Assembly (NCBI GenBank): GCA_000585075.1
Contig: JEMY01000034.1
Coordinates: forward strand, 83,804 to 147,803
Direction: 5' to 3'
DNA: 64,000 bases
Origin: Candidatus Accumulibacter regalis
Lineage (GTDB): Bacteria; Pseudomonadota; Gammaproteobacteria; Burkholderiales; Rhodocyclaceae
Shown here: one piece after another, positions 1 through 64,000 of the stretch
Layout of the letters: each line of letters starts with the position of its first letter
Position numbering within the stretch: the first letter of the stretch is position 1
The notes under the pieces: generated by a model
What the model was told of the DNA's origin: nothing
Database searches by the model: none
What the model saw: the letters and a program-made list of their open reading frames with translations, nothing else
Position numbers and translations under genes: made by a program

Positions 1-350
1 TGTCCTTAACGGAACGAATCCCTTGATCCGTAAAACGCAAAAGTGAAATGTAGGTTCCCATGATCGACCTCGTCTTGGCAGTTTGGACCAAAGACGGCAG
101 CCAAGTCAGCGGTGGTCCCGAAACGCTGCATAAGTCACTCGGACCGCACTCTGCAGATGATCGTTCATACAGCGTCGCGAACGAGGTCGCCACGCTGACG
201 TGAGTGCCGTTCCTGGCACCCAACAATGTCAGCGGAAAACGTCGTCAGGCATTTGGCGTGGTGTCGTTGAAGCGAATGCTTCCAGTATGTTTGAGTCCCT
301 ACCGGTCGTTCCCCGAGCCCTTGCTGCTGAGCACTTCGGACGGTCGGCGC
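1..350. other. Left-edge region without a recognised gene
   Basis: No gene is recognised here. A 47-codon plus-strand ORF (60-203, ATG to TGA) exists but has no visible ribosome site or familiar motif. The stretch lies downstream of the minus-strand toxin gene and may hold its transcript end or the tail of an element beyond the window. Confidence 0.4.
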
Positions 351-629
351 TCAATTCTCCACGCGCTTGAGGTCCCGATAGAAGTTCTCGTGGGGGCCGA
401 ACGTCAGGAGCTTGATGCTCTCCGCATCGAGAATACGGTAGGCCAGCAGACAGAGCTGATTCGAGAGCCGGAACTTGTAGACCCGGATGCCAACAAGATC
501 CCCGACCTTGGCGTCGCCGATGGCCGGATCATTACTGATGGCACGCACGGCCTGGTCGAGTTCTGTCTTTTGCGGAAGATGCAGCTTCTTGGTGGCTCGG
601 ACGAACGAGGGCGTGACCAGAACGCGCAT
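351..629 (-). CDS. RelE/ParE-superfamily toxin
   Basis: Small basic protein of about 92 residues with the look of a type II RelE/ParE toxin: an N-terminal strand (VLVTPSF), a helical segment with DQAVRAI, then a GIRVYKFRLS core with the Arg/Lys spacing of the family, and a late LLTFGPHENFYRD strand. Toxins of this family cleave mRNA on the ribosome or poison gyrase; which applies cannot be read from sequence. The ORF track starts one codon earlier at TTG. I prefer ATG at 629 because it overlaps the antitoxin stop (TGATG), the usual translational coupling. Transcribed after the antitoxin gene from the same promoter. Confidence 0.8.
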   Translation of the reverse strand: MRVLVTPSFVRATKKLHLPQKTELDQAVRAISNDPAIGDAKVGDLVGIRVYKFRLSNQLCLLAYRILDAESIKLLTFGPHENFYRDLKRVEN

Positions 630-838
630 CAACTGAACTCATACTCGCCGACGGCTTCTTCCTGGTCCGCGATCAGGATGTCGCGAATCAAGGCAAACGA
701 TAGATCGGGGTTCTCCTCCGCAATCTTGCCGATCTGCGACCAGTACTCGATCTGCTTGGGGACAGAGCGATGCTGTACGGTGGCGTAGCGTCTGGCTTGA
801 TCAACGAGCGCGGATGAAAGTTTGACGTTCACCGCCAT
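629..838 (-). CDS. ParD-like antitoxin
   Basis: 69-residue protein matching the ParD-like antitoxin family: N-terminal ribbon-helix-helix segment (AVNVKLSSALVDQARRYA) followed by a KQIEYWSQIGKIAEENPDL helix and an acidic tail that would bind the RelE-type toxin encoded directly downstream. A good Shine-Dalgarno (AAGGAG) precedes ATG 838. Antitoxin-first order with a one-base overlap with the toxin is typical of type II modules, and the protein probably represses its own promoter. It may stabilise the neighbouring mobile DNA or be a leftover of it. Confidence 0.8.
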   Translation of the reverse strand: MAVNVKLSSALVDQARRYATVQHRSVPKQIEYWSQIGKIAEENPDLSFALIRDILIADQEEAVGEYEFS

Positions 839-865
839 GACGGACTCCTTGGTTCAGAAGGTCCC

Positions 866-893
866 ATGGTAGACCACAATGGACCACAATGGA
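866..893 (-). promoter_or_regulatory. Possible TA promoter/operator with tandem 10-mers
   Basis: Two near-identical direct repeats (agaccacaat, ggaccacaat) lie just upstream of the antitoxin. On the minus strand a TTCCAT-17 bp-TACCAT pair could be a promoter. Repeats at this position are commonly RHH antitoxin operators; this is an inference from position only. Confidence 0.35.
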
Positions 894-956
894 ACCTTTT
901 GGGCGTCCACAAGCCACCCGTGAGTCGGATGGCTTGGACTTTGATGCCGTGTTAGA

Positions 957-1321
957 TCAGGCGGCAAGTTCTTCGGCGATCGCGTGGTGAAGCACGAATC
1001 CGGTCAGGAGGGGCAAGCCCCGCGGGATGCCGTACTGTTTGCTGGTCTGGAGATTAATCGTCCACCCCATCCACTGTTGACGGCGCCCTGGATCGCCTGC
1101 TCGATGCCCTTGCCAACCAGCATCTGGTTGCGGACATCATCAGAGAAGTGTCGCCCGTGACGGCTGTCGAGAAAGACCCTGACCGATTCGAGAGGCTCGC
1201 CGGTGGCGTCCGAGATTGCGCTGATCGCCAAAGGCCATGCGAGTTCGGCGTTGTCCTTCATGCCGCCAAAGAAGCCCCAGGCTTCGTTCTCGGTGGCGGG
1301 GATCGGGTTGGCGGTGGTCAT
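957..1321 (-). pseudogene. Small orphan gene, frameshifted near its 3' end
   Basis: Starts MTTANPIPATENEAWGFFG and contains FLDSRHGRHFSDDV. The annotated frame goes off near position 1072 (VNSGWGGRLIS...), while the next frame gives a sensible continuation, WMGWTINLQTSKQYGIPRG then LTGFVLHHAIAEELAA and a stop at 957. One missing base explains this. I associate the restored protein with small conserved hypotheticals of mobile elements in Betaproteobacteria but know no function. It lies 28 bp after the preceding small gene and shares its transcript. Sequencing error is as possible as real decay. Confidence 0.6.
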
Positions 1322-1349
1322 GGCGTCTCTCCCTGTTGTGTTTGGCTGT

Positions 1350-1539
1350 TTACTTGCGACCGGTCACTGCGGCCAGTTTGCTGCGCGCGGGCCCGGTCCA
1401 GAAGCAGGGGCCTTTGCCGCTTTTGGCTTCGATGTTCCAACGCTCGATGATCGCGTCGTCTGTCCACCTTGGCGGCGAGGTAGGCGTAGTCGTTGCTGTT
1501 GAAGTTGGTGTGCTTGCGGATGGTTTGGTTGGTGGTCAT
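1350..1539 (-). pseudogene. Small orphan gene, frameshifted
   Basis: The N-terminus MTTNQTIRKHTNFNSNDYAYLAAK is read in one frame. At about position 1467 the frame breaks, and the sensible continuation WTDDAIIERWNIEAKSGKG then CFWTGPARSKLAAVTGRK ends at TAA 1350. The ORF-track product after residue 24 (VDRRRDHRAL...) is therefore an artefact of the shift. The restored protein would be about 62 residues, with no known function. A leader repeat (1580-1624) lies upstream. Confidence 0.6.
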
Positions 1540-1579
1540 GGTGTTTCTCCCGGTTGCGTTTGCGTTGATGACAAAGACA

Positions 1580-1624
1580 TGATTGCTCTACCAGGAACAC
1601 AAGCCAAGCGCTTTCTCAATCATT
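1580..1624 (-). repeat. Leader repeat, copy 4 (diverged)
   Basis: Upstream of the frameshifted gene at 1350-1539. On the minus strand it reads ATGATTGAGAAAGCGCTTGGCTT and then diverges from the other copies. It encodes the start of the shared latent peptide (MIEKALGL) but runs into a stop. See copies at 1926, 2261 and 2901. Confidence 0.7.
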
Positions 1625-1635
1625 TTGCGTGGCGT

Positions 1636-1887
1636 TCAGTCCTCCCAAATGCGCGATGCGTCGCGTGCAATCCAGATGCGTGCCCTGTCGTCGTCGCTTG
1701 CCGCTTCGATCACGGCGCTGCCAGTCTTCGTGTTGACGCCCTCTTTGCCAGTTGCGAAGAAAGTCTTTCCGTCGTGGATGATGATGTTCGGCACGAAATC
1801 GCTGAACTCGACCTGGATGTCCATCGCGCCCTGAAGACGACCGTTGGTGTCGGTCACGGTGGTCTGGATGGTTTGCTTGGTGGTCAT
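1636..1887 (-). CDS. Small conserved hypothetical protein (orphan)
   Basis: 83 residues from ATG 1887, which is preceded by AAGGAG. The ORF track extends upstream to 1968, but that extension translates the repeated leader, so the downstream ATG is preferred (MTTKQTIQTT is also like the N-termini of sibling genes). The body (DIQVEFSDFVPNIIIHDGK, FFATGKEGV, ARIWIARDASRIW) suggests a compact beta-rich domain. No catalytic motif is seen and I do not recognise a family. Second of five tandem minus-strand genes with repeated leaders, next to a prophage. Confidence 0.6.
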   Translation of the reverse strand: MTTKQTIQTTVTDTNGRLQGAMDIQVEFSDFVPNIIIHDGKTFFATGKEGVNTKTGSAVIEAASDDDRARIWIARDASRIWED

Positions 1888-1925
1888 GGCGGGCTCCTTG
1901 CGGTGGTTGGCTGCGACACCCGTAG

Positions 1926-1970
1926 TAACGCGCTGTTTGATTGAGAAGCCAAGCGCAATAACAATCAATT
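1926..1970 (-). repeat. Leader repeat, copy 3
   Basis: Minus strand: ATTGttattGCGCTTGGCTTC-N6-aaACAGCGCGTT, upstream of the gene at 1636-1887. It is in frame with that gene and encodes IALGFSIKQRV, matching the latent peptide of the other copies. Confidence 0.75.
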
Positions 1971-2000
1971 GATCGCCCGGGCGTCCCGCTCGTGATCGCC

Positions 2001-2228
2001 TCAGCCTTGGCCGTCAAGCTGGAAGCTGCCAGGACCGTTCCCTTCGTCGTCAGCGAGGAAGGTGAGAGTTCGCGTCTGGCCGTCGGGCAGGGCGATGACC
2101 AGCCCGAAGAATTCGTCGCCGTACTCGTCGACGCCCGTTCTGGCCAGGTTGGTGATCGTCCCGCCCACCAAAGGGCGCAGTCGCTTGAGATGGAAGTCGG
2201 CGGCAGATGGTCTGGTGCTGGTGTTCAT
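2001..2228 (-). CDS. Small conserved hypothetical protein (orphan)
   Basis: 75 residues: MNTSTRPSAADFHLKRLRPLVGG, then TITNLARTGVDEYGDEFFG and VIALPDGQTRTLTFLADDEGNGPGSF. The strand-rich pattern, with a short conserved acidic end, looks like a small SH3-like or OB-like domain, but I recognise no named family or function. The ATG overlaps the stop of the peptide encoded by its leader repeat (tcATGA), which would allow translational coupling to that leader. Confidence 0.65.
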   Translation of the reverse strand: MNTSTRPSAADFHLKRLRPLVGGTITNLARTGVDEYGDEFFGLVIALPDGQTRTLTFLADDEGNGPGSFQLDGQG

Positions 2229-2260
2229 GAGAGGGCTCCCGGTGGGTGGATGGCAATCAG

Positions 2261-2305
2261 ATGAACGCGCTGTTCGCTGCAGAAGCCAAGCGCGTTCTCA
2301 ATCAT
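2261..2305 (-). repeat. Leader repeat, copy 2 (most complete)
   Basis: Minus strand ATGATTGAGAACGCGCTTGG... then GAACAGCGCGTTCAT. It contains the inverted repeat AACGCGC/GCGCGTT separated by 19 nt. It also opens a 26-codon reading frame (MIENALGFCSEQRVH...) whose TGA overlaps the ATG of the next gene. Confidence 0.8.
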
Positions 2306-2344
2306 TGCGGGGCGGCTGGATGTTTCCAATCACCCCTTCGGTGA

Positions 2345-2866
2345 CTACCCGATGTGGTAGATGCGCTCACCACCCTGAGGTTTCTCGGAAGTGATGGTGA
2401 GCTTGAGCTTCTTCTTGAACGCGCCGGCAAACGTGCCGCGCACGGTGTGGCTTTGCCATCCCGTGGCCTCGCAGATCTGCGGGATCGTCGCCCCCTCTGG
2501 ACGCTGCAGCATCTGGATCACCGCCGCCTGCTTGCTGTTCGCGCGGGTGCGGGGCTGCGTCGTCGTCTCGTGCTTCTCTGCCACCCATTGCGCCTCGGTG
2601 GCCACCAGGGCCGCCTCGACGTCGGGGTCGGGATGTGTGGTCGCCGCCGGCTGCGTGCGCCCCAGGGCGTCGTAGCCACCCGGCGAGATAAAGCAGTCGG
2701 CGTCGCTGCCGGTAATCAAGGCCTTGTTGCACAGGCCCTCGATCACCTTCTTGCGGGCGCCACCCTTGACGTTGTCGGGGAACCAAGCCAGGCGTCCATC
2801 GGGTTGCTCGGCGGCGTGTTCGAGGACGATGCGCTGGGTGTCGGTGAGTTGGATCTTCGTGGTCAT
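2345..2866 (-). CDS. DUF3489 domain protein
   Basis: 173 residues from ATG 2866 (AAGGAGATCGCC upstream); the ORF-track extension to 2917 only reads the leader repeat. The N-terminal half (LTDTQRIVLEHAAEQPDGRL, then VIEGLCNKALI) looks like a winged-helix segment. The C-terminal ~65 residues (SKQAAVIQMLQRPEGATIPQ, then TGWQSHTVRGTFAGAFKKK) match DUF3489, which has a helix-turn-helix character and is probably DNA-binding. Common in mobile elements of Proteobacteria. First gene of the minus-strand small-gene set, divergent from the phage HNH gene. Confidence 0.85.
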   Translation of the reverse strand: MTTKIQLTDTQRIVLEHAAEQPDGRLAWFPDNVKGGARKKVIEGLCNKALITGSDADCFISPGGYDALGRTQPAATTHPDPDVEAALVATEAQWVAEKHETTTQPRTRANSKQAAVIQMLQRPEGATIPQICEATGWQSHTVRGTFAGAFKKKLKLTITSEKPQGGERIYHIG

Positions 2867-2900
2867 GGCGATCTCCTTGATCGGGGTTGATGACGAGCAC

Positions 2901-2940
2901 ATGAACGCGCTGTTCAATCACGAAGCCAAGCGTTTCCACA
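2901..2940 (-). repeat. Leader repeat, copy 1
   Basis: Minus strand gtggaaaCGCTTGGCTTC-gtgatt-GAACAGCGCGTTCAT upstream of the DUF3489 gene. The open frame reads VETLGFVIEQRVH, again the shared latent peptide. It abuts the start of the divergent phage HNH gene. Confidence 0.75.
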
Positions 2941-2953
2941 AAGGAAGATGCGA

Positions 2954-3331
2954 ATGCCGCTGCGTGCGCCCACGCCCTGCCGACACCCAGGTTGTGGTGC
3001 GGTGCTGACCAGCCCCGGCTATTGCGATGCGCACCGTGCCGGCCAGCATCGGGACTACGGTCGCGCACGGCGTGGCTTCGACACGGAACTCGGCTTTTAC
3101 CAGTCCGCCAAGTGGCGTGCGGTGCGTGCTGCGCTTCTGCGTGCGCACCCGGTGTGCCAGTTGTGCGCGGCACGTGGGCTGCTAGTTCCCGCCAAGGTCG
3201 TGGACCACGTCCTGCCGATCAAGGACGGCGGCGCCAGATATGATGAGAGCAATCTGGAATGCATTTGTACTAGATGCCATAACGCTAAAACGGCCCGAGA
3301 GACAGCCGGCCGCCGGCCTACAACCCCTTAG
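2954..3331 (+). CDS. Phage HNH endonuclease
   Basis: About 125 residues. Paired zinc-type cysteines (PCRHPGCG at the N-terminus; HPVCQLCAARG; CICTRCHNAKT) and the HNH core VVDHVLPIKDGG...NLECICTRCHN support a phage HNH nuclease. In HK97-like phages this protein sits before the terminase genes and assists genome cleavage and packaging with the large terminase. I use ATG 2954 rather than 2948 because AAGGAAG then has a 6-nt spacing. First clearly phage gene on the plus strand. Confidence 0.85.
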   Translation: MPLRAPTPCRHPGCGAVLTSPGYCDAHRAGQHRDYGRARRGFDTELGFYQSAKWRAVRAALLRAHPVCQLCAARGLLVPAKVVDHVLPIKDGGARYDESNLECICTRCHNAKTARETAGRRPTTP

Positions 3332-3480
3332 GGGCCTTCAATCTCTACAGATGCACATGCCATATGCGTGCGCGTGATCAATTTTTTGTGCGTGCAAAAT
3401 GAAAAACTCTTTTTTATGCGATTTGGCCCTGAAAGCCCCTGTTTACAAGGCTTTCAGCCATTCCCGAGACCCCTTAAATC

Positions 3481-3945
3481 ATGCCCGGACGAAAGCCTCT
3501 GCCCGTGATTGTCAAGAACATCAAGGGGACGCTGCAGAAGTGCCGGACCAACGTGCGCGAACCGAAGCCGACAACGGCGCTCTGCACCCCGCCCGAGTAC
3601 ATGTCGGACAGCGCCAAGGAAGCGTGGAACTACGCCGTGGCTAATTCACCACCCGGTTTGCTGTCGGCACTCGACGGCGCGGTGCTGGAGCGCTGGGCCA
3701 ACTGCTCGGGTCTGTACCGCGAGGCACTGTCCAAGATCAATCGCGCTGGCGTCTCGGGGATGATCATCAAGACGCCCAGCGACATCCTGCGGCGCTCGCC
3801 ATTGATGGACGTGATCCGGGATCTCGCGCTGGAGATGAAGGGCTACGAGGCCGAGATGGGCTTTACGCCGGCCGCGCGATCGCGCATCTCGCTGCCGGCG
3901 GAATCGACGACCGAGTCGGATCCCTGGTCGGAGATCGCTGGCTGA
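3481..3945 (+). CDS. Phage terminase small subunit, P27 family
   Basis: 154 residues: MPGRKPLPVIVKNIKGTLQ start, PPEYMSDSAKEAWNYAV helix, then a C-terminal helical region (TPSDILRRSPLMDVIRDLAL) and an SRISLP tail, all typical of P27-type small terminases. It recognises the packaging site and hands DNA to the large subunit. The stop overlaps the large terminase start (TGATGG). The 150-bp gap before it (3332-3480) includes AT-rich patches and could contain the cos or pac site; none can be identified by eye. Confidence 0.85.
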   Translation: MPGRKPLPVIVKNIKGTLQKCRTNVREPKPTTALCTPPEYMSDSAKEAWNYAVANSPPGLLSALDGAVLERWANCSGLYREALSKINRAGVSGMIIKTPSDILRRSPLMDVIRDLALEMKGYEAEMGFTPAARSRISLPAESTTESDPWSEIAG

Positions 3946-5657
3946 TGGCGACCCGCAACTATGTCGCCAGTGCCAGGCGATATGCCGAAGCCGTGGTTGG
4001 GGGAGAGATTGCCGCGTGCAAGTGGGTGCGCCTGGCCTGCCAGCGCCAGCTCGACGACCTGAAACGGTTCCGGGGCAAAGATAGCCCCTACCGCTTCAAC
4101 CCGAAGCTCACCGACAAGCAGGGGCGCAGTTTCCAGCCCGCCGACAACCTGTGCGCATTTGTGGAGCGATTGCCGCACGCCAAGGGACCGCTGGCCGGGC
4201 AACCGATCCACCTGGAGCCCTGGCAGGTTTTCATCCTGACCACCGTCTTCGGCTGGGTGAAACCTGATGGCAAGCGGCGCTTTCGCCGGGCCTATATTGA
4301 AGTGCCCCGCGGCTCGGGAAAATCGGCCCTTTCTTCGGCGGTCGCCCTGTACATGCTGGCCGCCGACGGTGAAGGCGGCGCCGAGGTGTATTCGCTGGCC
4401 ACCACCCGCGACCAGGCGCGCATCGTCTTCGGCGATGCGCAGGCGATGGCCCGGCAGTCGGCCGGGTTCCGGACTCGCTTCGGGGTCGGCGTCGGGGCGC
4501 ACAACATTCATGTGCTGACGAGCGGCTCGAAGTTCGAGGCACTGTCGGCGGAAGGCTCGACGCGCGATGGGTTGAACATCCACCTCGGCTGCATCGACGA
4601 GTTGCACGCGCACAAGACGCGCACCGTCTACGACGTGGTCGAGACCGGCACCGGCAAGCGCGACAACTCGCTCTTGTGGGTGATCACCACCGCCGGCAGC
4701 AACCGCTCGGGGATCTGCTACGAGATCCGGACCTTCGTCACCCGCCTGCTCGACGGCGTACTCGCGGACGACAGCCAGTTCGGCATCGTCTATGGGCTCG
4801 AAGACGGCGACGACTGGACGCTCGAAGAGTCTCTGATCAAGGCCAATCCCAACTGGGGCATCTCGGTGCGTCCGGAAGTGCTGGCGCCGCTGCAGGCCAA
4901 GGCCATGCAGATGCCGAGCGCGGTCAACAACTTCAAGACCAAGCACCTGAACGAGTGGGTCAACGCGGACACGGCATGGATGGACATGCGCTCCTGGGAT
5001 CGCTGCGCCGACCAAGGGCTCGATATCGAATCCTATGCCGGTCAGCCGTGTTGGATCGGCCTCGATCTGGCGAGCAAGACCGACATCGCCGCCTTGCTGC
5101 TGGTCTTCGCACACTTGGAAATTGACGGCGGCTTTGCGGTGTTCGGTCGCTACTACCTGCCCGAGGACACGGTGCACGCCACCGGCAACAGCCAGTACCC
5201 CGGCTGGATGGGCAGCGGACGGTTGACGGTGACGCCGGGCAACGTGATTGATTTCTCCTGGATCGAGGCCGACCTGATCGACTTCGCCTCGCGCTTCGCC
5301 ATCCAGGCGGTGGCGTTCGACCCCTTCCAGGCGACGCAGTTGTCGACCCGGATGCTGGCTGAGGGCCTACCGATGATCGAAGTCAGACCGACGGTGCTCA
5401 ACTTCTCGGAACCGATGAAGACGCTCGAAGCGCTGGTCCTGCAGTGCCGGCTGATCCACGACGGGGACCCGGTGCTGGGGTGGATGGTGAGCAACGTCGT
5501 CGCGCATCTCGACGCCAAGGACAACATCTATCCGCGCAAGGAACGTCCCGAGAACAAGATCGACGGCATCGTCGCGCTGATCATGGCACTGTCGCGGGCG
5601 ATCACGCCCGGCACGCAGGTGGTGCTTGGTGCCGACTACGAACTGGTGATGCTCTGA
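3945..5657 (+). CDS. Phage terminase large subunit
   Basis: 570 residues, full length for the HK97-like class. N-terminal ATPase with a Walker A-like VPRGSGKSALSSA near residue 117 and a Walker B-like HLGCIDELHAH near 210. C-terminal RNase H-fold nuclease starts with IGLDLASKTDIAAL near 372 and has further acidic positions (AFDPFQATQL). It powers DNA packaging into proheads and cuts concatemers. Starts within the terS stop and ends within the portal start, so it is tightly coupled in the packaging operon. No interruption is seen. Confidence 0.93.
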   Translation: MATRNYVASARRYAEAVVGGEIAACKWVRLACQRQLDDLKRFRGKDSPYRFNPKLTDKQGRSFQPADNLCAFVERLPHAKGPLAGQPIHLEPWQVFILTTVFGWVKPDGKRRFRRAYIEVPRGSGKSALSSAVALYMLAADGEGGAEVYSLATTRDQARIVFGDAQAMARQSAGFRTRFGVGVGAHNIHVLTSGSKFEALSAEGSTRDGLNIHLGCIDELHAHKTRTVYDVVETGTGKRDNSLLWVITTAGSNRSGICYEIRTFVTRLLDGVLADDSQFGIVYGLEDGDDWTLEESLIKANPNWGISVRPEVLAPLQAKAMQMPSAVNNFKTKHLNEWVNADTAWMDMRSWDRCADQGLDIESYAGQPCWIGLDLASKTDIAALLLVFAHLEIDGGFAVFGRYYLPEDTVHATGNSQYPGWMGSGRLTVTPGNVIDFSWIEADLIDFASRFAIQAVAFDPFQATQLSTRMLAEGLPMIEVRPTVLNFSEPMKTLEALVLQCRLIHDGDPVLGWMVSNVVAHLDAKDNIYPRKERPENKIDGIVALIMALSRAITPGTQVVLGADYELVML

Positions 5658-6940
5658 TGGGGATGTTCAGCTTTCTCTCGCGCTGGATGGCCTCGAGTGA
5701 CGACCGTTCGCCAGGGGGTGACTTCTGGTTCGAGCCGGTCACGATGCGCACCTCCAGCGGCATGCGGGTGTCGGCGGATAACGCCATGCGCCTGGCGGCG
5801 GTGTACGCCAGCGTGCGCATCCTGGCCGAGACGATGGCGTCATTGCCGTTCGTGCTCTACAGGCAACGCAGCGATGGCGGTAAGGATCGGGTGACGGATC
5901 ACTGGCTGTACCGTGTGCTGGCGAAGCGCCCGAATCCTTATCAGAACCCGTATGAGTGGCGCGAGATGTTGCAGGGTCATCTGGCGCTCAGGGGCAACGC
6001 CTACAACCGGATCGTGGCCAACCGCCGCGGCGAGATCGTCGAGCTGATGCCGATCCACCCGGACCGGATCAGGATGGAACTGACGCCGTCCGGTGACTAC
6101 CGCTATCGGGTGACCGACCGCCTCGGGGTAGAGGCCATACTGCCGCGCGGCGAGATCTGGCATCTGCGTGGTCTGTCGTCGGACGGTCTGATGGGGATGA
6201 GCCCGATCGATCTGGCCCGCGAGAGTCTGGGCATGGCACTGGCCGCGCAGGACTACGGTGCACGCTTCTTCGCCAACGACGCCAAGCCCACCGGTGGCTG
6301 GATCGAGTTTCCGGGGTCGTTCAAGGACAGCGAGGCCAAGAAAGTGTTTCGGGAGTCCTACCAGGCGGCGCAGTCCGGGGCCAACCGCGGCAAGGTGCTG
6401 GTGCTGGAAAACGGCATGAAGTTCCACGAGGTGGGCGTGACCAACCGGGACGCGCAGTTTCTCGAACTCCGGAAGTTTCAGATCACCGACATCGCGCGGC
6501 TGTTTCGCGTACCGCCGCACATGATCGCGGATCTGGATCGCGCAACCTTCTCGAACATCGAGCAGCAGAGCCTGGAATTCGTGATGCACACGATGACGCC
6601 CTGGACCGAGCGCTGGGAAGCGAGCATCGAATCCGAGTTGCTGCTCGACGGCGACGACCTCGAAGTCGAATTCGATTTTGCGAACCTGATGCGCGGCGAT
6701 GCCGCGAGCCGATCGTCGTACTACCAGAGTGGCATCCAGAACGGCTGGCTGACCCGCAACGAGGCGCGCATCGCCGAGAACCTCAATCCGCTCGACGGAC
6801 TGGATGAGCCGCTGCGGCCGTTGAACATGGTCGAGGAAGGGACGGCCGAGGATCTGGAGGGCGATGGCAAGCAAGATGAACCGCCGACGCAGGAAGTGGC
6901 AGAGCCGATAGACGAATGGCTGATGGAACTGACACGATGA
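5657..6940 (+). CDS. Phage portal protein, HK97 type
   Basis: 427 residues from ATG 5657, which overlaps the terminase stop; the ORF-track start at 5444 lies inside terL. SADNAMRLAAVYASVRILAETM, GNAYNRIVANRRGEI, GLSSDGLMGMSPIDLARESLG and FRVPPHMIADLDRATFSNIEQQ are hallmarks of the HK97 portal family. It forms the dodecameric DNA channel at one head vertex. The C-terminal tail is acidic. The stop overlaps the protease ATG. Confidence 0.93.
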   Translation: MGMFSFLSRWMASSDDRSPGGDFWFEPVTMRTSSGMRVSADNAMRLAAVYASVRILAETMASLPFVLYRQRSDGGKDRVTDHWLYRVLAKRPNPYQNPYEWREMLQGHLALRGNAYNRIVANRRGEIVELMPIHPDRIRMELTPSGDYRYRVTDRLGVEAILPRGEIWHLRGLSSDGLMGMSPIDLARESLGMALAAQDYGARFFANDAKPTGGWIEFPGSFKDSEAKKVFRESYQAAQSGANRGKVLVLENGMKFHEVGVTNRDAQFLELRKFQITDIARLFRVPPHMIADLDRATFSNIEQQSLEFVMHTMTPWTERWEASIESELLLDGDDLEVEFDFANLMRGDAASRSSYYQSGIQNGWLTRNEARIAENLNPLDGLDEPLRPLNMVEEGTAEDLEGDGKQDEPPTQEVAEPIDEWLMELTR

Positions 6941-7863
6941 ACCACCACTTGCTGATCGCCGAGTTTCTGGCGACCCCCTGGGCCTTGATGCCCGAACGGC
7001 TGAATGCGGTCGCGGCAGTGCTTGCGCGCTGGTCGCAGGACATCCCGGCTGGCGAGGACGTGCTCACGGGTATCGCGGTAGATCGCAGCATGCGCGAAGC
7101 GCGCCGGCAGGCGGCCACCGCAGTTTCCAGCGGCGGGATCGCAGTGCTGCCCTTGTACGGCGTGGTCACCCAGCGCGGCAACATGGTCGACGATGTCTCC
7201 GGGCCGGGGAGTGTCAGCACGCAGCAGTTTGCCTCTGCTCTGCGCCAGGCGCTGGCGGACGACTCGGTCAGCCAGATCCTGATCGATATCGACAGTCCGG
7301 GCGGCAGTGTCTATGGCGTGTCCGAACTCGCCGACGAGATCGCCAGTGCCCGGGCGCAGAAGCCCGTCGTGGCGATTGCCAACAGCCTGGCGGCGAGTGC
7401 TGCGTACTGGATCGGATGCTCGGCGTCGGAGTTCTACGTCACGCCGGGCGGCGAGGTCGGCTCGATCGGCGTCTGGCAGGCGCACTTCGATTACTCGCAG
7501 GCGTTTGTCACCAAGGGCATCCAGCCGACGCTGATCTCGGCCGGCAAATACAAGGTCGAGGGCAATCCGTATGTGCCGCTCGACGAGGAGGCTCAGGGTT
7601 TCATGCAGTCGCGTGTGGATGACTACTACGCAACTTTCACCAAAGCGGTGGCGCGCGGGCGGGGCGTGCCGATCGCGCAGGTGTGCGAGGGAATGGGTCA
7701 GGGTCGTGTGCTCGGCGGCGACGCCGCGCAGGCGCAAGGCATGATCGATGGCGTGGCCACCTTCGACCATGTTGTCAGGAAGATGCGCCGGGATGCCAAG
7801 TCCGTCGCCAGACCACGGGCAAGCCGCCTCGCCTATGCGCAACGGGTAATCGAGATCCTGTGA
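6937..7863 (+). CDS. Phage prohead protease, S49 (SppA/ClpP-like)
   Basis: 308 residues from ATG 6937 (overlaps the portal stop). Shows IDIDSPGGSVYG, then SLAASAAYWIGCSA with the predicted nucleophile serine, GGEVGSIGVWQAH, and a Lys-containing SAGKYKVEGNPY, which together fit the Ser-Lys dyad of S49 peptidases. In lambda-like phages this enzyme matures scaffold and capsid. No scaffold domain is fused. Normally the capsid gene follows directly; here a ~1.2-kb inverted insertion separates them. Confidence 0.88.
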   Translation: MNHHLLIAEFLATPWALMPERLNAVAAVLARWSQDIPAGEDVLTGIAVDRSMREARRQAATAVSSGGIAVLPLYGVVTQRGNMVDDVSGPGSVSTQQFASALRQALADDSVSQILIDIDSPGGSVYGVSELADEIASARAQKPVVAIANSLAASAAYWIGCSASEFYVTPGGEVGSIGVWQAHFDYSQAFVTKGIQPTLISAGKYKVEGNPYVPLDEEAQGFMQSRVDDYYATFTKAVARGRGVPIAQVCEGMGQGRVLGGDAAQAQGMIDGVATFDHVVRKMRRDAKSVARPRASRLAYAQRVIEIL

Positions 7864-8080
7864 TAATGGAAAGCTCTGGTTGATGTGGCGTGGTGCGGTC
7901 GAGCGTATGACCGTATTTTTTTGCGGAACTGCTGTTTCAGTTCGGACAGGCGCCGGTTGTGGAAGCCATTCAGAAATATCCACGGAATCTGCCGCACATG
8001 TTGGCCATCGGCATCCGCCTGGCGTTGGATCAACGAGCATCTGTCAGGAGGTATCGGAGCACTCGTATCCACAAAAGAAA
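7864..8080. other. Junction sequence between protease gene and inserted cassette
   Basis: About 215 bp with open frames on both strands (for example 7833-8072 minus) but no recognisable protein. It probably belongs to the foreign insertion that carries the CHRD/PEP-CTERM gene, or to an older broken gene. No terminal inverted repeats or target duplications could be seen. Confidence 0.35.
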
Positions 8081-8103
8081 AACCCCGGCGAAGCGGGGTT
8101 TGG
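8077..8103 (-). terminator. Rho-independent terminator of the CHRD gene
   Basis: AACCCCGGCGAAGCGGGGTT hairpin with an A-rich tract on its left, which is a T-tract on the minus strand. It lies 22 bp after the stop of the PEP-CTERM gene. Confidence 0.75.
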
Positions 8104-8124
8104 TCTGCAGAGTGGTTGTTGCGA

Positions 8125-8709
8125 CTATGCCCTCTTGCGGCGGTTGAATCCGAGTCCGGCTAGCCCAAGACTAAGCAGGGCAAGACTGGCGGGCTCAGGA
8201 ACCTGTGTGAGGAAGCCGCGTATTTCACCCCCTGAGCGGAAAGTTGTATGTATGTTGACATACGCCTCACCAAGGGACATCCCAGCGAATAACGCCGCTT
8301 CTGCTCCCGCCGTCGTCCCGCCATGAGCCGTGATGAAAGCCGGGTTGTACGAAGAAGCCAGGGTCATGTCGAGAAGCACGTCATAGACTCCGGACGTAAC
8401 TCCCAGTGGAAAACCAAAGAAGTTTGGAACAGTTGTGGCCACGCCGACCGTCCCGGGATCTGCCGTACAGCAATGGATGTGGGCAGCAGTCGTCGTCCCG
8501 AGCAAGCCGGAAAACGTGACGTGCACCGCCATGGTCTTGGCCACATCGTCCGTAATGACCGACGCAAATCCAGTTGCGGGCGACGCATTTGGGGGGGCCT
8601 CACTCGCGCCATCCAGGTCGGTCTGGTAGGTGATGATCGTCGCGTGCGCCAGCGGAGCACTGGCAAGCATCGCCCCCGCCATCATGAAAACACATAGTGG
8701 ATGTTTCAT
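8125..8709 (-). CDS. CHRD-domain protein with PEP-CTERM sorting signal
   Basis: 194 residues. Signal peptide (MKHPLCVFMMAGAMLASAPLAHA), then a CHRD domain (LDGASEAPPNASPATGFAS, HVTFSGLLGTTTAAHIHCC, GGEIRGFL), then the C-terminal sorting tag VPEPASLALLSLGLAGLGF followed by NRRKRA. PEP-CTERM proteins are exported, cleaved by exosortase and linked to exopolysaccharide or floc formation in Betaproteobacteria; CHRD function is unknown. It has its own AGGAGG site, a sigma54-like promoter and a terminator. It sits inverted between phage protease and capsid genes, where a host-type exported protein is unexpected: a cargo (moron-like) gene or a later insertion. Confidence 0.9.
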   Translation of the reverse strand: MKHPLCVFMMAGAMLASAPLAHATIITYQTDLDGASEAPPNASPATGFASVITDDVAKTMAVHVTFSGLLGTTTAAHIHCCTADPGTVGVATTVPNFFGFPLGVTSGVYDVLLDMTLASSYNPAFITAHGGTTAGAEAALFAGMSLGEAYVNIHTTFRSGGEIRGFLTQVPEPASLALLSLGLAGLGFNRRKRA

Positions 8710-8800
8710 ACAATGCCTCCTGTTGTTCGTTGGCAGCAGCCTGCGTAAGGAATGCAGCAGCTAAGGACAATCGCCAGATAACCGACCGTAGCCAGTGGAG

Positions 8801-8818
8801 AGCACGAATCGTGCCGGA
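8801..8818 (-). promoter_or_regulatory. Sigma54-like (-24/-12) promoter of the CHRD gene
   Basis: Minus strand CCGGCACGATTCGTGCT. The GG of -24 and GC of -12 have the correct spacing for TGGCACG-N4-TTGC, with two mismatches. It is about 90 bp upstream of the ATG. Several betaproteobacterial PEP-CTERM genes are driven by sigma54 with the PrsK/PrsR two-component system, so the fit is biologically sensible. By eye only. Confidence 0.5.
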
Positions 8819-9060
8819 AAATGAATATGGAATGAAGTCAATCTGTTGGCAGGATTTTTGGATACCCATATTTGGGGTGCTGTAAAAATTACCGACAGGA
8901 TTTCGCACTGGAAGTCCTTCCGGAAGGTGTTGCTACGCCGCTCGTTTCATGCGCGGCGCCCACGACAATGGCCCTGGCCACTATTGACACATTTCCCGAC
9001 GACGCTCCACTGACCCTCTGCCCCCCGCTATAAACCGACCCGCCGCTCGTCCCCCACCCC
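8819..9060. other. Non-coding stretch before the capsid gene
   Basis: No gene is seen. An AT-rich patch at 8820-8890 changes to phage-like GC-rich sequence near 8890-9060. The right-hand boundary of the inverted insertion should lie here. Confidence 0.4.
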
Positions 9061-9083
9061 AACCGCCTCCCGGCGGTTTTTTT
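9061..9083 (+). terminator. Hairpin with T-tract upstream of the capsid gene
   Basis: AACCGCC-tccc-GGCGGTT followed by TTTTT. A perfect 7-bp stem in terminator form. It would stop or attenuate transcription entering from the protease side. Confidence 0.6.
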
Positions 9084-9093
9084 ACGCCCCTCG

Positions 9094-9115
9094 AACCCGC
9101 CTCGTGCGGGTTTTT
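9094..9115 (+). terminator. Second hairpin with T-tract directly upstream of the capsid gene
   Basis: AACCCGC-ctcgt-GCGGGTT followed by TTT, ending 16 bp before the capsid ATG and next to its TGGAGAT ribosome site. It could be a terminator or an mRNA leader hairpin. Confidence 0.5.
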
Positions 9116-9131
9116 GCTTTTGGAGATCCAC

Positions 9132-10433
9132 ATGAGCAAGCAACTGCGCGAGCTTCAGGCTCGCAAGACCAACCTGGTCAAGGAGGCCCGCGGCCTGACC
9201 AACCACGCCGCTTCCGAGAACCGCGATCTGACCGACGACGAAGTCACCGCCTTCGACGCCCTGCGTACCCGCATCGATGCTGCCTCCGCGGCCATCGATC
9301 GCGAAGCTGCCCTGATCGCCGACGAAGCACGCATCGGTGTCGACCACGTCATCGGCCCGATCGTCACCGACAACCGCGAAGCGGACCCCCGGCGCGGCTT
9401 CGGCTCCGTCGGCGAATTCATGCAGGCGGTGTACCAGGCCGACAAACCCGGCCAGTCGATCGACGCCCGCCTGCTGCTGGGCGGCATTGGCGCCGCCGCC
9501 CCGAGCAACTACGGTAACGAGGCCGTCGGCCAGGACGGCGGGTTTCTCGTGCCACCGCAGTTCTCGCAGGAGATCTTCAAGCTCTCCCTCGGCGAGGACT
9601 CGCTCCTGCCCCTCACCGACAACGTCGAGATCAGTGGCAACAGCATGGCGTTTCCGAAGGACGAGACGACGCCCTGAGGCACCAACGGCATCCGCGCCTA
9701 CTGGCAGGGGGAAGCATCCTCGGGCGTCCCCACCAAGCCGGTGCTAGGGCTGGCGACCCTGCGCCTCAAGAAACTGATGGCGCTGGTCCCGACCACCGAC
9801 GAACTGCTCGACGACGCCAACGCCCTGACCAGCTACCTGCCGCAGAAGGTGGCGGTGTCGATTCGCTGGAAAGCCAACGAGTCGATCCTCTTCGGCGCCG
9901 GCAACGGCATCCCGCTCGGCTGCATGAACGGCGGCGCCATCGTCACGGTGGTCAAGGAATCCGGCCAGCCAACGCAGACCCTGGTGCCGCAGAACCTCGC
10001 CAAGATGATCGCCCGCCTGCCGCCGGGCTCGTTTACCAACGCTGTGTGGATCGTCAATAACGACGTCCTGCCCGCACTGTTCACGCTCAGCCTGGGCAAC
10101 TACCCGATCTATTTGCCGATCGGCCAGTCCGCCGGCGGCATCCAGGGCTCGCCCTACGGCACGCTGCTCGGTCGCCCGGTGTTCGTCTCGCAGCATGCCA
10201 ACACCTTCTCGTCGCAGGGCGACGTGCTGCTGGTCGATCTGTCGTACTACCAGACGATCACCAAGGCCGGCGGCATGCAGACCGCGACCTCGATGCATCT
10301 GTACTTCGACGCGGATCTCACCGCGTTTCGCACCACTTTCCGCATGGACGGCCAGTCGAAGATCCAGAACCCGATCGCCCCGGCCAAGGGAGCCAACGCG
10401 CTCTCGCCCTACATCCAGCTCGGCGCGCGCTGA
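9132..10433 (+). pseudogene. HK97-family major capsid protein with internal TGA
   Basis: The real start is ATG 9132 (TGGAGAT upstream). The N-terminal coiled-coil delta domain (MSKQLRELQARKTNLVKEA...) is followed by the capsid core (NEAVGQDGGFLVPPQFSQEI). The frame stops at TGA 9675-9677 after FPKDETTP and resumes in the same frame with GTNGIRAYWQGEASSGVP and the rest of the fold (TTDELLDDANALTSYLPQKV...SGQPTQTLVPQNLAKMI) to 10433. Relatives have Trp at the stop position as I recall them, so TGG>TGA is the likely change. Unless UGA is read through, no full capsid is made. The downstream ORF start at GTG 9741 is not a real start. Confidence 0.85.
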
Positions 10434-10491
10434 GCCCCTGGTGGGGCTGCGATGCCTCGCTTCGCTTTCCGCTTTCTGATCCCCACAGGAG

Positions 10492-10875
10492 ATGTCCATG
10501 TTTCCCAATGCCAAGGGCGGTGTCGGTGACGGGCTGCTGGGCGGCGCTTTCAAGTGGCTTGGCGGCCTGCTGCCGAATGCCGATGGCGGCGTCTACCGCT
10601 CGCCGGATCTCTCGCGCTTCTCCGGGCAGATCGTCTCCAGCCCGCGTCTCTTTGCCTTTGCGGCTGGGGCGGGCGTGATGGGCGAGGCCGGGCCGGAGGC
10701 GATCCTGCCGCTGGCGCGCGGATCCGACGGCAAGCTCGGCGTGCGCGGCGGTAGCGCCAACAACGTCACCGTCAATATCTACGGGATCAACAACGCGAGC
10801 GAAGTGCGTCGCGCCGGTGGCCAGGTCGGGCGTGAAGTGCTTGGCGCCATCGCCCGCGCGCAGCGCTTTGCGTAG
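10492..10875 (+). pseudogene. C-terminal stub of the phage tape-measure protein
   Basis: 127 residues: GGLLPNADGGVYRSPDLSRFSG, GAGVMGEAGPEAILPLARGSDGKLGV and NNVTVNIYGINNASEVR are the usual C-terminal end of siphophage tape-measure proteins, which normally exceed 700 residues. The ATG and AGGAG site at 10480-10494 probably belonged to the gene that once followed the capsid, so a deletion joined that start to the tape-measure 3' end. Head-tail connector, tail tube, tail assembly and most of the tape measure are therefore missing. It cannot specify tail length. Confidence 0.8.
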
Positions 10876-10883
10876 AGAACGTC

Positions 10884-11519
10884 ATGGCTGAATTTCTTGA
10901 CGAGCGCCTACCGGTCGATGTGCGCATGGGGGCCTCCTACGCCGACGATTACGCGGTGGAGATTACCACCACCGCGGGTGGCGCCGAGTATCGGCGGCTG
11001 ATCCACGGCTTTCCGGCGCGGCGCTTCACGATCAACTACACCTTGCTCCGGGACGACCTGGCCGCCCGGGTGCTGGCGCTCTATCACCGCGCTTATGGGA
11101 AGTTCGCCGGTTTCCGCGTGCGCTGCGCCGACGATTTCTCGACCAACGCCCACATCGGCACGCCGACGTCCACCGACTGGGTGCTGCCGAAGATCTGCAG
11201 CGGCGTGTATCAGCTGATCAAGGGCTACGGTAACGGCGCGGCCCCGCTCGCCATCGGCCTGCCGTTCCGCAAGCTGACCAAGCCGGTTTCCGGCACGGTG
11301 GTCGTTTCCAGGAACGACGTGACGCTGAGTTCCGGCGTGTCGGTCGATTACGCCACTGGCCGGGTGACGGTCACCCCGGCGCCCACCACCGAGGTAATCA
11401 AGGGCGGCTGTGAGTTCGACCTGCCGTGTCGCTTCAATTCCTCGATCGAGATTACCGCCTTGAGCAAGTCCATGCGCGATTGCGGTGCGATCGACATCAT
11501 CGAGTTGCTGCAGCCATGA
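10884..11519 (+). CDS. Phage DUF2460 tail-tip protein (GTA gp12-like)
   Basis: 211 residues. MAEFLDERLPVDVRMGASYADD, GGAEYRRLIHGFPARRF, ALYHRAYGKFAGFRVRCADDF and GCEFDLPCRF are typical of DUF2460 (TIGR02217), the RcGTA g12 family that forms the distal tail protein. The stop overlaps the ATG of the next gene (ATGA). Belongs to the conserved four-gene tail-tip module. Confidence 0.88.
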   Translation: MAEFLDERLPVDVRMGASYADDYAVEITTTAGGAEYRRLIHGFPARRFTINYTLLRDDLAARVLALYHRAYGKFAGFRVRCADDFSTNAHIGTPTSTDWVLPKICSGVYQLIKGYGNGAAPLAIGLPFRKLTKPVSGTVVVSRNDVTLSSGVSVDYATGRVTVTPAPTTEVIKGGCEFDLPCRFNSSIEITALSKSMRDCGAIDIIELLQP

Positions 11520-12364
11520 AATCCGTCGTTGCTGATTACCGCTACCGCACCCAGTGCCTGCGCATCGTTCCGGTCACGGGTAGCCCGATCTATCTGACCG
11601 ACCATCCTCGCGATCTGGTGATGAGCGGGCACACTTACCTGTCGACGGCCGGCTACCAGTTCACCGGCCAGTCGGCGACCGCCGGCTTCTCGCCGGCGTC
11701 GGTCGACATCGAGGGCATTGCCGGAGCCTCCGGGCTGTCGCGCGCGGCCGTCGGCAGCGGCCTGTTCGACGGCGCGCGCTGCTACGTCTTCGCAACCTCC
11801 TGGGCAGCGCCGGTCGAGGACCAGGAACCCGTCGTCGCTGGCATCTTCGGCAAGGCGACCCTGCTCGATCACCGCTTCCAGATCGGCGGCGTGTCGTTGA
11901 TCGACGCGCTCAATCAGAGCGTCGGGCAGACCTATGGCGCGCAGTGCCCGAAGCTGTTCTGTGGGACCGAATACGCCGGCTGTGGCGTATCGCTGGCAGC
12001 CAACACCGTAACCGGTACCTTGACCAGCGTGACCAGTGCGTCGGTGTTCACTTCGGCTGCGCGAACGGAAGCAGACGACACCTTCGGCGCGGGCACGATC
12101 CAATTCACCAGTGAGCCGAATGCCGGGCTGAAGGGGCTGGAGATCAAGAGTTTCGCGGGTGGGGTGATCACCACCTTCGAGCCGTTCTACTACCTGCCGG
12201 TGGCCGGCAACGCCTACAGCATGGTGCGCGGCTGCCGCAAGCGCCTGGCCGATTGCCAGGTCCGCTGGAACGGCTCCGGCATTGTCTCGAACGTGGCGAA
12301 CTTCGGCGGCTTTCCGTGGATTCCCACCGGCAGCACCTATGCACAGGTCGGACAGGGCGGCTGA
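11516..12364 (+). CDS. Phage DUF2163 tail-tip hub protein (GTA gp13-like)
   Basis: 282 residues from ATG 11516; the ORF-track start (11426) lies within the preceding gene. YRTQCLRIVPVTGSPIYLTDH, VDIEGIAGASG and the cysteine-rich core KLFCGTEYAGCGVS...RGCRKRLADC fit DUF2163 / TIGR02218 (RcGTA g13). In RcGTA the cysteine-bearing hub protein coordinates a metal cluster at the tail tip. Tightly coupled to both neighbours by 4- and 3-bp overlaps. Confidence 0.87.
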   Translation: MKSVVADYRYRTQCLRIVPVTGSPIYLTDHPRDLVMSGHTYLSTAGYQFTGQSATAGFSPASVDIEGIAGASGLSRAAVGSGLFDGARCYVFATSWAAPVEDQEPVVAGIFGKATLLDHRFQIGGVSLIDALNQSVGQTYGAQCPKLFCGTEYAGCGVSLAANTVTGTLTSVTSASVFTSAARTEADDTFGAGTIQFTSEPNAGLKGLEIKSFAGGVITTFEPFYYLPVAGNAYSMVRGCRKRLADCQVRWNGSGIVSNVANFGGFPWIPTGSTYAQVGQGG

Positions 12365-12780
12365 TGACGGCCGACGACATTCTCGCTGCCGCGCGGCAGT
12401 GCCTCGGCACGCCGTTTCGCCACCAGGGGCGGCTGCTCGGTTCTGGTCTGGACTGTGCCGGAGTGGCGATCCACGTCGCACGCCAGATCGGCGTCGGGCA
12501 TCTCGACGTTTCCGGTTACGGGCGCACGCCGGCCAGCGGCCAGTTGGAGCACTCGCTCGATAGCCAGCCATGTCTGGAGCGCGTCGCAATGGTCGACGAC
12601 CGGCTTCCCGGTGATCTGCTCTTGATGCGCTTTGCGGGCGACCCGCAGCATCTCGCGATTACCGCCGGCGACACCCTCATCCACGCCTACGAATCGGTAG
12701 GCCAGTGCTGCGAGCACCGGCTGTCGAGACTGTGGGCGGCGCGCATCGTGCAGGTCTATCGCTTCCGGGGGATCGAATGA
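12364..12780 (+). CDS. Phage NlpC/P60 peptidase (GTA gp14-like)
   Basis: 138 residues from ATG 12364. Catalytic Cys in GSGLDCAGVAIHVARQIG and His in DPQHLAITAGDTLIHAY; matches TIGR02219 (RcGTA g14, similar to lambda K). A tail-associated peptidoglycan peptidase for DNA entry. The ORF-track version from 12253 is extended into the previous gene. Active-site residues are present, so the enzyme may still be functional. Confidence 0.88.
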   Translation: MTADDILAAARQCLGTPFRHQGRLLGSGLDCAGVAIHVARQIGVGHLDVSGYGRTPASGQLEHSLDSQPCLERVAMVDDRLPGDLLLMRFAGDPQHLAITAGDTLIHAYESVGQCCEHRLSRLWAARIVQVYRFRGIE

Positions 12781-15700
12781 GCAGCGGCGGGCAGGTGGTT
12801 GGCGGACTCGTCGGGGCGGTGGCCGGCTTCTTCCTCGCCGGCGGCAGCCCAAGCGGCGCGCTGTACGGTGCGCAAATCGGAATGACGCTCGGCGGCTACC
12901 TCGATCCGCCCAAAGGGCCGACCGTCAATGGCCCGCGGCTCAACGACCTGTCAGTCCAGACCAGCACCTACGGTGCGGTCATCCCGCGCGTCTACGGCAC
13001 GGTGACGGTCAACGGCAACGTTTTCTGGCTGGAGAACAACCGGCTGAAGGAAACGGTCACCCGCAAGAAGTCCGGTGGCAAGGGCGGCGGAGGCAAGACG
13101 ACCACGCGCACCTACACCTACTCGGCGACCTTTGCTGTCGGCCTGTGCCAGGGGCCGATCGTCGGCGTGCGCCGCATCTGGGTCGGACCGGATCTGATCT
13201 ACGACGCGGGATCTTCGGACCCCGATACGCTCGCGGCGAGCAACGCGGCGGCCAGCGGTTTCCAGGTCTACCTCGGCACCGACAACCAGGCGGCGGATGC
13301 GCGCATGCAGGCGACGCTCGGTGTGGCCAATACGCCGGCCTGGCGCGGGCTCGCCTACCTCGTGTTCTACGACCTGGCTTTGGAGCGCTACGCCAACAGT
13401 CTGGCCGGTGCGCAGGTCAAGGTCGAGTTGGTCGAGCAAGGCGTGGTCGGCGGGCCTGCCGACGTGAGCTTCTTTTCTCTGCCGAGTTTGACGTCGCACT
13501 CGGGGCCCTTGTGGGATGGGGTTGATTGGTACGGCGTGATCTTGCTCAACACCTCAACCGCGAGGATGGTGACATCGCCGGACATGGTGTCGTGGACTCA
13601 AATCGCCACCATGCCCGCGCGGTCATGGTCCCGGATTCTCTATCACCAGGGGGTGTACATCGCCAGCGCGCCGACGACACCTTCGTTCTCTGGCGCAGGC
13701 GTCGCCACCTCAAGCGACAAGGTGAACTGGGTGGTTCGCTGGAGTGGGTCATTCGGCCGCTGGACTTTGAAATGGATCGTTCCTGGCAACGGCGGCGTTT
13801 TATTCATTGAGGGTCAACAAGGAACGGATGGCAACAGCGCTGCTGGAACACGTTCAGTCCTTCTGGATGTCAATTTCGCGCTCGTGAACTACGGCTGGAT
13901 TGTTCCGAACTTCGATTGTGCCAATTCGCAACCGTGCCATAACGGCGCGGTATTCATCGTCGGAGGGAATGTGGGGGCCGTGCCGCGGCTCTTCATATCC
14001 ACCACAGGCGTGGGTACTTGGTCGGAACAAGCCGTCCCGGCTGGCGTTTCCCACATCTACGGGATCTGTGCCTTCGGATCATCGTCGTTGCTGATGGCGG
14101 CATTTGAGCAGAGCACCAATACGGGCAAAGTGGCCGTATCGACCGACTCGGGTGTCAGCTGGAGTGCATGGGTCAATCTGCCGCCTTGTCTCGGGGTGGG
14201 CGGATGGCGAAATCCGAACTGGAACGGCGCTGAATTCTTCCTCTGCGAACACGGCACCTCGCAATGGGCGACGAGCCCGGACGGCGTGAACTGGGAGGCG
14301 CACACGACAACCGTCGGCCTGCCGACCCACCGGCCGGACTCGTTCCAGAAAGGCTGGAACGGGTCGGCCTGGGGCTCCTTCAGCCACGAAGTCGGTGGGG
14401 CATTTCTGTTCACCTCGGCGACCAGCGGCATCACGCCGACCGATACGTCGTTGGGCGCCATCGTTTCCGCCGAGTGTCTGAAATCGGCCCTGCTGAGCAG
14501 CAGCGACATCGATGTTGCGTCGCTGACTCAATCGGTGCGCGGTTACCGCGTGGGCAGCATCGGCGCGATCCGGGCGGCGCTTGAACCGCTGCAGGCGGCC
14601 TGGCCGTTCGACGTGGTTCAGCACGGGTATGTGATCCGCTTTGTTGCCCGCGGAGGGGCGCCGGTCGTCACGATTCCCGCGGCGGACCTGGACGCGCGGG
14701 GCGCAGGCGACGAGCCGGGGGTGCAGATCACGACCAGTCGGGAGATGGATTCGCAGCTTCCGCGCCGGGTCACGGTGCAGCATCTGGATTACGACCGGGA
14801 GTACAACGCCGGCACGCAGTACGCAGAACGTCTCAATACGGCGGCGATCAACGCCCTGGTGGTGGATCTGCCGATCGTGCTGACGGCGACCGAGGCGGCC
14901 GGCAAGGCGGAAGTGCTGCTCTACCTGTACTGGCTGGAACGTTACGACGTTTCCGTCACCCTGCCACCGACGTACAACCCACTCGAACCGGGCGACGTGG
15001 TGACGCTGGTCACGCCCGAGGGTGACGTCAGCCTGCGCCTGACGGCGATCCATTACACCAGCGACGCGCGGATTGAGTGCCAGGCGAAATACGCCCGCGC
15101 GGCGATCTACACGCCGACTGCGGTCGGGGCCTCGCCGGCGGTCATCGGGACGACGACGGTCACGCCGATTGGCGCCTCGGTGTATGTGCTGATGGACGTG
15201 CCGATGATCAGCGCGGCACAGTCCGGCCCGTCGTTCCTGGTGGCGATGACCGGCACACTGGCGGGGTGGCGAGGCGGCGTGCTGATGCAGTCGACCGATG
15301 CCGGCAGCACCTGGACGACTCTGCAGGACTTCGGGCCACCGGGCTCGGCGCTGGGGATCTGCACGAATAGCATCGGCGAGGTCGAGCCGCGGATGATCGA
15401 CAACGCCAGCCTGCTTAATGTGACCTTGACGCAAGGCGCGCTCGACAGCGTGACACAACTCGCCCTGCTCGGCGGCGCGAACCACTTCGCGTACGGGGCG
15501 GACGGGCGCTGGGAGATCATCGCGGCGCAGACTTGTACGCTGGTGAGCGGCACGAGCTATGTGCTGCAGAACCTGCTGCGCGGGCGGTTCGGCAGCGAAT
15601 GGGCGATGGGGCTGCACGCGGTCGGTGATGCGCTGGTGCTGCTCGACACCGCCGATGTCGCAGCGATCGCGACGAGCTCCGGGGCGATCGGCCTGTCGTA

Positions 15701-16121
15701 CCTGTATCGCGGCGTGACCGTCGATCGGGACATCAGCACCGACGCCAACCGGGCCTTTGCGTACCAGGGGATCAATCTCAAGCCGCTGTCGCCGATCGCG
15801 CTGACCGGAAACCGGGACCATTCGAGCAATGATTGGTCGTTGTCCTGGATTCGGCGCACGCGCGACGGCGGCGAGTGGCGGGACCACGTCGATGCGTCGC
15901 TCGCCGAGGCATCCGAGTCGTATGCCATCGACGTTTACGCCGACGGCAGCTATGCGACGGTCAAGCGGACGATCACGGCGAGCGCTCCGTCCTGCGTCTA
16001 CACCAGCATCGACCAGGTCAGCGACTTCGGCGCCAACCAGGCGACGCTGTATCTCAAGCTCACTCAGATCTCGGCCACCGTTGGTCGGGGATATCCGCTC
16101 ACCACGTCCATCACGAGGTAG
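12777..16121 (+). CDS. Phage host-specificity (tail tip J / GTA gp15-like) protein with Asp-box insertion
   Basis: 1114 residues from ATG 12777. Residues 1-230: glycine-rich N-terminus then RLNDLSVQTSTYGAVIPRVYG and AQVKVELVEQG, standard for the family. Residues ~230-550 are an insertion with repeated S-x-D-x-x-x-W signatures (TSPDMVSWT, TSSDKVNWV, STDSGVSWS, TSPDGVNWE), i.e. Asp-box repeats of sialidase-type beta-propellers. The family sequence resumes at VRGYRVGSIGAIRAALEPLQ and continues through a phage-tail_3-like domain to SYATVKRTI. It contacts the host receptor. The inserted propeller may bind glycan; sialidase activity is not implied, since no catalytic set was identified. Confidence 0.87.
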   Translation: MSSGGQVVGGLVGAVAGFFLAGGSPSGALYGAQIGMTLGGYLDPPKGPTVNGPRLNDLSVQTSTYGAVIPRVYGTVTVNGNVFWLENNRLKETVTRKKSGGKGGGGKTTTRTYTYSATFAVGLCQGPIVGVRRIWVGPDLIYDAGSSDPDTLAASNAAASGFQVYLGTDNQAADARMQATLGVANTPAWRGLAYLVFYDLALERYANSLAGAQVKVELVEQGVVGGPADVSFFSLPSLTSHSGPLWDGVDWYGVILLNTSTARMVTSPDMVSWTQIATMPARSWSRILYHQGVYIASAPTTPSFSGAGVATSSDKVNWVVRWSGSFGRWTLKWIVPGNGGVLFIEGQQGTDGNSAAGTRSVLLDVNFALVNYGWIVPNFDCANSQPCHNGAVFIVGGNVGAVPRLFISTTGVGTWSEQAVPAGVSHIYGICAFGSSSLLMAAFEQSTNTGKVAVSTDSGVSWSAWVNLPPCLGVGGWRNPNWNGAEFFLCEHGTSQWATSPDGVNWEAHTTTVGLPTHRPDSFQKGWNGSAWGSFSHEVGGAFLFTSATSGITPTDTSLGAIVSAECLKSALLSSSDIDVASLTQSVRGYRVGSIGAIRAALEPLQAAWPFDVVQHGYVIRFVARGGAPVVTIPAADLDARGAGDEPGVQITTSREMDSQLPRRVTVQHLDYDREYNAGTQYAERLNTAAINALVVDLPIVLTATEAAGKAEVLLYLYWLERYDVSVTLPPTYNPLEPGDVVTLVTPEGDVSLRLTAIHYTSDARIECQAKYARAAIYTPTAVGASPAVIGTTTVTPIGASVYVLMDVPMISAAQSGPSFLVAMTGTLAGWRGGVLMQSTDAGSTWTTLQDFGPPGSALGICTNSIGEVEPRMIDNASLLNVTLTQGALDSVTQLALLGGANHFAYGADGRWEIIAAQTCTLVSGTSYVLQNLLRGRFGSEWAMGLHAVGDALVLLDTADVAAIATSSGAIGLSYLYRGVTVDRDISTDANRAFAYQGINLKPLSPIALTGNRDHSSNDWSLSWIRRTRDGGEWRDHVDASLAEASESYAIDVYADGSYATVKRTITASAPSCVYTSIDQVSDFGANQATLYLKLTQISATVGRGYPLTTSITR

Positions 16122-16124
16122 ACC

Positions 16125-16781
16125 ATGGCCAGCAGCACCACCCATCTGGATCTCATCGCGCAATCGCAGTCCTCCAAGGAAGTGACGGCCAACGCGCTGT
16201 TCGATGCCGGCAGCCCGGCGACTCTGTTCGGGCGGCGCGCCAGCTTGTGCTCCGGCCTCAACTGGTTCTACTACGGCGGCGTCATGATGGTCGATGGCGT
16301 GCTGACCGCGATTGCCAACAACACGGCGGCGCTGGTACTTTCGCCGAGCACGACGAATTACATCGAGGCGACGCGCGCGGGCGTGGTGTCGAGGAATACC
16401 GTGGGCTTCACCGGCGGATCGATTCCGCTCTACACCGCCGTCACCGGCACCGCCACGGTCACGAGCGACACCGATCAGCGCGCGTGGGTCGCGCCGGCGT
16501 ACCTGCCCGGCAGGGCGAGTGTCGCGGTGACAGCGGCTGACGTAACGCTGACGGCAGCGGACGCGCGATGTCGCTACCTGACCACTACCGGCGTGCTCAC
16601 GGGCAACCGCAGCGTGATCGTTCCGGATAGCTGGGAGGGCATCGTCTACTGCAGCAACAGCGGTGCGTTTGCGATGACGTTCAAGACAGCAGCGGGAAGC
16701 GGCGTGGTGGTGGCGCAGGGAAAACGTGCGCTGCTGCTGGCCGATGGGACCAATGTCGTTCGCGTGACGCCGGATACATAA
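16125..16781 (+). CDS. Phage minor structural protein (DUF2793-like)
   Basis: 218 residues beginning MASSTTHLDLIAQSQSSKEV, a start typical of proteins encoded after the tail tip in GTA-like siphophages. The rest is Thr/Ala-rich and beta-strand-rich (GNRSVIVPDSWEGIVYCSNS, GKRALLLADGTNVVRV), suggesting a fibre or tail decoration. Three bases after the tail-tip stop, so co-transcribed. Function otherwise unknown. Confidence 0.7.
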   Translation: MASSTTHLDLIAQSQSSKEVTANALFDAGSPATLFGRRASLCSGLNWFYYGGVMMVDGVLTAIANNTAALVLSPSTTNYIEATRAGVVSRNTVGFTGGSIPLYTAVTGTATVTSDTDQRAWVAPAYLPGRASVAVTAADVTLTAADARCRYLTTTGVLTGNRSVIVPDSWEGIVYCSNSGAFAMTFKTAAGSGVVVAQGKRALLLADGTNVVRVTPDT

Positions 16782-16850
16782 TTTTCGTCGCGCCGGTCGA
16801 TACCGGCCATGCACGATGCACCACCTTGAATACACCCCGTTTCATCACCC

Positions 16851-16886
16851 GACCGCCGAAGGCTAACGCCTTTGGCGGTCTTCTTT
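16851..16886 (+). terminator. Terminator-like hairpin after the tail module
   Basis: GACCGCCgaAGGCtaacGCCTttGGCGGTC followed by TTCTTT. A long stem, well placed between the structural operon and the holin-like gene. It may be suppressed by antitermination in an active phage. Confidence 0.65.
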
Positions 16887-16902
16887 GCATTGGAGAAACA
16901 TC

Positions 16903-17277
16903 GTGCCGGAACCAACCAGTAGTGGCGTCGCCGGGGCTGCGGCATTCAAGGCCGCCGGAGGTGCGGCGGCAGGCGGAGCACTGCTGTCGGCCATCGTCGT
17001 GATGCTGATGACGCCGCCGCGCTCGACGCGCGAGTGGGCGGTGGGATTGATCAGCACCGTCGTCACCGGAATCGGCGGCGGTGCGATCGCCGTCCAGTAT
17101 TTCCGGTTGCAGGAGTGGGTGGATTCGGTGACCGGCCTCGTAGCGCTCGGCGGCTTGATCTTCGGCTGCGGCCTACCAGGGTGGGCGATCGTGCGCTGAG
17201 TCTTCAACTTCATCGAGAAGAACCGCGATGCCGGAATCGATGAGGTGGCCAAGGAAGTGAAGGAGGCAAGGGAGTAA
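16903..17277 (+). pseudogene. Holin-like membrane protein with internal TGA
   Basis: GTG start at 16903 with TGGAGAAAC upstream. It encodes a small protein with hydrophobic stretches (AAGGALLSAIVVMLM; AVGLISTVVTGIGGGAIAV; LVALGGLIFGCGLPGWAIV), like putative holins near phage lysis genes. The frame stops at TGA 17197-17199 but continues in frame as VFNFIEKNRDAGIDEVAKEV to TAA 17275, which looks like a real charged C-terminus. TGG>TGA is again the simplest explanation. No endolysin follows. The truncated 98-residue form could still insert in the membrane. Confidence 0.65.
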
Positions 17278-17552
17278 ATCTATATTGCGGCGAGTAGCCA
17301 TTGAGCGAGTCTGGTGGTCCATACCTTGCGACTGCACCGAAGTGACGTTGGCGTTACGTACGACTCGAGACCGTTCGGCTGAAATTGGCGACTTTGGTGC
17401 TAAGCTCCACTTCATGCCAATCGACTCAAGCCGCCGAGCCGCCGTTCATCTCCCTCTACGCACGGTGGCGTTAGCAAAGACGTCGCGAGGCCGCTCCCTA
17501 TCCCGTTTGCTCGTCACACCAGACCTAACCGTCGCACAGCCGAGATCGCGAA

Positions 17553-18248
17553 ATGGCAAAATTTCTGAACACCAGTGCTACCAACTACTTCCTCGAAGAA
17601 CTCATCAAGGGCGCCAAAGACCGGCTCATCCTGATCAGCCCGTTTCTGAAACTCAATGATCGCATCAAGGAACTCCTCGCAGACAAGAACCGCTTAAAAA
17701 TTGACGTACGTATTGTCTATGGCAAGAGTGAACTCCAGCCTGAGGAAATCAACTGGCTGAAGGGTCTGACCTACATTCGCACGAGTTTCTGCAAGAACCT
17801 CCATGCCAAGTGCTACTTGAACGAGGAGCTTTGCATCATCGCCAGCCTCAATCTCTACGAGTTCAGCCAAGTCAACAACAACGAAATGGGCGTGCTGATT
17901 CGCCGCACCGACGACGCCGAGCTCTACAAAGACGCCTACGAGGAAGCGCAACGCATCATTCGTATCAGCGAAGAGGTTCGCATTTCTCTGGAACGAGTAT
18001 CGAGTGAGACCGAAAGCAAGACCGAGATGGAGGACACGTCAGCCGAAAAACTGACCACTTCGAAGCTTGCCAAACGATTGGGAATGAAAACCAACGAGCT
18101 TACGGAAAAGTTCGTGCAATCCGGCTTGTTGGAGTCGCGGGAAGGAAAGCATTACCTCACTGACAAGGGCAAAGAAGTCGGCGGTGAGTTCCGAATGAGT
18201 CCCAAGTTCGGTCCGTTCTTCCTCTGGCCGGATACTCTCCAACCGTGA
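17553..18248 (+). CDS. Phospholipase D-like (HKD) protein with C-terminal winged-helix segment
   Basis: 231 residues. The N-terminal half matches the PLD superfamily: RLILISPFLKL, then one catalytic H-x-K motif (LHAKCYL near residue 84) and an SLNLYEFSQVNNNEMGV strand with the conserved Asn/Glu. A single HKD implies a dimer, as in the Nuc endonuclease subfamily. Residues ~165-215 (TTSKLAKRLGMKTNELTEKF, HYLTDKGKEVGG) resemble a winged helix. Likely DNA-directed. Its GC content is lower than the surroundings and it begins the defence island; a defence nuclease role is an inference. Upstream 17278-17552 holds no gene and would carry its promoter. Confidence 0.75.
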   Translation: MAKFLNTSATNYFLEELIKGAKDRLILISPFLKLNDRIKELLADKNRLKIDVRIVYGKSELQPEEINWLKGLTYIRTSFCKNLHAKCYLNEELCIIASLNLYEFSQVNNNEMGVLIRRTDDAELYKDAYEEAQRIIRISEEVRISLERVSSETESKTEMEDTSAEKLTTSKLAKRLGMKTNELTEKFVQSGLLESREGKHYLTDKGKEVGGEFRMSPKFGPFFLWPDTLQP

Positions 18249-18450
18249 CAGCCAACAGGAACTGCAAAAAGGCTTTCCGGGCAACGAGGTAGCGGCGGTG
18301 GTTGAGGGAGAAGGCAAACTACGCGGCTAATGCGATCACCTTGATGAGGAATGCATATCCAAGAGGCTCGCCTCGAGCTTGAGCGACGCTCCGAACTTTG
18401 GATCCTTAGCGCGGAGTTGGTGGGTTACAAGAGGCGACGCAAAAACGACA

Positions 18451-18660
18451 ATGCAATATTTTCCGAGCACCTTTCAGTCGAGCAGATCGCCGCGCATCTC
18501 GGGGTCGCGGGACTCGATTTATCGATGGATCGACAGTAAAGGCCTTCCGGCGCACAGGCTTGGGCGGCTGTGGAAGTTCAAGATTTCCGAAGGGGATGGC
18601 TGGGTACGTGCCACTTGTGCCGACGACAGAAAAGATCAGCCCGGAGGCGGCAGGCCATGA
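18451..18660 (+). pseudogene. Excisionase-type HTH DNA-binding protein, double frameshift
   Basis: The protein family reads 'xxxLSVEQIAAHLGVSRDSIYRWI...LPAHRLGRLWKFK'. Here the start (MQYFPSTF) and the end (SRDSIYRWIDSKGLPAHRLG, RLWKFKISEGDGWVR) are in one frame, but the middle (LSVEQIAAHLGV) is in another. Two compensating shifts, near 18474 and 18505, leave an open ORF whose middle is scrambled. MerR/excisionase-like HTH proteins of this kind often precede type I R-M loci. The recognition helix is disrupted, so it is probably non-functional unless the shifts are sequencing errors. Confidence 0.6.
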
Positions 18661-18682
18661 ACAATAGATTGGGGGATATCTC

Positions 18683-20320
18683 TTGAGTCAGGAAGGGCAA
18701 CTCCTCGACCAGAAGTCCTTGCGAGCAGTGACCGGCAAGACGGCAGACTGGAACGAAATCGCCAAGGATTGCATTGCCTTTGCCAATGCAACGGGCGGTC
18801 GGCTACTGCTGGGCATCGAGGACGGGCAGGATGCGCCGCCAGCCGGTCAACAGATCCCCGCCGACCTGCCCGACACCGTGCGGCGCAAGCTGGCCGAGCG
18901 CACCGTCAACCTTGCAGTGCTGGCCGATGTCGTCACCGCCCCCAATGGCGGCCAGTACATCGAGTTGCGCGTTCCCCGGGCCATGGCCGTGGCCTCCACC
19001 ACTGACGGCAGGTATTTCCTGCGCGTGGCCGATCAGAGCAAGCCCGTCACAGGCGACGACGTGATGCGACTGGCCAGCGAGCGTTCCGCGCTACCGTGGG
19101 ATACGCAGACCACCCTGCATTTTCCGCGCGTCGAGGCGGATGCCGCCAAGCGCGACAAGCTGCTGCAGGCTTTGCGCGCCTCTGAACGTGTCAAAGCCTC
19201 TGTCAAGGAAAAGACCGACGACGAGCTGCTCGACCACTATCAGCTCGCGCGGGGGCACGACCTCACCAACTTGGGCGTGCTGTGCCTTGGCCGCCAGCAT
19301 CACCGCGCCCAACTGACCACGGCACCGGTCATCCAGTTCATCAAGTACGACGAGCGCGGCCAGAAGGTCAACAAGCTGGTGTGGGACGACCACACGCAGA
19401 GCCCGATGGAGCTGATCGAGGCAGTCTGGCTGGAGGTGCCGGATTTCCGCGAGCGGTACGAACTACCCGATGGCCTGTACCGCCAAAACGTGCCCGCCTT
19501 CGACGAAATCGTGGTGCGTGAGCTCCTGGTCAACGCACTGGTGCACCGCCCCTACACCCAGCGCGGCGACATCTTCCTGAATCTGCACCCGGACCGACTG
19601 GAGGTGGTCAACCCCGGCCCGCTGCCACTGGGTGTCACGCCGCAGAACGTGCTGCACACCACCGTGCGCCGAAACGAGCACCTGGCCCGTCTGTTCCACG
19701 ACCTGAAGCTGATGGAACGTGAAGGCAGTGGCTTCGACAAGATCTTCGAGGTGCTGCTGTCGCAAGGCCGCCCCGCACCGGAGCTGATCGAAACGCACGA
19801 TCGCGTGCAGGTCACCGTACGCCGCCGCATCCTGAAGCCCGAGGTCATCGACTTCATCGCCAAGGCAGATCAGACCTACCAGCTCGCCCAGCGCGAGCGT
19901 ATCGCTCTGGGCCTGCTGGCCCAGCACGACGCACTGACCGCCCGCGAGCTGGCAACCACCCTCGAACTGCCATCGGTCGAAGCACTCCAGCCCTGGCTCA
20001 AGCGCCTGCTGGACTGGCATCTGGTGCAGAGCGCCGGCCGCACCCAGGCCACGCGCTATTTTGTTGATTCAGGCCTGCTGCGCAGCCTCAAGTTCACCGG
20101 CGAGACCACTCTCAAGCGCATCGAGCCGCATCGTTTGGCGGCGCTGGTGCTTGAAGACCTGCAGCGTTACCCCGAATCCGCAATCAGCGACATCCATAGA
20201 CGCGTTGGCGGGGAGATCCACCCCAAGCAAGTCAAACGCGCGCTGGAAGACTTGATCGGGCGGGGGGCGGTGCGCTTCGAAGGCAACTACCGCTGGCGGC
20301 GGTACTGGGCGGTGTCATGA
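18683..20320 (+). CDS. AlbA_2 (Schlafen-like) DNA-binding / GHKL-ATPase regulator
   Basis: 545 residues from TTG 18683. Residues ~10-130 are an AlbA_2 domain (TADWNEIAKDCIAFANATGG, RLLLGIEDG). Residues ~270-380 are an HATPase_c_4 module (VRELLVNALVHRPYTQRGDI, GSGFDKIFEVL). The C-terminus has winged-helix segments (LGLLAQHDALTARELATTL; ISDIHRRVGGEIHPKQVKRA). Such proteins are annotated as putative transcriptional regulators and are frequent partners of type I R-M and other defence loci. It sits 154 bp before hsdR and could regulate the operon or act itself. No interruption is seen. Confidence 0.85.
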   Translation: MSQEGQLLDQKSLRAVTGKTADWNEIAKDCIAFANATGGRLLLGIEDGQDAPPAGQQIPADLPDTVRRKLAERTVNLAVLADVVTAPNGGQYIELRVPRAMAVASTTDGRYFLRVADQSKPVTGDDVMRLASERSALPWDTQTTLHFPRVEADAAKRDKLLQALRASERVKASVKEKTDDELLDHYQLARGHDLTNLGVLCLGRQHHRAQLTTAPVIQFIKYDERGQKVNKLVWDDHTQSPMELIEAVWLEVPDFRERYELPDGLYRQNVPAFDEIVVRELLVNALVHRPYTQRGDIFLNLHPDRLEVVNPGPLPLGVTPQNVLHTTVRRNEHLARLFHDLKLMEREGSGFDKIFEVLLSQGRPAPELIETHDRVQVTVRRRILKPEVIDFIAKADQTYQLAQRERIALGLLAQHDALTARELATTLELPSVEALQPWLKRLLDWHLVQSAGRTQATRYFVDSGLLRSLKFTGETTLKRIEPHRLAALVLEDLQRYPESAISDIHRRVGGEIHPKQVKRALEDLIGRGAVRFEGNYRWRRYWAVS

Positions 20321-20474
20321 ACCGGCTATCGGACAACTTGCGCCATATCGGCGATAGCTGGGCGATAGCCGGTGGGCGATACGCCGGCGCTGGCTCCATC
20401 AATCAAAGAGTTGTATTGCCCTTGCACCGTGCGTCGTGGGCGATAGACCCGTACGGGGTGCAGGAGGAACACTC

Positions 20475-23255
20475 ATGACGCCGGAAACCAAGGCACGCCA
20501 GCAGATTGACCAGAAGCTGGGGCAAGCCGGCTGGTTCATCCAGGACATGAAGCAGCTCAATTTGGCGGCAGGCCTGGGCGTGGCCGTGCGCGAATACCCC
20601 ACCGACAGTGGCCCGGCCGACTACGTGCTGTTCGTCAACCGCCGTGCGGTGGGCGTGATCGAAGCCAAGAAGGACAGCGCGGGCGAAAACCTGACCGTGG
20701 CGGAAGCTCAGACCGAGCGCTACGCCACCGCCAATCTCAAATGGCGCAAGGACAACACGCCCCTGCGCTTCCTGTTCGAGGCCACTGGCCAGATCATCCG
20801 CTTCACCGACAACGCCGACCCCGCGCCTCGTTCGCGCGAAATCTTCCACTTCTTTAAGCCAGAAACCCTGGACGCCTGGCTGGCGCAGCCTGACACCCTG
20901 CGCCGGCGCTTGGCCGAGCAAATGCCCGTGCTGCCTGAAAGGAACCTGCGCGACTGCCAGATCAGCGCCGTCACCGGGCTGGAGAGGTCTCTTGCGCTGG
21001 ACAAACCCCACGCCCTCGTGCACATGGCCACCGGCGCTGGCAAGACCTTCACCGCCATCACCTCGGTCTATCGCCTGCTCAAGTTCGGCGGCGCCAAGCG
21101 CATCCTGTTTCTGGTCGATACCCGCAACCTCGGCAAACAGGCGCATCAGGAATTCATGGCCTACACACCGCCGGATGATGGCCGCAAGTTCACCGAGCTC
21201 TACAACGTGCAGCGGTTGGCCTCACCCAACATCGACCCGCACTCGCAGGTGTGCATCAGCACCATCCAGCGCATGTACTCCATCCTGAGCGGCGAGCCGA
21301 TTGACGAATCGGCCGAAGACGTGTCGCTCAGCGAAGTGCAGCAAACCGCCAAACAGGAAAAGTTCGTCCGCTACAACCCGGCCGTGCCGGTGGAAACCTT
21401 CGACTTCATCATCATCGACGAGTGCCACCGCAGCATCTACAACCTGTGGAAGCAGGTGCTCGACTACTTCGATGCCAGCCTGATCGGCCTCACCGCCACG
21501 CCCGACAAGCGCACCTTCGGCTTCTTCAACGAGAACATCGTCGCCGAATACACCTACGAGCAGTCGGTGGCCGATGGCGTCAACGTCGGCTACGACGTGT
21601 ATGAGATCGAAACCGAAATCACCCAGAAAGGCGCCGAGCTCAAGGCCAAGGAATGGGTGGACCACCGTGACCGCCAAACCCGCAAGAAGCGCTGGGGTGA
21701 AACCGAAGAAGACACGGCTTACACCGGGAAGGAGCTGGACCGCTCGGTGGTCAACGTGAGCCAGATCCGCAAAGTGATCCAGGCCATGAAAACCGCCGTG
21801 GAAACGCAGATCTTCCCGACGCGCAAAGAGACGCCCAAGACCCTGATCTTTGCCAAGACCGACAGCCACGCCGACGACATCATCAACATCCTGCGCGAGG
21901 TCTACGGTCAAGGGAATGCCTTCTGCAAGAAGGTCACTTACCGCGCCGAAGAAGACGCCGAAAGCATCCTCAGCAGCTTTCGCAACGACTACAACCCGCG
22001 CATTGCCGTCACCGTGGACATGATCGCCACCGGCACCGACGTCAAGCCACTGGAAGTGCTGCTCTTCATGCGAGACGTGCGCAGCAGGGGCTACTACGAG
22101 CAAATGAAGGGCCGAGGCGTGCGCAGCCTGGATGGCGACAGCCTCAAGCGCGTCAGCAACAGCGCAGAAGGCGCCAAGACGCGCTTCGTGCTGATCGACG
22201 CCGTGGGCGTGGAGAAATCCCTCAAGACTGAAAGCCGCCCGTTGGAGAAGAAGCCCGGCGTGGCGCTGAAAGACCTGTTGCAAGGCGTGGCGATGGGCAG
22301 CCGCGACGACGACACCGTGCTCTCGCTCGCCAATCGCCTGCTGCGTCTGGCCAAACAACTGGACGACAAGGCGCAGGTGCGCATCGAAAAGGCCAGCGGT
22401 GGTATTCCCATGGCTGAACTGGGCAAGGGTCTGATTGCCGCGCTGAACCCCGACGCCATCGTGCAAGCCGCGCTGGCCACCGCCAGGGCCAAGGGCATCA
22501 CCCGCAGTGAAGACACCCTCCTGCCGGAAGAGATTGAAGCCGCCCGCGCCGAACGCGTGGCCGCCGCCTGCGCGCCCTTCGACCAGCCCGCGTTGCGTGA
22601 CGAGATCGAAAGCGCCCGCCGCGAGCGCGAGCAACTCATCGACCACATCAACCTGGATCAGGTGACCTTCTCCGGATTTTCCGAACAGGCCGAAGCGCAG
22701 GCGAAAGCGGTAATTCAAAGCTTTGCCGACTATTTGAAGCAGCACAAGGACGAAATCGCCGCACTGGACTTTTTCTACCAGCAGCCCTACCAGCGCCGAA
22801 CACTCACCTTCGACATGATCGAAGACCTGCACGAGCGCCTGAGCAAGCCGCCACTGATGCTCACCACCGAACGCCTATGGAATGCCTACGCCCGCGTGCG
22901 GGCCACCCAAGTGAAAGGCAGCGACAGCAAACGCCAGCTCACCGATCTGGTGTCACTAGTGCGCTTCGCCCTGGGGTTGGACGGTGAGCTCAAACCCTTC
23001 GCCGACGAAGTGGACAAGCGCTTCCAAGCCTGGATCTTCCGCCACAACGCCCAGCGCGGCACTGCCTTCGCGCCGGAGCAGACTGAGTGGCTGCGCCTGA
23101 TGAAAGAGCACATCGCCAGCAGTTGCAGTATCAGCCGCGACGACTTTGATTACGCCGAATTGGCCGACAAGGGCGGGTTGCAGAAGGCTTGGGGGCTGTT
23201 TGGCAAGGAGCTGGATGGGCTCATGAAGGAGATGAGTGAGGAGTTGGTGGCGTGA
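20475..23255 (+). CDS. hsdR: Type I restriction enzyme, R (motor/nuclease) subunit
   Basis: 926 residues from ATG 20475 with a strong AGGAGG 7 bp upstream; the ORF-track start at 20436 is not supported. N-terminal PD-(D/E)xK nuclease (GPADYVLF...AVGVIEAKK, ~45-65), then an SF2 translocase: Walker A MATGAGKTFT (~185), DECH box IIIDECHRS (~313), LTATP motif III, and a late helicase motif DMIATGTDVKPLE. It translocates DNA and cleaves unmodified DNA with HsdM and HsdS. All key motifs are intact. The stop overlaps the GTG of hsdS by 4 bp. Confidence 0.93.
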   Translation: MTPETKARQQIDQKLGQAGWFIQDMKQLNLAAGLGVAVREYPTDSGPADYVLFVNRRAVGVIEAKKDSAGENLTVAEAQTERYATANLKWRKDNTPLRFLFEATGQIIRFTDNADPAPRSREIFHFFKPETLDAWLAQPDTLRRRLAEQMPVLPERNLRDCQISAVTGLERSLALDKPHALVHMATGAGKTFTAITSVYRLLKFGGAKRILFLVDTRNLGKQAHQEFMAYTPPDDGRKFTELYNVQRLASPNIDPHSQVCISTIQRMYSILSGEPIDESAEDVSLSEVQQTAKQEKFVRYNPAVPVETFDFIIIDECHRSIYNLWKQVLDYFDASLIGLTATPDKRTFGFFNENIVAEYTYEQSVADGVNVGYDVYEIETEITQKGAELKAKEWVDHRDRQTRKKRWGETEEDTAYTGKELDRSVVNVSQIRKVIQAMKTAVETQIFPTRKETPKTLIFAKTDSHADDIINILREVYGQGNAFCKKVTYRAEEDAESILSSFRNDYNPRIAVTVDMIATGTDVKPLEVLLFMRDVRSRGYYEQMKGRGVRSLDGDSLKRVSNSAEGAKTRFVLIDAVGVEKSLKTESRPLEKKPGVALKDLLQGVAMGSRDDDTVLSLANRLLRLAKQLDDKAQVRIEKASGGIPMAELGKGLIAALNPDAIVQAALATARAKGITRSEDTLLPEEIEAARAERVAAACAPFDQPALRDEIESARREREQLIDHINLDQVTFSGFSEQAEAQAKAVIQSFADYLKQHKDEIAALDFFYQQPYQRRTLTFDMIEDLHERLSKPPLMLTTERLWNAYARVRATQVKGSDSKRQLTDLVSLVRFALGLDGELKPFADEVDKRFQAWIFRHNAQRGTAFAPEQTEWLRLMKEHIASSCSISRDDFDYAELADKGGLQKAWGLFGKELDGLMKEMSEELVA

Positions 23256-24787
23256 GTGATTTGCCGAATGGATGGATTCCAGCAACCCTTGAAGATATTG
23301 CAACTTGGTCGTCTGGTGGTACTCCGTCAAGATCGAATCCTGCGTATTACTCAGGGACGGTTCCGTGGTTCAAAACCGGCGAGCTTGGGCCTCGTATCCT
23401 CTACCGCTCAGAAGAACACATCTCCGATGAAGCCGTCTCTGAGTCAAGCGCAAAGGTCTTTCCGAAGGGCTCCGTTGCGATTGCGATGTATGGCGCAACA
23501 ATAGGCAAGACTTCCATTTTCGGAATCGATGCTGCAACCAATCAAGCTTGTGCTGTAGGTGTTCCCGAGGCAACCAGTGCGGAATTTCTCTATTACTTTC
23601 TGGTGTCGCAGGAAAAAGGGTTCGTGGATGCTGGAAAAGGTGGCGCCCAGCCCAACATTTCCCAAGGGATCGTAAAGGCATGGCCTATTTCTTTGCCACC
23701 TCGTGCAGAACAAACCCGCATCGTCGCCAAACTCGAAGAACTGCTCTCCGACCTCGATGCCGGCGTGGCCGAACTCGAGCTCGCACAGAAGAAGCTGGCG
23801 AAATACCGCCAATCGCTGATGAAAGCTGCCGTGGAAGGCGCGCTCACCGCCGAATGGCGAACACATCACAAGCCAGCAGAAACCGGTGCGCAACTGCTGG
23901 AGCGCATCCTCACCGAACGCCGCACCCGCTGGGAAGCCAAGCAAATCCTCAAGTTCAAGGAGCAAGGCAAAACCCCGCCCAAAGACTGGCAGAAGAAATA
24001 CCCCGAGCCGGTGCGACCGGATACCACCGACTTACCAGACTTGCCGGAGCGGTGGGTGTGGGCGAGCATTGAGCAGATCGCATCCGACGAGCGATACAGC
24101 CTTTCGATAGGCCCATTTGGCAGCAACCTCAAAGTTCCGGACTACCGCGATTCTGGTGTGCCTCTGGTCTTCGTTCGCAATATTCGGTCAGGTAAATACG
24201 GCGGAGGGCACACCAAGTATGTAACCTCAGAGAAAGCCATTGAGTTGAGTGCTCACATTGTTACCGCAGGCGATGTATTGGTCACAAAAATGGGTGAACC
24301 ACCCGGAGACGCAAACGTTTACCCGGACGACCAACCTCCCGCAATCATCACGGCTGACTGCATCAAAATTCGATGCTGGCCTGACCTGATGAGCCCAGTT
24401 TTCTTGAAGTCGGTAGTCAATTCGAACATTGGCAAGCGTCAAATTGAACCAATGACACAGGGTGTAGCGCAGAAAAAAGTCAGCCTTGGTCGATTCAGCA
24501 GCCTTGCCGTCCCTGTTCCGCCGGCTGTAGAGCAGGCATTGATTGTTCGGTTGGTCAACGAAGCGGACCGCGATGCTGCAGAGCAAATCACAGCTATCGA
24601 GCTTTCCCTCAAACAATCCACCGCCCAACGCAAGAACATCCTGCGTACCGCCTTCGCCGGCCAACTGGTGCCGCAAGACCCGAACGATGAACCCGCCAGC
24701 GTGCTGCTCGAACGTATCCGCGCTGAGCGAAACGCATCAGCCTACGCGAAAAACTCGCGCGGGCGCCGCAGACTTCATGAGGTCTGA
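23252..24787 (+). CDS. hsdS: Type I restriction-modification specificity subunit S
   Basis: 511 residues from GTG 23252. Two target-recognition domains, each with typical edges: residues ~1-165 (LPNGWIPATLEDIATWSSGG to KAWPISLPPRAEQTRIVAKL) and ~265-455 (LPERWVWASIEQIA to VPVPPAVEQALIV), separated by conserved coiled-coil spacers (LEELLSDLDAGVAELELAQK). It determines the bipartite recognition site. The TRDs have visibly lower GC than the spacers, as expected for exchanged specificity domains. The next gene, unusually, is an AAA ATPase rather than hsdM. Confidence 0.92.
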   Translation: MSDLPNGWIPATLEDIATWSSGGTPSRSNPAYYSGTVPWFKTGELGPRILYRSEEHISDEAVSESSAKVFPKGSVAIAMYGATIGKTSIFGIDAATNQACAVGVPEATSAEFLYYFLVSQEKGFVDAGKGGAQPNISQGIVKAWPISLPPRAEQTRIVAKLEELLSDLDAGVAELELAQKKLAKYRQSLMKAAVEGALTAEWRTHHKPAETGAQLLERILTERRTRWEAKQILKFKEQGKTPPKDWQKKYPEPVRPDTTDLPDLPERWVWASIEQIASDERYSLSIGPFGSNLKVPDYRDSGVPLVFVRNIRSGKYGGGHTKYVTSEKAIELSAHIVTAGDVLVTKMGEPPGDANVYPDDQPPAIITADCIKIRCWPDLMSPVFLKSVVNSNIGKRQIEPMTQGVAQKKVSLGRFSSLAVPVPPAVEQALIVRLVNEADRDAAEQITAIELSLKQSTAQRKNILRTAFAGQLVPQDPNDEPASVLLERIRAERNASAYAKNSRGRRRLHEV

Positions 24788-24790
24788 ACC

Positions 24791-25984
24791 ATGAAAATCG
24801 AATCCATCCGCCTCAAGAATTTCAAGGCCTTCCGCGATGTGCACTTGAAGGACATCCCGCCCTTTCTCGTCGTCGTGGGCGCCAACGGCACCGGAAAGTC
24901 CACCCTGTTCGACGTGTTCGGCTTCCTGCACGACTGCCTGCGAGGCAATGTCCGCCAGGCGTTGGACAAGCGCGGACGATTTTCGGAGGTGCTGAGCCGG
25001 GGCTGTGATCCGCAGAAGGACACGATACTGATCGAACTGCAATACCGCATGGAGATCACGAAGGTGGAGCGGTTGGTGACGTATTCGGTGGAAATCAGCG
25101 AGGAGAAGGGCTCACCCCTGGTGCTGAAGGAACTACTCCGTTACAAGCGGGGCCGCTACGGCAGCCCCTATCACTTTCTCAGCTTTGCCAAGGGCGAAGG
25201 CTACGCCATCACCAACGAGGAGGAATTCAATAAGCCCGACGAGGAACTGGACCGCGAAACGCAGAAAGTGGCGCCGGACACGCTGGCGATCAAGGGGCTG
25301 GGGCAGTTCGAGCGATTCAAGGCGGCCAGCGCTTTCCGAAGTCTGATCGAGAACTGGCACGTGTCGGATTTTCACATCAACTCGGCACGCGGCCGAAAGG
25401 ACGCTGCGGGTGAAACCGAGCACCTGTCGGAATCGGGCGAGAACCTGCCACTGGTGGCGCGTTATCTGCACGAGCAACACCGGGAAACCTTCGCCAACAT
25501 CTTGACCACCATGGCGCGGCGCGTGCCGGGTGTGTCAGCCGTGGAACCGAGACTGATGGACGACGGCTACCTGACCCTGCGCTTTCAGGATGGCTCCTTC
25601 AAGACACCGTTCCTGGACCGCTATGTGTCCGACGGCACGATCAAGATGTTCGCCTACTTGGTGCTGTTGCACGACCCCAAGCCCCATCCCCTGCTATGTG
25701 TGGAGGAGCCGGAAAACCAGCTCTATCCGCAACTCATGGCAGAACTGGCCGAGGAATTCCGCAGCTATGCCAATCGAGGCAGTCAGGTATTCGTCACCAC
25801 GCATTCGCCGGACTTCCTGAATGCACTGCAACTGGAGGAGGTGTGCTGGCTGGTCAAGCAGCAGGGCTACACGGGCATCCATCGCGCCCAGGACAACCTG
25901 CAGATTGCGGCCTATGTCGCAGAAGGCGATCAGCTCGGTTACCTGTGGAAGCAGGGCTTCTTCGACGGGGCGGACCCATTATGA
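24791..25984 (+). CDS. AAA ATPase (AAA_15/AAA_21, OLD/AriA-like) embedded in the R-M operon
   Basis: 397 residues. ABC-type ATPase of the OLD/RecF-like group: IESIRLKNFKAFRDV start, Walker A VGANGTGKSTLFD (~30), signature-like region around LDRYVSDGTIKMFAYLVLLH (~277-296), Walker B LLCVEEPENQLYPQL (~300), H-loop VTTHSPDFLNAL (~335). No long coiled coil or Zn hook, so it is not RloC or Rad50. The start is 3 bp after hsdS, and the stop overlaps the DUF4276 gene. The ATPase plus TOPRIM-like partner layout matches PARIS (AriA/AriB) and related two-gene systems, suggesting an NTP-dependent sensor controlling an effector. Function is inferred from architecture. Confidence 0.85.
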   Translation: MKIESIRLKNFKAFRDVHLKDIPPFLVVVGANGTGKSTLFDVFGFLHDCLRGNVRQALDKRGRFSEVLSRGCDPQKDTILIELQYRMEITKVERLVTYSVEISEEKGSPLVLKELLRYKRGRYGSPYHFLSFAKGEGYAITNEEEFNKPDEELDRETQKVAPDTLAIKGLGQFERFKAASAFRSLIENWHVSDFHINSARGRKDAAGETEHLSESGENLPLVARYLHEQHRETFANILTTMARRVPGVSAVEPRLMDDGYLTLRFQDGSFKTPFLDRYVSDGTIKMFAYLVLLHDPKPHPLLCVEEPENQLYPQLMAELAEEFRSYANRGSQVFVTTHSPDFLNALQLEEVCWLVKQQGYTGIHRAQDNLQIAAYVAEGDQLGYLWKQGFFDGADPL

Positions 25985-26562
25985 TGGAATTGGTATTCCT
26001 GCTCGAAGAGCCCTCGGCCAAGGCCATGCTGGAGTCCTTGTTGCCGCGCCTTCTGAAGGAAGATATTCAGTACCGTTGCGTCCCGTTCGAGGGCAAGCAA
26101 GACCTGGAAAAGCAGCTGACGCGCAAGCTCCGCGGGTATCAGAACGAACAGGCGCGCTTTATTGTGCTACGGGATCAGGACAGCCATCCCGATTGCACGG
26201 CAGTCAAGGACAAATTGCGCGACCTGTGCGCACAATCAGGCAGAGCGGATCGTTGCCTGGTTCGAATCGCGTGTCGCGAACTGGAGACGTTCTATTTGGC
26301 CGATTTAAAGGCAGTCGAGCAAGCGCTGGCTATCGAGGGCCTCGCCACAAAACAGCTCCGCAGGAAATTCAGGGCACCCGATCGCTTGAGTAGCCCGAGC
26401 AAGGAACTGAAGGCACTGACGAACCAGCGCTATGAAAAGATCGTGGGTTCACGCGCCATCGGCCAGTATCTGGACATCGACAACGATCGCTCCAGCAGCT
26501 TCCGGACTTTGATTGCCGGCATCCGGCGCATGGAACACGAACTGCTCGAGTCAGAAGCATGA
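25981..26562 (+). CDS. DUF4276 TOPRIM-like effector candidate
   Basis: 193 residues from ATG 25981 (or ATG 25984). DUF4276 family: LVFLLEEPSAKAMLESLLP at the N-terminus with the conserved Glu pair (E9/E10), LRDQDSHPDC with a D-x-D (D65, D67), and CRELETFYLAD (E100/E102). E plus DxD is the metal-binding layout of TOPRIM folds such as AriB and OLD nucleases. It is translationally coupled to the AAA ATPase upstream and to hsdM downstream (ATGA overlap). Likely a nuclease held by the ATPase; the target is unknown. Confidence 0.8.
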   Translation: MMELVFLLEEPSAKAMLESLLPRLLKEDIQYRCVPFEGKQDLEKQLTRKLRGYQNEQARFIVLRDQDSHPDCTAVKDKLRDLCAQSGRADRCLVRIACRELETFYLADLKAVEQALAIEGLATKQLRRKFRAPDRLSSPSKELKALTNQRYEKIVGSRAIGQYLDIDNDRSSSFRTLIAGIRRMEHELLESEA

Positions 26563-28019
26563 ATACTTCCAGTCTCGTGCAGAAAGTCTGGAACTTCTGC
26601 CACACCTTGCGCGATGACGGGGTGGGTTATGGCGATTACCTCGAACAGCTCACCTACCTCCTGTTCCTGAAGCTTGCGCACGAATACGCGCGGGAGCCCT
26701 ACAACCGCGACACCCGCATCCCCAAGGGCTACGACTGGCCCAGCCTCACCAGCAAGGTGGGCGAACCGCTGGAAGCGCATTACCTGGCCACGCTGCACAA
26801 ACTGGGCCAGGAATCGGGCATGTTGGGCGCCATTTTCTTCAAGGCGCAGAACAAGATCCAGGATCCGGCCAAGCTCTCGCGCCTGGTGCAACTGATCGAT
26901 GCGGAGAGCTGGATCAGCCTGGGTGCCGACACCAAGGGCGACCTGTACGAAGGCCTGCTGCAGAAGAACGCCGAAGACACCAAGAGCGGCGCGGGCCAGT
27001 ACTTCACCCCGCGCGCGCTCATCGAAGCGATGGTGGCCTGCGTTCGGCCCGAGCCGATGAAGACCATTGCGGACCCGGCCTGTGGGACGGGCGGCTTCTT
27101 CCTGGGCGCCTACAACTGGCTGACTCGCCCCGGCGCCAAGCTGGACAAACGCCAGAAAGAGTTCCTGCGCGACAGGACATTTCACGGCAACGAGATCGTG
27201 CCCAACACGCGCCGCATGTGTTTGATGAATCTCTTCCTGCACAGCATCGGTGAACTCGATGGCGAACCCTTGGTAGAGCGCTCCGACGCCTTGATCACCG
27301 AGTCCAGGCTCAAGGTGGACTACGTGCTGGCCAATCCGCCCTTCGGCAAGAAGAGCAGCATGACCATCACCAACGAAGAGGGTGAGGAAGACAAGGAGGC
27401 GCTTACCTACGAGCGGCAGGATTTCTGGGAAACCACGTCGAACAAGCAGCTCAACTTTCTGCAGCACATCGTCAGCATGTTGAAGGTGGACGGTAAAGCG
27501 GCGGTGGTCTTGCCGGATAACGTGCTGTTTGAGGGCGGCGCTGGCGAGAAGATCCGCCGCAAGTTGCTGGAGAACTGCGATGTGCACACCGTGCTGCGGC
27601 TGCCTACGGGCATCTTCTACGCGCAAGGCGTGAAGGCGAACGTGGTGTTCTTCGATGCCAAGCCCAAAAACGGCCAGATCCACACCAAGGGGCTCTGGTT
27701 CTACGACTTGCGCACCAACAAGCATTTCACGCTGAAGACACGCACTCTCAAGCTGGACGACTTGCAGGATTTCATCACCTGCTACAACCCGGAAAACCGC
27801 CACGAGCGCGTCGCCACCGAACGTTTCAAGTTATTCAGCTACGAAGACTTGATGGCCCGTGACAAGGCCAGTCTCGATATCTTCTGGTTGAAAGACGACA
27901 GCTTGGACAAGCTCGACGATCTGCCGCCGCCGGATGTCTTGCAGCAGGAGATCATTGAGCACCTGGAGGCCGCATTGGCTTCATTTCGGGATGTCGCCGC
28001 CGGATTGCGGGGTAAGTGA
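26559..28019 (+). CDS. hsdM: Type I restriction-modification methyltransferase subunit M
   Basis: 486 residues from ATG 26559, overlapping the DUF4276 stop. N-terminal helical HsdM domain (VWNFCHTLRDDGVGYGDYLE), SAM-binding motif I ADPACGTGGFFLGAY (~170) and catalytic NPPFG (~259) of N6-adenine methylases; C-terminal helices (LQQEIIEHLEAALASFRDVA). Forms the M2S methylase with HsdS. It is the last gene of the operon and is followed by a strong terminator at 28212. Placing M last, after the AAA/DUF4276 pair, means modification is translated downstream of both. Confidence 0.93.
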   Translation: MNTSSLVQKVWNFCHTLRDDGVGYGDYLEQLTYLLFLKLAHEYAREPYNRDTRIPKGYDWPSLTSKVGEPLEAHYLATLHKLGQESGMLGAIFFKAQNKIQDPAKLSRLVQLIDAESWISLGADTKGDLYEGLLQKNAEDTKSGAGQYFTPRALIEAMVACVRPEPMKTIADPACGTGGFFLGAYNWLTRPGAKLDKRQKEFLRDRTFHGNEIVPNTRRMCLMNLFLHSIGELDGEPLVERSDALITESRLKVDYVLANPPFGKKSSMTITNEEGEEDKEALTYERQDFWETTSNKQLNFLQHIVSMLKVDGKAAVVLPDNVLFEGGAGEKIRRKLLENCDVHTVLRLPTGIFYAQGVKANVVFFDAKPKNGQIHTKGLWFYDLRTNKHFTLKTRTLKLDDLQDFITCYNPENRHERVATERFKLFSYEDLMARDKASLDIFWLKDDSLDKLDDLPPPDVLQQEIIEHLEAALASFRDVAAGLRGK

Positions 28020-28419
28020 TGCACGGTGCTAGCGGTCCGTCGTCGGCATCGGGCTGGCAGTGAATGTGCTGAAGGTCCTGGCGTCTATACGGAGCGGTCG
28101 GACGGCGTTTCTCAATTATGGCCCGCCGGACGTTTCTGCTCTTGCCCTCGCCAGTACTCACATGCCCCGATAGCGAGTTTGTTTCCAGGAAACCACGCGC
28201 CACCAGACAAGAAGACCAACCCGTCATCGGGTTGGTCTTTTTTTTGCTTACTGGCGCGGGTTCGTGGGGAAGCCCGGGGACTTCGGTGATTCGCACGGCG
28301 ACTGCGATCTGGCTGTTTTCACTCTCTCCTGGCCATTCTTCTGTCCGGCCTCCCACCCGTCGGCGACCAGAAGTCCACGAGCGCCTCCAACGCAACCATC
28401 GCCAATTGGCTGCCTTCGG
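28020..28419. other. Intergenic region after hsdM
   Basis: No intact gene is seen. Contains the hsdM-operon terminator (28212-28246) and then degraded sequence leading into the methyltransferase remnant. The ORFs listed here have no recognisable motif. Confidence 0.5.
28212..28246 (+). terminator. Strong rho-independent terminator of the R-M operon
   Basis: AAGACCAACCCGTCATCGGGTTGGTCTTTTTTTT: a 12-bp perfect stem with 6-nt loop and an eight-T tract, about 190 bp after hsdM. Confidence 0.9.
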
Positions 28420-28612
28420 CGGTTCGGGAACCCCCGTGATCGCCGCCGAGAAGTCTGGCCGGTACGCGCGAGTGATGGAACTCGGCCCGACGTACGTGGA
28501 CACGATCGTCCGCCGCTGGCAGGACTATGCCGGCCCGAAAGCCAACCGCGAGTCTGATGGGGTGACGTTCGATGATCTGGCCAGCAAAGCAGTCGGCGTC
28601 TGCGGCGAATAG
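28420..28612 (+). pseudogene. 3' remnant of a DNA adenine methyltransferase
   Basis: In the 28118-28612 frame the last ~60 residues read FGGSGTPVIAAEKSGRYARV, MELGPTYVDTIVRRWQDYAG. This is SAM motif I (F-x-G-S-G-T) and the following helix of beta-class phage/ParB-associated DNA methylases, and it is the normal C-terminal end of those proteins. The upstream part, including the catalytic motif, is unrecognisable, and the motif carries P where T is usual. A truncated relic, probably from a phage. Confidence 0.65.
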
Positions 28613-28681
28613 CGAAACATTCTCCGCGCCGATTGCGGTGAATATCTTGCCGCTTCGTAAAATGCCCGCCATAATCTCCGC

Positions 28682-29836
28682 ATGACCAACGGCGATTACA
28701 CCTACATCTGGCAGGCTCCCGATTGGCCGGCCTGGCGCTACGACCTGGCCGCTTTGGCCGGGCCGTTGGCCGACGCCAGCCGTGCCCAGGGTCTGCTCAT
28801 TGGCCGACTGGCCGATGTCGGGATCGCACTGCGGGATCAGGCCAGCCTGACGACGCTGACCGAGGATGTTCTCAAGACCAGCGAAATCGAGGGTGAGCGC
28901 CTCGACGCCGAGTCCGTGCGCTCGTCGATCGCGCGCCGCTTGGGCGTGGACGTCGGAGCGCTGGCGCCAGTCGATCGCCACGTCGAAGGCGTGGTCGACA
29001 TGGTGCTCGATGCGACGGCAGGCTGCGAGGTGGCACTGACACGAGAACGCCTGCTCGGCTGGCACGCGGCCCTGTTTCCGACCGGCTATAGCGGACTCTC
29101 CCCCATTCGCGTGGGAATGCTCCGGGACGACGGGAACGGACCGATGCAGGTCGTCTCCGGTGCCATCGGTCGGCAACGTGTTCACTTCGAAGCGGCTCCA
29201 GCAGAGAAACTCGAGGCCGAATTGGGGCGCCTCATCGACTGGGTGAACGCTGGCAGCGAAGATCACCCGATCCTGAAGGCGGGTCTGGGGCACCTGTGGT
29301 TCGTCACGCTCCACCCTTTCGACGACGGCAACGGGCGTATCGCGCGGGCGCTCGGCGACCTGCTGCTGGCCCGTGCCGATGGTAGTCCGCAACGGTTCTA
29401 CAGTCTGTCGGCGCAAATCCAGCGCGAGCGGCGGGACTATTACGAAATCCTGGAGCGCACGCAAAAGGGTTCTCTCGAGGTGACGGACTGGCTGAGGTGG
29501 TTTCTCGATACCTTGCGGGGCGCGGTCAGCACCGCACAAGAGACCCTGGACGCCGTACTGGTCAAGACGCGCTTCTGGCAGCGCTGGGCCACGACACCGC
29601 TGAACGCGCGGCAGGTGAAACTCCTCAACCGCCTACTCGAGGGATTCGAGGGCAAACTGACCAGCAGCAAGTGGGCGGCCATCGGCAAGTGCTCACCGGA
29701 TACCGCACTGCGCGAGATCAACGAACTGCTCGTCCTGGGTGTGCTGCGCAAGACGCCTGGCGGCGGACGTAGCACGGCATACGAACTCAACAGAGACGCC
29801 ATTAACAATTCATGGTCGGAGATCGCCGGCTGCTGA
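28682..29836 (+). CDS. Fic family protein (class II, DUF4172-Fic)
   Basis: 384 residues. DUF4172-type N-terminus (YIWQAPDWPAWRYDLAALA), inhibitory helix motif TSEIEGE (~65) that obstructs the active site in class II Fic proteins, the catalytic Fic loop HPFDDGNGRIARALG (~210), and a C-terminal winged helix (LTSSKWAAIGKCSPDTALRE). Fic enzymes transfer AMP from ATP to hydroxyls of target proteins; the target is unknown. All catalytic residues (H, D/N, R) are present. Stands alone between the methylase relic and a TA pair on the other strand. Confidence 0.92.
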   Translation: MTNGDYTYIWQAPDWPAWRYDLAALAGPLADASRAQGLLIGRLADVGIALRDQASLTTLTEDVLKTSEIEGERLDAESVRSSIARRLGVDVGALAPVDRHVEGVVDMVLDATAGCEVALTRERLLGWHAALFPTGYSGLSPIRVGMLRDDGNGPMQVVSGAIGRQRVHFEAAPAEKLEAELGRLIDWVNAGSEDHPILKAGLGHLWFVTLHPFDDGNGRIARALGDLLLARADGSPQRFYSLSAQIQRERRDYYEILERTQKGSLEVTDWLRWFLDTLRGAVSTAQETLDAVLVKTRFWQRWATTPLNARQVKLLNRLLEGFEGKLTSSKWAAIGKCSPDTALREINELLVLGVLRKTPGGGRSTAYELNRDAINNSWSEIAGC

Positions 29837-29838
29837 GC

Positions 29839-30333
29839 TCAGGAAACGACGCTGCTCAAACGCAGCATCAGCGTCATCGGATGCGCCGGTGAAACCTGAA
29901 ATCCGTAGTGCTCATAGAATTCCCTGGCCTGGTCATGGAGCGCGTGTACCAGCAAGGCTCTGACCCCGGCGTTCTGCGAAACGATCACCGCCCGCTTGAC
30001 GGCATCTTGCAACAAGGAAGCGCCGAGCTTGATCCCCTGGGCGCGATGATCGACGGCGAGCCGGGCCAGCACCATCACCGGAACGGGGTCCGGCATATTG
30101 CGGCGCACTGAACTCGTGGCCATCTGACGCGAGACAGCACCTGCGGCCATGGCGTAGTAGCCGTAGATGCGGTGCTCCCGATCGGCCACGACAAACGTGC
30201 GGCTCGCCCCGCTCAACTGGTTGGCCATGGCCCGCCGTTTGAGCCACTCGTCGAGCACGGCTTCGCCGCACGCAAAGTCATCCAGACGATGGGCGGCCGA
30301 CAGTGGCTGCGGCGGATTGAGTTGAAGGGTCAT
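29839..30333 (-). CDS. GNAT toxin (TacT-like)
   Basis: 164 residues. Typical TacT start (LNPPQPLSAAHRLDDFACGE, VLDEWLKRRA), then VVADREHRIYGYYAMAAG and acetyl-CoA loop VDHRAQGIKLGASLLQDA, ending with AREFYEHYGFQVSP (the conserved Tyr-rich end). TacT toxins acetylate aminoacyl-tRNA and block translation. ATG 30333 overlaps the antitoxin stop by 4 bp. The stop codon is 3 bp from the end of the convergent Fic gene. Confidence 0.9.
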   Translation of the reverse strand: MTLQLNPPQPLSAAHRLDDFACGEAVLDEWLKRRAMANQLSGASRTFVVADREHRIYGYYAMAAGAVSRQMATSSVRRNMPDPVPVMVLARLAVDHRAQGIKLGASLLQDAVKRAVIVSQNAGVRALLVHALHDQAREFYEHYGFQVSPAHPMTLMLRLSSVVS

Positions 30334-30608
30334 GCCTTGCTGGCGTCGGCTTCCCAGGGCGCCTTGACCGCCATCAGGCGCTCAAGTCCCGGATTGGCGT
30401 CCGGAGGCGCGTCAAGCAGGGCGGTGAACTGCCGGAACTTTTCGGCGTTGAGACTGAAAAAAACCTGATTGATCACCACCGCCTGCGCCTTGTCGCAGGC
30501 GGCTTCGAGCATGAAGTCCGAACGGTTCTTGCCGAGCAACTGAGCAGCGTGATCAATCAGGTCCCGCTGCTCGGGAAGTGCCCGCAGGTTGATGGCGGCA
30601 TCGCGCAT
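30330..30608 (-). CDS. DUF1778 antitoxin (TacA-like)
   Basis: 92 residues. MRDAAINLRALPEQRDLIDHAA is the ribbon-helix-helix start of DUF1778, followed by LLGKNRSDFMLEAACDKAQ and a C-terminal toxin-binding tail (QFTALLDAPPDANPGLERLM). It neutralises the adjacent GNAT toxin and likely autoregulates: GAGAAACTC and TGTGTCTGTTGTG-type repeats lie just upstream (30609-30660). A decayed copy of its C-terminus lies at 30964-31029. Confidence 0.9.
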   Translation of the reverse strand: MRDAAINLRALPEQRDLIDHAAQLLGKNRSDFMLEAACDKAQAVVINQVFFSLNAEKFRQFTALLDAPPDANPGLERLMAVKAPWEADASKA

Positions 30609-30674
30609 GAGTTTCTCCTTTTATGCATACACAACAGACACACTAATCGTATGGCGACGTGTATCTGTTGTCAA

Positions 30675-30821
30675 TACACGACGAAGCCCGAGAGTGATGT
30701 GCAGGCGGACGCTGTTGTCGAAGCCGACGATGCAATCGGTGACGTCTCGGGTGGTCTCCGCAGGGTTGGCATAATTGCCCGGCCAGACACGCTCCCTCTT
30801 GAGATTCAGGACGAAGCGCTC
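30675..30821 (-). pseudogene. IS3-family transposase OrfB, C-terminal fragment
   Basis: The minus-strand frame from 30821 reads ERFVLNLKRERVWPGNYANP, AETTRDVTDCIVGFDNSVRL, HITLG. This matches the end of IS3-group integrase-type transposases (usual form ...Y.NH.EA..DI..YI.GFYN..RLHS.LG). No DDE residues upstream and no inverted repeat are recognised. A relic that probably mediated rearrangement at the right edge of the island. Confidence 0.7.
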
Positions 30822-30963
30822 CCTGACGACGTTGTCGCAGCAGGGAAGGCATCGCCAAGGCGATCACTTCGTGATCGCGCCGCCAGATCACCCCACCCGC
30901 ATGCACGGCAAGCCACCAGTTTTGTCGGGAGGGATGCGGCCTCGTGCTGGCGTCTGCCGCCCG

Positions 30964-31029
30964 GGGCGCCTTGAGTGCCATGAGGCGCTTCAAGCTCAAG
31001 TCCGGGATTGGCGGCCGGTGGCGCTCGCC
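30964..31029 (-). pseudogene. Fragment of a second DUF1778 antitoxin
   Basis: The minus strand encodes LKRLMALKAP preceded by a frameshifted counterpart of the TacA tail. Its DNA closely parallels 30358-30412 (ggcgccttgan(n)gccat(g/c)aggcgct...cgggattggcg). A duplicated, decayed antitoxin end. Confidence 0.6.
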
Positions 31030-31037
31030 TGCCTCGC

Positions 31038-31868
31038 TCAGGCCTGCTTGCCGGCGACGACCGGGGCAGTGACGAAGCTGACCCCGAGTCGGAGCAGCGC
31101 GGCCTTGCCGCGGACGGTCAGATCGCTGATGAAACGAAACTGCTGCCGCGCGTCGATCGGATAAGCCTTCAAGCGGTAGTGCGTTCCCCAGGGCTTCTCG
31201 TGCACAACCACAATGATCGGGTCGTCAAAATAGAGGTAGGGGCTGGTCAGGGCGACGTCCTGCAGCACCAGACGTGCGGCCGCGGCATCGTGCGCCGGGT
31301 GAAGATAGAAATCAGCCACGCACTGGAGCTGGGGCTTACCGCAGTTGGCATTGAAAACCGGATCGTTCCACATCCGCAGGTGCGGGATGCTGACCTGCGT
31401 ATCGTCCGGGGTGACGATTTGCACCGTGCGCATGCCGATATGCTTTACTTCGCCATAAATCCCGTTGATTTCGATCCAGTCGCCATTGCGATAGGGCATT
31501 TCGCCGACCACCACGACGCCGGCGATCAGGCTGCTGGCATAATCCTTCATGGCGAAACCGAGCGCCAGTCCGACCGTGCCGAGCAGGGCGACCATGTTCT
31601 GGAATGACGGCTCGATGATCCGCGGGACGAGCAGCATGAAAGCGACCACCAGGATGCCCAGGCGCAGCAGCGGCACCATCGCCAGCAGATAGAGTCGATG
31701 CGCGCCATGCAGCTGGTCGGCAAGCCACGGCACAAGCTTCTGCACAACGACGATCAGTAACGTCGCAACGGCAACGATCAGCAACAACTCCAGCAGCGTG
31801 CCGGTGTCCAGCGTATTGAAGAGTTTTGCCAGTTGAGGGGTTTCCATGCTCGGTGCCTCAGAATTCAT
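31038..31868 (-). CDS. MscS-family mechanosensitive channel
   Basis: 276 residues (start 31868, or METPQL at 31847, which is better spaced from a GAGG). Three hydrophobic helices (LLELLLIVAVATLLIVVV; LLAMVPLLRLGILVVAFML; the pore helix region MVALLGTVGLALGFAMKDYA), then the MscS beta domain (GEMPYRNGDWIEINGIYGEV, VSIPHLRMWNDPVF) and a cytoplasmic alpha/beta end. A small-conductance osmotic safety valve of the inner membrane; compact, lacking extra N-terminal domains. It overlaps the 3' end of the upstream unknown gene, so the two are co-transcribed. Confidence 0.88.
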   Translation of the reverse strand: MNSEAPSMETPQLAKLFNTLDTGTLLELLLIVAVATLLIVVVQKLVPWLADQLHGAHRLYLLAMVPLLRLGILVVAFMLLVPRIIEPSFQNMVALLGTVGLALGFAMKDYASSLIAGVVVVGEMPYRNGDWIEINGIYGEVKHIGMRTVQIVTPDDTQVSIPHLRMWNDPVFNANCGKPQLQCVADFYLHPAHDAAAARLVLQDVALTSPYLYFDDPIIVVVHEKPWGTHYRLKAYPIDARQQFRFISDLTVRGKAALLRLGVSFVTAPVVAGKQA

Positions 31869-33144
31869 CTTTCAAGAAGCCACGTCGGCGCAGGAACTCG
31901 CGGACCACGGCGTAGGCGGACGCGCTGATCTGCCAGCGCTCGCCGGCCAGGACAACGACGCCGAGGGCCTGCAGTTGCAGCAGGTGCGAGGCGATGCGAT
32001 GCTCGGGTTGGGGCAGCAGCTCGGGCAGCACCGACACCGGCAAGCCATTGTGTAACAGCAACGCGTGCAGGATGAAGGCCATGCCTTCGCCTTTTTCCGC
32101 TGGCAAGGGAGGCTCCTGCACGCTCTCGCAGACCCAGACGATATCGGCATCGGGAGCGACAGCCTTTGCCCGCTGCACGGCGCGGTCCGCAGCGTCGGAC
32201 ACGTCCTGCTTCGAGTCAGGCTCCTGCTGTGCCGGCTGCTCCTGCTGCTCGGGGTGAGATCTCAGCAACGCCCGCCAGGAAGTCCAGGCGACGCCGATGT
32301 TGCCACGGCTGTGGACCGCGAGCTGATTGATCTCCGGGCTGACTGCCGACTCGTTCGGCCCGCATGCCAATTCAATCTCCTTGCCGGTCACGCTGTTGCA
32401 GAAGCGCAGACAGCCACCGTTCTCGCGCGAAACCAGGTCGGCCAGGTAGCGCGACAGGCGCGGCCCGTCGAAGGCCTGCAGGGTCAGCGCTTCCGGCTGC
32501 GGCAGCGGCCAGACCTCCTGCAGGTACGCCCAGGCCCAGCTGTCACACGCGATCACGCCGCGCCCCAGCGCCCCGCTCACCGCGTGGGCGAGCAAACGCC
32601 GCACGAGTCCGAGGCCATCGGCGTGGCGCAGATAGCAGTGTTCGAGGTTCGGCAGCATCCACAGACGCTCGCTCGTCGGCCACTCTTCGAGCCAGCGTTC
32701 ATCGCCGCCAAGAATCTGCTCCACGCTTGGTGCCGCCACCGCGTGCACCCGGTGGCGGGCGGCCCAGTGGGCAAGGATCTCCGGATGACCGCTATGCGGC
32801 TGACCGATGACGAATCTGACCGGCATGATCGGTTTCCTGTCGGGCAACCAGTCGGCCAGGGCCAGGTCCAGCGCTGCCGCCGCACAACGCCAGTCAATCG
32901 GCTGCACGAGAGACTGCAAACGCGCACCCGACAGCGCCTGCAGATCCGCTTCGGCCTTCACCGGCGTCGGCTCTTCCCTGTCGCCAGCGCGGAAAAGCCG
33001 TTTCAAGGAGGCCCATTTTTCGAGTGCCGCGCTCGCCCCGACGGGATTCGGAACGCGGTAGTCGGCGAGCCGGACGAACTCCCACAGCGCGGGCGCCGAT
33101 GCCTCATCCGGCTTCTGTGCTGGCGGATGATGGTCTATGATCAT
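31858..33144 (-). CDS. Unrecognised ~430-residue protein, coupled to mscS
   Basis: I do not recognise this family. From ATG 33144 (GTG 33177 is possible but leaves only 40 bp to the divergent gene). Visible: a segment resembling a degenerate P-loop (FVIGQPHSGHPEILAHWA), a mixed helical region with MLPNLEHCYLRHADGLGLVR and GVIACDSWAWAYLQ, a low-complexity QEQPAQQEPDSKQDVS linker, and a C-terminal helical/winged-helix-like segment (HRIASHLLQLQALGVVVLAG). No signal peptide or membrane helix. It overlaps mscS, implying a shared role, perhaps a cytoplasmic regulator of the channel. Confidence 0.6.
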   Translation of the reverse strand: MIIDHHPPAQKPDEASAPALWEFVRLADYRVPNPVGASAALEKWASLKRLFRAGDREEPTPVKAEADLQALSGARLQSLVQPIDWRCAAAALDLALADWLPDRKPIMPVRFVIGQPHSGHPEILAHWAARHRVHAVAAPSVEQILGGDERWLEEWPTSERLWMLPNLEHCYLRHADGLGLVRRLLAHAVSGALGRGVIACDSWAWAYLQEVWPLPQPEALTLQAFDGPRLSRYLADLVSRENGGCLRFCNSVTGKEIELACGPNESAVSPEINQLAVHSRGNIGVAWTSWRALLRSHPEQQEQPAQQEPDSKQDVSDAADRAVQRAKAVAPDADIVWVCESVQEPPLPAEKGEGMAFILHALLLHNGLPVSVLPELLPQPEHRIASHLLQLQALGVVVLAGERWQISASAYAVVREFLRRRGFLKDEF

Positions 33145-33217
33145 TGGCGGAGACGCTTCCCGCACCGATTCATTCACGATTTCTGTTCAACCCGAAGTGT
33201 TGTTGGAGGAATACATA

Positions 33218-33505
33218 ATGGCAAACGAAGGCTATCACGAACCCGTTTCCGAACTCAGCGATGAAGCGCGCGACATGCATCGGGCCATCGTCTCGCTGAT
33301 GGAAGAACTTGAAGCCGTGGATTGGTACAACCAGCGCATGGATGCCTGCAAGGATGCCGAGCTGCGCGCCATTCTCAAGCACAACCGCGACGAGGAGAAG
33401 GAGCACGCGGCGATGGTTCTCGAATGGATCCGCCGCCGCGACGCGGCCTTCGACAAGGAACTGCGCGACACGCTGTTCACCGACAAGAAACTGGATCACG
33501 ACTGA
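33218..33505 (+). CDS. EncFtn-like (encapsulated ferritin family) protein
   Basis: 95 residues from ATG 33218 with GGAGG 8 bp upstream; the ORF-track start is 27 codons too long. Two helices with the EncFtn ferroxidase residues: HRAIVSLMEELEAVDWYNQR (E30) and HNRDEEKEHAAM (E60, H63), equivalent to E32/E62/H65 of the Rhodospirillum rubrum protein. Such proteins form annular decamers that oxidise Fe(II) for storage, usually inside an encapsulin shell. No encapsulin gene is adjacent and no obvious cargo-loading tail (LTVGSL-like) is present: it ends FTDKKLDHD. Its role without a shell is unclear. Confidence 0.87.
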   Translation: MANEGYHEPVSELSDEARDMHRAIVSLMEELEAVDWYNQRMDACKDAELRAILKHNRDEEKEHAAMVLEWIRRRDAAFDKELRDTLFTDKKLDHD

Positions 33506-33568
33506 TCGCCGACGCGATCGCCCGCCTGCCAACGGCGCAACACGTGCCTCCCAGCGAGGGACCGAATA

Positions 33569-34984
33569 ATGGACAAGACGCTTGACGTCATCATCATCGG
33601 CGCCGGATCTGCCGGCCTCGCCGCCCTGCGCGAAGTGCACAAGCGCAGCGAGAGCTTCCTGCTCATCAACGACGGCGCCTACGGCACGACCTGCGCGCGC
33701 GTCGGCTGCATGCCGTCCAAGGCGCTGATCGAAGCGGCCAACGCCTTTCACCGTCGGCACAGCTTCGACGCTTTCGGGATCCGCGGCGCCGCCGCGCTGA
33801 GCGTGGACGTGCCGGCGGTGCTGCGCCGCGTGCGCGCCCTGCGCGACGATTTCGTCGCCGGCACGCTCGCAGCGACCGACGAACTGGGCGAGCGCAGCCT
33901 GGCCGGCCGCGCCAGACTGCTCGATGCGCAGACGGTTGCCGTCGGCGAGCGCCGCTACCACGCCCGGCGGATCGTCATCGCCAGCGGCAGCCAACCGGTG
34001 ATCCCGGACGCCTGGCGCGCCTTTGGCGATCGTATCGTGACCACCGACACGTTGTTCGAACTGGAAACGCTGCCGCGCCGAATGGCGGTCGTTGGACTCG
34101 GCGCAATCGGCATCGAGATCGCCCAGGCGCTGTCGCGCCTCGGCGTCGAAGTCACTGGCTTCGGCGCCAACCCGCGGCTTGCCGGGCTGAGCGACGAAGC
34201 GGTCGATCTCGCCCTGCGCGAGCTGCTGGACAAGGAATTCGCCTTCCACACCAGCGCAAGCGCCGAGTTGTCGCCGGCCGCTGACGGCATCGAAGTGCGC
34301 AGCGGTGCCGTGCGCGTCGTTGCCGACCAAGTGATCGCCGCCATCGGCCGGCGTCCGAACGTCGCTGGCCTCGGCCTCGAAACGCTCGGCGTCGAACTCG
34401 ACGCGCGCGGCATGCCGCCGGTAAACCCCAACACCCTGCAGATCGCCGACCTGCCGATCTTTCTGGCCGGAGACGCCAACGGCCGGGCGGCCCTGCTGCA
34501 CGAGGCCGCCGACGAAGGCCACATCGCCGGCATCAACGCCATGGCTACCGAGCTGCGCTGCTTCCGCCGCCGCACACCGCTGGCGATCGTCTTCGCCGAC
34601 CCCAACGTCGCCGTCGTCGGCCAGCGCTTCGCCGACCTCGACGCAGCGCAGCTGGTGATCGGCCAGGCGAGCTTCAAGCGCCAGGGCCGGGCGCGAACCG
34701 CCCAGCACAACAAGGGCCTGATGCGCCTCTATGCCGACCGCAACAGCGGCCGGCTGCTCGGTGGCGAGATGTGCGTACCGGCCGGCGAGCACATGGCGCA
34801 CGTGCTGGCGCTGGCCATCGAACGCGAGCTGAGCGTGCAGGAGCTGCTGCGCCTGCCCTTCTACCACCCGGTGCTGGAGGAAGGCATGCGCGGCGCGCTG
34901 CGCGATTTGTCTGCCCAGTTGCCCGCGGGCAGCGATTCCGACCTCGCGTCCTGCGGCGCGTACAAGGTCGAGGCGCTGGACTGA
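33569..34984 (+). CDS. FAD-dependent pyridine nucleotide-disulfide oxidoreductase (Lpd-like)
   Basis: 471 residues. N-terminal FAD motif IIIGAGSAGLAALRE, redox-active pair C-x4-C in TTCARVGCMPSKALI, NAD(P) motif VVGLGAIGIEIAQALSRLG, second FAD motif IFLAGDANGRAALL, and the C-terminal dimer interface with catalytic His (PFYHPVLEEGM). Resembles dihydrolipoamide dehydrogenase, but no 2-oxoacid dehydrogenase genes are near and AxxxGxG-type lipoyl partners are absent, so the substrate may be another disulfide. 63 bp after the EncFtn gene, so perhaps supplying reductant for iron or redox chemistry. Confidence 0.85.
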   Translation: MDKTLDVIIIGAGSAGLAALREVHKRSESFLLINDGAYGTTCARVGCMPSKALIEAANAFHRRHSFDAFGIRGAAALSVDVPAVLRRVRALRDDFVAGTLAATDELGERSLAGRARLLDAQTVAVGERRYHARRIVIASGSQPVIPDAWRAFGDRIVTTDTLFELETLPRRMAVVGLGAIGIEIAQALSRLGVEVTGFGANPRLAGLSDEAVDLALRELLDKEFAFHTSASAELSPAADGIEVRSGAVRVVADQVIAAIGRRPNVAGLGLETLGVELDARGMPPVNPNTLQIADLPIFLAGDANGRAALLHEAADEGHIAGINAMATELRCFRRRTPLAIVFADPNVAVVGQRFADLDAAQLVIGQASFKRQGRARTAQHNKGLMRLYADRNSGRLLGGEMCVPAGEHMAHVLALAIERELSVQELLRLPFYHPVLEEGMRGALRDLSAQLPAGSDSDLASCGAYKVEALD

Positions 34985-35044
34985 GGCCCAGCGTCGCCGG
35001 GCAACGACAGGGCGTGCCAACGCCCACCAACAGGAGAACCCGCC

Positions 35045-35674
35045 ATGCTCTTCCATGATTGCAAGTTTGCCCCCAGTCCCCGCCTGGTACGCGTGTTCAT
35101 CGCCGAAAAGGGACTCGACGTCCCGAGCCGCGAGGTGGACCTGCGCAACGGCGAACACCTCTCGCCGGAATACCGCGCGATCAACCCCTACTGCACCGTT
35201 CCCGTGCTCGAACTCGACGACGGTACGCGACTGACCTCGTCGCAGGGCTGCTGGCGCTATCTCGAAGAGACCGTTCCCAATCCGCCGCTGCTCGGCACGA
35301 CGCCGACGGAAAAAGCGCTCATCGCCGATCTCGTGTGGCACATCGAGAACGACGGCTGGCAGGCAATGACCGAGGCCGTGCGCAATTCACTGCCGGGGAT
35401 GAAGGACCGGGCATTGACCGGCGCCGATAACTACGCACAAATCCCGGCGCTCGGCGAACGCGGCAAGCTGCGCAGCGAACGCTTCCTCGCCCGCCTCGAC
35501 GGACTGCTCGCCGGACGCGACTACCTCGCCGGCGATCGCTTCAGCGCGGCCGACATCACGGCCATGGTGCTCGTCGATTTCGCCGGCTGGCTGAAAATCG
35601 CCCTGCCTGCCGACGCCGCCAACGCCCAGCGCTGGTACGCGGCGGTCAGCGCCCGGCCAAGCGCCGGGCGGTAA
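35045..35674 (+). CDS. Glutathione S-transferase family protein
   Basis: 209 residues. N-terminal thioredoxin-like domain (MLFHDCKFAPSPRLVRVFIA, AINPYCTVPVLELDDG with the cis-Pro, LTSSQGCWRYLEE) and C-terminal helical domain (YLAGDRFSAADITAMVLVDF, the conserved N-capping motif). Soluble cytoplasmic enzyme; substrate unknown. AGGAGAACC precedes the ATG. It is co-directional with the disulfide reductase, and both may serve thiol homeostasis. Confidence 0.9.
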   Translation: MLFHDCKFAPSPRLVRVFIAEKGLDVPSREVDLRNGEHLSPEYRAINPYCTVPVLELDDGTRLTSSQGCWRYLEETVPNPPLLGTTPTEKALIADLVWHIENDGWQAMTEAVRNSLPGMKDRALTGADNYAQIPALGERGKLRSERFLARLDGLLAGRDYLAGDRFSAADITAMVLVDFAGWLKIALPADAANAQRWYAAVSARPSAGR

Positions 35675-35759
35675 AAGCCACACGCTCCAGCGCCGACAAG
35701 TGTGCCGGACTCTTCTGCGCCTTGTCGCTGCGGCGGCAGAGGAGTGAGACGATGGCACC

Positions 35760-35796
35760 GGATCGCCGCGTCGGCTACCCCTCCTCGCAATGACGG
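35760..35796. repeat. Dispersed repeat, CCGCGTCGGCTA-CCTCCTCGCAATGACGG type
   Basis: ggatcgccgcgtcggctacccctcctcgcaatgacgg. Near-identical to units at 54299-54333 and (inverted) 54209-54243. A family of intergenic repeats with CATTGCGAGG cores is widespread in proteobacterial genomes. Confidence 0.7.
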
Positions 35797-35957
35797 TGGG
35801 TGCCCTGCACGCGCCGGCACGCGACCCGGTACAATTCGCCCTTTTCGCTCGTCACTCCTCGTCACTGACCGCCACCACTTGCCGCTCGCCGGCGGCAGCT
35901 CGCCGCCCGCTCGGGCAAATCGGCTGGCGTCGATGCGCCGAGCGCTTCGGAGCCTGC

Positions 35958-36488
35958 ATGGACATCGTCATCTCACCCCTTGCCGCCGCCGACGTCGAAG
36001 CGGTCGCCGCACTCGCACGCCGCGTCTGGCAGCACACCTACCTGGGAATCATCAGCCAGGAACAGATCGACTACATGCTCGATCAACGCTATCGAGCGCA
36101 GCGGGTGAACGACGAGTTGGGCATGGCCACGGTGTGGTGGGACCAGCTGACCGTCGATGGCCAGCTGGCGGGCTTTGTTTCCTGCCTGCTCACCGGAACG
36201 CCCGGCGAGATGAAGCTCGACAAGCTCTACGTCGACCCGCAGCGACAGCGCCTGGGAATCGGTCGTCGCCTGGTCGAACGGGTGGTCGCGCGGGCCCTCG
36301 AAAATGCTTGCGAAACACTGATCCTGGCCGTGAACAAGGGCAACAGCAACGCCATAGCCGCTTACCGGAAGCAGGGCTTCAGCATCCGTGACTCGGTCAG
36401 CGTCGATATTGGCGGCGGATTCGTGATGGACGACTTTATAATGGCCCGGTCATTGCTCGCGCCTGCCACCGGACCTCAACAACCATGA
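35958..36488 (+). CDS. GNAT N-acetyltransferase
   Basis: 176 residues from ATG 35958; the ORF-track start at 35790 lies in the repeat-bearing spacer. GNAT signatures: [20 protein letters not shown] (acetyl-CoA loop R-x-x-G-x-G/A) and [19 protein letters not shown]. The layout is similar to RimI-like or antibiotic/amine acetyltransferases; substrate unknown. The stop overlaps the dapF ATG (CCATGAAG), so it is co-transcribed with the dapF operon. Confidence 0.85.
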
Positions 36489-37315
36489 AGCTGACATTCG
36501 TCAAGATGCACGGACTGGGCAACGACTTCGTCGTCCTCGACGGTATTCGTCAGTCGATCGCGCTGACCCCGGCGCAGCTGCGCTTGCTCGCCGACCGCCA
36601 CTTCGGCGTCGGCTGTGACCAGATTCTGCTCGTTGAAGAAGCTCGCCAGCCGGACGTCGATTTTCGCTATCGCATCTTCAACGCCGACGGCAGCGAAGTC
36701 GAGCAATGCGGCAACGGCGCTCGCTGCTTCGTACGTTTCGTTCATGAGCAGGGGCTGAGCGCGAAAAGCGAAATCCGCGTCGAAACCCTCTGCGGAGTCA
36801 TCGTCCCGCGCCTCGAGGACGACGGCACGGTGAGCGTCGACATGGGCGTGCCGGTCCTCGCGCCGGCCAGGATTCCATTCCTCAGCGCCAGTGACGACCT
36901 GGTCCAGACGCTGCGCATCGCCGACCATGAAATCGCCATCACCGCCGTCGGCATGGGCAACCCGCACGCCGTACAACTGGTCGACGACGTCGCCACGGCA
37001 GCGGTCGAGCACGAGGGACCCCTGATCGAACGACACCCGTGCTTTCCGCAGCGCGTCAACGCCGGCTTCATGCAGGTGGTCGACCGGCAGGCGATTCGCC
37101 TGCGCGTTTTCGAACGCGGCGCCGGCGAAACACTGGCCTGCGGCACCGGCGCCTGCGCCGCCGTGGTCGCCGGCATCAGCCGCGGCCTGCTCGATTCGCC
37201 GGTACGCGTCGAAACGCGTGGCGGCATGCTCAACATCGCCTGGAACGGCCTCGGCACACCCGTGCTGATGACCGGCCCCGCAGTCACCGTATTCAAGGGA
37301 GAAATCGAAGTATGA
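36485..37315 (+). CDS. dapF: Diaminopimelate epimerase
   Basis: 276 residues, standard length. [20 protein letters not shown] start; the two catalytic cysteines lie in EQCGNGARC (~73) and [10 protein letters not shown] (~220). Converts LL- to meso-diaminopimelate for peptidoglycan and lysine. First of dapF-DUF484-xerC, a conserved proteobacterial cluster. The stop overlaps the DUF484 start. LysA, which uses the product, is encoded 9 kb downstream. Confidence 0.97.
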
Positions 37316-37965
37316 AATCCAGCGAAGTCGCAGAGTACCTGCACACCAACCCGCAGTTTTTCGAAGAGCACTCGGATCTGATGGCCAACATGGTCGTTCC
37401 GCACCCGCATGGTGGGCGAACGATCTCGATCACCGAGCGCCAGATGCTCGCGCTGCGCGACAAGAACAAGCAGCTCGAAAGCAAGATGGGCGAGCTCTTG
37501 CAGTTCGGCGAGGAAAACGACGCGATCAGCGAGAAGATGCACCGCCTGGCGGTGGGCATGATCGCCGCCAACAGCTTCCAGGCGGTCCTGCACACGCTGA
37601 ACTTCCACCTGCGCGACGATCTCGCCGTTCCGCACGTCGCCGTGCGCCTCTGGGACCGCCCGGCCGAAAGCGAGGAATTGCCCGAGTTCACCGAGGTCAG
37701 CGAGAAACTGCAGGCGTTTGCGGAAACGCTGGCGCAGCCCTACTGCGGGTCGACCACCGGCTTCGAAACCTCGTCGTGGTTCGGCGAAGCGTCCTTGCAC
37801 ATTCGCTCGCAGGCGCTGATCGCCATGCGCAACGGCGGCGGCACGATGGGCATGATCGCCATGGGCAGCGAGGATGGCGAACGCTTCTACAGCGGCATGG
37901 GGACGATCTACCTCGAGCGCCTCGGCGAGATGGCGTCGGCGGCGCTGGCGCGCGTCCTGCGCTGA
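37312..37965 (+). CDS. DUF484 (GAF-like) protein
   Basis: 217 residues. [50 protein letters not shown] at the N-terminus are diagnostic of DUF484, followed by a coiled-coil segment and a degenerate GAF domain. Always found between dapF and xerC in many Proteobacteria (E. coli yigA position); molecular role unknown. The ATG overlaps the dapF stop, and xerC begins 5 bp downstream. Confidence 0.93.
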
Positions 37966-37969
37966 AAGC

Positions 37970-38938
37970 ATGGAAGTGTCCGCCGCCACGGCCAGCGAGC
38001 GTAGTGCCAGCATCGGCGCCTACCTCGACGAACTGGCCCAGCAGCGGCGGCTGTCACCGCACACGGTCGACAACTACCGGCGCGACCTGCACTCGCTCTG
38101 CCGCCTGATCGGCGAACTGCCTGGATCGGGCAGCGGAGGACCGTCAGACACCCGCTCCGACCTCGCCTTCGACGCCATCCAGACGCATCACATCAGGCGC
38201 TTCGTCGCCCAGCTGCACACCCATGGCCTCGGCGGCCGCTCGCTCGGGCGTACGCTCTCCGCCTGGCGCGGCTTCTACCGCTGGCTGGGGCAGCAAGGGT
38301 CGGCAACGCACAACCCGGTGGACAGCGTGCGCCCGCCGAAAAGCCCCAAGGCGCTGCCCAGGACGCTTTCCCCCGACGAGGCCAGTCGCCTGCTCGAAAC
38401 GGGCGACGAAAGTCCGCTGGCGATTCGCGACCAGGCGATGTTCGAGCTCTTCTACTCCTCCGGCCTGCGCCTGGCCGAACTCGCGGCGCTCGATCTGTCG
38501 TGCCTCGAAGACCTGCTGGCCGGCGAAGTGCGCGTCCTCGGCAAGCGCAGCAAGCTGCGCATCGTGCCGGTCGGCCGCAAGGCCCGGGAAGCGGTTGCGG
38601 CATGGGTCAGTCAACGCCCACGACTGGCCAGCAGCGACGAAGCCGCTCTCTTCGTCGGACAGCGCGGCCAGCGTCTCGGCGTGCGCATGATCCAGTTGCG
38701 ACTGGCGCGGCGCGGTCTGGCGCAAGGCCTACCGGCACGCGTCCACCCGCACATGCTGCGCCACTCGTTCGCCTCGCACGTCCTGCAATCATCGGGCGAC
38801 CTGCGCGCCGTCCAGGAAATGCTCGGCCACGCCAGCATCGCCTCGACGCAGGTCTACACGCACCTCGACTTCCAGCATCTGGCGGCGGTCTATGACAAGG
38901 CGCACCCGCGCGCCAAACGCAAGGACGATCCCGCGTAA
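37970..38938 (+). CDS. xerC: Tyrosine recombinase XerC
   Basis: 322 residues from ATG 37970. N-terminal SAM-like DNA-binding domain (LDELAQQRRLSPHTVDNYRR), catalytic domain with SSGLRLAELAALD (Arg I), GKRSKLRIVPV (Lys), HMLRHSFASHVL (His-x-x-Arg), LGHASIASTQVYTH (His and the Tyr nucleophile). Resolves chromosome dimers at dif with XerD. The linker GSGSGGPSDTRS near residue 50 is longer than usual. In the normal dapF-DUF484-xerC setting, so it is the chromosomal XerC and not an element integrase. Confidence 0.95.
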   Translation: MEVSAATASERSASIGAYLDELAQQRRLSPHTVDNYRRDLHSLCRLIGELPGSGSGGPSDTRSDLAFDAIQTHHIRRFVAQLHTHGLGGRSLGRTLSAWRGFYRWLGQQGSATHNPVDSVRPPKSPKALPRTLSPDEASRLLETGDESPLAIRDQAMFELFYSSGLRLAELAALDLSCLEDLLAGEVRVLGKRSKLRIVPVGRKAREAVAAWVSQRPRLASSDEAALFVGQRGQRLGVRMIQLRLARRGLAQGLPARVHPHMLRHSFASHVLQSSGDLRAVQEMLGHASIASTQVYTHLDFQHLAAVYDKAHPRAKRKDDPA

Positions 38939-38955
38939 CACCACGTCGGCTTGAG

Positions 38956-39324
38956 TCAGCGCGAGCGCCACCAGCGACAGAGCAGCCAGCCGTAGATACC
39001 GACGTTGACGACGATCACCACCGCCGCCAGAACAAACTGGATGTCACGGGTCAGCCCAACCGGATAGATGATCGGCAGCAGGTAGTGCTCGATGAAGCTG
39101 CCGGCGTAACCGGCCTCGCCGGCGGCCTGCCGCCAGGCGTTCTCCAGCGGCGTCAGCGGGCAAATCCCGCCACTCAGTTCGATGAAGGCTCCCCAGCACG
39201 CTGCCGGCAGATGGACCACTGCGAGCCTCGGCCAGCGCAGCGCCAGCCCACCGCCAAGAATAACGAAAACGATGAACAGCAGATGCGCGAAAACGACAGC
39301 GTCTGCCAGCAGGCGGTAGCTCAT
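38956..39324 (-). CDS. DUF2784 membrane protein
   Basis: 122 residues from ATG 39322-39324. Four hydrophobic helices (VVFAHLLFIVFVILGGGLAL; VVHLPAACWGAFIELSGGIC; YLLPIIYPVGL; LAAVVIVVNVGIYGWLL) and the family motif CPLTPLENAWRQAAG. Inner-membrane protein of unknown function. The ORF-track extension to 39705 reads antisense to Hsp15. Followed on the same strand by a minus-strand run that starts with regB. Confidence 0.88.
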   Translation of the reverse strand: MSYRLLADAVVFAHLLFIVFVILGGGLALRWPRLAVVHLPAACWGAFIELSGGICPLTPLENAWRQAAGEAGYAGSFIEHYLLPIIYPVGLTRDIQFVLAAVVIVVNVGIYGWLLCRWWRSR

Positions 39325-39347
39325 GGCCAGGGCCCCCTTCCTGCCGT

Positions 39348-39755
39348 TCAGAAGTTGTCGTTGAAGCCGCGGATCAGGCGCCGGGCCTTCTTGGTCGGTC
39401 GCCCGCGCAGGTCGCTGCCGGGGACCGGCGCGAGGCGCCTGGCCTCCTGTTGCGCGAGTCGGCGCTCGCGGCTCTCGGTTGTCTCCGCGTAGAGCTGTTG
39501 CGCTTCCGGTGCCGGGCGACGCTGTGCGTTCAGGCCACGCACGACGACGTTCCAGACGCTGTCGCCGACGACGATTTCGAGGCTCTCGCCGACGTGCAGC
39601 TCGCGCGCCGCCTTTACCGCCTGACCGGCCAGCCGGACATGGCCGGCTGCGATCGCCTGCGCCGCCAGCGAGCGCGTCTTGTAGAAGCGCGCCGCCCACA
39701 GCCACTTGTCGATGCGCATCCGTTCCGCGCTGCCGGGCTCGCCAGTGCCGGTCAT
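39348..39755 (-). CDS. hslR: Heat shock protein 15 (S4-domain ribosome rescue factor)
   Basis: 135 residues from ATG 39755. The S4 RNA-binding fold: MRIDKWLWAARFYKTRSLAA, QAIAAGHVRLAGQAVK, plus basic C-terminus RPTKKARRLIRGF. Hsp15 binds 50S subunits carrying stalled nascent chains. It starts 2 bp after the regA stop, so likely part of the regB-regA-hslR transcript. Confidence 0.92.
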   Translation of the reverse strand: MTGTGEPGSAERMRIDKWLWAARFYKTRSLAAQAIAAGHVRLAGQAVKAARELHVGESLEIVVGDSVWNVVVRGLNAQRRPAPEAQQLYAETTESRERRLAQQEARRLAPVPGSDLRGRPTKKARRLIRGFNDNF

Positions 39756-39757
39756 GG

Positions 39758-40324
39758 CTACTCCCGCGTCGGCCGCTTGCCGAGCTTGCGCTGCAGCGTC
39801 CGGCGGTGCATTTTCAGGGCGCGTGCGGTGGCCGAGATATTCCCCTGCTGCTCGGCCAGAACGCGCTGGATGTGCTCCCACTCGAGCCGGTCGACCGACA
39901 GGGGCGAGCCGGCTACCGGCGTCGCCGCGTCGCCCGCGCTGCTCTTGTTGAGCGCCGCGACGACCTGATCGGCGTCACAGGGTTTGGCCAGGTAATGCAG
40001 GGCGCCGAGCTTGATCGCCTCGATGGCGGTGGCGATGCTGGCGTAGCCGGTGAGCATCACCACGCGCGTGTTGGGGTCCAGCTCGATCAGTTTCTCGATG
40101 AGCACCAGCCCGGAGGAACCCGGCATTTTCAGGTCGACGACGGCATACTCGGGCGGCTGCTCGAGCGCGCTGACCAGCGCTGCATCGACGCTCGCCGCAA
40201 CGCTCACCGCGTAGCCGCGGCGTTCGAGGGCACGCGCCAGGACGCGGCGGAAAACATCGTCGTCGTCGACCAGCAGCAGCGTCGAGCGCTCGTCGTCAGG
40301 CAGTTTCGGCATTCTCTCGGACAT
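39758..40324 (-). CDS. regA: RegA/PrrA-type response regulator
   Basis: 188 residues. Receiver domain with LLLVDDDDVFRRVL acidic pocket and phospho-acceptor Asp in YAVVDLKMPGSSG; linker; C-terminal Fis-like HTH NISATARALKMHRRTLQRKL, nearly the consensus RegA/ActR helix. Global redox regulator controlling respiration, carbon and nitrogen fixation genes in photosynthetic and other Proteobacteria. Paired with the kinase gene directly upstream (12-bp gap). Confidence 0.9.
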   Translation of the reverse strand: MSERMPKLPDDERSTLLLVDDDDVFRRVLARALERRGYAVSVAASVDAALVSALEQPPEYAVVDLKMPGSSGLVLIEKLIELDPNTRVVMLTGYASIATAIEAIKLGALHYLAKPCDADQVVAALNKSSAGDAATPVAGSPLSVDRLEWEHIQRVLAEQQGNISATARALKMHRRTLQRKLGKRPTRE

Positions 40325-40335
40325 CGGGTCAGCTT

Positions 40336-41745
40336 TCAGTGTTGCGCTTTCAGGCGGGCCAGGGGCAGGGTGACGCGGGTGCAGGCGCCGCCGGGCGGCT
40401 GCTGGCGGTTGAGGAGTTCCACCCTGCCCCCCAGGCGTTCGAGCGTGGCGTTGGTCAGAAACAGACCGATGCCAAGGCCACCGGAACGCTCACCGCCGTC
40501 GACCTTGGTGGTGAAGAAGGCTTCGCCGACGCGCTGCATCGCCTCGCCAGCGAGCCCCGAACCGGCGTCGAGAATCTCGATCCGGCAGGCGTCGGCATCC
40601 CAGGACGCGGAGAAGCGTAGCACTTCCTGGCCGGCGCCGTTGGCGTCGGCAGCGTCGGCGGCGTTATCGAGCAGGTTGAGAAGCGCTTGCGCGAGGGTGC
40701 GGTCGGCGGCGATCAGGGGCGCCGGCTGCGCGCCTTGCCAGCTCGCGCTGAGCCGCGCGTGCGGGCGAATCAACTGCCATTCGTCAAGCACGTGCTGCAG
40801 GTAGGCGTCGAGCGCCAGCGCGCCGAGGCTGTCCTCGCGGCCGTGTCCGGACGAAGCCAGGATCTGCGAAATCGTCTGCTTGCAGCGGTCGACCTGTTCG
40901 CGCAGCAGCAGCAGGTCTTCGCGCAGCTCGGCGTCGCCGCTGCCGTGGTTCAGTTCCAGCTCGCGGATGACCACCGCCATCGTCGCCAGCGGCGTCCCCA
41001 ACTGGTGCGCCGCGCCGGCGGCCAGGGTGGCCAGCGAGAGAATCTGCTCGTCGCGCAGAACCGCTTCGCGCGCCGCGGCGAGTTCGCGTTCGCGCTGCTT
41101 GAGCGCGGCGGCCATGCGCGTCAGAAAGAAGGCGACGACGCCAACGCTGATCACGAAGTTCAACCACATGCCGAGAATGTGCAAGGCAAAGCCGCTGCCG
41201 TGGATGGCGTGCTCGGTCGCGCCACCGGTGGCGCGGGCGAGCAGCGCGTCGAACTGGGCGAGATCGCCCTGCGGCGGCGGCAGCGGCAGCTTCCAGAAGA
41301 TCAGAAAGGTGTACGCGGTCAGCGTCACCACCGCCATGGCCCAGGCGTAGCGGGCCGGGAGCATCGCCGCGGCCAGCGTTGGCGGCAGCAGGAACAGCGA
41401 AACGAAGGGGTTGGCCGAACCACCGGCAAAATAGAGCAGGACGCCGAGGGCGCCGGCGTCGATCGCCAGATGAACGAAGACTTCGCCCTCGCTCGCCGGG
41501 CCACCGCGGTCCAGGCGCCAGCGGGTGAGCAGGTTGACGGCAGCGAGCAGGGCGATGACCAGCATCATCGGCGCGACGTCGAGCGGTATCTTCAGCCAGG
41601 CCACCGCCAGCAGCAAGACCACGGACTGGGTGAGCACCTCGATGCGCCGCAGCACAAGCACACGGGTCAGCGGATTCGTGCTGCCGGGCATGAAAGCCGG
41701 CGCCTGCCTGTGCTTCCCGTCTAGCGCCCGAGTGGCTTGAGACAT
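40336..41745 (-). CDS. regB: RegB/PrrB-type redox sensor kinase
   Basis: 469 residues from ATG 41745; the ORF-track start at 41997 is too long. Six hydrophobic helices in the N-terminal half; the RegB quinone-binding heptapeptide GGSANPF is present. H-box AAGAAHQLGTPLATM, and the redox-active Cys 41 residues after that His (EQVDRCKQTI), as in RegB Cys265; N-box LLNLLDNAADAAD, G-boxes GLGIGLFLTN. Autophosphorylates under reducing or low-oxygen conditions and passes phosphate to RegA. All sensing residues are conserved. Confidence 0.92.
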   Translation of the reverse strand: MSQATRALDGKHRQAPAFMPGSTNPLTRVLVLRRIEVLTQSVVLLLAVAWLKIPLDVAPMMLVIALLAAVNLLTRWRLDRGGPASEGEVFVHLAIDAGALGVLLYFAGGSANPFVSLFLLPPTLAAAMLPARYAWAMAVVTLTAYTFLIFWKLPLPPPQGDLAQFDALLARATGGATEHAIHGSGFALHILGMWLNFVISVGVVAFFLTRMAAALKQRERELAAAREAVLRDEQILSLATLAAGAAHQLGTPLATMAVVIRELELNHGSGDAELREDLLLLREQVDRCKQTISQILASSGHGREDSLGALALDAYLQHVLDEWQLIRPHARLSASWQGAQPAPLIAADRTLAQALLNLLDNAADAADANGAGQEVLRFSASWDADACRIEILDAGSGLAGEAMQRVGEAFFTTKVDGGERSGGLGIGLFLTNATLERLGGRVELLNRQQPPGGACTRVTLPLARLKAQH

Positions 41746-42100
41746 CGTGGTTGGCAGCGCTTCAGAGGAGTCGAAAACTGCGATTCTACGCCTAGCCCCG
41801 TGGCTTGACCCAGGCTGCGGCGATCTGACGCACGCGTGCCAAAACCCTCGCCACTCTTTGGCCACTCGTCGGGAGAATCCGGACCGAGCCGCCGGCGCCA
41901 TCGAAGCCTGCAAAAATAACCACGCCACGCTATTTTGTTGCGAATGATTCTCATGTATATTGCACCCTGTGCACGCGGAGCCTTGCCTCTGGTGCACTGC
42001 ACTGACGGCGACAACGCTCCCGGAGCCTCGCCGTCTTTTCGTGAACGCTCGAACGTATTCGCAGCTCTACAGACGCACTCGCAGGAAGGTGGCAGACGAC
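41746..42100. other. Divergent intergenic region regB / feoA
   Basis: Carries promoters for both directions. An AT-rich patch near 41910-41970 includes the Fur-box-like site; the remainder (41971-42100) is probably the feoA leader. No small gene is supported. Confidence 0.5.
41940..41958 (+). promoter_or_regulatory. Fur-box-like operator upstream of feoA
   Basis: GCGAATGATTCTCATGTAT matches the Fur consensus GATAATGATAATCATTATC at 11 of 19 positions, with the AATGATnnTCAT core intact. About 145 bp upstream of the feoA ATG. Iron repression of the feo operon is therefore likely. Confidence 0.65.
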
Positions 42101-42387
42101 ATGAATGGCGCATTGGAATTGATTTCCCTTTTTGACCTTCCCCAGGGTCACGAAGGTACGGTGAGCGGCGGCAACGTTGCCGCCGCTGGCGGCGACGCTG
42201 CTCGCGAGCTGGCGCTGCGGCTGTACGAAATCGGCTTCGTCGACGGCGAGCGAGTACGCGTCGTCGCACGTGGCTTTCCGGGTGGCGAGCCGATTGCCGT
42301 ACGCGTCGGCGGCACGATCTTCGCCTTGCGCCGCTTCGAAGCCGAGCGGGTGCTGGTCGCTCCGCTGCGCAACGGGCGGGCGAAGCC

Positions 42388-42391
<4 letters not shown>
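42101..42391 (+). CDS. feoA: Ferrous iron transport protein A
   Basis: 96 residues from ATG 42101. SH3-like FeoA fold: SLFDLPQGHEGTVSGGN, ARELALRLYEIGFVDGERVR, VRVGGTIFALRRFEAERVLV. A small cytoplasmic partner needed for FeoB-mediated Fe(II) uptake. Overlaps feoB by 4 bp. Confidence 0.92.
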
Positions 42392-44281
<1,890 letters not shown>

Positions 44282-44289
<8 letters not shown>

Positions 44290-44545
44290 GGATATGATTG
44301 TATACGCCGCAGTCGCCTGCGCCGGCCTCTACTCTGGCTGGCGACTGCTCCCCACAGCGGCGCGTTTCTCGCTTGCCGAGCACGCGGCGAGGCTGGCGCA
44401 GGGCATGGGCCTTGCGAAAACCGATCCCGACGCCGTGCGCCGGCGCGCCGCTGCCCGAGCAAGAAGCTCCTGTGGCGGCTGCAGCGGCTGCGCCGGCAAG
44501 ACAGGACCGCAGCCCGTACTGTTCATCAACAGGAAGGATTCGTAG
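44282..44545 (+). CDS. Small membrane-anchored cysteine-rich protein (DUF6587/FeoC-like position)
   Basis: 87 residues. One N-terminal helix (MIVYAAVACAGLYSGWRLL) and a C-terminal CGGCSGCAGK cluster. Small Cys-rich proteins after feoB occur in many Proteobacteria and Bacteroidetes and may bind iron or assist FeoB; I assign DUF6587 from memory of that position. It overlaps feoB by 8 bp and precedes the porin ATG by 1 bp, so all are in one operon. Confidence 0.75.
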
Positions 44546-44546
44546 C

Positions 44547-45971
44547 ATGCGATCTCACCATCACTCCCGCCAGGCGGCGCTCGCCATCCTGCTGCTCGGC
44601 TCGATCCTCGCCCAGCCCTGGTCGGCAATGGCTGCCACGGCGACTGGCGACCCGGCGAGCGAACGGCAAGACGAGTTGGAAAGCGAGGGCGGGCCGGCGC
44701 GCGAGGCGACGATGAGCGGGAGTGCTGACGGCGCTGCGCCCGACTGGCAGGAAAGCACGCTCAGCGGCGACTGGAACGGCGCGCGCCAGCGCCTTTACGA
44801 CGCCGGCGTCGGGCTCGAACTCCTCTATACCGCCGACTACCTGCGCAACAACAGCGGCGGCCTCAAACGCGGCGGTGGCTACATGGGTCACGTCGACCTG
44901 ATCGTGCACCTCGACGGCGAAAGGCTGCTCGGCTGGCAGGGCGGAATGGCGTACCTGCAAGTGATCGCTAACAGCGGCGCGCGCGTCAACCTCAAAGACG
45001 TCGGCAGCCTGATGGGGGTCGACAACATCGAAGCGCCGGTCAACCGCAGTGGCATTTTCCAGGCCTGGCTGCAGCAGTCCTTCGCCGACGACAAGGCGTC
45101 GCTGCGCCTTGGCCTCTATCCGATCGACTCCGAGTTCTACGTCACCGATTCGTCAAGCGTGTTTCTGCATCCGTCGTTCGGAATGTCCGCCGAGGCGGGC
45201 GACTTCGGCACCCTGGCCGGCCCGTCGATCTATCCGACCAGCACCTGGGGCGCCCGTCTGCGAGTCGATCCCGACCCGGCCTGGTACGCGATGCTGGCCC
45301 TCACCCGCGGCGTTCCAACCGATCGTGCAGCAAGCGCCGGCCCGAACATCAGTTGGCAACAGGGCAGCGGCAGCATGCTCATCGGTGAAGTCGGCCTGCG
45401 GCCGGCCGAGCTGGGCGTGCAGCTCGGCGATACCGCTTCGGTGGCCAACGCGGCCGACGGCTTCGCACCGATCAGCAAGCTGGCCCTTGGCGCCTGGCGT
45501 TTCACGCCGCAGTTCCCCGAGCTGGTCGCCGTCGATGCAGCAGGAGACGCGAAAATCACGACGCACTGGGGCGCCTACGCTCTTGGCGAACAGACCCTCT
45601 ATCGAGTCCCCGATTCCAGTCGCCATCTGAGCGCCTTCCTGCGCTACGGGGTGACCGACGGCAAGACCAACAACATCGATTACTCGCTCAGCGCCGGCAT
45701 CTCCTGGCAGGGCGTCTTCGCCGGCCGCGAAGACGACGTGTTCGGCATCGCGGCGACGCGCGCGCACGTCGGCCCGCAGGGACGGCAACTGCTCGCGGCC
45801 GACCTCGACACACCGCTGTCGTCGAGCAGTGAAACGGTCGTCGAAGTGACTTACAAGGCGCAGCTGGCGCGCGGCGTGATCGTGCAGCCGCTGATCCAGC
45901 GCATCCTCAATCCGGGGCTGTCGCTACCCGACGCCACCGTCGCCGGGGCACGCCTGCAACTGGCTTTCTGA
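44547..45971 (+). CDS. OprB-family porin
   Basis: 474 residues from ATG 44547 (AGGAAGG upstream). Signal peptide (QAALAILLLGSILAQPWSAMA), linker, then an OprB pattern: STLSGDWNGARQRLYDAGVG, LLYTADYLRNNSGG, FQAWLQQSFADDKASLRLGLY, FGMSAEAGDFGTLAGPSIYP, SSSETVVEVTYKAQLARGVI, QRILNPG and C-terminal Phe for BAM insertion. OprB proteins are usually sugar-selective outer-membrane channels. Here it directly follows feoAB, so a role in cation or substrate entry under iron limitation is possible but not shown. Confidence 0.85.
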   Translation: MRSHHHSRQAALAILLLGSILAQPWSAMAATATGDPASERQDELESEGGPAREATMSGSADGAAPDWQESTLSGDWNGARQRLYDAGVGLELLYTADYLRNNSGGLKRGGGYMGHVDLIVHLDGERLLGWQGGMAYLQVIANSGARVNLKDVGSLMGVDNIEAPVNRSGIFQAWLQQSFADDKASLRLGLYPIDSEFYVTDSSSVFLHPSFGMSAEAGDFGTLAGPSIYPTSTWGARLRVDPDPAWYAMLALTRGVPTDRAASAGPNISWQQGSGSMLIGEVGLRPAELGVQLGDTASVANAADGFAPISKLALGAWRFTPQFPELVAVDAAGDAKITTHWGAYALGEQTLYRVPDSSRHLSAFLRYGVTDGKTNNIDYSLSAGISWQGVFAGREDDVFGIAATRAHVGPQGRQLLAADLDTPLSSSSETVVEVTYKAQLARGVIVQPLIQRILNPGLSLPDATVAGARLQLAF

Positions 45972-46009
45972 TCGCTGCCGGCGCGCAGACACGGGTCGGC
46001 AAGCGCACG

Positions 46010-46327
46010 TCAGCGCAACACGACCGTTTCCCCGGCCTGCGCCGAAACCAGTCGCGACAGGGCGGCCATCAGTTCCTCGCCGCCGCGGGTATCCTGCCAG
46101 CAACTGCCGTCCCAGCGGTAATGAAAACCGCCCGACCGGGCTGCCACCCAGACTTCCCTGGCCGAGTTGTGGCGGTTGACGATGATCTTGCCGCCGTCGG
46201 CGAACTCGATTTCGAGCACGCTGTCGCCGACCATTTCGAAGTCCAGATCGGCGCCGCTGCGTTCCAGTCCCGCCTCGATCTCCTGCAGCGCTGCGTCGGC
46301 AAGCGCGTTGAATTCGCTATCATTCAT
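46010..46327 (-). CDS. cyaY: Frataxin-like iron-sulfur regulator CyaY
   Basis: 105 residues. Acidic helix 1 (MNDSEFNALADAALQEIEAG), frataxin sheet (DSVLEIEFADGGKIIVNRHN, REVWVAARSGGFHYRWDGSCW). Binds iron and modulates the IscS/IscU assembly machine. Convergent with the oprB gene and divergent from lptM, the usual cyaY/lptM arrangement (cyaY/yifL in E. coli). Confidence 0.93.
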   Translation of the reverse strand: MNDSEFNALADAALQEIEAGLERSGADLDFEMVGDSVLEIEFADGGKIIVNRHNSAREVWVAARSGGFHYRWDGSCWQDTRGGEELMAALSRLVSAQAGETVVLR

Positions 46328-46363
46328 CCTGTGCTAACATTTCCCGTTTTGGCGATTCGACCT

Positions 46364-46540
46364 ATGCGGCATTATCTTGCGCTGGCTTTGCTGGCAACCA
46401 CCACGCTCGCCGGCTGCGGCAGCCGAGGATCACTGACGCTCCCCCCGCAACCGGTGGCCATGACACCCCCGCCAAGCCCGGCGGCGGCTGCCGACGATTC
46501 TAGCACGGTGCCCGCGAGCGCCGAGAAGCCGAGCAAATGA
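46364..46540 (+). CDS. lptM: LptM-type small lipoprotein (LPS translocon assembly)
   Basis: 58 residues from ATG 46364. Lipoprotein signal with lipobox LAGC (MRHYLALALLATTTLAGCGS), then the family GSLTLPPQP segment and a disordered Pro/Ala tail. LptM (YifL) helps LptD oxidative maturation at the outer membrane. Too short to stand out in the ORF track, where it is part of a longer frame. The stop overlaps the lysA ATG. Confidence 0.88.
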   Translation: MRHYLALALLATTTLAGCGSRGSLTLPPQPVAMTPPPSPAAAADDSSTVPASAEKPSK

Positions 46541-47808
46541 CGCCCGATCCGCTGACCCCATTGACTCCATTCCACACCTGCAACGGCGTGCTGCACGCCG
46601 AGTCGGTGCCGCTCAGCGACATTGCAAGCGAGTTTGGCACGCCGTGCTGGGTCTACTCGCGGCAGGCGCTGGAGAGCGCTCTCGACGAGTTCCAGCACGA
46701 ACTGGCCGGGCTTGACGCACTCGTCTGCTACGCCGTCAAGGCCAACTCCAACCTCGCCGTGCTCGACGTCCTGGCGCGCCGTGGCGCCGGCTTCGACATC
46801 GTCTCGGCAGGCGAACTCAAGCGCGTCCTCGCCGCCGGTGCCGATCCGCAGCGCATCGTTTTCTCGGGTGTCGGCAAGACCGCCGCCGAAATGGAACTGG
46901 CGCTGAACACCGGCATCCTGTGCTTCAACGTCGAATCGGCCCCCGAACTCGAGCGCCTGAACGCCGTCGCCGGCAGGCTCGGGAAGAGCGCGCCGATCAG
47001 CCTGCGTGTCAATCCCGACGTCGACGCCGGCACACACCCCTACATCTCCACCGGCCTCAAGGAAAACAAGTTCGGCGTCGCCTACGACGAAGCGCGGGCG
47101 CTCTACCGACAGGCCGCCGCCCTGCCGCACATCGACGTCAGCGGCATCGACTGCCATATCGGCTCGCAACTGCTCGACGCGGCGCCCTTTGCGGAAGCGC
47201 TCGACAAGCTGCTGGTGCTGGTCGACCAACTGGCCAGCGACGGCATCGCCCTGCACCACATCGACCTCGGCGGTGGCCTCGGCATCCGCTATAGCGACGA
47301 CGACGTGCCGACCAGCGTCCACGCCTACCTGCAACCCCTGCTCGCAAGGCTGCGGGGCCGGCCACTGCGCATCCTGCTCGAACCCGGCCGCCGCCTGGTC
47401 GGCAACGCCGGCGTCCTGCTCACCCGCGTCGAGTATCTCAAGCCTGGTGAAGTCAAGAACTTCGCCATCGTCGACGCGGCAATGAACGACCTCGCCCGGC
47501 CGGCGCTGTACGGCTCATGGCACGACATCGTCCCCGTGGCCGCACGTGCAGGCGATGCCGCCAAATGGGAAATCGTCGGCCCGATCTGCGAATCCGGCGA
47601 TTTTCTCGCGCACGGCCGCCAACTGACGCTCGCCGAAGGCGACCTGCTGGCCATACTCTCCGCCGGCGCCTACGGCATGGCCATGAGTTCGAACTACAAC
47701 ACCCGCCCGCGCGCGGCCGAAGTCATGGTCGACGGCGCGCAAGCGCACCTCGTCCGCCGCCGCGAAAGCGCCGAAGCGCTGTATGCGCTGGAGCAACGCC
47801 TGCCCTGA
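46537..47808 (+). CDS. lysA: Diaminopimelate decarboxylase
   Basis: 423 residues. PLP lysine in VCYAVKANSNLAVLD (~69), TGLKENKFGVAYDEA, HIGSQLLD, HHIDLGGGLGIRYSDDD, EPGRRLVGNAGVLLT, CESGDFLAHGR. Decarboxylates meso-DAP to lysine. Directly follows lptM (4-bp overlap), a common betaproteobacterial arrangement. Confidence 0.96.
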   Translation: MTPDPLTPLTPFHTCNGVLHAESVPLSDIASEFGTPCWVYSRQALESALDEFQHELAGLDALVCYAVKANSNLAVLDVLARRGAGFDIVSAGELKRVLAAGADPQRIVFSGVGKTAAEMELALNTGILCFNVESAPELERLNAVAGRLGKSAPISLRVNPDVDAGTHPYISTGLKENKFGVAYDEARALYRQAAALPHIDVSGIDCHIGSQLLDAAPFAEALDKLLVLVDQLASDGIALHHIDLGGGLGIRYSDDDVPTSVHAYLQPLLARLRGRPLRILLEPGRRLVGNAGVLLTRVEYLKPGEVKNFAIVDAAMNDLARPALYGSWHDIVPVAARAGDAAKWEIVGPICESGDFLAHGRQLTLAEGDLLAILSAGAYGMAMSSNYNTRPRAAEVMVDGAQAHLVRRRESAEALYALEQRLP

Positions 47809-47916
47809 CGGCACGCCACGGGAAGGCGGCAGCCCGCTCGCAATGACGGGGGCGGGGGCGGGGAATTGCTTCGCTAGCCTGTCCACCCTGTCTCCGGGAT
47901 GCGCAGGCGCCAACGA

Positions 47917-48783
47917 TCAGACCAGCAGGCCGTTCTGATAGTCGAGAACGGCCTGCTCGATTTCGTCGCGGCTGTTCATCACGAAGGGGCCGTACTGGAC
48001 CACCGGCTCACGCAGGGGGCGGGCAGCGAGTAGCAGAAACGCGGCAGCACCGTCGTCGGCACTCACTTCGAGCCGTTCAACCACCTCGGCAGGCGACAGA
48101 ATGCCGGCCTCGTGCGCCGCCAGGGCGCGCCGCTCATCGCTGGCGCCGACGCCAAGCCGCCCCTCGTAGGGATAGAGGAAAGCGTTGTGGCCGGCCGGCA
48201 ACGGTTGCGCGAAAGACGTTCCGGCGGGCAGGCGCACGTCGAGGAACAGCGGTTCGGTGCTGATGCCCTGGATCGGTCCAGCGATGGTCTGCGCGCCGAC
48301 GGTCAGCGCGCCGGCAATGACCTTGACCTCGACGCCGCCCGCCAGCATGACCCGCGGAATCGCTTCCGACGGGATGTCGCGATAGGCCGCCGGCTTCATT
48401 TTTTCGCGCGCCGGCAGGTTTATCCACAGCTGGAAGCCGCGCATGCGGCCGCTCTGCTGCTGTGGAATCTCCGAGTGGATGATGCCGCGCCCAGCGGTCA
48501 TCCATTGCGCACCGCCGCTGCGCAGGTCACCGCGGTTACCGAGATGATCCTCGTGCAGCATGTGGCCGTCGAGCATGTAGGTGACGGTTTCGAAACCACG
48601 ATGCGGATGATCGGGAAAGCCGGCAATGTAGTCGTCGGCGTTCTCGGACGAGAACTCGTCGAGCAGCAGAAAGGGGTCGAGGCGGAGGTTAGGGGCGTGG
48701 CCAAGACTGCGCCGGAGTTTGACGCCGGCGCCGTCCGAGGTGGGGATGGAGCGGATCACTTGTTGCAGGTTACGGGTGTTCAT
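47917..48783 (-). CDS. Pirin family protein
   Basis: 288 residues. GLGHAPNLRLDPFLLLDEF-like start (SLGHAPNLRLDPFLLLDEFS), FPDHPHRGFETVTYMLDGHM with the metal His pair, HEDHLGNRGDLRSGGAQWMT, GRGIIHSEIP, then the second cupin. Bicupin protein with Fe; relatives have quercetinase activity or act as redox-sensitive regulators. Divergently transcribed from a LysR gene across a 137-bp spacer with a palindrome, so probably its target. Confidence 0.93.
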   Translation of the reverse strand: MNTRNLQQVIRSIPTSDGAGVKLRRSLGHAPNLRLDPFLLLDEFSSENADDYIAGFPDHPHRGFETVTYMLDGHMLHEDHLGNRGDLRSGGAQWMTAGRGIIHSEIPQQQSGRMRGFQLWINLPAREKMKPAAYRDIPSEAIPRVMLAGGVEVKVIAGALTVGAQTIAGPIQGISTEPLFLDVRLPAGTSFAQPLPAGHNAFLYPYEGRLGVGASDERRALAAHEAGILSPAEVVERLEVSADDGAAAFLLLAARPLREPVVQYGPFVMNSRDEIEQAVLDYQNGLLV

Positions 48784-48871
48784 GGGGCCTCCTGTTTGGC
48801 GGGAGAAGGGTCGGGGAAGTCGGCAACGCCGAGCTCCGTTGCGTATGCCCTCATTTGACTATTTACCCTTA

Positions 48872-48907
48872 AGATAAAAAAGAACAATATTTCGCTACTT
48901 TTTATCT
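48872..48907. promoter_or_regulatory. AT-rich inverted repeat, likely LysR operator / divergent promoter
   Basis: AGATAAAAA...TTTTTATCT, perfect 9-bp arms with an 18-bp spacer, in an AT-rich island of a GC-rich region, 14 bp before the LysR ATG and ~90 bp before the pirin ATG. Confidence 0.55.
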
Positions 48908-48920
48908 ATTCATTGGATAC

Positions 48921-49841
48921 ATGCCCGAGACTCCGCATATCACCCTCGAACAATGGCGAGCCCTGATCGCCGTCGTCGATGCCGGTGGCTACGCGCAGGC
49001 GGCAGAGGTTCTGCACAAGAGCCAGTCGGCGGTGACCTACGCGGTGCAGAAGATAGAATCGCTGCTCGGCCTCAAGGCTTTCGCGATCCAGGGACGCAAG
49101 GCGGTGCTGACGCCGACCGGGCAGATGCTCTACCGACGCGCGCTGGCCTTGGTCGACGAAGCCAGGGACCTGGAAGCTGCCGCGCTTGCCCTGTCGGCTG
49201 GCTGGGAGGCGGAGATTCACCTGGCAGCGGAAATCCTCTTCCCGACCTGGCTACTGCTCGATTGCCTGGCGCGCTTCGGCGCCGAGAGCCCGCGCACGCG
49301 TATCACGGTGATCGAATCGGTGCTTGGCGGTACGACCGAGGCGCTGCTCACCGGCCAGGCCGACCTGGCGATTGCGCCGCAGACACCGCCCGGCTTTCTC
49401 GGCGACCCCTTGTTGCAGATGCCGGTCGTCGCCGTCGCCCATCGTGACCACCCGCTGCACGGGCTCGGGCGAGAACTCGGCGCGCGTGATCTGCGCGCGC
49501 ACCGCCACGTACTGGTCAGCGACACCGGCGCGACCCGCGATCGGCGGACGCTATCGGTGGAGGTGGACCAGCGCTGGACAGTCAGCCAAATGGCGAGCTC
49601 GATTCAGGCGATACGCATGGGCTACGGCTTCGCCTGGTTGCCGCTTGAGCACATCCGCGACGAGCTGGCGAGCGGACTGCTCAAAGCGCTGCCACTGCGC
49701 GCGGGGCGTGAACGGCTGGTGCCACTATATCTGGTTCTCGCGGATACTGATTTTGCCGGTCCGGGCGTGCGCCGCCTGGCCGGGATCATTCGTGAAACGG
49801 TCGCCACGCGTTGTTCGACGGAGCCGGGCAAGTCGCCCTGA
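48921..49841 (+). CDS. LysR-family transcriptional regulator
   Basis: 306 residues. N-terminal wHTH TLEQWRALIAVVDAGGYAQA, AEVLHKSQSAVTYAVQKIES, LLGLKAFAIQGRKAVLTPTG; C-terminal periplasmic-binding-like effector domain (TEALLTGQADLAIAPQTPPG). Presumably controls the divergent pirin gene, as in similar pirin-LysR pairs. Inducer unknown. Confidence 0.93.
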   Translation: MPETPHITLEQWRALIAVVDAGGYAQAAEVLHKSQSAVTYAVQKIESLLGLKAFAIQGRKAVLTPTGQMLYRRALALVDEARDLEAAALALSAGWEAEIHLAAEILFPTWLLLDCLARFGAESPRTRITVIESVLGGTTEALLTGQADLAIAPQTPPGFLGDPLLQMPVVAVAHRDHPLHGLGRELGARDLRAHRHVLVSDTGATRDRRTLSVEVDQRWTVSQMASSIQAIRMGYGFAWLPLEHIRDELASGLLKALPLRAGRERLVPLYLVLADTDFAGPGVRRLAGIIRETVATRCSTEPGKSP

Positions 49842-49882
49842 TCAGGGTCGGCGCGCACAGCCGGGCGGCAATCGCCGAACGC

Positions 49883-52800
49883 TCATGACGGCGCACCGGG
49901 TTCCGACGCTGGCGCCTTCACGAGAACTTCGAGCGGCGAATCGGTGCTCAGATGCACATCGCGTTGCGGATACGACATCGTGATTCCACGTTCGCGAAAC
50001 GCCTTGTCGATGGCCATGTGCAGTTCGTGGGTGACGATGCTCCGGTAGAGGACCAGGCGCGTGAACACACGCAACTCGAACTCCAGACTGCTTTCGCCAA
50101 AACGCAGAAACAGCGCGGCAGGCGCCGGTTCGTCGCAGACGCTTTCATTGCTGCCCGCCACCTCCATGAGGGTGTCGACGACCTGCTCGGTGTCGCTGCC
50201 GTACTCGACGCCCAGGGGGACGATCAAGCGCGTGATGGGGTCGGACAGCGTCCAGTTGATGCAGTCCTGGGTAATGAAGGTCTTGTTCGGAATGAGCAGT
50301 TCCTTGCGATCCCAGTCGCTGATCGTCGTCGCGCGGATATGGATGCGCGTCACCGTGCCGGTATGCCCGGCGATGGTCACGATGTCGCCGACGCGGAACG
50401 GCCGCTCGAAGAGAATGACGATGCCGGATACGAAGTTGGCGACGATTTCCTGCAAGCCGAAGCCGAGACCGACACCGAGCGCCGCGATCAGCCACTGCAG
50501 CTTGCTCCAGTCGATTCCGAGAAGGTTCGACGCGGCGAGCAGGCTGACGAGGACGATCAGATAGTTCAAAAGCATGGTTATGGCATAGCCGGTGCCGGGC
50601 GCCAGGTTGAAGCGGCTGAGGACCGCCACCTCGAGCGCACCCGGCAGATTCCTGATGGCGATGATGGCGATGGTGAAAACGGTAGCGGCGACGATCAGGC
50701 TCCACAGGGTCACCACCTGCGGCGCCAGCGTGCCGTCGCCCGAGCCCATCCGCCAGAGCACGATCTCGTCGAGCGTGCGAACCGCCGGCAAGAGCCCTTG
50801 CCAGATGGACGCCATGCCGAAAGCAACGCCAACCAGAACGATCAGGCGGAGCAGTGCGCGGCTTTGTCGGCTGATCGTCCGACGATCGATTTCGTAGCCT
50901 TGCACGTCTTCGGGAATCGCGTCAGCCGCGCGTTGCGCGGCATGGCGATCGATGCTTCGCGCGCTCGACTCGGAGCCCGCCTCGCTTGCCCGGGCCAGCA
51001 TGAGGCGTCGCTCGAAGACGGCAAAGGCACGCTCGAGCGTGGCGTGAACGAGCGTCGCCATGGTGACCAGCAGGATCGAGTGCATGGTCAGGCGCAGCAA
51101 CTGTGAAGCGGTGTAGTGATAGCCGAGCAGGGACAGCACGATCATCGCCAGGGCGATGGCCATCAGTGCCGGATACCACAGGTAGACGATATACCAGAGC
51201 CAGTTGTCGCCGTCGGTCTCGGCGAGGCTGAGGCGCGACAGGCGCCACAGCCGGGAAGCGATCCAGGCAATCGCGACACACAGAAGGATCAGGGAAATTC
51301 GTCCCAGACCATCGCGAATCTCGGGAGCCGCATGGACCGAAACCAGGACCATGACGATGGTGATGGGCACGAAAAGCAGCATCAGCCGTCGCGTATTGCG
51401 ACGCAGCAGCGTCAGCGTCGACCGGCTCCACGAGAAGTGCACGGCGGCGACGCCGTTCGAGCGAACCAATTGCAGGATGAACTCCATGAACAGGATCAGC
51501 ACAGCGCTGGTCGTCAGCGCCGTCTCCAGGCTGCGCGCAAAACCCGTAGGGCTATGGACCAGGTAGGCCAGGCCGAAAAGCAGCAGACCGGGTGGCAGCG
51601 CGAGCACCGCGGTGATCGCGAAAGCTTCCAGCGTCAGCGCCAGATGGTCGGATTGCACGTTGCCGATGCGCGACGCCATGCGCTGCAATCGCCGCTTCAG
51701 CCAGCCGCGGCTGGCGATGGCAAGGAGCAGCAACGCCAGCCCGGCCAGGAATCCGGGCAGGCGGATGTCCAGGTTTGTGGCTACGGCCTGACGCACGTCC
51801 CGCCAGTGCGCCGCTTCCGCGAGCCAGGCCACCGATTCGGCCGCCGCGCGCAGTGTCTGCGTACCCATCGGTTGCGCGCTGGGAATCCAGAACAGATGGC
51901 TCTCGAGCGCATCGCGCCAGGTATGCGAGCGCTCGGAGAAGTACTTGAGCTGAGTGAGCAGCGCCGACAGTTCGTCGGCGTAGCGCGCCTGCTCGTTTTT
52001 CAGGCGGGTAATCAGGCTGCGCCGCTGTTCGAGGAGCGTATCGATCGCGCTACCCCAGTCGGGTGCAGCGCCACGCAACAGCTTTTCCAGCGCGGCCTTG
52101 CTCGGCAGGTCGTAGGGCGGACGCTTCTCCTCGAGTTGAAAGAGTGCGATCCGGCTGGCCTCCAGTTCGCCCTCCGCCGCCGCCCTCGCGCTATCGATAT
52201 TGATGGCGTCCGAAGCCTTGTCCCTTTCCTGGCGCAAGGCAATACCAAAGGCAGCCGAGGGATCGATCTGATTGAGATTGAGCAAACGATCGAGGGTATC
52301 CAGCTTGCTGTTCAACAGCGAGACGTCACCGCGCAGGCGCGCACTTTCGGCCTCCGCCTGCTGTCTCCTGGCGAGGATTTCATCGACTGACCGGGCAAGG
52401 CGAATATTGACCTCGGCGAAACGCCGCAAATCCTCGGGCGCCGCGCCAAGCGACTGCAGGTGCGCCTCGAGCCGGCTGACCAGCGCGCTGACGCCGGCTT
52501 TGCTGACCCGACTCAGCAGCGCCTGCAGGGCGGCGATGTAGTCGGTCGTGCTGACCAGCTGCTCGGCGAGCAGGTCGGCTTCGGCTTCCATCAGCGCCAG
52601 GCGAGCGGGTCGGCTGGCCAGGCGCTGGCTGAGCGCCTCGATGCGGGCCAGGGCGAGGCGTTTGGCGGCGGCGCGGGCGGCGGCCTCGGCCTCGTCGGCT
52701 GGCTCGGAGGTGCCGACGGCGCGCGCGGCGGCGTCGACCTTGTCCACACCCTCCTGCGCCGTACTCAGCAGTTGCTTGAGCGCCAGAGCACGCTCCGACT

Positions 52801-53278
52801 GCACGCTGGATTGCACCCGGGCGAGTTTCGTGCGCAGGATGGCTTCCGCACCCACCGCTTCCAGAAGCGCCTGCTCGACGACGCCCGGCGCCTGCTTTTC
52901 GAAGTCCTTGCCGACTTTCGGCGCCCGGTAGGCTTGTTGCTCGGCGCGCAGTCGCTGCCGCTCGCGAGGCAGGTCAAGCAGCGCCTGAGTGTAGGCGCGC
53001 GCCTCGTCTTCGAAGCGCTCGGCGGCCTCGATGCGCGAGATGGCCAGCCGATACAGGGCAGTGATTTCCGCTTTCTGTGCGGTGCTGAGACCGCCCGACT
53101 GTTCGACCGACGCCAGCCGCTGGCGCAGGTCGGCAATACCGGGGAGCGGTGCTTCCTGGGCGCCGACCAGCGACGCGCAAAGCAGGACGACGATGACGAC
53201 GGCGCTGCGGACAATTGCCGCCAGGGGCGTCACCCGGAAAGAAGCAGGCGTTCCCTGTCCGCGCAACGCCATGGACAC
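49883..53278 (-). CDS. MscK/KefA-type large mechanosensitive channel
   Basis: 1131 residues from GTG 53278, or ATG 53272. Signal peptide (RSAVVIVVLLCASLVGAQ), long periplasmic coiled-coil region (~35-480), about eleven hydrophobic helices, and the MscS core: pore helix region LQWLIAALGVGLGFGLQEIV, then ANFVSGIVILFERPFRVGDI and IHIRATTISDWDRKELLIPN, KTFITQDCINW, TRLIVPLGVEYGSD. It relieves hypo-osmotic stress; MscK members are potassium-sensitive. Together with the smaller MscS at 31 kb it gives two channel classes in this window. Confidence 0.92.
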   Translation of the reverse strand: MSMALRGQGTPASFRVTPLAAIVRSAVVIVVLLCASLVGAQEAPLPGIADLRQRLASVEQSGGLSTAQKAEITALYRLAISRIEAAERFEDEARAYTQALLDLPRERQRLRAEQQAYRAPKVGKDFEKQAPGVVEQALLEAVGAEAILRTKLARVQSSVQSERALALKQLLSTAQEGVDKVDAAARAVGTSEPADEAEAAARAAAKRLALARIEALSQRLASRPARLALMEAEADLLAEQLVSTTDYIAALQALLSRVSKAGVSALVSRLEAHLQSLGAAPEDLRRFAEVNIRLARSVDEILARRQQAEAESARLRGDVSLLNSKLDTLDRLLNLNQIDPSAAFGIALRQERDKASDAINIDSARAAAEGELEASRIALFQLEEKRPPYDLPSKAALEKLLRGAAPDWGSAIDTLLEQRRSLITRLKNEQARYADELSALLTQLKYFSERSHTWRDALESHLFWIPSAQPMGTQTLRAAAESVAWLAEAAHWRDVRQAVATNLDIRLPGFLAGLALLLLAIASRGWLKRRLQRMASRIGNVQSDHLALTLEAFAITAVLALPPGLLLFGLAYLVHSPTGFARSLETALTTSAVLILFMEFILQLVRSNGVAAVHFSWSRSTLTLLRRNTRRLMLLFVPITIVMVLVSVHAAPEIRDGLGRISLILLCVAIAWIASRLWRLSRLSLAETDGDNWLWYIVYLWYPALMAIALAMIVLSLLGYHYTASQLLRLTMHSILLVTMATLVHATLERAFAVFERRLMLARASEAGSESSARSIDRHAAQRAADAIPEDVQGYEIDRRTISRQSRALLRLIVLVGVAFGMASIWQGLLPAVRTLDEIVLWRMGSGDGTLAPQVVTLWSLIVAATVFTIAIIAIRNLPGALEVAVLSRFNLAPGTGYAITMLLNYLIVLVSLLAASNLLGIDWSKLQWLIAALGVGLGFGLQEIVANFVSGIVILFERPFRVGDIVTIAGHTGTVTRIHIRATTISDWDRKELLIPNKTFITQDCINWTLSDPITRLIVPLGVEYGSDTEQVVDTLMEVAGSNESVCDEPAPAALFLRFGESSLEFELRVFTRLVLYRSIVTHELHMAIDKAFRERGITMSYPQRDVHLSTDSPLEVLVKAPASEPGAPS

Positions 53279-53281
53279 CGG

Positions 53282-54019
53282 TCAGCTCGCGCTATCGACC
53301 AGCGGCGCAAAGCCGAGCACGACGCGGCGCGTCAGCGCCGATTTCTTCTCGATCCTGGTGACGATCACCGCGCCGACCTCGCTGGTGTTGGCAACATGGG
53401 TGCCGCCACAGGGTTGCACGTCGACGCCTTCGATGTCGAGCACGCGCACCCGCCCCTGACCGCGCGGTGGCTTGACGCTCATGCTGCGCACCAGGCCGGG
53501 GTTGGCGTCGAGTTCTGCTTCGGTGATCCAGCGATGACGGACCGGGTGAGCCTCGTCGACCAGGCGCGCAAGACCGGCGGTCAGCGCCTGCTTGTCGAGC
53601 GGCGCGGTCATGTGGAAGTCCAGGCGCGCGTAATCCACAGTGATCGAACAGCCATCGACCGGGTGCGGAACCAGCGCGCAAAGCAGGTGCGTGGCCGTAT
53701 GAAAGCGCATGTGGTGCTGCCGGCGCAGCCTGTCGATCTGCGCGGTGACCTCCGTCCCGACCCTGCAGTGGGCGAGCATCGCCTGCTGCCCGGTGGCCGG
53801 AAGATGCAGGATCTCGCCCGGCCGCACACCCTTGCGGGTATCGAAAATCTCCAGCTCGCTCCCGTCAGCCAGGATAAGCAGCCCCCGGTCGGCGGCCTGG
53901 CCGCCGCCGAGCGGATAGAAGACGGTGCGATCGAGCTGCACCCCGCGCTCGTCGACCTGCGTGACACGGGCCTTACAGGCGGAGAGGGTGGCATCTTCGC
54001 GAAACAGCTCTGCGGTCAT
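53282..54019 (-). CDS. Alanyl-tRNA editing protein (AlaX-like)
   Basis: 245 residues from ATG 54019; the ORF-track extension to 54580 covers the intergenic repeats. Zinc-binding motifs of the AlaRS editing domain: RFHTATHLLCAL (HxxxH) and VQPCGGTHVANTSEVG (CxxxH). DRTVFYPLGGGQAADRG is the family start. A free-standing hydrolase that clears Ser-tRNA(Ala) or Gly-tRNA(Ala). It starts 4 bp before mscK, so the two may be co-transcribed. Confidence 0.93.
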   Translation of the reverse strand: MTAELFREDATLSACKARVTQVDERGVQLDRTVFYPLGGGQAADRGLLILADGSELEIFDTRKGVRPGEILHLPATGQQAMLAHCRVGTEVTAQIDRLRRQHHMRFHTATHLLCALVPHPVDGCSITVDYARLDFHMTAPLDKQALTAGLARLVDEAHPVRHRWITEAELDANPGLVRSMSVKPPRGQGRVRVLDIEGVDVQPCGGTHVANTSEVGAVIVTRIEKKSALTRRVVLGFAPLVDSAS

Positions 54020-54208
54020 CGGCGGTCCTGGCAAGGAACATCTCGCCCGCCGCACGATCCCTGCGCGCGATCCAGGCAAGCTGAGGCTAACGAGTGTATA
54101 CGGCAACGCGGCAGCCGGGAAGCAAAAGCCCCGCGGGTCACCTGGGCTAAATGCCTGAATCCATTGGGCGTAAAGGGGGAACTGACGCACCGACCCGCGA
54201 GTGCACTT

Positions 54209-54243
54209 CATTGCAAGGAGGCGCAGCCGACGTGGCGATCCAG
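54209..54243 (-). repeat. Dispersed repeat unit (inverted copy)
   Basis: cattgcaaggaggcgcagccgacgtggcgatccag, reverse complement of the unit at 54299-54333 with about five mismatches. The pair could form a ~35-bp stem with a 55-nt loop. Confidence 0.75.
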
Positions 54244-54298
54244 ACGTTTGGCTCGTGGGGTGTTGATGTGGCGACGGAATGAAGATCAGAGGGTGGAG

Positions 54299-54333
54299 CT
54301 GGATTGCCGCGTCGGCTATGCCTCCTCGCAATG
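54299..54333 (+). repeat. Dispersed repeat unit
   Basis: ctggattgccgcgtcggctatgcctcctcgcaatg; same family as 35760-35796. A shorter related core (gctcgcaatgacggg) also lies after lysA near 47835. Confidence 0.75.
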
Positions 54334-54511
54334 ACGGCGTCGATGCTTGGTGCGCGCTCGGCAGGGAAACCGCGCCGCGTAAACAGGGAAGACCCGAGTT
54401 TGCCGCGCTCGGCCCAAGGCTCGTCCCCGCAGGCGAAAACCGTTCCCCTTGGCCCGATTGGCACGGCACCCCGAGAACGCGGCACAGAAAGGCCCCCGGA
54501 AGCCCGACAGC

Positions 54512-54540
54512 AAAAAGCCCCGGCTTTTGACCGGGGCTAA
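54512..54540 (-). terminator. Terminator of tRNA-Met
   Basis: Minus strand TAGCCCCGGTCAAAAGCCGGGGCTTTTTG: an 8-bp GC stem with a T-tract, 14 bp downstream of the tRNA CCA end. Confidence 0.85.
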
Positions 54541-54553
54541 GTGCTTGATTCTT

Positions 54554-54630
54554 TGGTGGTGATGGGTGGAATTGAACCACCGACCTATGGGTTATGAATC
54601 CATCGCTCTAACCGACTGAGCTACATCACC
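54554..54630 (-). tRNA. tRNA-Met (CAT), elongator type
   Basis: 77 nt including encoded CCA. Acceptor GGTGATG/CATCACC pair, D-loop GTAGCTCAGTCGGTTAGAGC, anticodon loop ATTCATAAC with CAT, T-arm GGTGGTTCAATTCCACC. The acceptor and D-arm features fit the elongator rather than the initiator (which begins CGCGG with a C-A mismatch). A tRNA-Ile2(CAT) alternative is less likely on sequence memory. Confidence 0.93.
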
Positions 54631-54731
54631 TCAGGGCGGCCGATTATAGGACCCCCGCCGGCCTGTGGTCAAGCCGAGCGACGTCGATTGTCGCGGTCGT
54701 CGTGCGGCGCCTGGCGAACGGCGGGAGCAAC

Positions 54732-56186
54732 TCACATCAGCACGATGTCGTATTGCTCCTGCGTATAGCTGGGCTCGGCCTGCAGCGAAATCGGCTTGCC
54801 GATGAAATCGGAGAGCAGCGCCAGACCTTGCGACTCCTCGTCGAGAAAGCGGTCGATGACCGCCTGATTGCCGAGCACGCGGTATTCGCGCGCGTCGAAC
54901 TGGCGCGCTTCGCGCAGCAGCTCGCGAAGAATCTCGTAGCACACGGTACGTGCCGTTCTCACTTCACCCCGCCCCTCGCAGGTCGGGCACGCTTCGCAGA
55001 GCACGTGGGCGAGCGATTCGCGCGTCCGCTTGCGCGTCATTTCGACCAGCCCCAGGGCGGTAAAGCCGTTGACCGTCAGGCGCGTATGGTCGCGCGCCAG
55101 CGCCTTGTTGAACTCGCTGAGGACCGCGCTGCGGTGCTCTTCGTTCTCCATGTCGATGAAGTCGACAATGATGATGCCGCCGAGGTTGCGCAGGCGCAGC
55201 TGGCGGGCGATGGTCTGCGCCGCCTCGAGATTGGTCTTGAAGATGGTGTCGTCGAAGTTGCGCACGCCGACGAAACCGCCGGTGTTGACGTCGATGGTGG
55301 TCATCGCCTCGGTCTGATCGATGATCAGGTAGCCGCCCGACTTGAGATCGACGCGGCGGGCGAGTGCCTTCTGAATCTCGTCTTCGACGCCGTGCAGGTC
55401 GAACAGCGGCCTCTGCCCGGTGTAGTGCTCGAGCATGGGCGCGACGGTCGGCGTGTACTCGCCGGCAAACGCGGTCAGGCGCTGGAAGTTCTCGCGCGAG
55501 TCGATGACGATGGCGGACGTTTCGGGGTTGACGAAGTCGCGCAGCACGCGCTGCGCCAGTGACAGTTCCTGATAGAGCAGGGCAGGCGGCGCGGCGGTGG
55601 TCGACTGCAGCTTGATATCGCGCCAGATCTTGCGCAGGTACTCGATGTCCTTGGCCAGCTCGGCTTCGCTGGCGCTCTCGGCCATGGTGCGCACGATGAA
55701 GCCGCCGGGTTCGTCGTCGGGCACCAGGCGCGACAGCTTTTCACGCAGCGCTTCACGTTCGGCCTCCTTCTCGATGCGCTGCGAAATGCCGATATGCTTG
55801 TCCTGCGGCAGATAGACGAGCATCCGCCCGGCGATCGATACCTGCGTGGACAGACGCGCTCCCTTGCTGCCCATGGGGTCCTTGATGACCTGCACGAGGA
55901 TGCTCTGACCTTCGAAGAGCAGGCGCTCGATCGGCCGCAGCGGTTCGTCGTTCGCGCGCGGCTCGCGGATATCGGCGACGTGCAGGAAAGCCGTCCGGTC
56001 GAGGCCGATTTCGATGAACGCCGACTGCATTCCCGGCAGGATGCGCACGATGCGCCCGACATAGACGTTGCCGACGTAGCCACGACTGGCGCAGCGTTCG
56101 ATGTGCAGTTCCTGAACGGCGCCCTGGTACATGACCGCGACGCGCGTTTCCTGCGGGGTGAAATTGATCAGGATCTCTTCGGACAT
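54732..56186 (-). CDS. rng: Ribonuclease G
   Basis: 484 residues, typical of RNase G (no long RNase E C-terminus). S1 domain with GNVYVGRIVRILPGMQSAFIEIG near the start, catalytic DNase-I-like part TIDVNTGGFVG and VDFIDMENEEHR, and the zinc-link cysteines in CEACPTCEGRG. Processes 16S rRNA 5' end and degrades some mRNAs. The next gene downstream on this strand is tRNA-Met. Confidence 0.95.
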   Translation of the reverse strand: MSEEILINFTPQETRVAVMYQGAVQELHIERCASRGYVGNVYVGRIVRILPGMQSAFIEIGLDRTAFLHVADIREPRANDEPLRPIERLLFEGQSILVQVIKDPMGSKGARLSTQVSIAGRMLVYLPQDKHIGISQRIEKEAEREALREKLSRLVPDDEPGGFIVRTMAESASEAELAKDIEYLRKIWRDIKLQSTTAAPPALLYQELSLAQRVLRDFVNPETSAIVIDSRENFQRLTAFAGEYTPTVAPMLEHYTGQRPLFDLHGVEDEIQKALARRVDLKSGGYLIIDQTEAMTTIDVNTGGFVGVRNFDDTIFKTNLEAAQTIARQLRLRNLGGIIIVDFIDMENEEHRSAVLSEFNKALARDHTRLTVNGFTALGLVEMTRKRTRESLAHVLCEACPTCEGRGEVRTARTVCYEILRELLREARQFDAREYRVLGNQAVIDRFLDEESQGLALLSDFIGKPISLQAEPSYTQEQYDIVLM

Positions 56187-56324
56187 GGACGGGTGCTCGG
56201 GGAAATGGGGAAAGAAATGAGGTTAGAATCGCGACTCGCCGCATTCTACCCTTAGTCCCCTGTCACGCCCCTCTCCCGGACTTTCGCCATCTCTGCCTCG
56301 CTCCCTGCCTCCGCTTCTCCCGAG

Positions 56325-57608
56325 TTGCTCGCGCCTGCCGGTTCGCCGACGATGCTGCGCACCGCCTTCGCCTACGGCGCAGATGCCGTCTATGCGGGCC
56401 AGCCGCGCTACAGCCTGCGCGTGCGTAACAACGCCTTCGGCGACCTCGACGCGCTGGCCGGTGCGATCGCCGACGCCCATGGCGCCGGCAGGAAGCTGTA
56501 CGTGGTCAGCAACGTCCTGCCGCACAACCGCAAGGTGCGCAGTTACCTCGCGGACATGGCGCCGGTCGTGGCGCTTGAACCCGACGCGCTGATCATGGCC
56601 GACCCGGGACTGATCGACATGGTCCGCGAGACCTGGCCGGACATGCCGGTGCACCTCTCGGTGCAGGCCAATACGGTCAACTTTGCCGCCGTGCGTTTCT
56701 GGCGCAAGCTGGGGATCAGGCGCATCATCCTGTCGCGCGAACTGTCGCTCGACGAAGTCGCCGAGATCCGCCAGGAGTGTCCGGAGATGGAACTCGAGGT
56801 GTTCGTCCATGGCGCGCTGTGCATCGCCTACTCCGGCCGCTGCCTGCTTTCCGGCTACTTCAACCATCGCGACCCCAACCAGGGCACGTGCACCAACTCC
56901 TGCCGCTGGGACTACAAAGTCAAGCCGGCCGACGGCGGGGCGGGCAATGCGGTGGGCGGCGCCTGCCAGTCCGGGGGCGCCGGCGTCGGTGGCGGTGAGT
57001 GGCTGCTTGAGGAGAAGGAACGCCCCGGCGAGCTGATGCCGATCGACGAGGACGAGCACGGCACCTACATCATGAACTCGAAGGATCTGCGCGCCGTCGA
57101 GCACGTCCGGCGCCTGACCGAAATCGGCGTCGATTCGCTGAAGATCGAGGGGCGCACCAAATCGCCGTACTACGTCGCGCGCACCACACAGGTCTACCGC
57201 CGCGCCATCGACGACGCCGTGGCCAGCCGCCCTTTCGACCCCCGCCTGCTCGGCGAACTCGACGGCCTCGCCAACCGCGGCTACACCGACGGCTTCTACC
57301 AGCGCCACCACGAACACGAGAGGCAGAACTACCTGCGTGGCCACTCGGAATCGGGGCGCAGCCTCTACGTCGGCGACGTGATCGAGTGGAACGCGACGCG
57401 CTCGCTGGCGCTGATCGATATCAAGAACCGCATTTCGGTCGGCGACCGGCTGGAGATCATCCATCCGTCGGGCAATCGCGTCATCGCTCTCGAGCGCATG
57501 GAGAATCTCGCTGGTGCCGAGATCCGCGTCGCGCCGGGCAACGGCCACAAGGTGTGGATCCCGCTGCCGGCGGAGTTGCCGGGCGCCATGCTGGCGCGCT
57601 TCGTCTGA
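56325..57608 (+). CDS. U32 peptidase family protein (YegQ/TrhP-like)
   Basis: 427 residues from TTG 56325. No ATG exists in frame upstream; the family start PELLAPAGS is encoded across 56319-56345, so a rare start further left is possible. HLSVQANTVNFAAVRFWRKL, ELEVFVHGALCIAYSGRCLL and SGYFNHRDPNQGTCTNSCRW (Cys cluster) are the U32 signature. YegQ/TrhP members make prephenate-dependent 5-hydroxyuridine in tRNA wobble positions. An unusual Gly-rich insert (GGAGNAVGGACQSGGAGVGG) lies near residue 205. Confidence 0.88.
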   Translation: MLAPAGSPTMLRTAFAYGADAVYAGQPRYSLRVRNNAFGDLDALAGAIADAHGAGRKLYVVSNVLPHNRKVRSYLADMAPVVALEPDALIMADPGLIDMVRETWPDMPVHLSVQANTVNFAAVRFWRKLGIRRIILSRELSLDEVAEIRQECPEMELEVFVHGALCIAYSGRCLLSGYFNHRDPNQGTCTNSCRWDYKVKPADGGAGNAVGGACQSGGAGVGGGEWLLEEKERPGELMPIDEDEHGTYIMNSKDLRAVEHVRRLTEIGVDSLKIEGRTKSPYYVARTTQVYRRAIDDAVASRPFDPRLLGELDGLANRGYTDGFYQRHHEHERQNYLRGHSESGRSLYVGDVIEWNATRSLALIDIKNRISVGDRLEIIHPSGNRVIALERMENLAGAEIRVAPGNGHKVWIPLPAELPGAMLARFV

Positions 57609-57617
57609 CTGGCGCCG

Positions 57618-58727
57618 ATGGGGCGACCCGCACACCTCTTCGTCGATATCTCGGCACACGGTTTCGGCCATCTGGCCCAGGTGGCGCCGGTCCTCGCGGC
57701 CTTGACCGCTCGTCTGCCCGAACTGCGCCTGACCATCCGCAGCGGCCTGCCCACTGACCGACTGCAATCCCGGATAGGCGCTGATTTCACGCACCTGCAG
57801 GCGAGCAGCGACTTCGGCTACGTGATGCACGACGCCGTCAGCCTCGACCTCGCGGCGACGGCTCAGGCGTACCGCCGCCAGCACGCCGACTGGGATGAGC
57901 GGGTCGACGGCGACGCCCGACTGTTGCACGGACTGCAACCGGACCTGGTGTTCAGCGACGTCGCCTACCTGCCACTGGCCGGCGCTGCGCGCGCCGGCAT
58001 CCCGGCAATCGCCCTATGTTCGTTGAACTGGGCCGAGCTCTTTGCCTACTTCTTCGCCAGAGAGGACTGGGCAGCGACGATTCAGCGCCAGATACTCGAC
58101 GCCTATAACGGCGCCGAGTCCTTCCTGCGCGTAACGCCGGGAATGGCCATGGCCGACCTGCCAAGGCTGCGCGCCATCGGCCCGATCGCCGCACTGGGCA
58201 AGGATTGCCGGCAGGCACTGCACGCGCAGATCGGCTGTCGCAGCGACGAGCGGCTGGTGCTGATCGCCTTCGGCGGCTTCGACAAGCAGCTGCCCATCGA
58301 TGCCTGGCCCGCCATCCCCGGCGTCCGCTGGCTGGTTCCGCAAGCGTGGCAGGTCAAGCATCCGGCAGCCACCGCTTTCGAGCCCCTGGGTCGCCCGGTC
58401 GCCGATCTCCTGCGCGCGGCTGACGCGGTGCTCGGCAAACCCGGCTACGGCACCTTCGCCGAAGCCGCCTGTAACGACACGCCACTGCTCTATCTGCGCC
58501 GTGAAGACTGGCCCGAGCAGGATTTCCTCATCGACTGGCTGCAGGTGCACGGACGCTGCCGGGAAGTGAGCGCGGCTGACCTGCTCTCCGGTCGGCTGCG
58601 GCCGGTGCTGGAAAGCGTGTGGAGTCAGGCCGCTCCGCCGACTCCGCAGCCGTCAGGCGCTGACGAAGCGGCAGCGGCGCTGTTGCCGTGGCTGACGAGG
58701 GTCGGCGAGTCGCGTCCGGGCGGCTGA
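57618..58727 (+). CDS. MurG-like (GT28-type) glycosyltransferase-fold protein
   Basis: 369 residues. N-terminal HLFVDISAHGFGHLAQVAPV is the glycine-rich acceptor loop of GT-B enzymes (HGFGH like GxGH). C-terminal VLIAFGGFDKQLP and VLGKPGYGTFAEAACNDTPL resemble the nucleotide-sugar-binding end of GT28 family proteins. Not MurG itself: the usual operon is absent. Substrate unknown. Starts 9 bp after the U32 gene, so co-transcribed. Confidence 0.75.
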   Translation: MGRPAHLFVDISAHGFGHLAQVAPVLAALTARLPELRLTIRSGLPTDRLQSRIGADFTHLQASSDFGYVMHDAVSLDLAATAQAYRRQHADWDERVDGDARLLHGLQPDLVFSDVAYLPLAGAARAGIPAIALCSLNWAELFAYFFAREDWAATIQRQILDAYNGAESFLRVTPGMAMADLPRLRAIGPIAALGKDCRQALHAQIGCRSDERLVLIAFGGFDKQLPIDAWPAIPGVRWLVPQAWQVKHPAATAFEPLGRPVADLLRAADAVLGKPGYGTFAEAACNDTPLLYLRREDWPEQDFLIDWLQVHGRCREVSAADLLSGRLRPVLESVWSQAAPPTPQPSGADEAAAALLPWLTRVGESRPGG

Positions 58728-58854
58728 ACGGTTCATTGCTCCCTCAAGCTCCAGTAGCGTTTCACGCAATAGGGAACGTCAGATGGTCTTCCGTGATGCG
58801 CCCCGGGGTCCTGGGAAAGTCGCCAGACCACGACCAAGCGACGAAGCCGTGCCC

Positions 58855-59460
58855 TCACCGCTCCGCATCGGCGTTCAGCAGACGCTCGCAATAACGGGCG
58901 ATCAGGTCGATTTCGAGGTTCACCCGGCTACCCGGCTGCAGGCGGCCCAGGGTGGTCGCGGCGAGCGTGTGTGGAATCAGGTTGATCGTGAACCTGGCGC
59001 CGGCAACCGCGTTGGTCGTCAGGCTGACGCCGTCGACGGTGATCGACCCCTTGCGGGCGATGTACCTGGCGAGCTCCGCCGGAGCGCGGATTTCGAGCAG
59101 CCGGTTGTCGCCGACCGCGTCGAAACGCAGCACCTCGCCAATGCCATCGACGTGACCGGAGACGAGATGCCCACCGAGGCGATCGGCGAGGCGCAGCGCC
59201 TTTTCCAGGTTGACCGGGCCGGGCGCGGAGAGGCCCACGGTGCACGCCAGCGATTCCGGAGAAACGTCGACGAAGAAGCGCTGGTCCTGCTGGTCGACCA
59301 CGGTCAGGCAGACGCCGTTACAGGCAATCGAGTCACCCAGAGCAAGGTCATCGAGGTCGAGCTTGCCGGCGTCGATGGTCAGGCGAACGGTGCCGGCGCC
59401 GTCGTCACGAGAGGCGATCGCGGTGATTTGGCCAACGGCGGCGATGATTCCTGAAAACAT
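58855..59460 (-). CDS. ribE: Riboflavin synthase, alpha subunit
   Basis: 201 residues, two lumazine-binding repeats: MFSGIIAAVGQITAI, DSIACNGVCLTVVDQQDQRF, VDVSPESLACT (first); GHLVSGHVDGIGEVL, GSITVDGVSLTTNAVAGARF, TINLIPHTLAATTLG (second). Forms a homotrimer converting two 6,7-dimethyl-8-ribityllumazine molecules to riboflavin. Stands alone on the minus strand; no FMN riboswitch is seen before it. Confidence 0.95.
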   Translation of the reverse strand: MFSGIIAAVGQITAIASRDDGAGTVRLTIDAGKLDLDDLALGDSIACNGVCLTVVDQQDQRFFVDVSPESLACTVGLSAPGPVNLEKALRLADRLGGHLVSGHVDGIGEVLRFDAVGDNRLLEIRAPAELARYIARKGSITVDGVSLTTNAVAGARFTINLIPHTLAATTLGRLQPGSRVNLEIDLIARYCERLLNADAER

Positions 59461-59594
59461 GGCAGGGATCCGGCAAATGGGTGATGACGACGACGCAGGA
59501 TTCTAGCATGGCGCCTCCTTACCCCACTCTCGTCCGGTCGGGTGCGCCGCGGCGACCTTTGGCCTTCGCCGGCTGAACGCCGGGTCGGCAGGGG

Positions 59595-60713
59595 TCAGCC
59601 GGCAGGCGGCGGCCCTTTCCTCCGCGGCGATTCGGCGATGCTCGCCGACGCTGCCTCGGCAACAAGCGGGGCATCGTCCAGCCACGCTTCGAGCAGGGTA
59701 TAGGTAACCGCCAGAACCACCGGACCGACGAAAATACCGACCAGACCGAAAGCCAGCAAGCCGCCGATGACGCCGGCGAGAATCAGCAGCAGGGGCAGGT
59801 CGGCGCCTTGCTTGATGAGCAGCGGACGCAGGAAATTGTCCATGGTCCCGACGATCACCGTCCACACCAGCAGGAAGGTTCCCCAGCCGGTATCGCCGCT
59901 CCAGTACAACCAGACGACGGCGGGCGCCAGCAAGAGCGTCGGCCCGAGTTGCGCAATGCAGAGCATGAACATCAAGGCGGTCAGCACCGGGGCAAAAGGC
60001 ACGCCGGCGATAGCCAGGCCGATACCACCGAGTACCGACTGCACGAAGGCCGTAATGCCGACGCCAAGGGCCACGGCACGCACGGCTTGCCCGGCCAGAA
60101 CGACGGCGCCTTCCCCGCGTTCTCCGGCCAGGCGGCGCCCGAAACGGCGAACTTCGTCAGCCGCCCGTTCACCGGATGAATAGAGCACCGCCGACAGCGC
60201 AACGGTCAACAAGAACTGCACGAAAACCAGCCCGAAACTGCCGACCTCCCTGGCGAACCACCTGGTCAGATTGCCCGCATAGGGGGCGATCTTGGCCGTC
60301 AGTTCCGAGGTTCCGACAACCGCCAGCTGCATCCACGCCTGGTCAAGCCGGTGCCCGACCAGCGGCAGGCTGGCCACCCACTCGGGCGGCGGCGGCACCT
60401 CGAAGCTGGCAGCAAGCCTCCCCCAGCTGACGATCTGCGGGGCATTCTCGACGAGCGTGGCGATGGCCAGCGACAAGGGAACGACGAGCACCAGCAGGAC
60501 CAGCAGGGTCATGATCATCACCGCCGGGGCACGCCGATTGCCGAGGTGCCGCTGTATGCGCAGCATCACCGGCCAGGTGGCAACGACGACCATCGTCGCC
60601 CAGATCAGCGCCGGCAGAAACGGCCTCAGAATCCAGCCGGAAGCGGCAATCAGCACGCCAATGAATAGGACGGCCAGGGTTGTTCGGGCGACTTCGGTTC
60701 TGTTGGTATTCAT
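59595..60713 (-). CDS. AI-2E family transporter (YdiK/PerM-like)
   Basis: 372 residues from ATG 60713; the ORF-track start at 61031 is not supported. About eight hydrophobic helices, with the family marks PFLPALIWATMVVVATWPVM at the start, GVPFAPVLTALMFMLCIAQLG, FLRPLLIKQGADLPLLLILA and GLVGIFVGPVVLAVTYTLLE. Members export autoinducer-like or other solutes; most are uncharacterised. Confidence 0.9.
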   Translation of the reverse strand: MNTNRTEVARTTLAVLFIGVLIAASGWILRPFLPALIWATMVVVATWPVMLRIQRHLGNRRAPAVMIMTLLVLLVLVVPLSLAIATLVENAPQIVSWGRLAASFEVPPPPEWVASLPLVGHRLDQAWMQLAVVGTSELTAKIAPYAGNLTRWFAREVGSFGLVFVQFLLTVALSAVLYSSGERAADEVRRFGRRLAGERGEGAVVLAGQAVRAVALGVGITAFVQSVLGGIGLAIAGVPFAPVLTALMFMLCIAQLGPTLLLAPAVVWLYWSGDTGWGTFLLVWTVIVGTMDNFLRPLLIKQGADLPLLLILAGVIGGLLAFGLVGIFVGPVVLAVTYTLLEAWLDDAPLVAEAASASIAESPRRKGPPPAG

Positions 60714-61446
60714 CGTTCCCTTGTCCGGATCGTGTTTTCGCGGAAAAGCTTCTGCTCCGCCCGGGTGCGGGCTTCGGCATGAGCATTCCGGGCGCGGCGG
60801 GCCGTCTGACTGGGCATGGTAGCTCAATTCAGGACACCCGGCGTGAGCGGGTGGCAGCGCTGAAGGCACACGCGCACCGCAAATACACCCCCTGATTCGC
60901 GTACCGATGGATCCGATCATTGCCGTCGAAATGATGGTCGTCCACATCGAACAGGGCCGGGATCGCTCCCCGCCAGCGACCTTCGCCTGTTCCCCGACCG
61001 CCTTCCCCACCCTTGCCGGCACGCTGATCACGCGACCTCGCTGCTTTCGTCAATTCGATGCTGAACGGCATCAATATGACTCGGATGCGCGAGGCGACCA
61101 GTCGATCGACGTCGTCGCGCGTGCGGCCGGCCTCCGGGTGAGACCGACCGACAGCGTGCAGCGGCCAGACACGCCCACTGCCGCCGCCAGCGTCTGCCGG
61201 GACCTTCCTTCTAAACACCTGATCGGCAAGGTCTTTTTCCATCTCGCCGGCATGGTTTCCTGGCCTACAATCGCCCTCGCATAACTGAAAGATGTGCCAT
61301 AATCGGCGCGCCTTCTTGCCACCGCGCTTGCCGTGCGTGGCTTAGTTGGTGCGGTGGCCAAGCCAAGCTTCCCAAGGAAGAGGAAACCGGCCGGCGATCG
61401 AGTCTGCGACGACCGCATTTCAAACTGTCAAAGGAGGGTTTATCCC
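60714..61446. other. Long intergenic region before TRAP permease genes
   Basis: About 730 bp without a supportable gene. ORFs on both strands (60829-61242 minus, 60907-61284 plus) show no known motif. Near 61250-61310 there are promoter-like TACAAT and CATAAT hexamers, so the TRAP promoter is probably there, with a ~130-nt leader. It could hide a decayed gene. Confidence 0.45.
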
Positions 61447-62034
61447 GTGAATGGTTTACTCAAGCTTTCAAGCCTGATTGATGCCCTCACCGAGCGCGTT
61501 GGCAAGAGCATCATCTGGCTGGTACTGGTCGTCACCTTGATCGGTGCCGGTAACGCAGTCATGCGTTACACCATTGACTACAGCTCGAACGCGTTTCTCG
61601 AGATTCAGTGGTACCTGTTCTCGGCAATTTTCCTGCTCGGCGCAGGCTACGCGTTGATGCGCAACGAGCATGTGCGCATCGACCTCATTGCCGGCAAGTT
61701 TTCCAAACGCGGGCAAGCGATGATCGACATCTTCGGCATCATCTTCTTCCTGATGCCGATGGCCGTTGCCGTGATGTACATGTCGTGGCCGATATTCGTC
61801 CTCGCCTATGAAACCAACGAGCAGTCGAGCAATGCGGGTGGCCTGACCATCTGGCCGGTGCGCCTGCTGGTACCGATAGGCTTCTTTCTGCTGGTCATTC
61901 AGGGCATTTCGGAACTGATCAAACGGATCGGTTTCGTGCAGGGCCTGTGCCCCGACCCGACTGCCAAGCCCAGCAAACCAACGGCCGAAGAAGAACTGGC
62001 ACTGGCCATCAAGGCCCGCCAGGGAGAACTGTGA
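61447..62034 (+). CDS. TRAP transporter small permease (DctQ family)
   Basis: 195 residues from GTG 61447, with AGGAGGG 8 bp upstream; the ORF-track start at 61333 is in the leader. Four hydrophobic helices (ALTERVGKSIIWLVLVVTLIG; EIQWYLFSAIFLLGAGYALM; IFGIIFFLMPMAVAVMYMSW; RLLVPIGFFLLVIQG) and the family motifs EIQWYLFS and EHVRIDLI. Helper membrane subunit for Na+-dependent solute uptake. The stop overlaps the DctM ATG. Confidence 0.92.
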   Translation: MNGLLKLSSLIDALTERVGKSIIWLVLVVTLIGAGNAVMRYTIDYSSNAFLEIQWYLFSAIFLLGAGYALMRNEHVRIDLIAGKFSKRGQAMIDIFGIIFFLMPMAVAVMYMSWPIFVLAYETNEQSSNAGGLTIWPVRLLVPIGFFLLVIQGISELIKRIGFVQGLCPDPTAKPSKPTAEEELALAIKARQGEL

Positions 62035-63539
62035 TGACCGAGTTCCTGATCAACAACATGGCCCCGATCATCTTCGCCTCGATGGTCCTCTTTTTGCTCG
62101 TTGGCTTCCCGGTAGCATTCGCCCTGGCAGCCAACGGAATCTTCTTCGGCCTGATCGGCATCGAGCTCGGCCTGCTCGGCCCGCAACTGTTCCAGGCGCT
62201 GCCGGACCGCATCTTCGGCATCATGAACAACGATACCTTGCTGGCCATCCCCTTCTTTACCTTCATGGGGCTGATCCTCGAGCGCTCGGGCATGGCCGAA
62301 GACCTACTCGACACGATCGGCCAGCTTTTCGGACCGCTGCGCGGCGGCCTGGCCTTCGCAGTGATCTTCGTCGGCGCGCTGCTCGCGGCGACCACCGGGG
62401 TGGTGGCGGCATCGGTCATCTCGATGGGCCTCATCTCACTGCCGATCATGCTGCGCTACGGCTACAACACCAAACTGGCGACCGGCATCATCGCCGCGTC
62501 CGGAACGCTGGCGCAGATATTGCCGCCGTCGCTGGTACTGATCATCATGGCCGACCAGTTGGGCAAGTCGGTCGGTGACATGTACCAGGGCGCTTTCATC
62601 CCGGCCATCGCGCTCACCTGTCTCTACGTCGGCTACGTCATCCTGATCGCCATCTTCAAGCCAAGCTGGGTACCGGCACTGCCACGTGAAGCGCGAACGC
62701 TGCACGGAATGAAGCTTTTCATGCGTGCGCTGACGACCATGGTGCCGCCGCTGTTCCTGATCTTTCTGGTCCTCGGCACGATCTTCATGGGCATCGCGAC
62801 GCCGACCGAAGGCGGCGCGATGGGCGCGACCGGTGCGCTGATCATGGCGCTGGCACGGCAACGGCTGTCGCTGACGCTGCTCAAGCAGGCCATGGAATCG
62901 ACCGCCAAGCTGACCACTTTCGTGATCTTCATCCTGGTCGGCGCGCGCGTCTTCTCGCTCACCTTCTACGGGGTAGACGGGCACCGCTGGGTCGAGCATC
63001 TCCTCACCGGACTCCCGGGTGGCGAAGTCGGCTTCCTGATCGTGGTCAACGTTCTCGTCTTCCTCCTCGCCTTCTTCCTCGACTTCTTCGAACTCTCGTT
63101 CATCGTCGTGCCGCTGCTCGGGCCGGTCGCACAGGCACTGGGGATCGACCTGATCTGGTTCGGGATCCTGCTGGCGGTGAACATGCAGACCTCGTTCATG
63201 CACCCGCCCTTTGGTTTCGCGCTGTTCTTCCTGCGTTCGGTCGCCCCCGCATCGGTCAAGACCACGGACATCTACTGGGGTGCGATTCCCTTCGTGTGCA
63301 TCCAGGTGATCATGGTCGGCCTGCTGATCGCCTTCCCGCAACTGGTCACCTTTGGCCTCGACAAGGCGGTCAAGGTTGATCTCGACGCGGTCGAAATCGA
63401 GGTCCCGGGTTCGTCCTACGGCGGTGGCGGAGCGTACGGGTCGCCAGCCGGAGGCGCACAGGACGAGCAGCCCAAGCCGGGTGCAGCGGCAACCGATGCC
63501 ATCCTCGACATGGTCAAGGAGAGCAAGGAAAAGCAATAG
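62034..63539 (+). CDS. TRAP transporter large permease (DctM family)
   Basis: 501 residues from ATG 62034. About twelve hydrophobic helices; LAIPFFTFMGLILERSGMAE, GPLRGGLAFAVIFVGALLAA, TTGVVAASVISMGLISLPIM, ATGIIAASGTLAQILPPSLV, GIATPTEGGAMGATGALIMA and QTSFMHPPFGFALFFLRSVA are family signatures. A hydrophilic Gly/Pro-rich C-terminal extension of ~55 residues follows. Substrate probably a carboxylate or keto acid. The periplasmic DctP component is not in the window. Confidence 0.94.
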   Translation: MTEFLINNMAPIIFASMVLFLLVGFPVAFALAANGIFFGLIGIELGLLGPQLFQALPDRIFGIMNNDTLLAIPFFTFMGLILERSGMAEDLLDTIGQLFGPLRGGLAFAVIFVGALLAATTGVVAASVISMGLISLPIMLRYGYNTKLATGIIAASGTLAQILPPSLVLIIMADQLGKSVGDMYQGAFIPAIALTCLYVGYVILIAIFKPSWVPALPREARTLHGMKLFMRALTTMVPPLFLIFLVLGTIFMGIATPTEGGAMGATGALIMALARQRLSLTLLKQAMESTAKLTTFVIFILVGARVFSLTFYGVDGHRWVEHLLTGLPGGEVGFLIVVNVLVFLLAFFLDFFELSFIVVPLLGPVAQALGIDLIWFGILLAVNMQTSFMHPPFGFALFFLRSVAPASVKTTDIYWGAIPFVCIQVIMVGLLIAFPQLVTFGLDKAVKVDLDAVEIEVPGSSYGGGGAYGSPAGGAQDEQPKPGAAATDAILDMVKESKEKQ

Positions 63540-63601
63540 TCGGCACGCTGCGTTCGTCAAGCGTGAAACTTCCGTGCGACGACAGCAGGAATGCAGAACC
63601 G

Positions 63602-63639
63602 GAAAAGGAAACGGAGGCCATTGGCCTCCGTTTCCTTTC
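63602..63639 (+). terminator. Terminator after the TRAP genes
   Basis: gaaaaggaaacggaggcc-att-ggcctccgtttcctttc: a very long near-perfect hairpin ~62 bp after DctM. The T-run is short, so it may be bidirectional or act as a transcript-end stabiliser. Confidence 0.75.
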
Positions 63640-63679
63640 ATCCCCACCCGGGCCGACCAGCAGCCGGCGGAAAAGCGCT

Positions 63680-63707
63680 CTAGCAGCCTGTCGGACTTGA
63701 TTCCGGC
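63680..63707. mobile_element. Possible IS terminal inverted repeat region
   Basis: TAGCAGCCTGTCGGACTTGATTCCGG resembles ends I associate with IS1182-group elements. It would mark the end of the transposase-bearing element that continues beyond the window. The other end is not available, so this is unproven. Confidence 0.35.
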
Positions 63708-63773
63708 CAAGTCCGCGAATTTCACTATGCGGAACAAAAACAAGTCCGCGAATTTCACTATGCGGAACAAAAA
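63708..63773. repeat. Perfect 33-bp tandem duplication
   Basis: Two identical, adjacent 33-mers: caagtccgcgaatttcacta tgcggaacaaaaa. Each contains the inverted pair TCCGC...GCGGA. Located between the possible IS end and the transposase gene. Confidence 0.9.
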
Positions 63774-63826
63774 AGCCGGATTTCCTTGATTTTCTGGCTT
63801 TTCCGAGGGTTTCCCCCTCCTTTTCC

Positions 63827-64000
63827 CTACTGTGGACGCAATACGGCCAGGCGCTTCAAATTCCATGCCATGCAAACCAGCGTCCACTCACCGGTGACCT
63901 TCTTCAAACCGCGCAGAGAGAAGCGGCGAAATCCCATCACCGACTTGATGATCCCGAACACCGGTTCGATGGTCTGCTTGCGTAGCGCGTAGTGCGCTCG
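63827..64000 (-). CDS. IS1182/IS5-type transposase, C-terminal part (runs off the window)
   Basis: The minus-strand frame entering from the right edge reads RAHYALRKQTIEPVFGIIKS, VMGFRRFSLRGLKKVTGEWT, LVCMAWNLKRLAVLRPQ and stops at TAG 63827. This is the conserved end of DDE transposases of the IS1182 group (R-x-x-x-E-P-V-F-G-x-I-K). The catalytic Glu region (EPVFG) is intact. Partial only because of the window edge; completeness cannot be judged. Confidence 0.85.
   Translation of the reverse strand, partial: RAHYALRKQTIEPVFGIIKSVMGFRRFSLRGLKKVTGEWTLVCMAWNLKRLAVLRPQ

Follow-up and report, generated by a model that had tools for sequence, protein, structure and literature searches.

The window (the whole stretch of 64,000 nucleotides analysed, from a host that we designate as belonging to an Accumulibacter-like genus) holds part of the head operon of an HK97-type prophage in which portal and terminase genes come before the gene of a head maturation protease. 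Between this gene and the major capsid gene lies an insert with a gene on the opposite strand, and the features of the locus are the following:

6916–7863, plus strand: S49/SppA-type head maturation protease gene, left flank (PF01343, E = 5.3e-36)
7872–8995, no strand: inserted cargo of ca. 1.1 kb (flank homology and GC content)
8080–8101, minus strand: intrinsic terminator with an 8-bp stem and a T-rich tail (terminator scan and fold z)
8125–8709, minus strand: CHRD/PEP-CTERM gene (ATG start, 194 amino acids)
8710–8722, minus strand: ribosome-binding site region of this gene, ACAGGAGGCATTGT-ATG (from the sequence)
8801–8816, minus strand: candidate -24/-12 (sigma-54) promoter element, CGGCACGATTCGTGCT (position conserved in homologues)
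8996–9131, plus strand: phage capsid leader and capsid ribosome-binding site, right flank of the cargo site (homology and hairpin scan)
9132–10433, plus strand: HK97-type major capsid gene, right flank (TIGR01554, E = 4.4e-57 when read through)
10518–10875, plus strand: deletion scar, a post-capsid ORF fused to a C-terminal tape-measure fragment (end of homology and profile matches)

An earlier annotation made from the letters alone (the sequence-only reading) had described a complete regulated cassette running antisense between the prohead protease and capsid genes, and all of its parts were indeed found. The span that it gave, 8077–8818, is a near-exact fit to the unit with host homology, but the true insert is bigger and extends over about 7872–8995 within a protease–capsid junction of 1268 bp. 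Its left border was placed from TGATAATGG after the protease stop, which is shared with locus L145, and on the right the phage homology picks up again at 8996–9024. The GC content is 56% across the insert and 58.8% in the cassette ORF as compared to 63–66% in the flanking phage genes. DNA homology to genome G079 covers 8075–8823, from the terminator through the promoter, so that the host-homologous unit is the whole cassette.

The ORF reads from 8709 to 8125 on the minus strand from its ATG, and its 194-residue product carries both the CHRD domain and the PEP-CTERM tag claimed earlier, each well above the Pfam cut-off. The CHRD match (PF07452, E = 1.3e-19, 71.6 bits with a gathering cut-off of 24.1) spans the full profile from 1 to 117 at residues 28–167 of the protein, and the PEP-CTERM match follows at residues 169–191 (PF07589, E = 2.4e-7, 31 bits with a cut-off of 20.7; TIGR02595, 27.8 bits with a cut-off of 16). 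The protein has the architecture of an exosortase substrate, with an N-terminus, MKHPLCVFMMAGAMLASAPLAHA, that by eye reads as the signal peptide proposed before and a C-terminal tail, VPEPASLALLSLGLAGLGFNRRKRA, composed of Pro-Glu-Pro, a hydrophobic stretch and a basic end. We infer from these features that the product is exported and processed by an exosortase. An identity with the floc protein PepA (NF033554, floc_PepA) was rejected based on a score of 34.1 bits with a family cut-off of 80.

The regulatory signals of the cassette largely recur at its homologues. An AGGAGG site had been reported upstream of the start codon, where we find ACAGGAGG preceding the ATG, and an AGGAGG-like site is retained in the homologues. 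The -24/-12 element CGGCACGATTCGTGCT begins 107 bp 5' of the ATG, fits the GG-N10-GC pattern and, taken singly, scores with a shuffle probability of ca. 0.01. The best such elements of the homologues in four genomes of the genus (G312, G079, G287 and G018) and in Nitrosomonas aestuarii lie at -105 to -109 (with elements at the matching position in records L154, L155/L005, L156/L006, L013 and L025). At least three elements at the matching position occurred in 0 of 3000 shuffled sets, so the -24/-12-like promoter of the sequence-only reading holds a position conserved in chromosomal homologues. A search for a sigma-70 promoter site for the cassette found none. The same genome encodes PrsR (739 bits with a cut-off of 503), and it is because the pathway genes are present and the promoter is conserved that control of the cassette by RpoN and PrsR can be inferred. 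The terminator that had been noted downstream of the gene was recovered by the scan at 8101–8080 on the minus strand (fold energy -13.8 kcal/mol, z = -2.55), and a like hairpin is conserved 3' of the ORF in the G079 and G287 homologues.

The proposed fate of the product presupposes a host exosortase, and the window's genome encodes one EpsH (contig C27; TIGR02602, 244 bits with a cut-off of 105.6) together with 16 PEP-CTERM tails above the cut-off, the cassette protein included. A chromosomal paralogue does exist as a second CHRD protein on contig C13 of the same genome, but it is only distantly related (36–40% identity) and, standing far apart in the tree, was rejected as the donor. In the tree, the window protein clusters with those of G312, G079 and Nitrosomonas (support 97/96). 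The three nearest homologues in the genus (64–72% identity), those of G312 and G079 among them, each lie at a separate locus, and by eye no phage genes could be recognised there in the ORF lists. The closest known homologue is 72% identical and the donor is not among the known copies; the synonymous distance to the nearest homologue is ca. 0.86, and the known copies are therefore not recent donors. Pairwise dN/dS is about 0.21–0.23, a value that combines the time before and after insertion, and at 0.23 the CHRD protein has been constrained on average over those branches. The same cassette was sought in related prophages and did not turn up: this CHRD gene was not found at the protease–capsid site of other phages in INPHARED, a direct scan of IMG/VR or related prophages, and the window is the single example. 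A profile search of IMG/VR gave one contig, L244, with a 55% homologue; the stretch of L244 that was read has chromosomal-type ORFs and no evident phage gene.

While the CHRD gene is thus found once, insertions at its site are common. We compared relatives of the capsid and protease taken from IMG/VR and from the genomes of the genus (mostly drafts), and among 85 distinct protease–capsid junctions (window included), 67 are short (65–189 bp, median 131), as expected for genes described as normally adjacent, and the other 18 carry cargo of 705–3484 bp. Each of two IMG/VR scans contributed its 80 best junctions by identity, and this frequency of cargo is therefore not a population estimate. Where the capsids are at least 90% identical, all seven junctions (window included) carry cargo and all seven cargoes differ. 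Insertions of more than 300 bp were found at 32 of 134 protease–capsid loci and at none of 95 terminase–portal and 128 portal–protease loci, counts that include the near-identical loci excluded from the set of 85. The protease–capsid junction is a recurrent cargo site, which is new in this analysis; cargo opens at the protease stop codon and closes before the capsid leader.

The passengers are diverse and comprise glyoxalase-type and antibiotic-monooxygenase-type proteins in L045, an HNH endonuclease in L046–L048, weak matches to PD-(D/E)XK or Mrr in L054 and L071, and a PQQ-CXXCW-type rhodanese in L148 (G261) that is also found in L045. In another genome of the genus, G304 (L147), the site holds an unrelated exported protein of 236 amino acids with a PEP-CTERM-like tail that scores 17.9, under the Pfam cut-off of 20.7; some homologues of this protein in the genus have plain VPEP tails. 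Antisense cargo at L068:3232–4471 gives a weak trypsin-like match (Pfam) and a match to LmuA of Lamassu (PADLOC), and a pair at L184:7113–9856 appears by eye to encode a HAD/phosphoribosyltransferase-like and a DprA-like protein, possibly a defence pair. PADLOC returned no match for the L145 and L146 cargo among the proteins tried. At L045:850–4046, two tandem cargo modules are split by a second 3' fragment of the protease gene; L148 (G261) has one of them again and L157 (G314) a part of the other, and such modules may be exchanged among phages via recombination in the flanks. About a fifth of the sampled distinct junctions carry passenger genes, which differ between junctions, and several look like genes of nucleases or defence proteins. 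This single intergenic site, in an HK97-type phage family that is common, is a simple place to seek new phage-borne genes.

The capsid leader that closes the site has a structure of its own. In most relatives it has two covarying hairpins with the apical sequences CTC-CGTN-GAG and GACC-CGTN-GGTC, followed by terminator-like hairpins and then the ribosome-binding site of the capsid gene, as seen for example at L113:1899–2006 with equivalents in most relatives. In an alignment of a chosen set of 24 sequences cut by hand, 88.3% of the cells of these hairpins pair as compared to 80.2% in shuffles and 34 cells are changed on both sides as compared to 14.4, and sliding the hairpin partners lowers pairing to 27–41%. 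The leader of the window has kept two tandem terminator-like hairpins (9061–9078 and 9093–9113), and both covarying hairpins are degenerate. The leaders of four relatives matched no Rfam family at gathering score. In the window region, Rfam gave only a weak chance match outside of the leader; the leader hairpins may represent a phage RNA element not yet described.

The prophage itself has decayed. Its protease gene has orthologues of 82–93% identity in the closest phages. Its capsid gene reads TGA in frame at 9675, a codon that is TGG in every relative listed, and barring a sequencing error this stop breaks the capsid. Homology to L045 stops at 10518, from where the post-capsid ORF is joined to a tape-measure fragment matching NF058675/TIGR01541; it follows from this join that the intervening head-completion and tail genes are missing. 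The window prophage is defective and normal virions are impossible from these genes, and the cassette is therefore not currently carried by a working phage. The protease gene of G304 also looks interrupted, close to its 3' end. Elsewhere in the window, a ParE-like toxin gene (PF15781; 351–838, minus strand) lies toward the left of the prophage region with a small ORF upstream that probably encodes its antitoxin, and a PLD-like and an AlbA/Schlafen-type protein encoded past the tail genes (17553–20320) may be more prophage cargo.

The explanation that we favour, and hold to be probable, is that a host-derived moron was inserted at the variable cargo site of a temperate phage of the HK97 type and outlived the decay of this phage. 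A moron-like gene had already been suspected, and this idea stands as far as the own promoter and terminator, the lower GC content, the host homologues and the cargo site are concerned, but the prophage is now defective (TGA at 9675, deletion after about 10518) and the window copy has no functional phage as its carrier. Such a carrier is usual and not strictly required, and morons persist in remnants (PMC2920897). In the proposed course of events, a temperate phage of Accumulibacter-like bacteria would have received a self-contained host cassette at the site that follows its prohead protease stop and precedes its capsid leader. The antisense orientation and own terminator of the cassette would permit expression in the lysogen independent of the silent head operon. 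Transcription would be under host RpoN with PrsR. Sec would export the product and the EpsH exosortase of the host would process it before it takes its place on the cell surface or in the extracellular matrix; as proteins of this kind would help cells to flocculate, the cassette product may affect the cell surface. Upon loss of phage function, the cassette would have remained as an ordinary chromosomal gene.

The single example of the cassette lies in a defective prophage, and insertion by chromosomal illegitimate recombination into an already dead prophage, at a position that would then be accidental, has to be weighed against this account. The scattered chromosomal places of CHRD cassettes in the genus and the absence of this gene from the protease–capsid site of the phages searched would agree with such a late insertion. 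However, the position of the insert coincides exactly with the one head-gene junction, among those tested, where cargo occurs (18 of 85 distinct junctions), and IMG/VR relatives whose protease and capsid matches are unbroken (L046–L048, L054 and L068) have cargo there as well. We therefore regard insertion after decay as rather unlikely and capture by the phage before its decay as likely.

Two further proposals concern the benefit of the gene. Two unrelated PEP-CTERM-type cargoes, those of the window and of G304, were seen at the site, and we doubt that the phage lineage repeatedly acquires exosortase-dependent surface proteins of its hosts, under host control, as a regular strategy by which the phages would alter how lysogens aggregate, or how phages adsorb, in sludge granules. 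Alternatively, the gene might serve the phage directly instead of host aggregation, for example through superinfection exclusion by an altered surface receptor. Morons are known to bring about exclusion by modifying the cell surface, and several other cargoes at the site are nuclease- or defence-like (the weak PD-(D/E)XK/Mrr matches of L054 and L071 and the LmuA-like protein of L068); yet the closest matches to the protein are encoded by ordinary host genes that have the same promoter and lie outside of phage loci, and no feature of the protein suggests receptor blocking, making this a very unlikely explanation. That a chromosomal PEP-CTERM locus was misjoined into the prophage in a draft assembly of 85 contigs is extremely improbable: inserts share this boundary in many independent contigs, the borders are the same as those of other inserts in genomes and metagenomes of independent origin, and the insert extends no more than ca. 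200 bp past either end of the cassette before the same phage resumes.

The cassette, probably a host-derived moron, belongs to a known kind of phage-borne gene, with a type of cargo for which, as for such lysogenic conversion, we found no report in open-licence PubMed Central texts. If it works as we infer, prophages can alter the exosortase-made surface of bacteria on whose aggregation enhanced phosphorus removal depends.

Compared with morons as defined after Hendrix for lambdoid and Burkholderia prophages (PMC2920897), the cassette likewise is an extra gene between genes that are adjacent in relatives, has its own promoter and terminator (by sequence) and a GC content unlike that of the phage, and occupies a hot spot with different morons in relatives. 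It differs from them in its sigma-54-type promoter, in its predicted cargo of an exosortase-dependent surface protein and in its site between protease and capsid genes beside the capsid leader. The PEP-CTERM gene pepA of Aquincola, which promotes flocs, has a mapped -24/-12 promoter with GG and GC motifs, its own terminator and a dependence on RpoN1 (PMC9850573), and RpoN-dependent PEP-CTERM floc genes of Zoogloea resiniphila are mentioned in PMC9012009. These floc genes share with the cassette the PEP-CTERM tail, the -24/-12 promoter and the terminator, and their hosts, like that of the cassette, are sludge-type bacteria with PrsR and an exosortase, whereas the cassette encodes a CHRD protein instead of PepA and lies in a prophage. 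Closest of all are the CHRD PEP-CTERM proteins of Accumulibacter-like bacteria, Nitrosomonas, Massilia and others, which are full-length matches of ca. 45–72% identity to the cassette protein and, for the nearest homologues, have their promoter at the same position, but which, unlike the cassette, are chromosomal and not part of a phage operon wherever their surroundings were read.

Follow-up and report, generated by a model that had tools for sequence, protein, structure and literature searches.

A candidate HEC-01 defence pair carried between hsdS and hsdM in a type I restriction-modification operon

PARIS is itself not encoded within an hsd operon, and the MADS system contains the ATPase MAD3 and a small partner, MAD4, together with M- and S-type subunits. 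PARIS senses Ocr and releases AriB (PMC12707154), and the anticodon nuclease PrrC has been proven to act as an embedded guard, being always linked to a type Ic restriction-modification enzyme that silences it (PMC2610378; PMC12707154). Type I operons also carry other accessory genes, such as rloA and rloB in Campylobacter (PMC2928727) and, in EPEC, DarTG2, which lies between hsdS and hsdR (PMC12255303). HEC stands for Hma-embedded candidate, a term from the guilt-by-embedding preprint (Payne et al. 2024) that PMC12988326 quotes; in the latter article some HECs are reported to be active, HEC-06 by name.

We analyzed a window of 64,000 nucleotides from Candidatus Accumulibacter regalis, in which a type I restriction-modification operon, entirely on the + strand, has the gene order hsdR-hsdS-AAA-DUF4276-hsdM (Table 1). 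Overlaps of 4 bp are present at the hsdR/hsdS, AAA/DUF4276 (ATGA) and DUF4276/hsdM junctions, while hsdS and the ATPase gene are separated by a 3-bp gap; the first-pass annotation had described this order and these junctions with every coordinate correct. A GTG at 20436 is a possible earlier start of hsdR, and the best NCBIfam matches of HsdR were PRK11448 and the EcoAI/FtnUII-type HsdR, both under their cut-offs. Among the terminator-like hairpins of the coding strand, the strongest follows hsdM, in a scan where the number of hairpins was not above chance, and this position fits one transcript for the operon. We also scanned the hsdR-to-hsdM block for promoter-like sites and found none. Long direct repeats flanking the insert were looked for as well and none was present, so no mark of transposition was found.

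Table 1. Features of the operon and of its neighbourhood (window positions).
Feature	Position	Strand	Basis
Phage structural module: terminase small and large subunits, portal, head protease, tail assembly, tail and tail-fibre proteins	3481..16778		
PLD-like protein, upstream of hsdR	17553..18248		
SLFN_AlbA_2 + HATPase_c_4 gene, just upstream of hsdR	18683..20320		
hsdR, type I restriction subunit, EcoEI/EcoAI-like	20475..23255	+	Pfam EcoEI_R_C, ResIII
First 133 residues of HsdR	20475..20873		PADLOC PDLC00302 (PtuA), E 1.6e-21
hsdS, specificity subunit, two target-recognition domains	23252..24787	+	Pfam Methylase_S, two stretches
Payload slot, hsdS-hsdM	24788..26558	+	Insert of at least 250 bp here in 34/37 relatives sampled by HsdM, content differing
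AAA_21 / ABC-SMC-type ATPase of HEC-01	24791..25984	+	Pfam AAA_21, PADLOC HEC-01
DUF4276, predicted OLD-type TOPRIM nuclease of HEC-01	25981..26562	+	PF14103, PADLOC HEC-01
hsdM, N6-adenine methylase subunit	26559..28019	+	Pfam N6_Mtase 1e-66, HsdM_N
Terminator-like hairpin 3' of hsdM, probable transcript end	28209..28242	+	15-pair stem, then T run
DUF4172-Fic protein, downstream of terminator	28682..29836		
GNAT acetyltransferase + TacA-like antitoxin gene, probable toxin-antitoxin pair	29839..30608	-	

The phage module lies directly upstream of the PLD-SLFN-hsd block, and therefore the defence block may sit at a prophage edge. A stub of the same PLD-like family, its C-terminal 32 residues, stands beside the pair in another genome (L034, 8549-8764). 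A close relative (665 bits) of the SLFN_AlbA_2 + HATPase_c_4 gene occupies the hsdS-hsdM slot in L175, and Fic proteins, like the one found downstream of the terminator, are also slot payloads in relatives. The PtuA model matching the start of HsdR also covers almost the whole length of a PtuA protein, and the HsdR match may be an artefact of model building.

The 2 genes between hsdS and hsdM were both recognized by PADLOC models of HEC-01, the ATPase by PDLC04144 (E 7e-227, 751 bits, residues 1-396 of 397) and the DUF4276 protein by PDLC04143 (E 5e-94, residues 1-189 of 193). Judged by these sequence matches, the pair is HEC-01, a candidate defence system already catalogued in PADLOC. The ATPase and its adjacent DUF4276 partner are both in place here and the embedding in an Hma system is not; that embedding is how the HEC-01 family was discovered and is no functional requirement. 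In the literature, the word DUF4276 occurred in no open-access paper, and HEC-01 together with PADLOC was likewise unmatched. We then scanned GTDB genomes with DUF4276 alone, which gave 480 relatives, and looked at the loci of the best 80. Results showed an ATPase gene directly upstream of DUF4276 and on the same strand in 80/80 loci, with the 4-bp overlap between the 2 genes in 66 of them, and such a pairing is not due to chance. The distribution of the pair is patchy, over many phyla and a few plasmids; Synechocystis PCC 6803 has it on pSYSM (SGL_RS00110/SGL_RS00115). A phage-borne module was considered and rejected, as no match was found among 50,697 phage records and IMG/VR contained one distant match (27%).

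The ATPase belongs to Pfam AAA_21 (E 1.7e-32), with a Walker A motif GANGTGKST, whose Lys is K36, and a Walker B motif LLCVEEPE. Its AF2 model (pLDDT 84) was matched by Foldseek to the retron I-A ATPase, Septu PtuA, Rad50, SMC, GajA and OLD ATPase domains. Since PtuA, retron I-A and GajA are nuclease-regulating defence ATPases, the modelled fold supports an ATPase-controlled nuclease. The partner matched Pfam PF14103 (E 1.5e-15) and no other Pfam family, and a sequence-based search detected no related solved structure. Its AF2 model has a mean pLDDT of 96.8 and alternating strands and helices: strand 3-8 is followed by E9/E10, and strand 59-65, the third, ends in D65-x-D67. This is the OLD-type TOPRIM core, with a Glu after strand 1 and D-x-D after strand 3, as seen in the predicted model. 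E9, E10, D65 and D67, previously proposed to form a TOPRIM metal layout, are indeed present and conserved at 97-100% across 81 homologues. The TOPRIM-type fold proposed along with it is likewise supported as a prediction, given that the top Foldseek match was 6nk8_B, from an OLD nuclease of Burkholderia, whose C-terminal region corresponds to its TOPRIM part (E 1.5e-3, probability 1.00, TM 0.51, a loose superposition with rmsd 6.8). Fold and residues together suggest that the DUF4276 protein may be a nuclease. Considering both models, an ATPase-gated nuclease is the best-supported mechanism that can be predicted for the pair. Moreover, a high-confidence model with named residues makes DUF4276 biochemistry directly testable.

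We asked how the operon itself is organized in other genomes, sampling its relatives by HsdM alone and scoring the 37 that carried R, S and M in this order, with an insert defined as at least 250 bp. An insert was found between hsdS and hsdM in 34/37 operons vs 6/37 between hsdR and hsdS (Fisher p 2.7e-11, a value that is only a guide because related operons are not independent). Nameable inserts were mostly defence or toxin-antitoxin genes. Slot payloads were SLFN_AlbA_2 + HATPase_c_4 (L169, L172-L175, L177, L178, L187, L201, L206), GmrSD (L187, L188, L204), Septu (L166, L167), Septu-like/PDC-M62 (L195), PDC-M31 (L170), PDC-M28 (L197), Fic (L198, L202, and also L203, where hsdS was undetected), AbiE (L191, L212), DarTG (L200), Abi_2 (L196), YhcG (L188, L192), Mrr (L190), patatin (L205), ImmA + DUF4411 (L185), DUF3800 (L194) and HerA (L182). 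Some inserts had no name (for example L208) and a few were short or degraded (L168, L199). What appeared as a single odd operon is in fact part of a pattern, namely one type I operon family in which the slot between hsdS and hsdM almost always holds cargo. The TOPRIM-like partner of the L170 payload, PDC-M31B, has no detectable relationship with DUF4276. In L037, a DUF3800 gene (5740-6591) shares the slot with HEC-01 as a tandem payload. The genome of the window itself has a second hsdR-hsdS-x-hsdM operon (L192, G000:C25), whose HsdM is 61% identical and whose payload is a YhcG-type PDDEXK nuclease.

Comparison of close relatives showed how the content of the slot changes. The operon of L166 has an HsdR 90% and an HsdM 92% identical to those of the window, yet it carries Septu in place of HEC-01; between the 2 operons the conservation of HsdM begins at its ATG, and the DNA before this ATG is unrelated. 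HsdMs of operons bearing HEC-01 are scattered and do not form a clade (AU test p 0.0004), and on this basis we rejected the idea that the pair is inherited together with a single HsdM lineage. In the tree of the pair, all embedded copies fall inside one clade of 14 rows that also includes stand-alone pairs. In addition, the HsdM of the window is 96% identical to that of L027, and the pair of the window is equally close to the embedded pair of L027 and to the stand-alone pair of L029. The simplest reading is that whole payloads have been exchanged repeatedly, possibly with hsdS, and recombination in the flanking conserved genes may have been the route. Operons that are nearly the same and carry either Septu or HEC-01 provide natural matched pairs to test whether embedding means functional coupling.

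We consider it likely that HEC-01 is a self-contained 2-gene ATPase-TOPRIM defence module, which the slot of the hsdR-hsdS-x-hsdM operon carries interchangeably with many other payloads. As one of many such cargoes, it is probably an independent second weapon here and not devoted to guarding the restriction enzyme. In such a mechanism, the ATPase and the DUF4276 nuclease would form one complex, in which the ATPase would sense an infection-linked cue and license or release the nuclease; the latter would then cut nucleic acid (DNA or RNA) and stop phage growth, perhaps by halting the host. The position in the operon would provide expression and mobility shared with the restriction-modification genes, rather than obligate physical coupling.

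The first-pass annotation had instead proposed that the pair may be a second layer that fires when a phage inhibits the type I enzyme, with a fixed stoichiometry to M and S. As such a guard, the pair would be checked by the enzyme or watch it, and would fire when phage anti-restriction proteins inhibit it, in the way of PrrC with EcoprrI or PARIS with Ocr. Precedents exist for such a role: the type I enzyme to which PrrC is linked keeps it silent and T4 Stp activates it (PMC2610378), and PARIS is an ATPase-TOPRIM pair sensing Ocr (PMC12707154). The embedding is also real. Among the pairs at the loci of the best 80 of the 480 DUF4276 relatives, 6 lie between recognizable hsdS and hsdM genes (L027, L028, L032, L033, L037, L038); in L033, a stop or frame break precedes roughly the final 200 bases of hsdM. 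Overlapping genes between hsdS and hsdM are therefore conserved in six other genomes, as the earlier proposal had asked of other hsd operons, and an assembly accident or unique insertion is ruled out. The 4-bp overlap with hsdM is kept in most embedded copies, which would also fit functional coupling of the pair to the enzyme. On the contrary, 4 more of the 80 pairs adjoin decayed hsd genes and about 70/80 have no hsd neighbour, in a sample made of the closest 80 of 480 relatives and including MAG contigs with missing ends. Next to the identical pairs of L030 and L095, HsdR is reduced to its first 88 residues and HsdS to its last 53; L034 retains 24 HsdR residues; and in L035 hsdM is broken, on a contig that has neither hsdS nor hsdR. 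All 4 loci nevertheless have an intact pair. The dN/dS between L034 and L095 is 0.058 for the ATPase and 0.095 for DUF4276, indicating purifying selection on intact pairs that adjoin decayed hsd genes. In Pseudomonas poae DSM 14936 and P. trivialis DSM 14937, the pair lies between aceK and an hrpA-like gene, and neither HsdR (TIGR00348) nor N6_Mtase (PF02384) was detected in these draft genomes. Stand-alone pairs occur at the same place in three Pseudomonas species (L050, L052, L053; neighbours aceK and the hrpA-like helicase gene confirmed in L053), a possible integration site.

Taken together, unlinked pairs, pairs in genomes where type I genes were not detected and intact pairs beside decayed hsd genes imply that the type I enzyme is needed neither to retain the pair nor to keep it silent, and an obligate dependence on the enzyme is contradicted. 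Constant linkage to, and silencing by, a type I enzyme as for PrrC is not what we found for HEC-01. Moreover, embedded and stand-alone pairs differ by only a handful of diagnostic residues, and many unrelated payloads fill the same slot. Of the earlier claim, the ATPase/TOPRIM-type pair and its conserved embedding stand, but the dedicated guard role and the fixed stoichiometry to M and S do not, considering how many pairs lie outside hsd operons and how many unrelated payloads share the slot. We regard a guard function as unlikely, and nothing in the evidence requires a role of the PARIS or PrrC type.

A broader form of coupling would make the slot a general arming platform, where any payload (HEC-01, Septu, SLFN, Fic and others) is tied to the enzyme's state and fires on its inhibition. 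As the conserved hsdR and hsdM flank the slot together with hsdS, a recombination event would swap target specificity and payload at once. We find this distinctly unlikely. The pair could also be cargo of a selfish or passive kind, kept by its mobility as an addictive or toxin-like module without a real defence role in the host, as its patchy distribution and its fixed chromosomal insertion site in Pseudomonas may suggest; the strong purifying selection on both genes and the largely known or candidate defence genes among its slot companions argue against this, making it very improbable. That the restriction enzyme includes the pair as a subunit, in a multi-subunit type I variant similar to MADS, is barely credible: MAD3 and MAD4 are the best NCBIfam matches of the ATPase (E 4.6e-37) and of DUF4276 (E 7.8e-5), but the scores are far beneath the MADS cut-offs (128 vs 420 bits and 23 vs 160 bits), operons with an HsdM more than 90% identical lack the pair, and most pairs have no hsd gene at all.

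The self-contained HEC-01 module can finally be placed among the known systems. Like MADS, it combines an ATPase of a related family with a small partner; no other MADS gene was found at the window locus, and a weak HMM match is all that links DUF4276 to MAD4. A MAD3-MAD4-like pair was observed in L217 (2302-4313), between DUF1156 methylase-like and DUF499 ATPase-like genes, an Hma-like setting in which no further MADS gene was recognized around it. Class 2 OLD proteins and Gabija GajA also combine an ABC-type ATPase with an OLD-type TOPRIM domain, but in one chain, whereas here 2 genes are involved. The rlo genes and EPEC DarTG2 resemble the window pair as defence or toxin genes inside hsd operons, and differ as payloads; the DarTG2 site is also hsdS-hsdR rather than hsdS-hsdM. 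PrrC, in EcoprrI, is likewise an accessory effector embedded in a type I hsd operon, but it is a single protein, whereas HEC-01 is a pair mostly unlinked to hsd. PARIS has the same architecture of 2 adjacent genes for an ATPase and a TOPRIM-type nuclease, but the TOPRIM of AriB is DUF4435 and the partner in the window is DUF4276 only. The ATPase scored 104 bits against AriA (E 2.6e-30), compared with 751 bits against HEC-01 in PADLOC; membership in PARIS was rejected, the AriA-type AAA_15 not being the best match and a DUF4435 partner being absent, in agreement with the early view that the pair differs from PARIS. The closest likeness is to HEC-01 itself, which both proteins match end to end, as an ATPase with DUF4276 embedded in another defence system, the host system here being a type I restriction-modification operon instead of Hma.
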